IMG/VR virus record: IMGVR_UViG_3300048011_000833
Location: 1 to 37,852 of that record
Reading direction: 5' to 3' (one strand)
DNA length: 37,852 bases
Origin: a virus
Shown here: piece after piece, positions 1 through 37,852 of the stretch
Layout of the letters: every line of letters begins with the position of its first letter
Numbering within the stretch: the stretch's first letter is position 1
The notes under the pieces: model-generated
Databases searched by the model: none
Told to the model about the DNA's origin: nothing
Seen by the model: the letters and a program-made list of their open reading frames with translations, nothing else
Position numbers and translations under genes: made by a program

Positions 1-277
1 GAATTTTAAAAGGAGTTGAGTTTTCTTTGTTTTTCTGTGTGCAAAATTCAGCAAGAATGTCAAGTGCAGCATTGACTTCGCTGTCACTGTCCATGGTGTT
101 GTATTGTCCATAGCGTTCAACACGGTTGGGAGAACCTACATAAACATCAGGCAAGTGACTGCTGTAGTTTGCTGCCGCTGGGCCCATTCCTTGGCCTTTT
201 GTTAAACTAAATGGCGAATAACTTCCGCCGGTGTTTGCTGATGTTGGTACTGGTGTAAAATATTTTTTCCAACTCAT
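1..277 (-). CDS. 20: Portal vertex protein gp20, N-terminal part (runs off window)
   Basis: The dodecameric portal forms the head vertex through which DNA is packaged and to which the tail docks. Translating the minus strand from the ATG at 277-275 gives 92 residues, starting MSWKKYFTPVP and containing the stretch SSHLPDVYVGSPNRVERYGQ followed by an acidic segment and ALDILAEFCT. This arrangement, including the S-E-V-N-A-A-L-D-I-L-A-E helix, is characteristic of T4-type portals near the N-terminus. The gene continues beyond base 1, so only about a sixth of a typical portal (about 520-560 residues) is visible. Its start overlaps the stop of the upstream tape-measure gene as ATGA, which suggests translational coupling and a shared late transcript. 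The family assignment is by recognition of the N-terminal motif, not by a search. Confidence 0.88.
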   Translation of the reverse strand, partial: MSWKKYFTPVPTSANTGGSYSPFSLTKGQGMGPAAANYSSHLPDVYVGSPNRVERYGQYNTMDSDSEVNAALDILAEFCTQKNKENSTPFKI

Positions 278-2700
278 GCCATTAAATCACTTCCCAATTT
301 TTTTATTCCTCTAGCAGTTCGTTCCTGGTGTGCCACACTCTGTGACATTAAGTCTCGAATCTGCGCTGTAAGTGTATTTAGCTGGTTAATAGCACCTGGA
401 AGGTCGTTCACGGCGCCAGCTTCGCTTGGATTGAGCACACGCTCACCTTTGTGGATTTGAGCAACAGTGTCGCTCGGTTCTGTAGTTTTTCCTGTTGCTT
501 TAAGTGTTCCAACACGTCTTACTGGTAAGCCTTCGGGTACAATTACATCTTGGCCTGCGGCTCTAAGTGCGTCAATTGCTGCTTGAACTGTGTCTACTTG
601 TGCTCCGACTGGGGCAATTCCGTAGCTTAACTGACTTTGCATACTAGCAATTCCTGTTTCTACCTTTTCTTGTAGCTTTGATGTAACACTTGCTGCATCA
701 CTTTCGCTGAGTCTGCCTTCTGCAAGACCTCTAGCTTCAAATGCTTCTCGTTCTGCTTCTAATCTTGAGTTGCTTAATATTCCAATTTTGCTGTCAATTG
801 CTTCTTGCAAACTAAGCATCAGTCCTTCAAAGTAGTAGCTGATTGTACTCGTAAGTCGTTGTCCAGTTTCTGAATTAAAGAAACTGTTCAACCCGTCGAT
901 TAGTGCATTTCCTATTCTAGTACCAAGACTGTCTCCTGCTTCGTTGGGAGGAAACAACTTGTCCATAACTTGTTCAAAAATACTTTTTCCTGCTGTTGCC
1001 GAATCTTCAAGACCAGCAAGTTCATAAAATTTATCTCTTGCAGCTGTCATCAAACGTGAGAAGCCATTAGAAATAGTTTCAATTAGGCCGCCTTCTCTGT
1101 AAAATTCAGGACCTTCGTTGACTTCTCTGCCCATGAACATATTAGTAAACCAGTCTTTTAATTGTTTTCCTAGTTCGCCTGCACGTTCTCTCAGGTATTC
1201 CATTGGAGACTGTCTATTTACAGCGTTTGGCGATGTAGCTGCTGTGAATGCTTCAACTTCGCCTCTTATGGTGTTTGTAAGTTTTGTCAAGTATCCTTCT
1301 GGGCCAGTTAGCTTGTTGACTACTGCACTTATGCCATCGCTCAAACTACCAAATGCACCGCCTGCAACATTGCCGTCTTTTGAATTAAACAAACTACTAA
1401 GAGCTGTTCCTAAACTAGTGCTAAGTGCAGACATACTTTTGCCAAACTCGCTGTTGATAATAGCATCAAGCACATTGGTTTTGACTTGTTGTAGTTGATT
1501 GCCAAAGCTGGTCAAGAAGTCTGTGACATTTTCTTGGGCACTCTGTTGTTTAGCAGCAGCCTGTGGATCAATATTTTGCATTGATCTAAATGCTCCTAAA
1601 CTATCAAATAATGCTCCAAGAGGATTGCCTTCTAGTGCTCGTTGCGTGCCTCCTGTAAATCTGTTGAGTGCATCGGCTACTTCCGGCCCTGCTTGCTGAA
1701 TAGCTGTCAAGAATTGTTCGTCAGTCATACTACCTGCATTTTCAAGAATGCCTGCAAACTTTTGTCCAGCTTCGCCGCTTGCCATCAACCCTTTGTACAA
1801 ATCACTCATGCCGCCTTCGCCGCCTGCGATCAATGAAAGATCATCTGCAAACTGTGGTCCAAGCATTTGAGCAATAGTTCCAATGTTTTTACTTAAATTA
1901 TCTGCACCGTCTGCACTTGCACGAGATAGCAATGCTTGAAACTTTGCATTGTTTCCTAATGCTTGTTGTTGCTCGAGCAGTGCGTCTCTACTCAGTCCTG
2001 TGGCTTTTGAAAGTTTGTCTATTTCAACTAGATAGTCTTGACTGCCTTTGATTAGTGCTCGATCTGACATACCTTGAAGTCTACCCTGCAATGCTTGCAC
2101 TTGAATATAATTCATCAAGCCATCGTTTACATCGCCAATGGTAAATCCTAGATCAAACAATCTATCACCGAGATCTCCTTGGCGCATTGTTCTACTGAGC
2201 TGTCCAAACTCTTTTGCACCTTGAGTAACTGTCCCGCCCAGCATTCTCAACACTTCGCTGTTGTCTTGAACCACTCGATAAAATTCGTCCATGCGCATTG
2301 CACTCATACCTGCGGTTGTCATCATGTCAAAAATACTGTTGTTGAATCCTGCACCTACTTGACTTAGACTTCTAAACTGATCAACATTGTCGTCGAGGTA
2401 TTCAACCAAGTTTTGTAATCTGCTGCTGGCTCCAAGAATGTGCCCGCTGAAGTCACTAACCCTATCTCCACCAAAAACAAATTCTTTTGTAAGTCCTTTG
2501 ACAGCGCCAGTTGCTTTTGCCAACATTGATGCTTTTTCTTTTTCAGCTTTGTTGCTTGTTTCTACCAGTCGTTGGCGTGTTCTAGCAGCCGCAGTTGCAT
2601 TTGTGGAGTTTTGTGTAGTTGCTTCTAGCAGTCTTTGAAGTGTAACTTCGCTGGCTACGCCGCTCCTGCCGCCTACATTTTTAATTTCAACTTCGTCCAA
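274..2700 (-). CDS. Probable tail tape-measure protein (808 aa)
   Basis: Tape-measure proteins set tail length and sit inside the tail tube until DNA ejection. The predicted product is 808 residues, largely alanine-, glutamine- and leucine-rich and apparently helical. Near the C-terminus (about residues 750-761) it carries HKGERVLNPSEA, a motif I associate with the C-terminal end of many tape-measure proteins. T4 gp29 is 590 residues. If a helical tape follows about 1.5 angstroms per residue, 808 residues would imply a tail of up to about 120 nm (inference). The start is TTG at 2700-2698, with a weak AAGAG-type ribosome site just upstream. A CATAAATA late-promoter match lies 57 bases upstream. 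The gene is divergent from the gp26-like gene and its frameshifted partner, which fits the tail-chaperone idea, and its stop overlaps the portal start. An alternative is another large helical virion protein. Confidence 0.68.
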   Translation of the reverse strand: MDEVEIKNVGGRSGVASEVTLQRLLEATTQNSTNATAAARTRQRLVETSNKAEKEKASMLAKATGAVKGLTKEFVFGGDRVSDFSGHILGASSRLQNLVEYLDDNVDQFRSLSQVGAGFNNSIFDMMTTAGMSAMRMDEFYRVVQDNSEVLRMLGGTVTQGAKEFGQLSRTMRQGDLGDRLFDLGFTIGDVNDGLMNYIQVQALQGRLQGMSDRALIKGSQDYLVEIDKLSKATGLSRDALLEQQQALGNNAKFQALLSRASADGADNLSKNIGTIAQMLGPQFADDLSLIAGGEGGMSDLYKGLMASGEAGQKFAGILENAGSMTDEQFLTAIQQAGPEVADALNRFTGGTQRALEGNPLGALFDSLGAFRSMQNIDPQAAAKQQSAQENVTDFLTSFGNQLQQVKTNVLDAIINSEFGKSMSALSTSLGTALSSLFNSKDGNVAGGAFGSLSDGISAVVNKLTGPEGYLTKLTNTIRGEVEAFTAATSPNAVNRQSPMEYLRERAGELGKQLKDWFTNMFMGREVNEGPEFYREGGLIETISNGFSRLMTAARDKFYELAGLEDSATAGKSIFEQVMDKLFPPNEAGDSLGTRIGNALIDGLNSFFNSETGQRLTSTISYYFEGLMLSLQEAIDSKIGILSNSRLEAEREAFEARGLAEGRLSESDAASVTSKLQEKVETGIASMQSQLSYGIAPVGAQVDTVQAAIDALRAAGQDVIVPEGLPVRRVGTLKATGKTTEPSDTVAQIHKGERVLNPSEAGAVNDLPGAINQLNTLTAQIRDLMSQSVAHQERTARGIKKLGSDLMA

Positions 2701-2756
2701 CTTGATCTCTTATCTATGTTAAATACGTATATAATGACATAAGGTATATACTATAC

Positions 2757-2764
2757 TATTTATG
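2757..2764 (-). promoter_or_regulatory. Late promoter candidate (CATAAATA) for tape-measure/portal transcript
   Basis: On the minus strand this reads CATAAATA, seven of eight bases of the T4 late promoter TATAAATA. It lies 57 bases upstream of the TTG start at 2700. The same type of site precedes gp6 and the last partial gene, so I read it as the phage's own late element recognised by gp55. The 77-base gap between the divergent genes also holds GTTAAATA on the plus strand at 2718-2725, a weaker candidate for gp26. Confidence 0.55.
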
Positions 2765-2777
2765 CGGAGAAAAAAAT

Positions 2778-3635
2778 ATGGAAAACGTCTCTAACAACCC
2801 GTTAGCAAAACACTTTAGACAGCCAAAGTTGTTTATTAGATTGCCCAGTAACGGTGCTTACTACCCTGCTGGTACGTTTGAACCAACTGAAAACATGGAG
2901 TTTCCAGTTTACCCAATGACGGCAAAAGACGAAATACTTTTTAAAACGCCGGATGCACTGCTCAACGGACAGAGCATTGTTAGTGTGATTCAAAATTGTG
3001 TGCCAAACATCAAGAACGGATGGATGGTGCCCAGCATTGACATTGATGCTATCTTGATAGCTATTCGCATTGCCACTTACGGCGACACAATGGATCTAGA
3101 ATTTAAAATTCCTGAGACCGATGAAGAACGTGCATATGAAATCAAACTCACTCCGCTGTTGGACACACTCACAGGTCAAGAGTACGATTCTGTGATCACT
3201 CATGGACAGTTTACATTTGAAATTGCTCCGGGCAATTACAAAACATTCACAGATCAAAGTTTGAAAACTTTTGAAGAGCAAAGACTGTTTAGAACTGTCA
3301 ACAATGACGAACTAGACGACAAACAAAAGTTGGAAATTTTCAATGAGAGTTTTGGACGCCTAACAGACATCAACATCGGTACAATCTTCAACCAAGTGAA
3401 AAGCATCACAGTAGCAGGTGAAGATCCAGTTACCAACCCAGCACATGTTAGAGAATTTTTAGACAACGCTGACACACATGTTTACAAACTATTGCTGGAC
3501 CACATTGATGCACAGCGTCAAAAATTTCAAATCAAACCTTTTGAAATCACAACAACCGAAGAGGATCGTGCAAACGGAGCGCCTGAAAGTTTTCAAGTTC
3601 CGTTCACGTTTGATCAAGCAAATTTTTTCGGCTAA
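2778..3635 (+). CDS. 26: gp26-like baseplate hub/tail assembly protein; zero-frame product of a frameshifting pair
   Basis: The 285-residue product belongs to the T4 gp26-type baseplate family. The N-terminal stretch RQPKLFIRLPSNGAYYP and the following PMTAKDEILFKTPDALLNG are the family hallmark. T4 gp26 is 208 residues, so this one is longer. T4 gp26 acts in hub assembly and is thought to help mount the tape-measure protein. ATG at 2778 follows GGAG with an 8-base spacer. The gene ends in a run of six T at 3623-3628: codons AAT TTT TTC GGC TAA contain the slippery heptamer T TTT TTC immediately before the stop. A -1 slip there would replace the last residue and stop with the 76 codons of the next ORF, giving a fusion of about 360 residues. 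Identification of the family is firm; the frameshift is inferred from sequence. Confidence 0.85.
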   Translation: MENVSNNPLAKHFRQPKLFIRLPSNGAYYPAGTFEPTENMEFPVYPMTAKDEILFKTPDALLNGQSIVSVIQNCVPNIKNGWMVPSIDIDAILIAIRIATYGDTMDLEFKIPETDEERAYEIKLTPLLDTLTGQEYDSVITHGQFTFEIAPGNYKTFTDQSLKTFEEQRLFRTVNNDELDDKQKLEIFNESFGRLTDINIGTIFNQVKSITVAGEDPVTNPAHVREFLDNADTHVYKLLLDHIDAQRQKFQIKPFEITTTEEDRANGAPESFQVPFTFDQANFFG

Positions 3636-3664
3636 GGATCTTGACATGGTCCATTGACGAGATC
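3623..3664 (+). promoter_or_regulatory. Programmed -1 ribosomal frameshift signal (slippery T TTT TTC plus stem-loop)
   Basis: In the gp26 frame the heptamer T TTT TTC occupies 3623-3629 and fits X XXY YYZ. Seven bases later a 7-bp stem pairs 3637-3643 (GATCTTG) with 3658-3664 (CGAGATC), including one G-U pair. Its 14-base loop can add a short inner ATG/CAT stem. Slip site, spacer and stem therefore have canonical geometry. The -1 frame has a stop at 3611-3613, just upstream of the slip site, and is then open to 3859. The zero-frame stop is at 3633-3635. The stem covers the TTG at 3641, the only upstream start of the small ORF, which further argues against separate initiation. Not tested experimentally here. 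Confidence 0.72.
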
Positions 3665-3859
3665 ATGGAAGAAGTTAAGGTCCTGGAAAACAGTGTAAAG
3701 CAATTTAAATTTGATTTGAGTAGACTGTGTTGGTACATGAGAGGTGGACTAACACTCAGCGAAGCATACGAGTTGTCACACGAGGACAGACAAGTGATCA
3801 GTCAGTTGATAGAAGACAACTTGGAGACTGCCAAGAAAACCGGGCAGCCATTCTTTTGA
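3641..3859 (+). CDS. Small tail-assembly chaperone-like ORF, probably made as a gp26 fusion
   Basis: The ORF gives 72 residues from the TTG at 3641, or 76 extra residues if entered by the -1 slip at 3629. It is mostly helical with a CWYMRGGLTLSEAYELS core, then a charged helix ending TGQPFF. No strong family match is known to me. A short helical ORF with a W-x-x-x-G core reached by frameshift and placed beside a tape-measure gene resembles the lambda G-T and P2 E-E' tail chaperone arrangement. Independent initiation looks poor: AAGGA is only two bases from the TTG, and the next in-frame ATG, at 3665, has only a weak GAG upstream. Its stop (TGA, 3857-3859) abuts the stop of the convergent gene at 3860 with no spacer. 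The function is an inference from context. Confidence 0.72.
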   Translation: MTWSIDEIMEEVKVLENSVKQFKFDLSRLCWYMRGGLTLSEAYELSHEDRQVISQLIEDNLETAKKTGQPFF

Positions 3860-4492
3860 TTATTTGCTAACTTTGTATCCAGCAGCTTGCAACTTGTCAA
3901 TAGCTGCTTGTGTCTCTGGATCAACTCTGCCTGATTTAAAACTGGCTTTTGGATCGTCTTGTGCAAATCTACTTTTGTCAAATCCTGCTTTGCCGCCAAA
4001 GCCTTTTGCAACAACTTGAGAAATAATATTTTTTACTTCTCTCTTGGTTAATATATCATCGCCAGCTGCTTCACCAACTTTTCCAAATGAAGATAACTTT
4101 TGATTTTTGTCAAAGTTTTTGTCCACAACAGTCTCTGGGCCCATGCCAGCTGCTTGATCAGCAGCAGCTTTTTTTTGTGCAGCAGCATCAGCTTTGCCTT
4201 GCACCTTGGCTGCTTTTTTCATGCCTTTGCTTTGAAATTGATTTACAATAGGTTCTGCAATTTGACCCATGCCTTTTTGATCAAAGTACTTGAGAATATT
4301 ATCAGCAGTTGCTTTTTGCTTTGATGTCTTGAGATAATTCAACAACTCAACTTCCATTTGACGCTGTTCATCTTTAACAGCACCTTTTTGTGTTTTCTTT
4401 ACTTGTCTGTTGAGTTTTGCTTTCTTGCCAAACACAGGCACATCAATCTCAGCCAATTCATTTTGTTCTGCTATAATATGAAACACTTGCAT
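3860..4492 (-). CDS. Hypothetical late protein, 210 aa
   Basis: I do not recognise this protein. It begins MQVFHIIAEQNELAEIDVP, followed by a basic K/R-rich segment, then NYLKTSKQKATADNILKYFD, which could be a small helical module. An Ala/Lys-rich low-complexity middle follows, then a second helical piece (LTKREVKNIISQVV) and a C-terminal DPETQAAIDKLQAAGYKVSK. There is no signal peptide or membrane segment. Composition and a late promoter suggest an internal virion or scaffold-type protein, but that is a guess. The ATG at 4492-4490 has AGGA a few bases upstream, and a perfect TATAAATA late promoter lies 34 bases upstream. It converges on the gp26 chaperone ORF with no intergenic base, so any terminators must lie inside coding sequence. 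Confidence 0.75.
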   Translation of the reverse strand: MQVFHIIAEQNELAEIDVPVFGKKAKLNRQVKKTQKGAVKDEQRQMEVELLNYLKTSKQKATADNILKYFDQKGMGQIAEPIVNQFQSKGMKKAAKVQGKADAAAQKKAAADQAAGMGPETVVDKNFDKNQKLSSFGKVGEAAGDDILTKREVKNIISQVVAKGFGGKAGFDKSRFAQDDPKASFKSGRVDPETQAAIDKLQAAGYKVSK

Positions 4493-4525
4493 GTGATTAA
4501 TCCTTAGTTGTAATGTTGTTATAGT

Positions 4526-4533
4526 TATTTATA
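4526..4533 (-). promoter_or_regulatory. T4-type late promoter, perfect TATAAATA
   Basis: On the minus strand these bases read TATAAATA exactly, the T4 late promoter -10 element recognised by gp55. It sits 34 bases before the ATG of the 210-residue ORF, giving an expected start near 4519 and a leader of about 27 bases containing the AGGA ribosome site. It is the best late promoter match in the window and supports gp55-dependent late transcription. Confidence 0.72.
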
Positions 4534-4559
4534 CATTTATGATGAACTAACGTTCATCA

Positions 4560-4592
4560 GTGTTATCGCTATCGCTCAACACATGTTTTTTT
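4560..4592 (+). terminator. Possible weak terminator (stem plus T7)
   Basis: A 5-bp stem GTGTT/AACAC (4560-4564 with 4578-4582) with a 13-base loop is followed by seven T at 4586-4592. It could stop plus-strand read-through from the gp26 pair before the RNA locus. The stem is weak and the site overlaps the -35 of the promoter at 4576, so the T-run may be incidental. Confidence 0.25.
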
Positions 4593-4604
4593 GTTTTGTA
4601 TAAT
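4576..4604 (+). promoter_or_regulatory. Sigma70-like promoter for the candidate RNA
   Basis: TATAAT at 4599-4604 is a perfect -10. It is preceded at exactly 17 bases by TCAACA (4576-4581), four of six matches to TTGACA. The expected start, about 4611, coincides with the first base of the 5' stem-loop of the RNA candidate. Confidence 0.5.
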
Positions 4605-4610
4605 TAGAAG

Positions 4611-5039
4611 TGATTTACTATATGAAGATTCATTATGACGTATGTCATAATGTTTAAGTTTCATGTAGATCGTTTCAGTCAGACGGAACCTGTTACGGTC
4701 CCATCTTTCTCAAAGAAAAACTTCATGTGAGTCTTATCCAGCCGAGAACTTGGAAGTAGGTGTTTTCTGCTACACAATGGGCTCTGACCTTTCCCAACCT
4801 ACGTCGACATCATGACAACATGCTTTTGTAAAACAACACGTTGATGTTATTTTACAGAATGCATGTTATCACTACCTCTCGCTTCGTTCCTAATGCTAAA
4901 GAGTTTTTATGTGTAATGTGCAGTTTTTCGACAGCCAACAATCTATCTACGTCAACCTATTAGCCCAATTTGTTTGATGGCTTCCTCACAGTGGTGAGTC
5001 GATCAACGTGTTACGTGTGCTTCTATACGAGAGCTTTTT
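4611..5039 (+). ncRNA. Candidate structured non-coding RNA, about 430 nt
   Basis: Helices seen by eye, in order. A 10-bp helix pairs 4618-4627 with 4659-4668 and encloses a perfect 9-bp hairpin, 4631-4639/4644-4652. A 5-bp hairpin lies at 4672-4676/4685-4689. A long-range CCCAT/ATGGG pairing joins 4700-4704 to 4777-4781, extended by GGT/ACC. A hairpin of about 23 bp spans 4814-4870. A three-way junction is formed by 4928-4932/4998-5002, 4933-4941/4970-4982 and a hairpin at 4985-4998. The region 4835-4845, at the loop end of the long hairpin, is perfectly complementary over 11 bases to 5002-5012, allowing a pseudoknot or an alternative fold. More G-U pairs are gained on the plus strand than on the minus, and a promoter precedes it. 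No known family was recognised; the strand is not certain. Confidence 0.42.
5019..5039 (+). terminator. Weak intrinsic terminator candidate at the RNA 3' end
   Basis: GCTTCT at 5019-5024 can pair imperfectly with GAGAGC at 5029-5034 (including G-U pairs and one mismatch) around ATAC, followed by five T at 5035-5039. It is placed where the candidate RNA should end. The stem is weak, so efficiency is doubtful. Confidence 0.3.
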
Positions 5040-5072
5040 CCACAGCGGTGTTTATAAACTGGCCCGCCAACC

Positions 5073-5522
5073 TTATGTGTTGGATTGCTTTGCCTGGATG
5101 TTGTGTTCTAACAATGCCTGTTTGAGTTTGTCTGATCCGCCTACTCTAACATTGATGATACCATTGTAGTATTCATCCGTTTCAAGCACCCGCCTGTCAA
5201 ATTGTTCTCTTGCCTCTATGTAGGACATTTCGCCTCTACCTTTACATAGGTATAATATTTCTCTTGTAAACTTGTCTTCGCCTAGTGCAGCAATGTCTGC
5301 GTTCAGTCTATCACTGGATCCCCAGTAAGTACGCCAATCGCTTTCTTTAGTGCCGCGTCTTTTGTTCTTTTTGCCTTTTAAAGGTGGCTTAGTAGTTTTA
5401 AATCTTGCTAGTTTTTTGCCTATGTACTTTTGATTGTTAGTAAGGTTGGTGATAAGATAAACAAAACCTTCGTACTCGTCTGGTATTTCAGTTATTTCTT
5501 TACCTTGATATGTCCAACTCAT
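5073..5522 (-). CDS. GIY-YIG nuclease-like protein, 149 aa
   Basis: The protein has a GIY-YIG-type layout. FVYLITN at residues 20-26 stands for the GIY strand and KYIGKK (YIG at 33-35) for the second motif. A basic lysine-rich insert follows, then SDWRTYWGSS (61-70), an FTREILYLC segment and YIEAREQF (101-108) holding the expected catalytic glutamate. Such small proteins are common in T4-like phages, where relatives act as free-standing homing endonucleases or repair-type nucleases. I cannot tell which applies here. It is the last gene of the gp47-gp46 operon, starting 7 bases after the stop of the preceding ORF with only a weak ribosome site, so coupling is likely. The candidate structured RNA lies just beyond its stop, on the other strand. 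Confidence 0.7.
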   Translation of the reverse strand: MSWTYQGKEITEIPDEYEGFVYLITNLTNNQKYIGKKLARFKTTKPPLKGKKNKRRGTKESDWRTYWGSSDRLNADIAALGEDKFTREILYLCKGRGEMSYIEAREQFDRRVLETDEYYNGIINVRVGGSDKLKQALLEHNIQAKQSNT

Positions 5523-5529
5523 ACAGTAG

Positions 5530-5775
5530 TTACTTTTTTGCCTTTACCTCACGTGCCTTTTTTGGATTATTGTTTTTTCTTCCGTCTTCAATGTGCCTAA
5601 TGTGTTCGTCTAGTATTTCATTTCGTCTCACTGTGCATAAGTCACGCAGTTCGATGAGCTTTTTTCTTACCTTGCGTCTCTTTAATTCAGCAGGACGTTG
5701 TTGGAATATTTCATTTAGTTCAAAATATTCTAACACTGTCTTGATCAGCTTGTCGTGTGTGTCGTCTTCGTTCAT
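5530..5775 (-). CDS. Small conserved-looking basic protein, 81 aa
   Basis: I do not recognise this protein securely. It starts with an acidic stretch (MNEDDTHDK), continues with helical LIKTVLEYFELNEIF and the basic helix ELKRRKVRKKLIELRDL, and ends in a lysine-rich tail (NPKKAREVKAKK). The composition suggests nucleic-acid or protein binding. Its ATG overlaps the gp46 stop as ATGA, so it is translationally coupled to the recombination genes and may be an accessory factor in DNA metabolism. That role is inferred only from the operon. Confidence 0.65.
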   Translation of the reverse strand: MNEDDTHDKLIKTVLEYFELNEIFQQRPAELKRRKVRKKLIELRDLCTVRRNEILDEHIRHIEDGRKNNNPKKAREVKAKK

Positions 5776-7550
5776 TCTACAATTTCAACATCGTTTTCAT
5801 AGCTGGTAAAACCGTTTTCTTTTACAACCTTGAGTACGTTGTTGACTCTTCCTACTAATTCGTCCTTGTGTGAGATCAAGAAAATGTTTTTGTTTCTTTC
5901 TCTTGTCATCTTTTTAAGAATACCAATTGAATTTTCAACTCCTGCTGTGTCCATGCCACTGTCGATCAGTTCGTCAATGAACAACAAGTTGATGTTTTGA
6001 TACAGGCTTTCCCATACATCACGGAATGCAAAGCTCAATCCCAAGATAAGTCTGTTGCGTTCGCCTCGTGATAGGTTGTCAAAGTCCAAGTCTTGTCCTA
6101 GCTGTGTAATTTCAACAGCAAGATCATTTTGGAATACAACTTGATGAGGCAATCCAATCTTGTCCAAGTAGTATGTGAGTCTAGCATTGAGGTATGCCAA
6201 GTTCTGGTCAATGATCTTCTTTCTAATGAAACTGTCTTTGTTTGTCAACAGTTTCAACAAGAACTCCTGGTGTTCTTTCAAGTTGTTCAACTGATTCACT
6301 GTGTTCCAGTTGATTTCTTGCAATGCAGTATTGGTCAAGTCTTCAATTTGTGCCTCGTATGGATCTTCTTCAGTTGTTTTGTTTGCCAATGTACTGCGCA
6401 AGTTGTCTACATTGTTGCGATGTTCGTATGCTTCACGTGCAGTTTCGTAAAATGTGTTGGGTCTGCCATTGATATCTCCAATATCGTCCAGTGTTTTCAT
6501 AACACCTTCGAGTTTTTCAGCAACTTCTGTTTGATATGCCATTGAATCAGTTAGATCCTTGGTCTTTGTAGCTAAAATTTCTGCTTTCTTGTCTTCGTGA
6601 AGCTCTTGTCCACAAGTATAACACGTTGCATCGTCTAGTTCTACAATATCCTTGTTTGCTTTGTCAACACTTTTGGTTGCCCGCATCAGTGCACCTTCTA
6701 ATGTGCTTTTTTCTTTGTTGAGAGCAGTAATAGCAGCGTTCAACTCAGTCCAGTTCTGTAATTTTTCATGAGAATCAAGTTCTGTTTCGATATCCAGCTT
6801 CTCTAATTCGTCGATTCCGTTTTCCAAACGTTCGATATCAGATCTTTGTTTACTCAACCATGCCTTTTGTCGTTTTCCAAGCTGGTCGATGCTGGTTTGA
6901 ATCTTTTCGTTGCTGGTTTGTACAGCTTCGATGCGCAAAGTTTCTTCGGTTAGTGCATCTTTTGTGAGTTTGATTTGGTCTTTTAGTGCAGATGCCTTCT
7001 CACTGAGTATGGTAATACCCAATAGTTGTTCAATAATTTCACGTTGATCGTTGGTTCTCATGCTGAGAAACGGCTCAGTATAGGTGTTTAATGCTACAAT
7101 ATGTTTGAACATATTGTGACTCATGCCTAGTAATTCTTGTATTGATTCTTGTGTTTTACGACTATCGCCTTGGCTGTTGTCGTCTAATTCGTCAACTTGT
7201 TCGCGGTCGTTCATGTAAAATTTCAGTACATTGGGCGAACGTCCCCGTTCAATACGGTACTTGTTGTTGTTTTTTTCAAAATTCAGTGTAACCAGCATGC
7301 CTTTGCTGTTGGTCTTGTTGATTAGGTTGTTCTTTTTGATGTTTGTAAGTGCATTACCGTACAAAGCATAGCTAAGTGCATTGACAATAGTGGTCTTACC
7401 TGTACCGTTGCGTGATCCTGAGTCGTCTCCGCCTTGATCGAGGTTCTCTCCAAGTACAAGTGTTAGCTGTTCTTCGTTGAAGTCCACAGCCTGGGTAACA
7501 TTGCCCACACTCATAAAGTTTTTAACTGTAAGGTCTTTGAGTTTAATCAT
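5772..7550 (-). CDS. 46: Recombination endonuclease subunit gp46 (Rad50/SbcC-like)
   Basis: gp46 is the ATPase of the gp46-gp47 complex that resects DNA ends for recombination-dependent replication and host DNA breakdown. The 592-residue product has an N-terminal P-loop ending NGTGKTT (residues 48-54), with an Asp/Gly-rich insert between GEN and this motif. Long coiled-coil arms flank a zinc hook, CYTCGQ (Cys310 and Cys313). The C-terminal half has the ABC signature LSRGERNRL and a Walker B segment LLFIDE followed by a D-loop, and ends with an ISH switch region. T4 gp46 is 560 residues, so the gene is complete. It overlaps gp47 by 8 bases and the next ORF by ATGA, forming one operon. Confidence 0.95.
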   Translation of the reverse strand: MIKLKDLTVKNFMSVGNVTQAVDFNEEQLTLVLGENLDQGGDDSGSRNGTGKTTIVNALSYALYGNALTNIKKNNLINKTNSKGMLVTLNFEKNNNKYRIERGRSPNVLKFYMNDREQVDELDDNSQGDSRKTQESIQELLGMSHNMFKHIVALNTYTEPFLSMRTNDQREIIEQLLGITILSEKASALKDQIKLTKDALTEETLRIEAVQTSNEKIQTSIDQLGKRQKAWLSKQRSDIERLENGIDELEKLDIETELDSHEKLQNWTELNAAITALNKEKSTLEGALMRATKSVDKANKDIVELDDATCYTCGQELHEDKKAEILATKTKDLTDSMAYQTEVAEKLEGVMKTLDDIGDINGRPNTFYETAREAYEHRNNVDNLRSTLANKTTEEDPYEAQIEDLTNTALQEINWNTVNQLNNLKEHQEFLLKLLTNKDSFIRKKIIDQNLAYLNARLTYYLDKIGLPHQVVFQNDLAVEITQLGQDLDFDNLSRGERNRLILGLSFAFRDVWESLYQNINLLFIDELIDSGMDTAGVENSIGILKKMTRERNKNIFLISHKDELVGRVNNVLKVVKENGFTSYENDVEIVE

Positions 7551-8559
7551 TTAATCCGCCATATATTTCAAGCAACAAGCTCTTATCAAAGTTTTCACTG
7601 TCAATTGCCAGTATTTCATTGGATACAATCTGATCTACGCTTTCAAACTGTTCGATGTCCAATTCACTGCTGATTTCTTCTAGATTCTTTTGAGGAATGA
7701 GTGTGATTTCTCTGCAATCGTAATCATTCATGAATGTTTCTTTTACAAATGTTGCTTCTTCAAAGCTGATTGGCAAATCCAAAGTAACACGGAGATACAT
7801 TTTGCTTTTGATCAGGGTATCTTTCTCGTCAATCAACTGAGATAGCTTAACTGTTCGATACTTGGGACAGTCTTCCCAGTCAATATACACTGGCTCGGCA
7901 TTGTTCTCACGATCAAGCACCATCATACCACGTTCGTCGTCCCATGCATCTGCATAGTTGTGTGGAAAAGCATTGCCGATGTAGTGTACATTGCGCTGAC
8001 TTTGCCTTTTGTGGAAGTGACCGGTAAACACATAGTCTGGTTTGAGAAGATTGTCTGCTTTGAGTTCGCCGTGATCGGGCATACGTACCATAGCATTCAT
8101 CAAGAAGTTGGGCAATTCAAAATGTCCAAACATATATTTGCAATCCAGTGCAGCTACTTTTTTCCATTCGTCGCCTACCATCCAAGGAACTAACGCAACA
8201 TCTTCGATCTGTGTTAGTTCTTCAACAACAGTTATTCCTGGGATGTGTCTAGCAAACTCTGTGCTTTTGATATCACGCTTGTCTTTAAAATACAAATCGT
8301 GGTTGCCAGCAAACATATAAAAGTTTTCAAATGCTGCGCCCAATTTTTCCAAGCTACGAATACCCGCATCCATAGTGGTTAGATTGAGACTGTTTCGGTT
8401 GTGATTCCAGTCTCCGCAAAAGATTCCAGTTTCGCAACCTTGTGCCTTTGCGGTTTCTATAAACCAATCCACAAAATCTTCACAATCTTGATTGTGAACA
8501 CGTGAATTGCCTTTCATGCCAAAGTGGATGTCAGTAAATACTGCTGCTTTTTTAAACAA
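7543..8559 (-). CDS. 47: Recombination endonuclease subunit gp47 (Mre11/SbcD-like)
   Basis: gp47 is the nuclease partner of gp46. The 338-residue product carries the calcineurin-like phosphoesterase motifs in order: TDIHFG near the N-terminus, GDWNHNR, AGNHD, and GHFHKRQ. These supply the Asp, His and Asn ligands of the two-metal site. T4 gp47 is 339 residues. The start is TTG at 8559-8557 (no better ATG nearby), preceded by CGGAG at a good distance. It is the first gene of the minus-strand operon ending with the GIY-YIG ORF and has its own sigma70-like promoter, which fits an early or middle gene rather than a late one. Confidence 0.95.
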   Translation of the reverse strand: MFKKAAVFTDIHFGMKGNSRVHNQDCEDFVDWFIETAKAQGCETGIFCGDWNHNRNSLNLTTMDAGIRSLEKLGAAFENFYMFAGNHDLYFKDKRDIKSTEFARHIPGITVVEELTQIEDVALVPWMVGDEWKKVAALDCKYMFGHFELPNFLMNAMVRMPDHGELKADNLLKPDYVFTGHFHKRQSQRNVHYIGNAFPHNYADAWDDERGMMVLDRENNAEPVYIDWEDCPKYRTVKLSQLIDEKDTLIKSKMYLRVTLDLPISFEEATFVKETFMNDYDCREITLIPQKNLEEISSELDIEQFESVDQIVSNEILAIDSENFDKSLLLEIYGGLND

Positions 8560-8582
8560 ATTATATCTCCGTGTAGAGTTAT

Positions 8583-8611
8583 AGTGTAAAGTAAAGTTAA
8601 AGTAAAGTCAA
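8583..8611 (-). promoter_or_regulatory. Sigma70-like promoter for the gp47-gp46 operon
   Basis: On the minus strand TTGACT (8611-8606) and TACACT (8588-8583) are spaced by exactly 17 bases, with five of six and four of six matches to consensus. The spacer is made of AAAGT-type short repeats. The promoter lies shortly upstream of the TTG start at 8559. No late element is seen here, which suggests host-type recognition. Confidence 0.6.
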
Positions 8612-8615
8612 CCGG

Positions 8616-9446
8616 TTATTTTTTGTTTGCAGCATCTTCACGTGCTAGTGCTGCTTCCCATTCTCCGCTGTGCAACCTGGTATAACTAGGATTCAAGTCA
8701 TTCATTTCGAGAATATCGTCTCGAATGTTTTGATTACGCTTTTCTAAATTGATAACACGTACAAAACTGTTGGTAACTGCGGCTGTGTAATATGCAAATG
8801 GGTTTTGACTTTTAGATTCGTCAAATTGCAGTCCAATTTGCGATAATTGAAGGATTGCTTGTCCTTTCATCTCGTCGTTGTAGGTGTATCCACGCACATT
8901 TCCACGAGTTGCATAACGATCTACCAGCTTCATCCACATGCGAGCAAGCTCATTGGTTGCTGTAGCATGATCAAGGCTGAAGTATCCGTTTTCCATACCA
9001 CCTGTCCAGTGACTTTTGCCTACACAAATCAAATTGTCGTCTTCGTCGTACTTGAAATGCTGGAATGGTGGAAAAGGCAGCTTGACTTTGTGATCTGCAA
9101 CAGTCTTTGGGTTCTTTTTACGTCCGGGCTCATCTGGAATATGATCAAACGTCATAACTCTAAAAATTAATTCAGTTTTTTCAATCGTTTTGTAATCAAT
9201 TTCGCAATCTGCGACTTTTACACGCTTGCCTGCTGCTTTGGCTGCTTCATATGCAGCTTGCGACAGTTTTTTTGCTTTGTTTTTCTTGGCTTCTGCAACA
9301 CTATTTCTATTAATTTTGTCTATGTCTAGCAAAATAATATCGTAATTTGCAAACTCTGGTTCAATAAAACTGCTGTAATTTATTTTGCTTTTGTGTATCT
9401 CTGCCAACATGTCTCTGTTGTTGAGATATTTTACTCGTCTAGCCAT
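8616..9446 (-). CDS. 55: Late-transcription sigma factor gp55, enlarged
   Basis: gp55 is the divergent sigma factor that directs host RNA polymerase to phage late promoters. The N-terminal RVKYLNNRDMLAEI matches the YVNNKELL start of T4 gp55. The main sigma region lies at residues 163-245, including RGYTYNDEM, QFDESKSQNPFAYYTAAV and VINLEKRNQ, the sigma region 2-like core. T4 gp55 is 185 residues. Here 276 residues include about 130 inserted between residues 20 and 160, made of an Ala/Lys-rich helix and a segment with PFPPFQHF and HWTGG. The C-terminus ends REDAANKK and shows no hydrophobic sliding-clamp-binding tail like T4's. The ATG is preceded by AGGAG at good spacing and a consensus host promoter. 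It is transcribed divergently from the late baseplate run. Confidence 0.87.
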   Translation of the reverse strand: MARRVKYLNNRDMLAEIHKSKINYSSFIEPEFANYDIILLDIDKINRNSVAEAKKNKAKKLSQAAYEAAKAAGKRVKVADCEIDYKTIEKTELIFRVMTFDHIPDEPGRKKNPKTVADHKVKLPFPPFQHFKYDEDDNLICVGKSHWTGGMENGYFSLDHATATNELARMWMKLVDRYATRGNVRGYTYNDEMKGQAILQLSQIGLQFDESKSQNPFAYYTAAVTNSFVRVINLEKRNQNIRDDILEMNDLNPSYTRLHSGEWEAALAREDAANKK

Positions 9447-9468
9447 TATTTGCTCCTGTTTTGTATTT

Positions 9469-9497
9469 ATTATAAACTACGCACTTATATTTGTCAA
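9469..9497 (-). promoter_or_regulatory. Consensus sigma70 promoter for gp55
   Basis: On the minus strand TTGACA (9497-9492) is followed after exactly 17 bases by TATAAT (9474-9469): a perfect consensus pair with perfect spacing. It lies just upstream of the gp55 ribosome site (AGGAGCAAATAATG). This points to transcription of the late sigma gene by unmodified host polymerase, as expected if gp55 must be made before late genes. Confidence 0.85.
9471..9478 (+). promoter_or_regulatory. Possible late promoter for the baseplate run (TATAAACT)
   Basis: TATAAACT matches TATAAATA in six of eight positions. It would start transcription near 9485, leaving room for the AAGGAG site before the ATG at 9520. 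It overlaps the -10 element of the divergent gp55 promoter, so late and host-type polymerases would compete there. ACTAAATA at 9497-9504 is another partial match but is too close to the ribosome site. Confidence 0.3.
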
Positions 9498-9519
9498 CTA
9501 AATACAGTAAGGAGTATTC

Positions 9520-10377
9520 ATGGGATTATTTAATTTTCTTGACACAGTATCTGAAAACATAAACAATTTTCAAAATGTTGTACAAAAAGCAAGCAACTTT
9601 GTTAACATTGTTCGCGACCCTGCTCAGTTGATGAGCAATATACGTAGCAGAAGCCTGCCAGCAGGTGCAGTTCCACAAAAAAGAGCAACGTCAACTGGTA
9701 GCTTTGTCAAAGCAGATAGTCAAGATGGCGAAGATTGGCGTGTGAGGATACATATGCCAGCACAGCCCAGCAGCTTTGAGCAATCTCCGCTGTTGCAACC
9801 GCTGGTTAAGAGTAACAGCAGCATGGTGTTTCCTACAACTCCGCAAATACTTGTTACTCACAGTGCAAATTACAATATGTTTCATCCAATCCACACAAAC
9901 TATCCTTATCCTGTTTATGAAAACAGCATGGTCGAAGATATTACCATCAGCGGAGAGTTTCCTGTTGAAAACGAAGCAGACGGCTTGTATTGGATAGCGG
10001 CTGTGCACTTTATGCGAAGCGTTACAAAAATGTTCTATGGCGAAGGCGATCTGCGAGGACATCCGCCTCCAAGATGTGCATTAAGTGGATACGGCGACTT
10101 TATATTTGACACAATGCCAATTGTAGTAAAGATGTTTAGTATCGATTTGCCCAACAATGTTGATTATATCAAAGTTCCAATAAACGCATCTAATTTGCAA
10201 AGTGCATTTCCGCAATCTGCAATCAAAGGCCAGACATATACATATGTACCGACACTAAGTAGTATTAATATTACTGTAGCACCTGCATTCAGCAGAGATG
10301 CAACAAGACAATTTAATCTTACTGACTTTATCAACGGAAATTATGTTGGTAACCCAGGAAGCGGAGGGTTTATTTAA
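9520..10377 (+). CDS. Baseplate tail-tube cap/initiator protein (gp48/gp54 type)
   Basis: In T4, gp48 and gp54 sit on the hub and start polymerisation of the tail tube. The 285-residue product has a middle region with HFMRSVTKMFYGEGD, then GHPPPRCALSGYGDFIFD, then MPIVVKMFSIDLPNNVDYI. I associate this block with the tube-cap/initiator proteins of marine T4-like phages. T4 gp48 is 364 and gp54 320 residues. I cannot decide between the two; gp48 is somewhat more likely because gp53 follows directly. The ATG at 9520 follows AAGGAG at a good distance. The stop overlaps the next start (TAATG), so the downstream gene is coupled. Confidence 0.72.
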   Translation: MGLFNFLDTVSENINNFQNVVQKASNFVNIVRDPAQLMSNIRSRSLPAGAVPQKRATSTGSFVKADSQDGEDWRVRIHMPAQPSSFEQSPLLQPLVKSNSSMVFPTTPQILVTHSANYNMFHPIHTNYPYPVYENSMVEDITISGEFPVENEADGLYWIAAVHFMRSVTKMFYGEGDLRGHPPPRCALSGYGDFIFDTMPIVVKMFSIDLPNNVDYIKVPINASNLQSAFPQSAIKGQTYTYVPTLSSINITVAPAFSRDATRQFNLTDFINGNYVGNPGSGGFI

Positions 10378-10682
10378 TGCCTAGTAAGTTTTATGCTAAC
10401 ACAAGTCCGTATTATAAAACTCCAGTCTATGAAAACTTCATGGGATATTATCAAAAAAGAAATATTCCTGCAGATGTAAACGACATCACCTACGAAATTG
10501 AACCTCAGTATGCTTATAGACCTGATTTATTAGCATATGACTTGTATGGGAGTGCAAAATTATGGTGGGTATTTGCAATGCGCAACATCGACAGCTTGAA
10601 AGATCCTGTTTTTGATTTTGTGCCAGGTTTAAAAATCAAACTACCGCAAAAACCTACTATAGATGCAGTTATTGGTTCATGA
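10377..10682 (+). CDS. 53: Baseplate wedge protein gp53
   Basis: gp53 closes the wedges around the hub. The 101-residue product has the family core: PDLLAYDLYGSAKLWWVFAM, followed by RNIDSLKDPVFDF and GLKIKLP. T4 gp53 is 196 residues, so this is a compact version that keeps the conserved core and the short LysM-like end. It starts by overlapping the previous stop and itself overlaps the next gene by 4 bases (ATGA), in a tightly coupled run of baseplate genes. Confidence 0.85.
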   Translation: MPSKFYANTSPYYKTPVYENFMGYYQKRNIPADVNDITYEIEPQYAYRPDLLAYDLYGSAKLWWVFAMRNIDSLKDPVFDFVPGLKIKLPQKPTIDAVIGS

Positions 10683-13147
10683 GCGTAATAAACAACCCCT
10701 TACACAAATATACAAGTTATAATTATAGATGGAAGTTTGGACTATTAAGCCCAGGCTCAATAGACAATCCTGAAGGCTATAGAGAAAATGGCCCAGATGT
10801 TACAATAATACAGTCTGGCGGCACACCTGATAAATCAGTAACCACATTCTCTGAAGATGCGCTAGGAGTCAACGTTGAATATTTCATAGATGATTTTCGC
10901 AGCGAGTATCTAGTTGTACCAAACCCAGGAACTAGCTTCAGTAATGCTATTAGTTTTGAATTTAAAATATACGAACCTTACAGTGTTGGATTGTTTTTTC
11001 AAACATTAAAATTAGCAGTTACAGAAGCAGGATATCCGTCTCAGCGAGGATATCTCGATGTTCCGTTTTTGTTAGAATTAGACTTTATTGGATATGACGA
11101 CAACGGTAATTCCTTTACAGGTACACAAATGGGAATACCCAAACACAGTTTGGCAATCAAATTGACAAACTTAACTTTCAATGTTGATCAAAGTGGTGCA
11201 ACATATACGGTGACTGCACTACCATGGAATCACCAAGCATTGTTGGATCAAAATCAGCGTATACAAACAGATTTTAAAATTGCAGGCGACACTGTTGAAG
11301 CAATGTTGCAAGGAAGTGAATCCAGTCTTGTATTTGAGCTTAACAAACAACAAAAAGAATTAGAGCAATCGCAAGATGGGCAACCACGTGCAAGGATAGC
11401 TGCAAATAGATATAAAATTGTTTTTCCAGCAGATGCCGGTCAGTCTCAGCCAAATTTAAATCTTCGAGGTTTTAATTTAAACGGTGAAGCAGACGAAACG
11501 GGCGCAAATGTTTTAAACACATCTCAAGAATTAAACAATTATTTGGCCAACGATGGCGGTAATTTAACCGGAGAAGAACTTTTATTTTCACAACCGGTAC
11601 TAAGAACCAGCAGCGCAACTTCTAGTACAGATGTAAACTATATTGGACAAAGTCAAATCATTACAAACTTTGAAGATTATGGAAGTAACCCTTTTGGAAT
11701 TGATCAATTTGTATTTGACGAAGGCAGTGATGCAGCAGGCGACGAAGTTTACAAAAGAGGCCCGCTGACAATCGATGCCAACACAAGAGAGTTTCAGTTT
11801 GCAATTGGTACAAAAATAGAAAAAATAATATCTCAAGTGATACTAGCAAGTGACTGGGGATTAAGCCTAATCAATCAAACACCCGACGAATTGGGCAACA
11901 TTGAATGGTTTAAAATACACGTTGAATCAAAACTACGTGATGTACAAGAAATGGTCAACAGCGGTCAGCTAGCGTTTGAATTTGTTTATATTGTTACTCC
12001 TTTTAAAATTGATGCAAGTGCTTTTGCTGCAACATGGAAAGACCAAAACTATACTCCAAAGATTACTGATTGTGTAAAAAGTTATCAGTATCTTTACACC
12101 GGTCTAAACATGGACATTATAAACTTTGAGTTTAACATTGACAACTCTTTTTACAAAGAAGTTTTTAGAACAAACCAGGGGGGTGCAGATGCCGCAGCTA
12201 ATGCAGGAAGTGGAGTAACTGTACAACCTGTAGAAACGCACATTTCAAACAACGGAACCAATGACGGTACTAATACAACCGATCCGGGATCCAGCAGTCG
12301 TGTCCAAGCAGGTCAAAACAGTACCAGCGGCAGCGGTGCTGTTACCAGTAAAAATCAAGTTGCAAACCTGTTTTCGAGTGCAGTACTAAACAGCGATATT
12401 GATATGATCACTTTGGATTTAAAACTCTGGGGAGATCCGTACTATTTTATGGATACTGATGTTGGAAACTATAGATCGCCGTCAGGTGGCAATCCTAATA
12501 TGACGTTTGACGGAAAAATCAATCCTACCAGCAACGAAGTTTATATATTAATACAATTTAAATCTGCGGTAGATTACAACGGAAACTTGATGCAATTGGA
12601 TCCTGTTAATCTTTTCAGTGGAATCTACAAAGTAGTGAGTTTTACCAATAACTTTACCAATGGCATGTTTACACAAGATTTGAATTTGATGAGAATGCCA
12701 AATCAAGAGATTGAAAGTGTGGAAAATAGTAATGCAGTTGCAGAAGCTAATGCCTCAGGACAATTGCCTTTAATATTGAACAATTTAAAATCTCAAAGTG
12801 CTAGCAGAGCAGCAGACTTTGAATCTTTGATCAAACAAGCAGAAGATTTCCAGCAATTGCAAACAGCTTTTAGTCAAGCAGGAATACAAGACTTTGAAAA
12901 AATATTAAATGGCACCCAGATCTTTGATATTGCACAAAATCTCGGCGGAGCATTTAATCAATTGGCAAGTTTGCAAAATAACTTGAGTAGTACACTGAAT
13001 GCATTACAAGGCGGACTGCCTAACTTGCTGGAAAATGCTGCAAGAAATGCATTAGGCAATACTGCTGTCGGTCAAACAATAAACAAAGTAACAAATATTA
13101 GAAACAACGTCGACGATATTAGAAATAATTTAAGAGGAATTTTTTAA
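10679..13147 (+). CDS. Probable baseplate hub protein (gp27-like role), 822 aa
   Basis: This is a large structural protein placed directly before the spike gene. The N-terminal third has strand-rich segments such as FEFKIYEPYSVGLFFQTL and DVPFLLELDFIGYDDNGN. Toward the C-terminus, LWGDPYYF (from residue 583) and later GIYKVVSF then GMFTQDLNLMRMPNQ resemble the hub pattern in which a domain passes a GDP loop and ends with a ring-strand and F-x-Q-x-L. The last 150 residues are helical and glutamine-rich. A Gly/Ser/Thr-rich low-complexity linker lies around residues 505-560. T4 gp27 is 391 residues. Cyanophage genes at this place are often annotated as VrlC-like structural proteins; I read it as their hub equivalent, by context and pattern only. 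Confidence 0.58.
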   Translation: MSVINNPLHKYTSYNYRWKFGLLSPGSIDNPEGYRENGPDVTIIQSGGTPDKSVTTFSEDALGVNVEYFIDDFRSEYLVVPNPGTSFSNAISFEFKIYEPYSVGLFFQTLKLAVTEAGYPSQRGYLDVPFLLELDFIGYDDNGNSFTGTQMGIPKHSLAIKLTNLTFNVDQSGATYTVTALPWNHQALLDQNQRIQTDFKIAGDTVEAMLQGSESSLVFELNKQQKELEQSQDGQPRARIAANRYKIVFPADAGQSQPNLNLRGFNLNGEADETGANVLNTSQELNNYLANDGGNLTGEELLFSQPVLRTSSATSSTDVNYIGQSQIITNFEDYGSNPFGIDQFVFDEGSDAAGDEVYKRGPLTIDANTREFQFAIGTKIEKIISQVILASDWGLSLINQTPDELGNIEWFKIHVESKLRDVQEMVNSGQLAFEFVYIVTPFKIDASAFAATWKDQNYTPKITDCVKSYQYLYTGLNMDIINFEFNIDNSFYKEVFRTNQGGADAAANAGSGVTVQPVETHISNNGTNDGTNTTDPGSSSRVQAGQNSTSGSGAVTSKNQVANLFSSAVLNSDIDMITLDLKLWGDPYYFMDTDVGNYRSPSGGNPNMTFDGKINPTSNEVYILIQFKSAVDYNGNLMQLDPVNLFSGIYKVVSFTNNFTNGMFTQDLNLMRMPNQEIESVENSNAVAEANASGQLPLILNNLKSQSASRAADFESLIKQAEDFQQLQTAFSQAGIQDFEKILNGTQIFDIAQNLGGAFNQLASLQNNLSSTLNALQGGLPNLLENAARNALGNTAVGQTINKVTNIRNNVDDIRNNLRGIF

Positions 13148-16100
13148 ATGGCAGGTCCTCCAAATAGAAGAACACGTGATAGAAGAACCAGCGATAGTGC
13201 AAATACCAGCTTCGGTGCTGGCATTTACATTGGTAGAGTAGTAAATCATCTTGACCAAAAATTTATGGGAAGTTTGCAAGTACAACTTCTTAAAACCACA
13301 GAAGGCGGCAACGACTTTCAAGAAGCAGGACAGTTGATCACATGTCACTACGCAAGTCCTTTTGCAGGGCAGACTCCCTTACAAAATGTTGGAGCAAACA
13401 ACACTTATGCAGAAAGCCAACAGAGTTATGGCTTTTGGGCAGTACCTCCTGATATTGGTACAAAAGTAATTGTATTAAAAGTAGAAGGCGCAGCAGACTT
13501 TGGGTTTTGGGTAGGATGTGTTCAAGACGACTTTATGAATTTCATGGTTCCGGATGGTCGTCCTAGCACCAACAACAACAACCAAGGAGCCAAACTGCCA
13601 GTTGGCGAATTCAACAAAGCACTAGTAGACCCGGATGGCGAATTGCAGCCTACTAGATATCCCAAACCGGTAAACCAGGACTTTGCAGATACATTAGCAG
13701 AGCAAGGGTTATTAGAAGACGATACAAGAGGATTAACCAGCAGTAGTGCAAGGCGAGAAGTTCCTAGTGCAGTGTTTGGCATTAATACCCCAGGTCCGTT
13801 GGACAAACGCAATGGCGCTCCTAGAAATCTCAGAGGAGCCGCAGGTCAAGAAGCAAATGTTCCTAGCAGTAGATTAGGTGGCACAAGTATTGTAATGGAC
13901 GACGGCGACGACAAAATTCTTCGTATTGGATCTCCTGAAGATTCACCTATGGAGTACACTGATATTGAAAACGGTTCAACTCCTGGCGATAACACAAGAC
14001 CTGCAAATGAATTGTTCAGAGTTCGCACAAGAACAGGACATCAAATTCTGTTGCACAACACAGAAGACTTGATTTACATAGGCAACAGCAGAGGCACTAG
14101 TTGGATAGAAATGACCAGCAATGGTAAAATTGATATCTATGCAGAAGATAGCATAAGCGTACATTCAAGTCAAGATTTGAATTTTACAGCTGATAGAGAC
14201 ATCAATTTAAATGCCACAGAAAACATCAATGTTGCAGCAGGTCAAAAAATCAAAACAACAGCTGGTGCAAGTATGGATTTTACCAGTGTAGACTACACTG
14301 CATTTGTTGCCGGCGGAAGCTATACTGCAAAAGCAGATAGTTTTGTTTCTTTGTTTAGTGGAAAAACACTGAGTGCAGAAGCAGCAAACAATGTCACTGT
14401 TACAAGTAATTCTGCAAATGTAAATTTGGCAGCACCTAAATTTGTAAATGTCGCTGGTAAAACTGGCATAAAAATGGGCAGTGATGGCGATGCGCACATG
14501 AAAATTGGTGGAAATATATTTCAAGAAACCAATGCTTATCACTTGAACACACAAGAATACTTTTTGTCCAGCAAAGGCGGAATGCATTTAAACTCTCAAG
14601 CAGATATGTTTTTAACTTCACGTGTTACAATGAACATCAAAGGCAAGAGTGCCTACATTAATTCCATAGGCGGCGACACACATATCAAAAGTTCTGCAGA
14701 TTTGAAATTAAATGCCGTTGCAGATATCAACAGCTATGCTGTAAATATTTTAAGAAATGCAACCGGAACATTACAAGACCGTGCAGCAAGCAATATTAAT
14801 CTACAATCCACAGGCGGCCTTGTAAGCGTTGATGCTGCTACAACATTAGATATAAACAGCACTGGTGCTATGAAAATCACCGGGAAAACAATGGATCTAA
14901 AAACCACCGGCGGCGTTCTTATAGCAGAAGCAAGCAGCAATTTAAAGCTAGAAGGCGCATTAGTTCAAATTGATGCAGGCGCGATAGCAGCCGCCGCAGT
15001 ACCGACAGCAGCAAATATTGCAAAAATAGGAATAGGCGCAATAAGTGCTAGTGTAGCATCAACTGCTATCAAGCCCAACCGTGTTACTCCCGAAACTCCT
15101 ATTATAAGTTTGATTGCAAAAATACCTAGCAGAGTACCGCAGCACGAGCCGTGGTTGCAACACGAAAATCTCAATCCACTTGAATATGTTCCTGAAAAAA
15201 CCAGAGCAGGTGTTGAAGCTGTAGATTCGTTTACACAACCTATACCGGACACATTTATCAACATCGGCAATAGAGACACAGCCGGAACAACAAGTGCATC
15301 GGACAGAGGCGGCTTCTCGGGCAGTCAAAACTATTCACCAACTACAGAAGGTGAGTACGGAGAAGAAGAACTAGGCGATTTTGGCGATTTGCAAAAAGAT
15401 CAGGTATATGTAGTTGGTGACAAACATGCACAAAAAATAGCACAAGTAGGAGGCTACAAAGGCACTCCGTCAAGCAGTGCAACAGTTGAACAAATTGCAG
15501 CAAATCAAGTTGGAAGAATTCCAGAAAACAGTGTGGTAATTGTTGCAGCAGGTTCCAACAATTGGCAAAACACTCCTGCGGATGTAGCAACAACTGTACA
15601 GGAAAAAATTGTCGATCCGTTGTTGTTAAAGAATTGTTATGTTATAACAGTTACATATCCAGATATTGACCTAGGTGGCCCGTATGCTACTACCTATGCT
15701 GATGCTGGATATACCAGCAATTATAATGCTGTAAGATCAGCAGTTGACGGCGTAAGCTCCAACGGAAATGTTGAACTCAGTGCCAGCGATATTGATCCAA
15801 GTGATCCTCAGAAATTGTTTGCTACTAATTCAGCATATGAAAGAGTTATTGGCGTAGTTGAGGGTGCTGTGAGTTCTATTCCGGACCCGTCACCTTTTGA
15901 CAAATATACTGGAACATTAGGACCGCTTCTTGCAGCTATAAGAATCTGCGAAGTGAGTACAGCAGAACCAAATGGCTATGACATTGTGTACGGTGGCATT
16001 CCAACTGCTATACGTCCTCCTAGACCTATTACACAAATGACAGTTGACGATGTTCTCAAATGGCAAAGCAGCATTAGAGGAAGTGTAGTTAGTACTGCAA

Positions 16101-17185
16101 CAGGTTCGTATCAGTTCATCTATAAAACCTTACTTGATTTAGTTGATCGCAGAAAAGTTGTAGCAAGAAGTGCAAAAATGGATGCAGCCACACAAGACAG
16201 GCTTGCAATTGCACTTATGGTAGGACTACAAGATTGGAAAGATGGACAGACCAGCGACGAGGCATTTGGATATGGCTTGTCAAAAGTTTGGGCAAGTATG
16301 CCAATTATGCTAGATGGCGCAAAAGTTTCCAGTGGCGGCACCGGAACTCCAGATAGTGCGTACTATGGCGGCGTAGCCACCAATCCTTCTACTGCACGCT
16401 ATCCTGCATCATTCATCAAAGATGCACTTGTAAGAAGCAAAAAAGGCGAAACTCAAGAAAACGAAGATACACAAGCAACAATGACACCAGATCAGTTGGC
16501 AGCACTTGGATTTGAAGCAGGAGATCCGTACGAAGATTTAGCTGCTCGCAGCACATACACAGATGCTGGATCAAATATTGGCAATCTTGAAAATATTGAT
16601 AGAGTAAGACAGCGACAGGGTGCAGCAGGATTTAGATATCTTCCGGTGCAGCAGCGTTTGATTGACGTATTGAACAGAGCAGCAGCCGCAGCAGGTGTTT
16701 ATGTGCATATCACCAGCGGCGGACAAATGCCGTTGGCAGAGTTTATGGCTAAACCCAACAGTATAAAACGATATGGAAGATCTGCACCCAATAAGAACCC
16801 GCCTTGGAAAGATTTTTATTTGCTTAATGCTGAAGGTAAAAAAGTAGGTGTCAGAACAGGCAGTACAAGACATGATACTGGCCTAGCAGCAGATATCAAA
16901 CTCACACGAGACAGTAGCCCGACTAGCACTGCATACATCAATTATAACTTTGGATCACCCGGACGTGGAGCAGACAATCAAGTTTGGGATAATTTCTTGT
17001 ATCATGCTTTTAAATTTGGATGTAGAGGCTTTGGATTTGCAAGTGGGTACATGGGTGTTAGAACTATGCACATAGATGTATTAGGCGCATACACTGGCAA
17101 CGGCTACAACAACAACACCGTAGGACATTGGTTAACATCGGATTATTTTGTTAATATAGCAAGAAAAGGATTGAATGACGCATGA
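13148..17185 (+). CDS. 5: gp5-type baseplate spike with three added enzyme-like domains, 1345 aa
   Basis: The N-terminus (about 1-130) looks like the gp5 OB-fold, with IGRVVNHLDQKFMGSLQVQL and YGFWAVPPDIGTKVIVLKV. From about 260 to 610 a repetitive strand-rich region (ISVHSSQDLNFTADRDINLN and similar) should form the trimeric needle. About 750-895 resembles an SGNH hydrolase, but GDS is GDKH (Lys759) and the D-x-x-H block reads DIDPSDP without His. About 915-1080 resembles a GH104-type transglycosylase: Glu935 in ICEVS, GSYQF at 986-990, then an AATQDRLAIAL segment. The C-terminus (about 1160-1345) resembles M15 peptidases: RHDTGLAADI (His1242, Asp1249) and MHID (His1308) as zinc ligands. T4 gp5 is 575 residues with its lysozyme before the needle; here enzymes follow it. 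The next gene overlaps by ATGA. Confidence 0.8.
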   Translation: MAGPPNRRTRDRRTSDSANTSFGAGIYIGRVVNHLDQKFMGSLQVQLLKTTEGGNDFQEAGQLITCHYASPFAGQTPLQNVGANNTYAESQQSYGFWAVPPDIGTKVIVLKVEGAADFGFWVGCVQDDFMNFMVPDGRPSTNNNNQGAKLPVGEFNKALVDPDGELQPTRYPKPVNQDFADTLAEQGLLEDDTRGLTSSSARREVPSAVFGINTPGPLDKRNGAPRNLRGAAGQEANVPSSRLGGTSIVMDDGDDKILRIGSPEDSPMEYTDIENGSTPGDNTRPANELFRVRTRTGHQILLHNTEDLIYIGNSRGTSWIEMTSNGKIDIYAEDSISVHSSQDLNFTADRDINLNATENINVAAGQKIKTTAGASMDFTSVDYTAFVAGGSYTAKADSFVSLFSGKTLSAEAANNVTVTSNSANVNLAAPKFVNVAGKTGIKMGSDGDAHMKIGGNIFQETNAYHLNTQEYFLSSKGGMHLNSQADMFLTSRVTMNIKGKSAYINSIGGDTHIKSSADLKLNAVADINSYAVNILRNATGTLQDRAASNINLQSTGGLVSVDAATTLDINSTGAMKITGKTMDLKTTGGVLIAEASSNLKLEGALVQIDAGAIAAAAVPTAANIAKIGIGAISASVASTAIKPNRVTPETPIISLIAKIPSRVPQHEPWLQHENLNPLEYVPEKTRAGVEAVDSFTQPIPDTFINIGNRDTAGTTSASDRGGFSGSQNYSPTTEGEYGEEELGDFGDLQKDQVYVVGDKHAQKIAQVGGYKGTPSSSATVEQIAANQVGRIPENSVVIVAAGSNNWQNTPADVATTVQEKIVDPLLLKNCYVITVTYPDIDLGGPYATTYADAGYTSNYNAVRSAVDGVSSNGNVELSASDIDPSDPQKLFATNSAYERVIGVVEGAVSSIPDPSPFDKYTGTLGPLLAAIRICEVSTAEPNGYDIVYGGIPTAIRPPRPITQMTVDDVLKWQSSIRGSVVSTATGSYQFIYKTLLDLVDRRKVVARSAKMDAATQDRLAIALMVGLQDWKDGQTSDEAFGYGLSKVWASMPIMLDGAKVSSGGTGTPDSAYYGGVATNPSTARYPASFIKDALVRSKKGETQENEDTQATMTPDQLAALGFEAGDPYEDLAARSTYTDAGSNIGNLENIDRVRQRQGAAGFRYLPVQQRLIDVLNRAAAAAGVYVHITSGGQMPLAEFMAKPNSIKRYGRSAPNKNPPWKDFYLLNAEGKKVGVRTGSTRHDTGLAADIKLTRDSSPTSTAYINYNFGSPGRGADNQVWDNFLYHAFKFGCRGFGFASGYMGVRTMHIDVLGAYTGNGYNNNTVGHWLTSDYFVNIARKGLNDA

Positions 17186-19908
17186 GTGAAAACAATTATG
17201 TGAACCCAGAAAATACATATCCTTTTACACACCCCGATGAGCTTGAAGTAGTTCTAGATGGACCGGTGGGTCCGGAACCTTACAGAATATTTACATTTGA
17301 TACACTTGACAGATTGGGAGAATATTTTGAAAATGATAAATTTCCATTTTCTCCTAATGAAGGTTTAAACGCAGCCCCGGGTTGGAGTTTTTTAGTTAGA
17401 GTAAATGAAACTTACGAAGGTGTTGCAGGCAGACTGATACTGTTTTTTGCCACTGACAGTGGAATAGAATCGCCGTCACAGCCAGGCCAAAATGTTTCGT
17501 TTCTTTTGGAAATTCCTGTCAAAGATCCGTATCCTGCTAATCCAACTGCTAGCTATCTTGATGGCGGATTGTTTGATTATGATGTAGAACTTCCGCCTAC
17601 CGCAGTCCCAGCAGCCACACTTGCCTTTCATGGAGTAGTACGAGAAAACACTCAAAATCCCAATCAATCAGAACCAGATGTACAAAGTGTAGATTTAGAA
17701 GCTGCCGCAGCAGAATCAAGCGCCCCAGCAGCAGAAGCAGCAGATACTACTTCACAAGAAACAGAAGCAGCAGTAGATCCAAATGATACCAGCAATCCAG
17801 TTGGTGAAAAAGTAGATTCTGCAAATACTGCATTGGCAGCAGATCCTACAGTTGAAGACACAATTAGAAATGCTCCAGAATCAGATCCTGCAGAAGCCTC
17901 AGCACTAGCAGATGAATATAGTTCGTTGTCAACTGAACTTGCAGCTGGTAATTTATCACTACCACGAACACAGGAAATTACCACACGTTTAAACACGATA
18001 TCCAGCACATTACCTCCTAGTGCAGCATCGGCAGCATCTACAATCTCCGGCGCTGTAGGCCCAGTATTAAATCCTGGAAATATACCAGGGCTGGAAGGAT
18101 TGGCAAATCAAGCCACTAGTATTGCTGGAGGGTTTATTCCTGACGCTGCTGGTGCATTGGGCAATTTAACAGGCGCATTGGATTTTGCCAAAGGTGCATC
18201 TCTAAGTGATTTAACAGGTTTTACACAATCTCTAGGAGCCAGTCTCAAAGAAACAACAGCATTATTAGGCGCTGGAAACTTGCTTGATAATTTACCAGAT
18301 GTAAATGAACTTTTTAAATTTGATCCTAAAGCATTGATCAACAGTATCGATATAGGCGCTGTGGTTGACAGTATTTCTCAGATTGATTTTAAATCAATTT
18401 CAGAAGAATTATCCGGCGGCATAATGGATGTAGTAGATCAAGGACTTGCAACATTTGGACCAGTGTCTAGGAGTTTTCCCAGCACGCCTGCATTGTCTGA
18501 ATTAAGCGGCGGCGACTCTGGATTTGGATACAATGGATCTCGCAGTACTCCTAGCGGCGCACCTGTAAGACAAACTGCAACTGTAACTCCTGAAGCAGAA
18601 GAAGGGGGCCCTGCACCCGAAGCACCTGATTCATACAGCAAGTTGATCGAAGTATTGGAAAGAACATTAACACAAGATTGGGCTGTAAAGTCCAATGCTG
18701 GGTCTGGACAAAAACCCAGCGAAATAACAGAAGATCCTAGGGGCAAAGATCAAGTACCTCCTCCTCCTCCGGGCACCAATCCATTGATTATGGAAGCCTA
18801 TAGAATCAGCGGACAGGCAACTCTAACCAAAGATGGAACAGAAGGCGAATATGCTTGGCACACAGCATTTGTTAATTGGGTACTAAGCAAAGCAGGATTA
18901 CCAATAATTGTTTCAATGAGTGCGCAAGCATATTACACATATGGCAATAGAGTAAATCACACCAACTTGAACAACTTAAAAGCTCGCAAAGGTGACCTTG
19001 TTATTTTCAACAGCAAAACAGGCGCCAAACACATTGGTTTTTTCTGGGGATTTGATAAAGATGCTAAAACTGTACAAATACTTGGAGGCAATCAAGCCGG
19101 AACAGTTAAACTTAGCGATTTTCCTTTTAGTTTAAAGGACGGCGACTTTTATGTTACTCATATACGTAGAAACTGGGAAGTTCCTGCAGAGGTTGAAGCA
19201 GCAGGACCAGAAGGAGAACTTAGCAGTAGATTAGACGGCAAAGACGGCGAGTTAACTACTCCTAATGAAAGTGCAATTGGACCAACCGGTTCACCTAGCA
19301 GTAGATTAGACAGCAAGGGTGCAACCCCAGAAAGTGATCCTAATCTTGCAAGAGTAACCTTTGAAGAAGACGGAACCGCTACATTACCGCGAGATGCTAC
19401 TCCTGCAGAATCGGCAGCAGCAAAAGAAGAACTTAACAAAAGAGCCCGCCGAAAATCAGACGATGCATTTTTTAATCCCGAAGAATTATCAGATGAAGAA
19501 TATGATGCAATTGAGGTTCCTAAAAGACTTACGCCTGAAGAGCGTAAAGCAAGAGACGCCGCAGCTAGAGAAAAAAGAAAAGCAGCCGCAGAAAGGAAAC
19601 GTCAGCAGCAAGCTGAGGATAACGAATTCTACGGCGGCGGCGCCTTTAGTACTTCAGGAGGAAATACCAACCGAGTTGTTACTACTACAGAATCTACCAA
19701 AACAACAACAACAGGCGGCGGTTCAAAAATTTATAAATCTCCTCCAACAAAAGATGATAACGGTGCCTCAGCTATCAAAGCAGCAAAAGGCAGCTTCTAT
19801 AGAAAATTAGACGATGCACAGGATAAAGCTTCTGTTATTAAATCAAAATACGGCGTAACACTTACACCTTATCAACCAAATGGTAGTAGAAAGTGGCGTT
19901 TAAGATAA
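17182..19908 (+). CDS. CHAP-like baseplate-associated protein lacking the catalytic cysteine, 908 aa
   Basis: A probable hub or spike accessory protein. The N-terminal 150 residues are strand-rich. A long Ala/Glu/Ser/Pro-rich, probably disordered and helical region follows to about residue 520. A CHAP-type domain (TIGR02594-like) lies at about 535-670: TAFVNWVLSKAG, RKGDLVIF, KHIGFFWG (His617) and ILGGNQ (Asn637). In this family a Trp-Cys pair precedes the A-F-V-N helix; here residues 559-560 are Trp-His (codon CAC), so the nucleophile is absent. The tail holds two near-copies of a SSRLD motif, a charged KR-rich helix and a Thr/Gly-rich stretch. The start ATG overlaps the spike gene stop. It may bind rather than cut peptidoglycan; that is inferred. 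Confidence 0.65.
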   Translation: MSENNYVNPENTYPFTHPDELEVVLDGPVGPEPYRIFTFDTLDRLGEYFENDKFPFSPNEGLNAAPGWSFLVRVNETYEGVAGRLILFFATDSGIESPSQPGQNVSFLLEIPVKDPYPANPTASYLDGGLFDYDVELPPTAVPAATLAFHGVVRENTQNPNQSEPDVQSVDLEAAAAESSAPAAEAADTTSQETEAAVDPNDTSNPVGEKVDSANTALAADPTVEDTIRNAPESDPAEASALADEYSSLSTELAAGNLSLPRTQEITTRLNTISSTLPPSAASAASTISGAVGPVLNPGNIPGLEGLANQATSIAGGFIPDAAGALGNLTGALDFAKGASLSDLTGFTQSLGASLKETTALLGAGNLLDNLPDVNELFKFDPKALINSIDIGAVVDSISQIDFKSISEELSGGIMDVVDQGLATFGPVSRSFPSTPALSELSGGDSGFGYNGSRSTPSGAPVRQTATVTPEAEEGGPAPEAPDSYSKLIEVLERTLTQDWAVKSNAGSGQKPSEITEDPRGKDQVPPPPPGTNPLIMEAYRISGQATLTKDGTEGEYAWHTAFVNWVLSKAGLPIIVSMSAQAYYTYGNRVNHTNLNNLKARKGDLVIFNSKTGAKHIGFFWGFDKDAKTVQILGGNQAGTVKLSDFPFSLKDGDFYVTHIRRNWEVPAEVEAAGPEGELSSRLDGKDGELTTPNESAIGPTGSPSSRLDSKGATPESDPNLARVTFEEDGTATLPRDATPAESAAAKEELNKRARRKSDDAFFNPEELSDEEYDAIEVPKRLTPEERKARDAAAREKRKAAAERKRQQQAEDNEFYGGGAFSTSGGNTNRVVTTTESTKTTTTGGGSKIYKSPPTKDDNGASAIKAAKGSFYRKLDDAQDKASVIKSKYGVTLTPYQPNGSRKWRLR

Positions 19909-19920
19909 GGTAAATATAGT

Positions 19921-20364
19921 ATGAGCACATTAGAAAAAAATCTTTATAAAAACTTAAAAGTTAGTTCTCCAAAAACCAACACTCAGCCTATTGTTGACAA
20001 AAGTTACAAAGGCATTAGTACAGTTAGAAAAGATACCAAAAACTTTCGTTTGAGAAACATTGACCTGATCAAGCAAGACATTGTCAATCACTTTCATATT
20101 AGAATGGGAGAAAAACTAGAACGTCCTGACTTTGGTACAATAATTTGGGATGTGCTGTTTGAACCACTAACTGACAGTTTAAAAGAAGCTATTACAACTA
20201 ATGTAAATCAAATTATCAATTATGATCCTAGAGTGCAAGCCGAAGAAATAGTTGTAGACAGCTTTGAAAATGGCATACAATTGTACTGCACATTGACATA
20301 TCTTGACTACAATATCACCGAGCAATTGAGATTTACTTTTGACCGAGACAACGGTTTGATTTAA
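19921..20364 (+). CDS. 25: Baseplate wedge protein gp25
   Basis: gp25 is a small conserved wedge component related to the sheath initiator of contractile tails and type VI secretion. The 147-residue product has the family block RNIDLIKQDIVNHFHIRMGE, followed by ERPDFGTIIWDVLFEPL and a helix, and ends with LTYLDYN and RFTFDRDNG. T4 gp25 is 132 residues. The ATG at 19921 follows AAGG at about 10 bases. It lies between the CHAP-like protein and gp6, matching the T4 pairing of gp25 with gp6. Confidence 0.92.
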   Translation: MSTLEKNLYKNLKVSSPKTNTQPIVDKSYKGISTVRKDTKNFRLRNIDLIKQDIVNHFHIRMGEKLERPDFGTIIWDVLFEPLTDSLKEAITTNVNQIINYDPRVQAEEIVVDSFENGIQLYCTLTYLDYNITEQLRFTFDRDNGLI

Positions 20365-20384
20365 TCTGCGCACTTAATAAATTT

Positions 20385-20392
20385 CATAAATA
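20385..20392 (+). promoter_or_regulatory. Late promoter candidate (CATAAATA) for gp6
   Basis: CATAAATA matches seven of eight bases of TATAAATA and should start transcription near 20398, just before the GAGG ribosome site. It lies inside a nested perfect inverted repeat: CGCACTT (20369-20375) with AAGTGCG (20408-20414), and TTAATAA (20374-20380) with TTATTAA (20395-20401). Transcripts from this promoter would lack the left arms; read-through transcripts from gp25 would have both. Confidence 0.6.
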
Positions 20393-20415
20393 CCTTATTA
20401 ATAGAGGAAGTGCGA

Positions 20416-23400
20416 ATGTCTGCAACCGATAGGCAAAATAAATTATTGCTAGCCGAAGATTGGCAAACAATTTACCAAAGTTTCAAGTACGCTGATTTTA
20501 AAAGTTATGACTTTGACACTTTGCGTCGAACAATGATCAACTACATCAGGTTAAATTATCCTGAAGATTTCAGTGACTACATTGAAAGCAGTGAATATCT
20601 AGCCTTAATTGATTTGATTGCATTCCTTGGACAAAACATCAGTTTTAGAACAGATCTAAACGCAAGAGAAAACTTCATCGAACTTGCAGATCGCAGAGAA
20701 AGTGTGTTGCGTCTTGCTCGTTTGATCAGTTACAATCCAACACGTATTCAGCCAGCAAACGGCTTGCTAAAAGTTGTAAGTGTACAAACCAGCGAAAATG
20801 TTATTGACAGCAACGGTGTAAACTTGTCAGGCAGAAACATTAGATGGAATGACAGTGTAAACGACAATTGGTTTGAACAATTTATCAAAGTTCTCAACGG
20901 TGCTTACACACAAGAAAACAAGTTTGGCACTCCAAGAAAGTCCGAATTAGTTGCTGGTGTTAGAACTGAAAAATACAACTTCAATACTCGCTCTAATGTG
21001 TTTCCTGTATTTGGCTTTAACAAATCTATCAATGGCAAATCAATGGAATTTGAAATTGTCAGCACAGATATTGCAGACGGCGAAATTGTAGAATCAAGCC
21101 CGGGTCTAGGCAAACCAGTTGGCATGTTGTATAGAGACAACGGACAAGGTGCAGGCAGCAGCAACACCGGATTCTTTATGCACTTTAGACAAGGGTCTTT
21201 GCAAAAGGCAGAATTTACAGTTAGTTTGCCTACGCCAAATCAAACCATTGATTTAGATAGTGCCAACATCAACAACCAGGACATTTGGTTATATCAACTA
21301 GATAGAAATACACAAGAACAAACACTATGGACCAAAGTTGATGCAGTCGAAGGCAACAACATAATTTACAACAGCGTTGCCAAAAACGAAAGAAACATAT
21401 ATGCTGTGCAAACTAGAGCCAATGACAGAGCTAGCTTGATATTCAGCGATGGAGTTTTTGGTGAATTGCCAAAAGGCAACTTTAGAGCATTTTACAGAAC
21501 CAGCGAAAACGCAGATTATACAATTTCTCCCAACGAAATTACCAATATAAAATTGAGTATTCCTTATGTAAGCGCAACAGGAAACAACGAAACATTGGTT
21601 ATGCAGCTCAGTCTAAAACAGACTGTTGCAAATGCAGCCAGCAGCGAATCTACTGAAAGCATCAAAACAAATGCACCCAGTACTTACTATACTCAAAATA
21701 GACTGATCACAGGAGAAGACTACAATATCGGTCCTCTTGGAATCAGCCAAGATATCATCAAAACCAAAGCAGTTAATAGAACCAGCAGTGGTATCAATAG
21801 ATATTATGATTTAAAAGATACTACCGGAAAATACAGTACCACTAATTTGTTTGGAACAGATGGAGTTTTGTACAAAGAGTACAGAGATGAAAAGCACAAT
21901 TTTAGTTTTAATACTCGTACTGATGTAGAAGCAGTAATCGAAAACCTAGTAACTGATATTATTGCAGACAACAATACAAAAAACTTTTTTGCAGATCAGT
22001 TTATCGACCAAGACTATAACGATTTGCAGTTGGCATTCAAACAGCAAACCAGCGAAACAAACAGCAGCACCGGGTTCTTACTAGACAGCGATCAATTAGC
22101 AGAAGTTGATCCACAGTATTATGCACTTGGAGATTTTACACAAGGTCCTTTGAGATTTGTACAAGCCAATACACTTGTTAAATTTGTTGCACCAGAAGGC
22201 AAACATTTTATGCCAGACGGTACTTTGATGAACGGCGCAGCAAATCACATCGGTGCAACCACATACATTTGGACCAAAGTTGTTGCAATTAGAAATGACG
22301 GAACAGAGTTAGACGATATTACAAATTCTGGGCCTATTGTCTTTAGTGATGTAGTACCAAGCGGTGCAATTTTAGACAAAGTTAAAATCAAGTATACTAG
22401 AGATATTTTGACCAGTGTGAAACAAGACATGATTGATCAAGTGTTTGCCTATAGGACTTTTGGCTTGCGTTATGATAGAGAATCGAGAAACTGGCTTGTT
22501 ATCACACAAAACAATGTCAACATCACAGATAGCTACAACATTGGTCTTGCCGGCGATACTTCAGGGCAAAATTTAGATAGAAGCTGGATAATATTATTTG
22601 AAACCAACGGAATTGATTATACAATCACCACAAGAACTTTGCGTTATATATTTGAAAGTCAAAAAGAAATACGCTTTTATTTTGATAGTAATAAGAAAAT
22701 TTATGACAGCAAAACTGGAAATATTGTTAGAGACAAAATCAGTGTATTAAATATCAATACCGATTTGTTATCAGCAGGACAAACATCGCCTTTCACTGTA
22801 AACTTTGACTGGGCAATCAGCAAAGAGTATAGAGACGACATAGGATACATCAACAGTAAAAAAGTTGAAGTTGTATTCTTTGATGAAGATGATGACGGAG
22901 TGGTTGATAACCCACAGATTTTTGAAGATATAGTTTCGCCAGATTCTGTTGACTTTGACAAAAAATATGTGTTTGTGAAAAAATACACAGAGTTTGATAC
23001 GGAATATTACAAATATGTTCCACAAGCAGATGATAATATTGTGGTTGTACAAGCATACAGAAGCATCAATAGTTCTCGTGTAAACAATCCAATTTATTAT
23101 GTGATCGACACTGATAGTTTTTGGCAAGTTACAACAGCAACTAGAAAAGTTGAACAGGTGTTTGATTACAAAGCATTTGTCGGAAGAGATGATTTAAAAT
23201 TTCAGTATGTGCATGCAGCTGATGAAAACAACAGAATTGACCCAGCAAGCAGCAACATCATGGATACTTATGTGTTGACAAGACAGTATGACACAGCATT
23301 TAGACAGTATCTCAAAGGAACTGTAACCAATGCTCCGCTGCCAATGAGCAGTGATCAATTGTACAGAAGTTACGGAAAAGAAATAAATGCAATCAAAAGT

Positions 23401-23907
23401 ATCAGTGATGAAATTATTTTTCATCCAGTAAAATACAAAGTGTTGTTTGGCACAACTGCTGAAACAGATTTACAAGCAACATTTAAAATTGTTAAAAACA
23501 AAAATAGAGTAGTCAATGACAATGATGTAAAAGCCAGAGTAATTGATGCAATCAATGAATACTTTAGTTTAGAAAATTGGGATTTTGGCGAAACATTTTA
23601 CTGGAGTGAATTGAGTGCGTATATTGTAAAACAAATGTCTCCAGACATTGTGAGTATTGTACTTGTTCCGGTAAGTGGCCAAAGCAGTTTTGGCAGTTTG
23701 TTTGAAGTAAAATCTGAAAGCAACGAAATATTAATCAGTGGTGCAACAGTAGCAAATACAGAAATCATCACAGCAATTACTGCCGATAGATTAAAAGCTC
23801 AAGGTGCAGTAGTTACATCAGTTTCGAGCACAGGAGAAGTAATTCAAAGTGCAGCAGAAACAATTACAATTTCGACAGGTACGTCGACTAGTGAAGGATA
23901 CAATTAA
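20416..23907 (+). CDS. 6: Baseplate wedge protein gp6, enlarged (1163 aa)
   Basis: gp6 forms the inner ring dimers of the baseplate wedge and belongs to the baseplate J family. The N-terminus has FDTLRRTMINYIRLNYPED, followed by a segment ending SEYLALIDLIAFLGQN and ARENFIELADRRESVLRLAR, the clear gp6 signature. The C-terminus has ARVIDAINEYFSLENWDFGE, a J-like wedge domain feature. T4 gp6 is 660 residues; this one is 1163, the extra length being strand-rich middle domains. I chose the ATG at 20416 rather than the GTG at 20410 because GAGG is 8 bases before the former and only 2 before the latter. The stop overlaps the next start (TAATG). The late promoter CATAAATA lies 24 bases upstream. Confidence 0.9.
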   Translation: MSATDRQNKLLLAEDWQTIYQSFKYADFKSYDFDTLRRTMINYIRLNYPEDFSDYIESSEYLALIDLIAFLGQNISFRTDLNARENFIELADRRESVLRLARLISYNPTRIQPANGLLKVVSVQTSENVIDSNGVNLSGRNIRWNDSVNDNWFEQFIKVLNGAYTQENKFGTPRKSELVAGVRTEKYNFNTRSNVFPVFGFNKSINGKSMEFEIVSTDIADGEIVESSPGLGKPVGMLYRDNGQGAGSSNTGFFMHFRQGSLQKAEFTVSLPTPNQTIDLDSANINNQDIWLYQLDRNTQEQTLWTKVDAVEGNNIIYNSVAKNERNIYAVQTRANDRASLIFSDGVFGELPKGNFRAFYRTSENADYTISPNEITNIKLSIPYVSATGNNETLVMQLSLKQTVANAASSESTESIKTNAPSTYYTQNRLITGEDYNIGPLGISQDIIKTKAVNRTSSGINRYYDLKDTTGKYSTTNLFGTDGVLYKEYRDEKHNFSFNTRTDVEAVIENLVTDIIADNNTKNFFADQFIDQDYNDLQLAFKQQTSETNSSTGFLLDSDQLAEVDPQYYALGDFTQGPLRFVQANTLVKFVAPEGKHFMPDGTLMNGAANHIGATTYIWTKVVAIRNDGTELDDITNSGPIVFSDVVPSGAILDKVKIKYTRDILTSVKQDMIDQVFAYRTFGLRYDRESRNWLVITQNNVNITDSYNIGLAGDTSGQNLDRSWIILFETNGIDYTITTRTLRYIFESQKEIRFYFDSNKKIYDSKTGNIVRDKISVLNINTDLLSAGQTSPFTVNFDWAISKEYRDDIGYINSKKVEVVFFDEDDDGVVDNPQIFEDIVSPDSVDFDKKYVFVKKYTEFDTEYYKYVPQADDNIVVVQAYRSINSSRVNNPIYYVIDTDSFWQVTTATRKVEQVFDYKAFVGRDDLKFQYVHAADENNRIDPASSNIMDTYVLTRQYDTAFRQYLKGTVTNAPLPMSSDQLYRSYGKEINAIKSISDEIIFHPVKYKVLFGTTAETDLQATFKIVKNKNRVVNDNDVKARVIDAINEYFSLENWDFGETFYWSELSAYIVKQMSPDIVSIVLVPVSGQSSFGSLFEVKSESNEILISGATVANTEIITAITADRLKAQGAVVTSVSSTGEVIQSAAETITISTGTSTSEGYN

Positions 23908-26900
23908 TGGCATACGATAAAAATCAAAACGATTTTCCATTACCAGCTGGACAAAACCCAGAAAGAAAATCCAGCAATTTTTTGCCAAAATATTTTAGAA
24001 CTGATGCAAACAACAAATTTTTACAATCTACAGTAGACCAGTTTATCAACGAAGGTGTTGTAGAAAAATTAAATTCATTTGTCGGAAAACGCAGTGCTAA
24101 AGCTAGAATTCCTGCAGACACTTATCTAAGCGATGTATCTCCTGAAAGAGAAAACTATCAGTTTGAGCCAAGTGTTGTATACAAGGACGAACTTGACAAT
24201 TTAAAATTCTTTGCTGATTACAATGATTATATCGGACAAATACAAAATTTCAAAGGCAACATTGCTAACCAACGTATTTTAAATCAACAAGAATCTTATA
24301 GTTGGGATCCTAGTATAGATTGGGACAAGTTTAGCAACTTTAGAGAATACTATTGGCTACCGATGGGTCCCCTTCCAATTAAAGTTGCTGGACAAAATGA
24401 AAAAGTAACCAGTACATACAATGTAGAAACTGTAGACGATGCTGGCAGTGTGTCTTATGTGTTTTTTCCGGACGGGCTTACAAGAAACCCAACAGTTGAC
24501 TTGTACAGATCTCAAGAAATTCGTATAGAAATCAACACTCCGGGATTTCCTTTTGCACTAGCAACATCGAGAGATTTTGACGATAACGATCCTTTATTGG
24601 GTGTAGATCAACAAAACAACAGCGTCTTGTATACCCAAGGAATTAAAAAATTCAAATATGACGATGTTGGTCAACTTGTAGAAACAGATGACGAATACAT
24701 TGAAAACGGTGTAATTTTGTTCACTCCTGATGAGGATACTCCTGATGAATTGTTTTACATCAATCAGCGAGACGTTAACATCAGTGGATTAATAAACATA
24801 TATTACATAGATGAAAACAGTACCATTGATGTTGAAAAAGAAATTCTAGGAAAGCGCGATTACACCACAAGCCGCGGCATAAAATTATCAAACGGCATGA
24901 AATTGTATTTTGTAGGAAATGCATTACCAGAAAAATACAACAGCGGATATTGGTATGTTGAAGGTGTAGGAACAGCTATTAAGCTAGTCAACGAAAACGA
25001 CTTAGAAGTTCCTGCGGTATTTACAAGTTTGGAACCTGTTCCGTTTGATAATAATGCATACGGTTATGATAGATTTCCATACGAAGATGCTGCAAGCTAT
25101 CCAGCCAACAAAGATTATATTACAATAAACAGATCCAGTGCTGACAGAAATCCGTGGAGTAGATACAACCGCTGGTTCCACAAAGATGTAATCGAAACCA
25201 GTGCAAGAGAAGTAGGAGTAGAGCCTGAGCTAAATCAAGATGCAAGAGCAAAACGTCCTATTATAGAATTTGATGCAGGTCTTAAGTTGTTCCAGCACGG
25301 AAATGTTGCAAAGCAAAATGTTAATTTAGTAGACACAACTACAAAAGATGTGTTTAGTACAATCGAAGGATTGGAAGGATATATTGTTGACGGCGTAACA
25401 CTAACCGACGGCATGCGCATATTGTTTACAGCAGATACTGATGCATTAGTAGCAGGAAAAATTTACAAAGTAAACTTTATTAACTTTGGACAAGAAACCA
25501 AAAAAAGACAAATCAGTTTAGTAGAAGAAACAGACAGCAATCCTCAAGAAGGCGAATGTGTGCTTTCACTGGCAGGAAACTCTAATGCTGGACAAATGTT
25601 CTATTATTCAAACGGCAAGTGGAATGCAAGTCAGAAAAAAACACAAATAAATCAATCACCTCTGTTTGATTTGTTTGACAAAGAAAAAACTAGCTTTGCC
25701 GACGAAATAGCATACATTGCTAGTTCTTTTGCAGGAAATAAAATTTTTAGTTATGCAACAGGCACAGGAAGCAATGATGTTGAATTAGGGTTTCCGTTGA
25801 AATATAAAAATATTGCCAACGTTGGAGATATTGTTTTTGACTTTGATCTATTACAAAAGTCGTTTACGTATCAAGATAATTTACAAAATCAATTCGAAAA
25901 AACAACAGATGTAGGATTTGTAGAAGTTTACAACAGTGTATCAAATACAATTTCTTATAAAAATGCATGGACTAAAACTGTTGACAACGAATTAACCAAA
26001 CAAGGTGTTGTTAGATTATATGAAAATCAAAAAAACAATTTTGAAATTGATGTATATGAAAATCAGTCCTTGCCTGTATACGAAAAAGTTTATGTAAACG
26101 GTGTAAAAAAATACAAAAACAAAGACTACGTTGTAGTTGACGGTATTAATTTCAAAGAAGTTAAATTCAACAAAGATTTGTCGGTTGACGATCTAGTGGT
26201 TATAAAAAGTTATTCGTTGTCCCCTAAAAATCAAAATGGGTTTTATGAAATTCCTCAAAATTTGGAAAGCAACCCTTTAAACAACAACGTATTACAATTT
26301 ACATTAGGTGAAGTTAACAGTCATGTAGAATCAATTGTTGAAAACAATTCTGCATTTGAAGGAATTTATCCAGGACCTAGCAATCTTAGAGATCAGAAGT
26401 TTGTATCACAATATGGTACAAGATTTATGCAGCACAGCGGTCCTGCAAATCTTGCGATATATCATATCACAAACAAAACTGCTAATGTAGTCAAAAGCAT
26501 TGAATTTGCAAGTAAAGAATACAGCAAATTCAAGCAACAGTTTATCAAAGAATCAGAATTAACTGGATTTCACGGCAGTGCTGCAAAGCATGTTGATATA
26601 ATAATGAACAATTTAAACAAAGACAAGAATCAAGATTTTTCTTTCTTTGCTAGTGACATGGTTGCATACAAACCTAGCGTAACAACTGTTCACACTATTG
26701 AATACAACGGAGAAGCATATTTTGCACTATCTGAAAGTTTTGATTTATCCACACTAACAAATCAAGCAGTGTATGTGTACTTGAATGAAGAACATTTGAT
26801 TTACAACATTGATTATGTATTTGAAGACGGATTTGTAAAAGTTACTCGTAACTTGGTAGAAGACGATGAAATTACAGTAATCGAATACAACAACACAAAC

Positions 26901-29900
26901 GGCTGTTATATTCCACCAACTCCTAGCAAACTGGGATTGCTTCCTAGCTTTGTACCAGAGCAGTTTGTATATACTACAACCTCTGGAAATACTGTTAACA
27001 TGATTAGATGTCACGACGGTAGTATGACAAGGGCGTATGACGATTATAGAGATGAACTGATTCTTGAATTAGAATTGCGTATTTACAACAATATCAAATC
27101 ACTTTATAATGCAGACATTTTGGACTTTTATGATTTCCAACCTGGGTATTCGAGAAACACAGGCATTAGCAAACAAGAAATCGATTCAATCCTGCTAAAA
27201 GATTTTAGTAACTGGCTGGAAAAAGCCAGTAACCCAGATTACAGTGATTCCAGCTTCTGGGATAATTCCAATGCATTTACCTACAACTACAGCAACAGCA
27301 CAGATTTAAATGGCGTGCCGTTGCAGGGTTCTTGGTACAACATTTACATGCATTATTTTGACACTTCTAAGCCGAATACTCGTCCTTGGGAAATGCTGGG
27401 ATTTGATACTGCTCCTACATGGTGGGAGTCGCAGTATGGACCTGCTCCGTATACCAGCAACAACACCATACTTTGGAATGACTTGCGTGACGGTTTAATT
27501 AGAGAACCTGGCAAAGCTATTGTTATCAACAAGAAATTTGCAAGACCGATACTCAACAAAATTGTTCCTGTAAACGAATACGGTCAGTTGATTGATCCGT
27601 TGGAATCGGGATTGTGCAAAAACTTTGTGCTGTTGGAAAGCAAGCAAAGTTACAAGTTTGGTGATCAAGCACCTGTTGAAAGAGCATGGAGAGAAAGCAG
27701 CGAATACAAGTTTGCACTTCTCAAAGCATGGACGCTACTACAGCCTGCTAAACTATTAGGCACTGGGTTTGATATCAGTAGAATGTCAAGAGACCTTTCT
27801 GGCAACATAATTTATACTCCAACACAAAAAAGAATCCGCACTGAAGATTTGCTGTTTCCTGATGTATCCGGCGAAAGCAACAGCAGTGTTCACACCAGTG
27901 GATTGGTTAACTATATTGCAAATTATGTAAAATATACCAAAGCTGGAGAGTACGAAAACTACAAAACAGAAGTTAAAAATCTCAACAATCAGTTGAGTTT
28001 TAAATTGGGCGGATTTGCCGACAAGACCAAACTAAAATTAGTATTAGACAGCAGAAGTCCTTTGAACAAAACAAGTGTATTTGTTCCTGATGAAAACTAT
28101 GACATATTCTTAAACACCAGTAGTGTACAAGATACTCCTACGTTAAGCGGTATTATTATTGAAAAGTTAAACAGTGGAAAATATCTAATCAAAGGCTATG
28201 ACAAAGAAAATCCAGTGTTTACAATAACTCCTGCAAAACCAACACAACAAGATTCTGCAATCACAGTCGGCGGAGTAAGCGACGATTTTGTTACATGGAA
28301 CGAAGGCAAAACCTATAGCATTGGCACTATTGTTGAATACAACGGAACATACTACAGAACAAAGATAACACATCAAAGTACGGAAACTTTTGATAATGGA
28401 AAATTTGCCAAACTAGCCGAGCTTCCAATCAAAGGCGGCCAGTCTGCAATTATTAGAAGAAACTTTGAAACCAACACCGTGGATATTCCTTATGGAACAC
28501 AGTTTGCTAATGTTCAGGAAGTTGCAGACTTTATGCTAGGTTATGAAAATTACCTAAAATCTCAAGGATTTATTTTTGAAAGCGTAAATCAAGAATCTGC
28601 ACAAGTAGAAGATATGAAATTGTCTTTGCAAGAGTTTTTATTCTGGGTAACACAGAACTGGGAAGTAGGAACAGTGCTAGCAGTAAGTCCTGTTGCAAAC
28701 GAAGTTAAATTTGCAAGAGATTATTATACTGTTGACAACATCTACGATCCATTTTATGAAACAACCATCCTAACAGGCAGTGGTCAAATATTAGGACCAG
28801 AGTTTAATAATGTATTTAGAGACCGAGACGTTGATTTTAGTTTGCGTCCTATTGCTACCGATGGCGGCGTGTATCTTATCAAATTGCCCTTGGTGCAAAC
28901 AGAGCATGTTGTATTAATTGACAACCAAACCGTCTTCAATGATACTATTTACGATCCAACTGCTGGTTTTAGGCAAGAAAGAATCAAAGTTGTAGGGTAC
29001 AGAACCGATGGATGGACTGGTAATTTAAATATTCCAGGATTTATTTACGATCAAGCAACTGTAACTCTTTGGGCACCATTTACAGATTATCCAATCGGTA
29101 GTCTTGTAAAGTACAAAGAATTTTATTATAGTTCTTTCAACAAACACACCAGCGGAGAAACATTCAACGACGACAACTGGAGAAAATTATCTCAGCGTCC
29201 AGTGTCTCAAATACTTCCTAACTGGGATTATAAAACAAACCAATTTGCTGACTTTTACGACTTGGATACAGACAATTTTGACACTGAACAACAGCGTTTA
29301 GCACAGCACTTGATTGGCTATCAGCCAAGAGAATATCTTGCTAATATTATCACAGACAGTGTTAGCCAATACAAATTCTATCAAGGATTTATCCAAGAAA
29401 AGGGAACTAAAAATTCTCTTACAAAACTTTTCGAACCGCTAAGTGCTGCAAACAAAGACAGCGTTGAGTTTTACGAAGAATGGGCTATTAGATTAGGACA
29501 GTACGGTGCTATTGACAATCTAAGAGAAATTGAGTATAGATTAGATGAATCAAAATACAAGTTGGAACCACAGGTGTTTGAACTTACGGATAGTATAAGT
29601 CAAACTAGACTTGATCTAGCAATCGAAATTCCAAAAAGCACTGTTTATAAAAAACCAGCTGATTACGATCATACTATTGTTCCTGCTCTCAACAGCAACA
29701 AAACATATACCAGAAACACAGGATATGTTAAAAACGACCAAGTATCTTATGTTATTACCAATTGGGAAAACATATTAGATGTTGATATCAACACACTAAA
29801 TGTTGGTGAAAATATCTGGATAACACAAAATGAACTGAATGTTTGGGCAACTTACAAGCATGTTAGATCTGACTTAGTTGTAGAATCTTATGCAGCTTCG

Positions 29901-32900
29901 ACATTTGAAGATATTGACACAGTTGAAGTTGTAGTAGACGGATATATCAAAGATATCAGTGTTGACGATTATGTTGGAATCTTAGCACCAAACTTTTCAG
30001 GGTTTGCACAAGTAATTGATGTAAATTTAAACAAGCTACAATTAATCGGGCTGCCAACACCTCCAGCAGTTGAAGCTGACGATAGTACAGAAAATCCATA
30101 TGCAGATGCTTCTATTACTAAATTTGTAAACAGAAGATATACCAATGTTGATGAATTGGGCAACAATGTTACAAACATTGAAAAAGACAATGTTGACACA
30201 GTTTGGTTGGACGACAACGGCACAGGAAACTGGACAGTTTACGAAAACCGCAGTGTGTTTGATCTATCAAGAGAAATAGGCAACCAAGAAGATATACTAG
30301 GATTTGCAGAAAGTTTTGATGTCAACAAAACCAACACTGTGTTAGCAGCAGGCAATCCCAGAAAAGAAGAACTTACAATCTTTACAAGAACAAACAACAA
30401 GTTTGATTTTAGAAATATCACTTATATTTCGCCAAATGATTCGCACGATGTTGGGTCAGATTACGGAACAAGTGTTGCAGTATCCCCGAACGGTTTAACT
30501 ATTGCAGTTGGTGCTCCTTTGGCAAGTAATGTAATAACAAGGTTTGTAGGACCACTTGAACCTGGCGTTGCATACAGTGCAGGTGATATTGTTTCTGACA
30601 GAGGAACACTGTGGCGTGCAAAAAATGACATTACAACTTGGGAAGACCCAACAGGCGACAGCAGTACTATTTCAGTTAATGACCAAGATTGGGAACCAGC
30701 CTATATGATTACAGCAGGCGAAGGTGTTTCGTCTGGATTTGCAAATCAAGGTGTAGTCTATGTTTATACCAAAAATCAAGTCACTGAAAATTACAATTTA
30801 GATTTTGTACTTTCAAGTCCTGATCCTAAGTCAAATGCATTGTTTGGACAGCAGATTAAATTAGCACAAACCAGTTATGGCAGTACAAAGATGTTTATTA
30901 GTGCTCCAGGAGACGACACTGGTAAAATATACTTCTTTGAAAAACTCGATGAATGGCAGTGGTCTAGAAACACTGCTTACAAAGACATATACAGCGATAC
31001 AGCAAAATACAATGTTGGTGATATTGTGTTTTATAATAACAACTTATATGAAGCATTGACAACTATAGCACCTGGCAGTGCATTGCCTACAGATACTACA
31101 AAATGGCAATTAGCAGAACCGATTGAGCACACTGGTTATGTTCCAAATCGTGCACACGAGCTGGACGGCGAAATTATTGATCTCAACAATATGTCAAACT
31201 TTGGATACGATTTTGAAGTTAATGCATTCGGCGACAAACTGGTTGCAGAATCATATGACAGCCAATCTCGAAAAGTTATCAATGTATACAACAACATCAG
31301 CACACGTTGGAATTACATACAGCAAATAACTGAAATCACAGAAAAAACTGAGTTTGGTTATTCTTATGACATCAACGATGACGGCGATATTATTGCTATA
31401 AGTGCGCCTCTTGCAGACGAAAAAGGCACAGACAGCGGCAGTGTTTATGTGTACGAACAAGGTGCAGACAACACATACAGCTTGAAACAAACTGTCTACA
31501 GTCCGTTCAATGAACAAAATGAAGTGTTTGGCACCAGTGTAAAATTCAGCAACAACAAATTGGCTATTGTTGGCAAAAACACTGACATCAAAAACTTTAC
31601 AACATTTGATTTGATTGATGAAGACAATGTCACGGTGTTTGACAACAGCAACACAAAGTTTTCAACAACAATTGAAGACGCAGGACGTATACTGTTATTC
31701 CAAGAAATTGCAAATAGATTTGTGTATGCAGAAGACATTGATTACAGAAGAGATCTAAGCAACTTCAGTTTGGAAAACTTTAAGATTAACAACGGCCAAA
31801 TTTTCTTGAGTTTGCCGTTCTATGCACCAACACAAGATCGTCAACCGACTACCGATGGCAATTATATAGTGAGCAACAACAAAGGTTTGATTGCTGAAAT
31901 TTCCACAGGAACCAGCAAAGACACTTGGTTGCCAATTGCTGAACAAGTGGATAGACCAGACATCAAAAAAATCGATCAGGTGTTCTTGTACAATATTGAT
32001 TCTCAAGACATCACACAAAAACTTGATGTAATTGATCCAAGATTGGGTAAAATTGCCGGACCGGCAGAACAGGAAATTGCATACAAAACTCCATATGATC
32101 CTGCAACATACACAGAAACAGATGGGTTGCAAGATGTAATTGTAGATTTTGGCAGCAACTGGACAGACAAACAAGTAGGACAAGTTTGGTGGAACATTGA
32201 TCGTGCCAGCTGGTACGATGTTTACCAAGGCGAAACAAGCTACAGAACTGCAAACTTCAACAAGCTCGTACCTGGCTATGAAATTCAAGTGTGCGAATGG
32301 GTAGGCACAGATCTTACTCCGCGAGAATGGAGAGCACAAACCGGTACTGCTGAAGGATATGCCGCTGGTGTTAGTGGCGTACCGCTGTATGAAAACACAT
32401 ACAGTGTAAGAAGAAAATATGACTCGGTTAAAAAACAATTTAAAAATCGCTACTACTATTGGGTGCGCAACACAGAAATTGTTCCAAACATTGGATTTAG
32501 ATCAATTAGTTCTCAGTCAATTGCACAGTTGATTGCAGATCCTGCATCAACAGGATACAAGTTTGCAATTATGCTGGCAAACAACAAATTTGCATTGTAC
32601 AATTGTAAGAGTCTTGTAGAAGGTACAAACACTGTAATTCAATTTAGAACACAGTCAGACGAAACACTGACTGCAAACATACACAGTGAATATCAGTTGC
32701 TTTCTCAAGGATTGGATCTTAGTATTCCTAACAGAGACATTGAATCAAAGTGGCATGACAGTTTGATTGGGTATGACATTTTGGCAAACCCTGTTCCTGA
32801 CAATACACTTCCTGAATCACAAAAATATGGTATCTTGAATTTACCAAGACAAAGTATGTTTGTAAACCGTTTGGAAGCAGTAAAACAATTTGTTGATAGA

Positions 32901-35900
32901 GCTAATGTGGTATTTTTGCAAAATCAAATAGTTGACAATTATGATATCAGCAAGTTGTTGTTGAAAGACATTCCTCCGCAGTTGGGCGAAGGATACTACG
33001 ATGTTGTCATTGACACACAAGAAGACTTGCAATTTGTCGGAGTAGCAAAAACTGAGCCAGCAGTTGTTTCGTTAACAATTGATTCCGGAACAATTACCAA
33101 TGCTGTTATTGTAAATCCGGGTAGAGGATACAAATCACCTCCGATAATTGAAATTGAAGACGCTTATGGAAAAGGCGCAATTTTAAATACTGCAATAGAC
33201 AACTTGGGAAAACTTGTTTCTGTAGATGTACGAACAGGCGGCAACAATTACAGTCAAAGTGCAATTGCTAAGATTAGAAAGTTCAGTGTGTTGGTAAGTG
33301 CTGACACAACACTCGGAGGCATTTGGGCAATATATGAATGGAACAAAGTTTCTCAAACTTGGGATAAGTCTGTAAATCAAAGCTATGATACAACCAAGTA
33401 TTGGAGTTATGCAGACTGGTATGCAACAGGTTATAATTCAAACACTGTTGTAGATTACACAATTGGCCAAAGCTATGAACTGTTTGGTCTTAACAATACA
33501 ATTGGTGATATTGTAAAAATCAAAAACATCGGCACCGGCGGATGGTTGTTGCTTAAAAAAGTTGATGACCAAGACACTGAAGATTACACAGTAAACTATG
33601 ACACTGTTGGACGTGAAAACGGCACAATTCAACTAAATGATTTGCTGTACAATTATAGTTCTGAAACAAGCGGATACGATGCAATTGCATATGATACTGC
33701 ATTTTATGACAAAGAGCCTGTCCAGGAGCTGAGAAATATAATTGATGCTATTAAAGAAGATTTGTTTGTAAGCGATCTGACAGTAGAATACAACGAATTG
33801 TTTTTTGCAGCACTGCGTTATGCACACACAGAACAGCCAAACATTGACTGGGCATTTAAATCTAGCTTTGTTAGAGCAAAGCACAACGTTGGCGATCTTG
33901 TGCAAAAAATAACTTATCAAAATGATAACCTTGAAAACTACCAAGATTACATTGAAGAAGTCAAGCCGTACAAAACAAAAATTAGAGAGTACATCAGTGC
34001 ATACAGCGCATTAGAGCCAACCGGTAGTATGGTTTCTGATTTTGACTTGCCACCAAGTTATATCAATGGCAGTATTAAGCCAAGTATTGCAAAATATGCC
34101 AATAATACCATCACTCAGTTGTATGACGATTACAGTGCAGCACCTTACAAAAATTGGGTAGACAACAACAAGTTTGACATTATTAGAATTGATATAGCAG
34201 CAGGCGGCAGCGGATATTTAGAAACACCGTCAGTTGTTATTGATGGCGATGATGCTCCTATCTTACGTGCTTATCTTGCAAGAGGAAAAGTAAAATCTAT
34301 TGAAATCGAAACTGCCGGCAAGCAGTATTACACTGCTCCTGAAGTTAAAATCATAGGTCAGAGCACAACACCTGCAAAAGCAGTTGCTATACTAGGAAAT
34401 GGTTTAGCAAGAAGCACCCACATGGTAATACGCTTTGATAGAGTTAGTGGCAAACGCTATATAGAAAACATCAACTCTATTGAAACATTTGCCGGCACAG
34501 GCGCAAAAGAAAAGTACATGCTAAAATGGCCACTCAATGTAAAAACAGATAGCTACACAGTTACTATTGATGGCATTGAACAATTAAGTGGAACATACAC
34601 AGTTGGTAACGATGTTGATTTTAGTCTAGGACACGAGCGTTTCTTGGGATATGTTGATTTTGTCAATCCTCCGGCTAATAATTCTGTAGTAGTTGTTAAC
34701 TATCAAAAAGCAACCAGCATGTTATCAGCTGCTGATAGAATATTCACTGAATATAATCCAACCAGCGGAATGCCTGGAATTTCTGAATCTGGCAGTCTTG
34801 CAAGCCTAATGAAAGGCGTTGAGTACGAAGGCGTTCTTTATGATTCGTATGCATTTGGCAATGAGCAAGGTTTCGGACAAGGCGGCTTCGGCGATCTTCC
34901 TTTTGATACATTTGTAAACACATTTGAAGATGAAGTAATTGTGCTAGATGGCAGTACTAATAGAGTGCAACTTGCAGAGCCATTGGAAGCAGGTGTTACT
35001 TACAACGTATATCTAAATGATGTTAGACTAGACGATGCCAACTATGATGGAAGTTCAATTGTAGACAATACAAATGCTATTATGGCATCCATTGAAGGCG
35101 ACGGAGTTATTGATTATATTGATCTCGACAACGACTTGGTACAAACCGCAGACGGAGATGTATTGATTGTGCGTAAGAGCACAAGTGACGGCAGCTTTAC
35201 TCCTGTAGGCAGCACATATGACACAAGTCTTGCAGGCGGCTCTCTGGATTACACAACAGCCAGCGGAGTCGGTGCTGGAGAAATCATCATCGACGGCGAT
35301 GGCTTTAGAACACAGGCCAACAGCAGCGGTCCTGAAGAAATGGTTCCGGGTACTGTAATTGATACACTAGACATGAAAGTATATCATAGAGCAACAGACG
35401 GAGTTGGCATTATCAGTGTAGCAAATTACTGGACTGATGCAGAAACGTTTGTTTATGATTTGCCAGGTCAGCCAGCAGATATTGACAGTATTATTATGAT
35501 ACTAGATGGCGAAATTCTTGACAGCACAACGTATTCAGTTGATTATGAAAACAATCAAGTGTATTTTGACGATAGTACCAGCAGTGTTGATGTGAATTTG
35601 TGCATTATTACCATCGGAGTAAATGGCGCAGATTTGATAGATACCCAAACTGTTGCATATGATGGCAACAATATTATACCTACATTGGCAGATTTTGCTG
35701 ATGCAAAAACTGTTGTTGTGCTCAGAAATGGCAGAATACTAGAAAAAGACACAGACTACACAATAACATCTTCAGATAGAAACAAAGCAGTTATCAACTT
35801 AATAGTTGGAAAAGTTATAGGAGACATTTTCCAGTACATGATTTACAATAACACTGTTAAGTCGTTTAGTCAAGTTATTATTGATAAGACATTTAATAGT

Positions 35901-37568
35901 GACAGTGCTGTTTCCAACTATCACAGATTTACTGGAAACAATCCTGTTCCATTCAACGACCTGCCAATAAGTCATAAAATATTGGTCAGGTCGGGAGACC
36001 AAATACTAAGTCCAGGATACAGTATTAGACATGTTACTACCAGCAATAGAGTTTACAAAGTTGACGGCTGGCAATTTGACGATGTTACAAACATCAGCTC
36101 GGTTGACGTATTGGTGTTTGTTGATAATCAACTGTTGGATCGCAAGTTGTGGACATGGGACAACATTGAAAGTGAAATTAGATTACTGAGAAACGATGTT
36201 GCACCAGCAGGAAGCAATCTTGATATTTACTTTGTAACAAATGCAGATTATTACTTTGTTGATACAAAAATTACGTTTGACACAGATTCAGCAATTGATT
36301 TGGTTGATATAGTAACTGTTGGAGAAACTGTAAAACTCACAAGTACAGATACTTCGGCTATATATGAATTTATTGCAGAAGCAGTAACAGACGATTCTAT
36401 AACAGTTCAAAGTATCAGCAAAGAAATTACAGCAGAATATTTGAACAATGACGAGTTTGTTGTAAATGTTGGCGACGACAGTGTGTACATGACTGTGTCT
36501 GATGTTGAATACATTTTAAGCAACAACATCACAATCAACAAAGATCGTATTTTAGATATTGATATTATACAGTTTAGCAATCACGATATCAATAACTTCC
36601 AGCGTTATACATTTGATGTTATTTCAACAACAGATCTTGATAAAAACACAGCAGAATTCAACAAGCGCAACTTGTTGAGCAATGGTATAATACAGTTGCA
36701 AGGCGAAGTTGCTGGAACCAACTATGCATGGGTAATCAAGAACGGCTATATGCTTTCACCAAATGTTGATTATATTGTTACTAAAAATCTAAATGCAGTA
36801 CAACTAAGCGAATTGCCAAACGAAAATGACAGAATTGACATTATTCACTTTGCAAACAGCACAGTAACTCCTGTATTTGGATATAGAATATTTAGAGACA
36901 TGGTCGGCAGAACGCACTACAAACGACTGAACCAAGCAAACAGTTATCGAGTAGCAACTGATGTTAATTACTATGATTACAGAATTGAACTTGAGGACGC
37001 AACAGGAATAATGCAGCCAGATGCAGCAAGAAATGCACCGGGTATTATTTGGATTGATGCAGAGCGTATTGAATACTTTGGAATCAGTGGAAACTTCCTA
37101 ACACAAGTTAGAAGAGGTACATTAGGAACTGGTGTTAAAACTGTGCACGAAGCAGGAAGTATTGCTTACGGCCAAGGCCCAGGCGAAAATATTTCCTACA
37201 ACGACACATTGAACATACATACTACAAGAGCTGATGGTTCGTCAGATATCACTGATATGGAGTTTACAGTGTCAAACATCAACGAAGTTGAAGTGTTTGT
37301 AGGAGGACGCAGACTGAGAAAGAATTCGATTAGTGTGTTTAATCCTGCAATAGACCAAGACTCTCCGGCAGGCGACGAAACAGCGCCAGCAGAATTTACT
37401 GTTGCCAACGGCATTATATCATTGGCAACAGTTCCTGCAGATGGTGTTGAAATAAAAGTAATCAAAAAAGTTGGGTCTACTTGGACAGAACCGGGCACAG
37501 ATTTAGCAACTTCACAAAAATCAATAGCAAAATTCTTACGCGGAGCAACAATTGAGCTACCCCGATAA
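23907..37568 (+). CDS. Giant baseplate/fibre structural protein, 4553 aa
   Basis: The gene fills over a third of the window. The N-terminus has SSNFLPKYFRTDANNKFLQS and a WDKFSNFREYYWLP segment, which I associate with large baseplate proteins that follow gp6 in marine T4-like phages, in the place of gp7. Carbohydrate-binding-like modules (G-x-I-V-x-Y-N-x-x-Y-Y pattern) occur at about 1462-1508, 1719-1765, 2209-2266 and 2348-2405. Seven FG-GAP-like repeats lie between about 2120 and 2675. Two GxGY-x-x-P modules lie near 3065-3122 and 3428-3485. At least eight strand modules of the type VxVNGxxLxxxxDY recur. No frameshift is seen. T4 gp7 is 1032 residues. It likely joins wedge assembly with host-surface contact; the function is inferred. 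Confidence 0.72.
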   Translation: MAYDKNQNDFPLPAGQNPERKSSNFLPKYFRTDANNKFLQSTVDQFINEGVVEKLNSFVGKRSAKARIPADTYLSDVSPERENYQFEPSVVYKDELDNLKFFADYNDYIGQIQNFKGNIANQRILNQQESYSWDPSIDWDKFSNFREYYWLPMGPLPIKVAGQNEKVTSTYNVETVDDAGSVSYVFFPDGLTRNPTVDLYRSQEIRIEINTPGFPFALATSRDFDDNDPLLGVDQQNNSVLYTQGIKKFKYDDVGQLVETDDEYIENGVILFTPDEDTPDELFYINQRDVNISGLINIYYIDENSTIDVEKEILGKRDYTTSRGIKLSNGMKLYFVGNALPEKYNSGYWYVEGVGTAIKLVNENDLEVPAVFTSLEPVPFDNNAYGYDRFPYEDAASYPANKDYITINRSSADRNPWSRYNRWFHKDVIETSAREVGVEPELNQDARAKRPIIEFDAGLKLFQHGNVAKQNVNLVDTTTKDVFSTIEGLEGYIVDGVTLTDGMRILFTADTDALVAGKIYKVNFINFGQETKKRQISLVEETDSNPQEGECVLSLAGNSNAGQMFYYSNGKWNASQKKTQINQSPLFDLFDKEKTSFADEIAYIASSFAGNKIFSYATGTGSNDVELGFPLKYKNIANVGDIVFDFDLLQKSFTYQDNLQNQFEKTTDVGFVEVYNSVSNTISYKNAWTKTVDNELTKQGVVRLYENQKNNFEIDVYENQSLPVYEKVYVNGVKKYKNKDYVVVDGINFKEVKFNKDLSVDDLVVIKSYSLSPKNQNGFYEIPQNLESNPLNNNVLQFTLGEVNSHVESIVENNSAFEGIYPGPSNLRDQKFVSQYGTRFMQHSGPANLAIYHITNKTANVVKSIEFASKEYSKFKQQFIKESELTGFHGSAAKHVDIIMNNLNKDKNQDFSFFASDMVAYKPSVTTVHTIEYNGEAYFALSESFDLSTLTNQAVYVYLNEEHLIYNIDYVFEDGFVKVTRNLVEDDEITVIEYNNTNGCYIPPTPSKLGLLPSFVPEQFVYTTTSGNTVNMIRCHDGSMTRAYDDYRDELILELELRIYNNIKSLYNADILDFYDFQPGYSRNTGISKQEIDSILLKDFSNWLEKASNPDYSDSSFWDNSNAFTYNYSNSTDLNGVPLQGSWYNIYMHYFDTSKPNTRPWEMLGFDTAPTWWESQYGPAPYTSNNTILWNDLRDGLIREPGKAIVINKKFARPILNKIVPVNEYGQLIDPLESGLCKNFVLLESKQSYKFGDQAPVERAWRESSEYKFALLKAWTLLQPAKLLGTGFDISRMSRDLSGNIIYTPTQKRIRTEDLLFPDVSGESNSSVHTSGLVNYIANYVKYTKAGEYENYKTEVKNLNNQLSFKLGGFADKTKLKLVLDSRSPLNKTSVFVPDENYDIFLNTSSVQDTPTLSGIIIEKLNSGKYLIKGYDKENPVFTITPAKPTQQDSAITVGGVSDDFVTWNEGKTYSIGTIVEYNGTYYRTKITHQSTETFDNGKFAKLAELPIKGGQSAIIRRNFETNTVDIPYGTQFANVQEVADFMLGYENYLKSQGFIFESVNQESAQVEDMKLSLQEFLFWVTQNWEVGTVLAVSPVANEVKFARDYYTVDNIYDPFYETTILTGSGQILGPEFNNVFRDRDVDFSLRPIATDGGVYLIKLPLVQTEHVVLIDNQTVFNDTIYDPTAGFRQERIKVVGYRTDGWTGNLNIPGFIYDQATVTLWAPFTDYPIGSLVKYKEFYYSSFNKHTSGETFNDDNWRKLSQRPVSQILPNWDYKTNQFADFYDLDTDNFDTEQQRLAQHLIGYQPREYLANIITDSVSQYKFYQGFIQEKGTKNSLTKLFEPLSAANKDSVEFYEEWAIRLGQYGAIDNLREIEYRLDESKYKLEPQVFELTDSISQTRLDLAIEIPKSTVYKKPADYDHTIVPALNSNKTYTRNTGYVKNDQVSYVITNWENILDVDINTLNVGENIWITQNELNVWATYKHVRSDLVVESYAASTFEDIDTVEVVVDGYIKDISVDDYVGILAPNFSGFAQVIDVNLNKLQLIGLPTPPAVEADDSTENPYADASITKFVNRRYTNVDELGNNVTNIEKDNVDTVWLDDNGTGNWTVYENRSVFDLSREIGNQEDILGFAESFDVNKTNTVLAAGNPRKEELTIFTRTNNKFDFRNITYISPNDSHDVGSDYGTSVAVSPNGLTIAVGAPLASNVITRFVGPLEPGVAYSAGDIVSDRGTLWRAKNDITTWEDPTGDSSTISVNDQDWEPAYMITAGEGVSSGFANQGVVYVYTKNQVTENYNLDFVLSSPDPKSNALFGQQIKLAQTSYGSTKMFISAPGDDTGKIYFFEKLDEWQWSRNTAYKDIYSDTAKYNVGDIVFYNNNLYEALTTIAPGSALPTDTTKWQLAEPIEHTGYVPNRAHELDGEIIDLNNMSNFGYDFEVNAFGDKLVAESYDSQSRKVINVYNNISTRWNYIQQITEITEKTEFGYSYDINDDGDIIAISAPLADEKGTDSGSVYVYEQGADNTYSLKQTVYSPFNEQNEVFGTSVKFSNNKLAIVGKNTDIKNFTTFDLIDEDNVTVFDNSNTKFSTTIEDAGRILLFQEIANRFVYAEDIDYRRDLSNFSLENFKINNGQIFLSLPFYAPTQDRQPTTDGNYIVSNNKGLIAEISTGTSKDTWLPIAEQVDRPDIKKIDQVFLYNIDSQDITQKLDVIDPRLGKIAGPAEQEIAYKTPYDPATYTETDGLQDVIVDFGSNWTDKQVGQVWWNIDRASWYDVYQGETSYRTANFNKLVPGYEIQVCEWVGTDLTPREWRAQTGTAEGYAAGVSGVPLYENTYSVRRKYDSVKKQFKNRYYYWVRNTEIVPNIGFRSISSQSIAQLIADPASTGYKFAIMLANNKFALYNCKSLVEGTNTVIQFRTQSDETLTANIHSEYQLLSQGLDLSIPNRDIESKWHDSLIGYDILANPVPDNTLPESQKYGILNLPRQSMFVNRLEAVKQFVDRANVVFLQNQIVDNYDISKLLLKDIPPQLGEGYYDVVIDTQEDLQFVGVAKTEPAVVSLTIDSGTITNAVIVNPGRGYKSPPIIEIEDAYGKGAILNTAIDNLGKLVSVDVRTGGNNYSQSAIAKIRKFSVLVSADTTLGGIWAIYEWNKVSQTWDKSVNQSYDTTKYWSYADWYATGYNSNTVVDYTIGQSYELFGLNNTIGDIVKIKNIGTGGWLLLKKVDDQDTEDYTVNYDTVGRENGTIQLNDLLYNYSSETSGYDAIAYDTAFYDKEPVQELRNIIDAIKEDLFVSDLTVEYNELFFAALRYAHTEQPNIDWAFKSSFVRAKHNVGDLVQKITYQNDNLENYQDYIEEVKPYKTKIREYISAYSALEPTGSMVSDFDLPPSYINGSIKPSIAKYANNTITQLYDDYSAAPYKNWVDNNKFDIIRIDIAAGGSGYLETPSVVIDGDDAPILRAYLARGKVKSIEIETAGKQYYTAPEVKIIGQSTTPAKAVAILGNGLARSTHMVIRFDRVSGKRYIENINSIETFAGTGAKEKYMLKWPLNVKTDSYTVTIDGIEQLSGTYTVGNDVDFSLGHERFLGYVDFVNPPANNSVVVVNYQKATSMLSAADRIFTEYNPTSGMPGISESGSLASLMKGVEYEGVLYDSYAFGNEQGFGQGGFGDLPFDTFVNTFEDEVIVLDGSTNRVQLAEPLEAGVTYNVYLNDVRLDDANYDGSSIVDNTNAIMASIEGDGVIDYIDLDNDLVQTADGDVLIVRKSTSDGSFTPVGSTYDTSLAGGSLDYTTASGVGAGEIIIDGDGFRTQANSSGPEEMVPGTVIDTLDMKVYHRATDGVGIISVANYWTDAETFVYDLPGQPADIDSIIMILDGEILDSTTYSVDYENNQVYFDDSTSSVDVNLCIITIGVNGADLIDTQTVAYDGNNIIPTLADFADAKTVVVLRNGRILEKDTDYTITSSDRNKAVINLIVGKVIGDIFQYMIYNNTVKSFSQVIIDKTFNSDSAVSNYHRFTGNNPVPFNDLPISHKILVRSGDQILSPGYSIRHVTTSNRVYKVDGWQFDDVTNISSVDVLVFVDNQLLDRKLWTWDNIESEIRLLRNDVAPAGSNLDIYFVTNADYYFVDTKITFDTDSAIDLVDIVTVGETVKLTSTDTSAIYEFIAEAVTDDSITVQSISKEITAEYLNNDEFVVNVGDDSVYMTVSDVEYILSNNITINKDRILDIDIIQFSNHDINNFQRYTFDVISTTDLDKNTAEFNKRNLLSNGIIQLQGEVAGTNYAWVIKNGYMLSPNVDYIVTKNLNAVQLSELPNENDRIDIIHFANSTVTPVFGYRIFRDMVGRTHYKRLNQANSYRVATDVNYYDYRIELEDATGIMQPDAARNAPGIIWIDAERIEYFGISGNFLTQVRRGTLGTGVKTVHEAGSIAYGQGPGENISYNDTLNIHTTRADGSSDITDMEFTVSNINEVEVFVGGRRLRKNSISVFNPAIDQDSPAGDETAPAEFTVANGIISLATVPADGVEIKVIKKVGSTWTEPGTDLATSQKSIAKFLRGATIELPR

Positions 37569-37571
37569 ATA
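37564..37571 (+). promoter_or_regulatory. Late promoter candidate (GATAAATA)
   Basis: GATAAATA matches seven of eight bases of TATAAATA and overlaps the stop codon of the giant gene (37566-37568). The expected start is about 37577, just ahead of AAGG at 37578-37581, and the leader before the ATG at 37590 would be short. It would allow separate late expression of the last gene. Confidence 0.5.
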
Positions 37572-37589
37572 CAGTATAAGGTATATAAC

Positions 37590-37852
37590 ATGACAGAAAT
37601 AAAAGATTTAAATGGAATACACGTCGAAGGTCATATCAAGATTCAAGATCCTTCTACTGGCGAAGTAATTGTAAACCAGCGCAACGCAATTCATTATGAA
37701 AATATGAGTTTGGCGCTGGCTGAAAGTTTGGCCAATCAAGGACAAGGCTTTATTTACGAAATGAGCTTCGGTAATGGCGGAACAAGTGTTGACCCAACAG
37801 GTATTATTACGTATCTAACACCAAACAGCACAGGCACAAATGCCAGCTTGTA
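37590..37852 (+). CDS. Structural protein, N-terminal part (runs off window)
   Basis: The ORF is open from the ATG at 37590 to the window end, giving 87 residues so far. ATG follows AAGG at 8 bases. The start has MTEIKDLNGIHVEGHIKIQD, followed by a stretch ending RNAIHYENMSLALAESLAN, and later FIYEMSFGNGGTSVDPTG and IITYLTPN. I have the impression that this pattern occurs in baseplate or fibre-connector proteins (gp8-like region) of marine T4-like phages, but I cannot name it safely. Its position after gp6 and the giant gp7-like gene supports a baseplate or fibre role. Confidence 0.65.
   Translation, partial: MTEIKDLNGIHVEGHIKIQDPSTGEVIVNQRNAIHYENMSLALAESLANQGQGFIYEMSFGNGGTSVDPTGIITYLTPNSTGTNASL

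Follow-up and report, generated by a model that had tools for sequence, protein, structure and literature searches.

The window, i.e., the whole stretch of 37,852 nucleotides analysed here (positions 1 to 37,852 of IMG/VR record IMGVR_UViG_3300048011_000833), comes from a marine virus of bacteria. It carries T4-like baseplate genes of the gp53 family (at 10377) and the gp25 family (at 19921) and a late sigma factor gene (8616-9446), and judging by the translations it probably encodes recombination proteins as well. A SegE-type GIY-YIG endonuclease gene (5073-5522, minus strand; PF19835, E 5e-36), whose product is probably a homing endonuclease, lies near the baseplate genes. The ~580 bases between two genes at 4493-5072 hold no convincing ORF or tRNA, and the baseplate cluster closes with a single ORF of 4553 aa (23907-37568, plus strand) that occupies more than one third of the window. 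The features of the gp26-family locus are collected in Table 1.

Table 1. Features of the gp26-family locus (positions in the window).
Feature	Position	Strand	Remarks
Tape measure protein, 808 aa, predicted	274..2700	-	phrog_14121, E 2.8e-7; divergent from the gp26-family gene
gp26-family gene, 285 aa; short product, TAC-N equivalent	2778..3635	+	PF12322
Slippery heptamer T TTT TTC	3623..3629	+	in frame, phase X XXY YYZ of ORF 2778-3635
-1 frame extension, 78 aa (FF to PFF); C-terminal part of the long product, TAC-NC equivalent	3623..3859	+	
Zero-frame stop TAA	3633..3635	+	10 nt past the heptamer start
Candidate stimulatory stem, 5' arm AGGATCTTGAC	3635..3645	+	spacer of 5 nt after the heptamer
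Candidate stimulatory stem, 3' arm GTTAAGGTCCT	3674..3684	+	98.5% of cells paired, compensatory changes

The product of the gp26-family gene scores 32.7 bits (E 7.7e-8) against PF12322, the family that holds T4 gp26, where the cut-off is 24.5, and thus belongs to this family. It also matches phrog_150 (baseplate hub) with E 1.6e-9. The top fold match of its model in BFVD is a 'Baseplate hub assembly protein, bacteriophage T4-like' (E 1.8e-22, TM 0.86), and classical tail chaperones match the model weakly in the fold search (E 0.13 and 0.26). Searches of the PDB by sequence and by fold returned no match. The BFVD matches also include uncharacterised proteins of 500-690 aa from the jumbo phages RSF1, RP12, phiEaH2 and Eowyn, which, based on the models, are possible chaperone candidates in those phages.

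The product of the neighbouring tape measure gene is 26% identical over 293 aa to the syntenic protein of Phosso (BLASTP, E 1e-9), and the RaK2 equivalent is noted as tape-measure-like. The gp26-family gene adjoins but diverges from the tape measure gene in the window, RaK2, PBECO4, Cassandra, Phosso and GAP32. Synteny and the Phosso match thus bear out the divergent tape-measure neighbour that an earlier note on this DNA, made from the letters alone, had assigned to gp26.

The last codons of the gp26-family gene read AAT TTT TTC GGC TAA. The -1 frame is open from 3614 to 3856 and stops at 3857-3859. The earlier note was therefore right in placing a T TTT TTC in the gp26 frame and in describing the -1 frame as open to the end of the small ORF. 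A slippery heptamer in frame towards the end of the first ORF, with the -1 ORF open across it, is a mark of frameshifted chaperone genes of the lambda G/GT kind. TTTTTTC occurs 24 times across the window, where 20.5 are expected, i.e., not above chance. Because its frequency is uninformative, we dropped the heptamer count as evidence, and the evidence is instead its conservation in relatives.

At least 244 relatives of the small ORF were found in IMG/VR, and the best 80 of these all have TTTTTTC in the same phase. Among the six search peptides, one (SKFFRLRI) spans the heptamer site but leaves both Phe codons unspecified (TTY TTY); the remaining five are located away from it. The heptamer is likewise in phase in all 80 sampled cyanophage-type loci and is present in seven isolated jumbo phages (Atu_ph07, Phosso, Cassandra, RaK2, Vibrio 2.275.O, SCTP-2 and PBECO4), whose gp26 proteins are 24-33% identical to that of the window. 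It is also found in GAP32, Munch, XaC1, phiAS5, IC12, Aeh1, EniLVp02, K571, OLIVR5 and S-ShM2. The proteins of heptamer-bearing relatives diverge by up to ~75%. Variant sites occur in RL38J1 (TTTTTTG) and in RAS14, XacN1 and pf16 (TTTTTTT), and the heptamer is missing from Mutine, Cygsa01 and K469; slippage is thus not obligatory for the family.

Across 174 junctions, which form 65 clusters below 85% identity, the heptamer is invariant; in this set only the isolates were gathered by the heptamer itself, and the variant and heptamer-less isolates are the exceptions. The codon that precedes it varies over the 65 clusters (AAT, AGT, GAT, CAT, TCT and others) while the heptamer stays constant. Compared over sequences with the same amino acid, the two Phe codons and the codon in front of them are 100% fixed, whereas synonymous sites at other positions of the last 40 codons show identities of 25-83%. 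At the Phe-Phe pairs away from the junction in these gp26 genes, TTTTTC is used least often (2 of 35). A naive codon-choice calculation gives a probability of 10^-56 for this conservation, a figure that assumes independence, ignores common descent and is not to be taken literally. The zero-frame stop lies 10 nt past the heptamer start in 45 of the 65 clusters and 13-40 nt past it in the remainder.

In the window, the stem AGGATCTTGAC/GTTAAGGTCCT has 11 bp, a spacer of 5 and a loop of 28. The minimum-energy fold, whose outer helix it forms, reaches -20.2 kcal/mol, a lower value than in any gp26 control window. Among 12 relatives, chosen because they have the stem, 98.5% of cells are paired and seven cells, in two pairs, are changed on both sides: pair 16-59 is seen as A-U, G-C and C-G, and pair 18-57 as C-G, U-A and A-U. 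None of 500 shuffles reached the observed pairing or covariation score. In 40 unselected marine clusters the same stem positions pair best of all offsets (68% against a baseline of 37%). Based on a simple contiguous-helix test against codon-shuffled controls, a helix anchored 4-6 nt past the heptamer, with loops of 5 to 78 nt, is significant (p<0.05) in 35 of the 65 clusters and reaches p of about 0.01 or below in 28; the other 30 clusters have no significant stem by this test. The earlier note had suggested aligning the junction across relatives and looking for a conserved X XXY YYZ, spacing and stem, and the 174 junctions, together with the stem in these 35 clusters, provide just that. The letters of the window also permit a different hairpin named there, a 7-bp stem at 3637-3643/3658-3664. 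In the 12 relatives, however, just 75% of its cells are paired and it shows no covariation beyond shuffles; it was ruled out as the stimulator. Cyanophages have a stem of other sequence, typically AGTATGGCTCA/TGAGTCATACT, with the same spacing and weaker covariation, and in one further marine group the 3' arm lies more distant. In the cyanophage-type loci (L104-L183), the ATG of an ORF annotated 'baseplate hub assembly catalyst' lies inside the stem 5 nt past the heptamer. Because of this position, the cyanophage stem could serve to favour slippage and also to mask the start.

The -1 frame beyond the gp26 stop bears the marks of a protein-coding sequence. Differences 3' of the stop are distributed over codon positions 1, 2 and 3 of the -1 frame as 32, 19 and 49%, so that third positions are favoured. 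The AlphaFold model of the extension (pLDDT 89) is predicted to contain helices at residues 2-8, 11-40, 45-49 and 53-73. Structure modelling used sequences of the window and of IMG/VR loci. Pfam and PHROGs yielded no significant family for the window's small ORF, and a BFVD fold search with the small domain gave nothing significant; phrog_18291, a family with no assigned function, is matched by six relatives of the small ORF. No joined gene is called at the gp26/small-ORF junction among the annotated isolate records examined.

In T4, gp26 and gp51 both match PF12322 and are adjacent, divergent genes. A virtual fusion of the cyanophage/phiAS5 type, read through the junction, aligns with T4 gp51 from end to end (hhalign, probability 99%, E 4.7e-19), and at the junction GLSDFFRLTLVNDSIYDLF aligns with DIVDVFKLLVNPDEIFTFY. 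This match supports the reading as a chaperone pair, which the earlier note had proposed by likeness to lambda and P2. The window-type fusion matches the cyanophage-type fusion with E 3e-18; its match to T4 gp51 is weaker (probability 74.5%, E 2.7e-5), and that of the small domain alone is weak (29%). In addition, phrog_150 includes both T4 proteins; of the two, only gp51 reaches its C-terminal part, with which the -1 ORFs of Sf-FS3 and phiAS5 also align. On these sequence comparisons, the long product is the predicted counterpart of T4 gp51 and the short product that of T4 gp26. The T4 paralogues gp26 and gp51 would then equal the short and long products, so that T4 uses two genes where the lineage of the window slips.

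The small ORF could instead be a separate gene, translated either from a start of its own or by ribosomes that terminate and reinitiate at the gp26 stop, with no slippage at all. Annotators usually call it on its own; cyanophages keep an ATG just past the gp26 stop, two codons after FFR, so that slippage and an own start are both possible there; and in Cygsa01 (TAATG) and K469 an ATG belonging to the small ORF shares bases with the gp26 stop. In L095 (Cygsa01) and L196 (K469), two of the three heptamer-less genes (the third is L194, Mutine), this overlap suggests that translational coupling took over from slippage. However, in eight clusters (L021, L033, L045, L055, L059, L071, Cassandra and RaK2) none of the first 30 codons of the -1 frame is ATG, GTG or TTG, which makes slippage the only plain route there. 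In the window the candidates are only the TTG at 3641, whose spacing is too short, and the ATG at 3665, which has no Shine-Dalgarno sequence, so that the absence of a good start claimed in the earlier note holds. A second ORF without a start of its own, behind a signal conserved in relatives, is again characteristic of frameshifted chaperone genes. Moreover, conservation starts at the heptamer, upstream of any start, the cyanophage ATG is buried in the stem, and T4 gp51 is one chain across the junction. We therefore consider a separate gene improbable.

Still less probable is a long form made by transcriptional rather than ribosomal slippage. The site is a run of six T, and of seven in RAS14, XacN1 and pf16, but the run is normally exactly six T followed by C, in one phase, which is short for polymerase slippage; the stem 4-6 nt downstream suits a ribosome, and the site of RL38J1 ends in G. 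The abundance of the heptamer in the window (24 sites) would favour a chance overlap of conserved Phe-Phe codons with an unrelated downstream ORF. This explanation is refuted by the comparison, in which the heptamer is invariant over 65 clusters, the stem spacing is fixed and the -1 frame is coding, and its likelihood is negligible.

Based on the data obtained here, i.e., a conserved signal, conserved -1 coding, a covarying stem and homology, we conclude with a probability of about 0.9 that the gp26-family gene encodes tail assembly chaperones and is read two ways via -1 slippage on T TTT TTC. We infer the slippage itself, its rate and the binding of the tape measure protein by the products. 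Most ribosomes would end at 3633 and yield the short form of 285 aa. A minority, slowed by the stem 5 nt downstream, would slip back one base on the heptamer and read ~76 more codons, giving a long form of ~360 aa with an extra helical domain. Like lambda gpG/gpGT (review: PMC5009743), the two forms may act jointly on the tape measure protein in tail assembly, the common part binding the tape measure protein and the extension recruiting tube subunits. The chaperone function itself is likewise proposed from T4 and by analogy with lambda, and the tape-measure-like neighbour is consistent with it. Weighing against the overall reading are the 30 clusters with no significant stem, the heptamer-less clade, and the weak fold matches of the gp26 model to classical tail chaperones together with its lack of PDB matches.

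The T4-like tail assembly chaperones gp26 (TAC-N) and gp51 (TAC-NC) were reportedly named as such by Vladimirov, Gautam and Davidson in 2022 (Virology 566:9-15). The T4-like chaperones belong to the same family, PF12322, and form the same short/long pair as in the window, but T4 has two divergent genes for the two forms and the window one. Lambda gpG/gpGT (Levin 1993; Xu 2004, 2013, 2014) likewise comprises a short product and a minor -1 fusion encoded next to the tape measure gene; the genes of the window have no detectable sequence kinship with it, their signal is anchored by a stem, and the tape measure gene lies on the opposite strand. In systems of the lambda kind the usual site lies between the tail tube and tape measure genes, in the same direction, an arrangement that is common but not universal and is not found in the window. 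The two products of such systems are made in a fixed ratio, bind the tape measure protein and do not occur in the virion. The slippery site of lambda is G GGA AAG, whereas the window has T TTT TTC. The tail assembly chaperone frameshift of Vandenendeviridae/Andersonviridae (phage Adele), as described in the accessible part of PMC12846349, concerns other phage families and a GTTTTT motif, and that part of the paper reports no stem for it.

The earlier note expected its finding to bring the T4 gp26 family among the frameshifted chaperones, but this step appears to have been made already by Vladimirov et al. 2022, as cited in PMC12846349 and PMC10274946. The former (2025) credits them with poly-T slippery sequences in T4-like TAC-N genes, and the latter, the PRFect paper, cites them for some T4-like phages having a short and a long gene rather than slippage. 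PMC3004832 counts gp26 and gp51 among the chaperones of T4 hub assembly, and a 2016 NAR review (PMC5009743) describes the G-T frameshift as conserved in long-tailed phages 'except T4'. Our literature search for a report of the gp26 frameshift in jumbo phages found none.

In a tree of the shared domain, slippage-type genes lie on both sides of the deepest (midpoint) split. T4-type gp26 and gp51 are joined with moderate support (89/74, long branches) on the cyanophage/Straboviridae side, and the heptamer-less Cygsa01, Mutine and K469 form one clade (99/97). The tree suggests, tentatively in view of its long branches, that slippage is ancestral and was followed by one loss and one duplication. 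In its fullest form, this scenario makes stem-stimulated -1 slippage ancestral to the T4-like superfamily as a whole, RaK2-like and other jumbo phages among them. The clade that keeps the small ORF beside gp26 would have lost slippage, in a single event, and in T4-type Straboviridae a duplication giving gp26 and gp51 would have replaced it. We give this scenario even odds. If true, it would document the resolution of recoding into a pair of genes.

Systems of this kind are thus already known. Added here are members from jumbo phages and from uncultured marine viruses, together with the stem and the tree, which suggests ancestral slippage. The hub/chaperone gene of jumbo and marine phages would have a second product, unannotated in the records checked. 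Reading the junction as a slippage site explains the apparently stray 'gp51' of cyanophages, and the covarying RNA signal opens slippage in the gp26 family to direct testing. The locus would, moreover, illustrate the conversion of a single recoded gene into the T4 pair gp26/gp51.

Follow-up and report, generated by a model that had tools for sequence, protein, structure and literature searches.

A predicted pseudoknotted RNA family of uncultured aquatic phages carries two short elements that change in lockstep

Large RNAs of unknown function are known from phages as a broad group, and two of them, GOLLD and ROOL, are families in Rfam. We know of no pair of 7-nt elements changing in lockstep in either. 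CsrB and LhrC repeat identical short single-stranded motifs within one RNA, motifs that are near constant between species, and the OMEGA RNAs and reRNAs found next to IscB and TnpB are structured RNAs directly behind, and overlapping, a nuclease gene. The RNA described here, predicted from one phage record and its homologues, has something in common with each. Like CsrB and LhrC it would display an identical short motif more than once; however, relatives differ in this motif, both copies changing together, and the fold is much more intricate. Like the OMEGA RNAs it lies directly behind a nuclease gene and overlaps it, but that nuclease is of the GIY-YIG type and is absent from most loci in other phages, and no variable end guide was seen. 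Like GOLLD and ROOL it is large, multi-helix, phage-borne and of unknown function (PMC12286853), but it has no Rfam match and other neighbors. What is new is an RNA family without an Rfam relative and a twin element of a kind unfamiliar to us; among mostly open-access journal papers, judged by title and the opening lines of the abstract, none describing this RNA was found.

The window, that is the whole stretch analyzed, is a virus record of 37,852 bases. Its late sigma factor, gp47, gp46 and baseplate genes are T4-like, and among isolates the closest gp46 proteins, with no more than 49% identity, are those of large phages such as Phosso and PA5oct; the source appears to be a large, uncultured, aquatic T4-like phage. 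A gap of 580 bases (4493-5072) separates two minus-strand genes, a 210-aa open reading frame and a SegE-like GIY-YIG endonuclease (5073-5522, minus strand; PF19835, E 5.2e-36). The protein is hardly more than a nuclease domain, residues 3-123 of 149 matching PF19835. The initial annotation had correctly seen the gap, which is non-coding, with no open reading frame of 60 aa or more, and had placed the GIY-YIG gene opposite the RNA; the gene is in fact on the same strand and upstream.

The same annotation had proposed a new phage RNA of roughly this size, belonging to no known family and transcribed from the plus strand, starting at a TATAAT box. The RNA, its size and its novelty withstood analysis; the strand did not. 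The strong folding that had been claimed belongs to the minus strand (z = -4.9, with 0 of 100 shuffles folding as well, versus z = -2.0 and two shuffles for the plus strand). The consensus folding energy is likewise lower on the minus strand (-139.8 versus -120.8, and -107.2 versus -86.2 in a second comparison). The excess of G-U pairs had been assigned to the wrong strand: read on the minus strand, 870 of the 9375 cells hold G-U pairs, which on the plus strand would be A-C mismatches. Homologues preserve the minus-strand structure, and the TATAAT box (4599-4604) sits in a stretch that, judged by eye, is highly variable. A plus-strand RNA with its own promoter was ruled out by the strand-specific covariation, folding and consensus energy. 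A decayed protein gene, the other outcome that homologues might have revealed, was ruled out by the lack of a 60-aa frame in the gap and by covariation of the RNA type. Together these comparisons point to a new structured RNA family encoded on the minus strand of the gap.

Covariation was scored in several samples. From 272 oriented loci (some of them the same contig fetched twice), 217 were extracted and reduced to 158 distinct cores. Of the 55 dropped, 29 lacked the 5′ anchor (contig ends or another 5′ domain), 13 lacked P9-P11, and the rest failed on length (6), P9 (5) or ends (2); loci with an alternative 5′ domain (L201, L203, L208 and others) were left out of the 158. In these longer cores, 60 pairs in 12 helices, one of them a pseudoknot, accounted for 201 double changes that each fell on one branch of the tree; 21 of the 60 pairs reached p<0.01, and P4 stood out most clearly. 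P3a, parts of P3 and P7, and the outer pairs of P6 were weakly supported in this alignment, probably owing to misalignment. In 51 diverse 3′ cores, a 22-pair structure was 97.9% paired, against 28-46% for slid versions, and none of 500 shuffles matched it on any of five measures. We also ran an all-pairs test on 102 sequences in which substitutions were re-scattered on the tree as the null; ten column pairs reached E<0.05. Of these, six were standard pairs in 99-100% and a seventh in 81% of sequences; the other three were non-standard and lay in variable regions. The covariation check in homologues therefore favored an RNA, with compensatory changes beyond those given by phylogeny. When a covariance model (R1) built from 51 hand-chosen diverse cores was run on 11 uncultured records, every record contained a single strong match, matches to the model's own records being partly by construction.

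As judged by conservation and covariation in homologues, the structured RNA covers about 5083 to 4560, with its probable 5′ end at or beyond 5083 and its probable 3′ end at or below 4560. All features below are on the minus strand. The 5′ strand of P1 (CCAACA, 5078-5083) lies within the last codons of the GIY-YIG gene and pairs with TGTTGG at 4935-4940, which sits in the loop of hairpin P5, so that P1 is itself a pseudoknot. It is 97.5-100% paired with up to 7 same-branch double changes per pair, and is preserved also where it is non-coding (L102, L119). Hairpin P2 (5044-5068; 5064-5068 with 5044-5048) is 97-100% paired. Helix P4 (4950-5008; 5003-5008 with 4950-4955) closes a variable domain and is 94-100% paired, its pairs having between 1 and 18 same-branch double changes and three of them 12, 17 and 18. 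Hairpin P5 (4930-4947) is 92-98% paired, with p about 0.003 in two pairs. The 5′ strand of P6 (ACACA, 4910-4914) forms a long-range pairing with 4772-4776 that is 75-96% paired, has 5-9 same-branch double changes per pair and gave the top signal in the all-pairs test. Hairpin P7 (4876-4903) bears a conserved loop, AGGAACGA (4884-4891), and shows up to 17 same-branch double changes, with 63-90% pairing and partial misalignment.

Further 3′, compensatory changes and pair counts in the 51 and 158 cores define a core at 4756-4805, in which P9 pairs 4797-4802 with 4756-4761, P10 pairs 4793-4796 with 4778-4781, and a pseudoknot directly 5′ of P9 pairs 4803-4805 with 4786-4788. The pseudoknot varies as a unit (GAC/GUC, GUG/CAC, GCA/UGC). 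Hairpin P11 (4682-4705), formed by GATGGGACC with GGTTCCGTC, is highly conserved and 89-100% paired, with mostly one-sided G-U changes. The last element is a 3′ hairpin (GTGTT/AACAC, 4560-4582), a possible terminator, whose loop motif GAGCGATAGCGAT occurs in 170 of 206 homologues. The hairpin of about 23 bp noted initially is real, being our P8 (4811-4873), but it is a variable appendage, its excised tip measuring 0-109 nt in 146 homologues. What had been read as a two-tier 5′ stem-loop corresponds, in the RNA of the minus strand, to its variable region of 3′ hairpins. The 11-base complementarity of 4835-4845 with 5002-5012 is present in the letters, but 5003-5008 belong to the covarying P4; we rejected this pairing for that reason, and by eye it is also lost in L022, which has the same type of P8 hairpin. 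In one group of loci (L201, L203, L208, L210, L365 and others) the whole 5′ domain (P1-P5) is replaced by a sequence starting with GGACACTGTTT, and the 3′ core is retained.

None of the 4227 families of Rfam 15 reached the curated gathering score of its covariance model anywhere in the window, and the gap at E<=10 returned only miRNA and snoRNA noise. Single regions and loci searched at relaxed E-values also gave sub-threshold noise only, the lowest E (0.0034, isrG in L275) falling outside the RNA and on the other strand. The Rfam search suggested at the outset thus returned no family, leaving membership in GOLLD or ROOL without a match, and a 6S-like regulator with a long hairpin does not agree with the multi-helix, pseudoknotted fold. 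ARAGORN found no tRNA or tmRNA gene in the window, and neither class had an Rfam match. The RNA would add a large class absent from the Rfam library used, with very strong covariation, frequent in uncultured aquatic phages and present in different phage types.

Hairpin P11 is flanked by two copies of a 7-base element, ACAUGAA in the window (copy 1, 4722-4728; copy 2, 4660-4666). The copies agree, position by position, in 156, 158, 158, 158, 158, 158 and 156 of the 158 cores. On a tree built without the element columns, identical changes in both copies fell on the same branch 36 times, compared with 3.2 expected by chance placement, and these lockstep changes span six of the seven positions. 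For each element column the best covarying partner is nearly always the same position in the other copy, whereas the flanking letters differ between copies and show no lockstep. Pairing of the copies with each other was rejected, as it breaks in 30 of 154 cores and leaves the outer positions unexplained. No position in the RNA or in its tail consistently holds a complement of the elements, no complementary column covaries with them, and the complement of a locus's own variant is not enriched in the surrounding loci. When eight records were scanned whole, the longest pairing site outside the RNA was 12-15 nt per record and the sites were scattered; two fell in homologous genes of the records G002 and G003, apparently on the strand opposite the reading frame, so the message there would bear the element itself rather than its complement. 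Identity kept without mutual pairing seems best explained by one common reader of both copies. The twin elements are a direct handle on function: whatever they bind must change alongside them and could therefore be sought through coevolution and through pull-downs with mutants.

Based on these results we propose a model in which the conserved core (P6, P7, P9, P10, P11 and the pseudoknot) would display two unpaired, identical 7-nt elements around P11. During infection both would bind a single outside partner, most probably a second RNA or a DNA with which they base-pair. Such pairing would account for the element length and for much of the lockstep; at two positions A and G could both pair with U, so that pairing alone would not force lockstep there. 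The downstream genes differ from locus to locus whereas the RNA is retained, an observation that speaks against a leader acting in cis. We therefore favor an autonomous RNA that acts in trans through a binding element present twice over a leader of the next gene, and rate that choice as about even. The same even chance applies to the combined claim that the family is a large (about 450-540 nt), pseudoknotted, minus-strand RNA which acts in trans through a partner shared by the twin elements. The RNA probably has an important job during infection. Weighed against action in trans are the partner scans, with their scattered sites only, and the scarcity of promoters. Sigma-70-type promoters were found upstream in only 5 of 150 loci (0.55 expected), with at most one mismatch at 88-99 nt in L073, L119, L151 and L181 and farther upstream in L114; the four nearby ones nevertheless speak for an autonomous RNA. 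The T4-type late promoter TATAAATA lies 24 nt upstream in L225 and 55 nt in L272, with no general enrichment (4 of 150 loci versus 4.3 expected). In most loci the putative transcript would have to arise by read-through from upstream genes or from a promoter of unrecognized type.

The twin elements could instead be two sites for one sequence-reading protein, either sequestered by the RNA or forming the center around which the RNA is organized. RNAs such as CsrB sequester proteins through repeated motifs, and exactly two copies with flanks free to differ would suit such sites; 36 lockstep changes over six of seven positions, however, would demand frequent shifts in specificity, and we regard this explanation as unlikely. 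We think it decidedly unlikely that the elements are contact sites in a multimeric particle or scaffold. The RNA is large, compact, pseudoknotted and phage-borne, and GOLLD and ROOL form homo-oligomers (PMC12286853), but no Rfam family matches, and the elements are not self-complementary in those same 30 of 154 cores, which makes pairing contacts between copies improbable.

A further alternative joins the RNA and the GIY-YIG protein in one system, the RNA guiding or holding the nuclease and the twin elements serving as guide segments. A search with the protein found 80 viral loci, all with homologous gap DNA behind the gene, the homology in the longer loci mostly ending near 4526-4660 and the DNA beyond differing in most. 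In all 123 distinct T4-like cores with 1.4 kb of upstream sequence the gene directly precedes the RNA on the same strand, and of 20 with less, 19 have it upstream; in the window P1 overlaps the gene end, and the protein has little beyond its nuclease domain. Against this, the gene is absent from seven of eight loci without T4-like genes that have 1.4 kb upstream (and from one of seven with less), so that, other than in OMEGA-like systems, a nuclease gene does not accompany every RNA locus. The linkage also lies within a syntenic block, which likewise ruled out a mobile GIY-YIG homing cassette, and phage Melnitz has a 71% identical gene without such an RNA. A joint system with the GIY-YIG protein is accordingly also decidedly unlikely. 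We give equally little weight to a guide whose rigid fold would present both 7-nt elements at once, each having to match one shared target that differs between phage lineages, for cleavage, silencing or recombination, with the GIY-YIG enzyme as effector in large T4-like phages and another enzyme elsewhere; if true, it would be a new RNA-guided system. Finally, a ribozyme or intron-like remnant, suggested by the highly conserved pseudoknotted core and nearby homing-type nucleases, is very improbable, since no group I intron or ribozyme family in Rfam matches, the RNA lies between genes in the window, none of the surrounding genes was found to be interrupted, the syntenic block is not a mobile unit, and in L073, L119, L151 and L181 a promoter separates the GIY-YIG gene from the RNA.

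Occurrence in other phage types without the GIY-YIG gene indicates that the RNA stands on its own and has passed from phage to phage. L306 carries a small-phage terminase that shares about 52% identity with the terminases of Pelagibacter phages and phage DSL-LC06, and the RNA tree places L306, L288 and L227 in one clade together with six freshwater-type T4-like loci (support 0.965), which suggests transfer. L106 has a terminase small subunit match downstream, and L225 a short frame in a similar place that matches no family. Upstream of the RNA, at a distance of about 1 to 1.5 kb, both loci, which lack the GIY-YIG gene, have an HNH endonuclease (5023-5421 in L106, 1481-2047 in L225). Two DNA patterns of the RNA each gave at least 120 viral-contig matches, and two variant patterns gave 5 and 46; the predicted RNA appears common to many marine and freshwater phages. 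Among isolates, blastn with three RNA variants found no match in 50,697 phage records, and the covariance model found no convincing match in seven whole isolate records (best E 3.2), seven loci of those records (best E 5.4) or three records of small phages (best E 1.2). In phage DSL-LC06 a gap of 755 bases (L362, 573-1327) is placed like the RNA in L306 and starts with letters similar to CACACAAGG; it does not match R1 and may hold another or very distant RNA.

In GTDB genomes one pattern had no match, and a second matched only two contigs (L365 and L366; 335 and 153 kb) of one Neomarinimicrobiota MAG. Matches to GIY-YIG and to a baseplate hub occur in both, and one of the two adds gp46, gp47 and gp55, so the contigs look like phage; their binning is a possible hint at the host, or contamination. 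ARAGORN found no tRNA gene in 42 pieces (L308-L337, L345-L350, L352-L357) that span four records of large phages (109-236 kb) and almost the whole of another (120 kb), which is unusual for large T4-like phages. Of the 80 contigs from the protein search, 29 (among L008-L081) end within 450 bases behind the GIY-YIG stop, inside the RNA; assembly may break there where co-occurring phages are nearly identical. Elsewhere in the window, a 4553-aa open reading frame (23907-37568) that matches a chitin/cellulose-binding module (CBM_5_12) and an FG-GAP repeat probably encodes a giant tail or adhesion protein.
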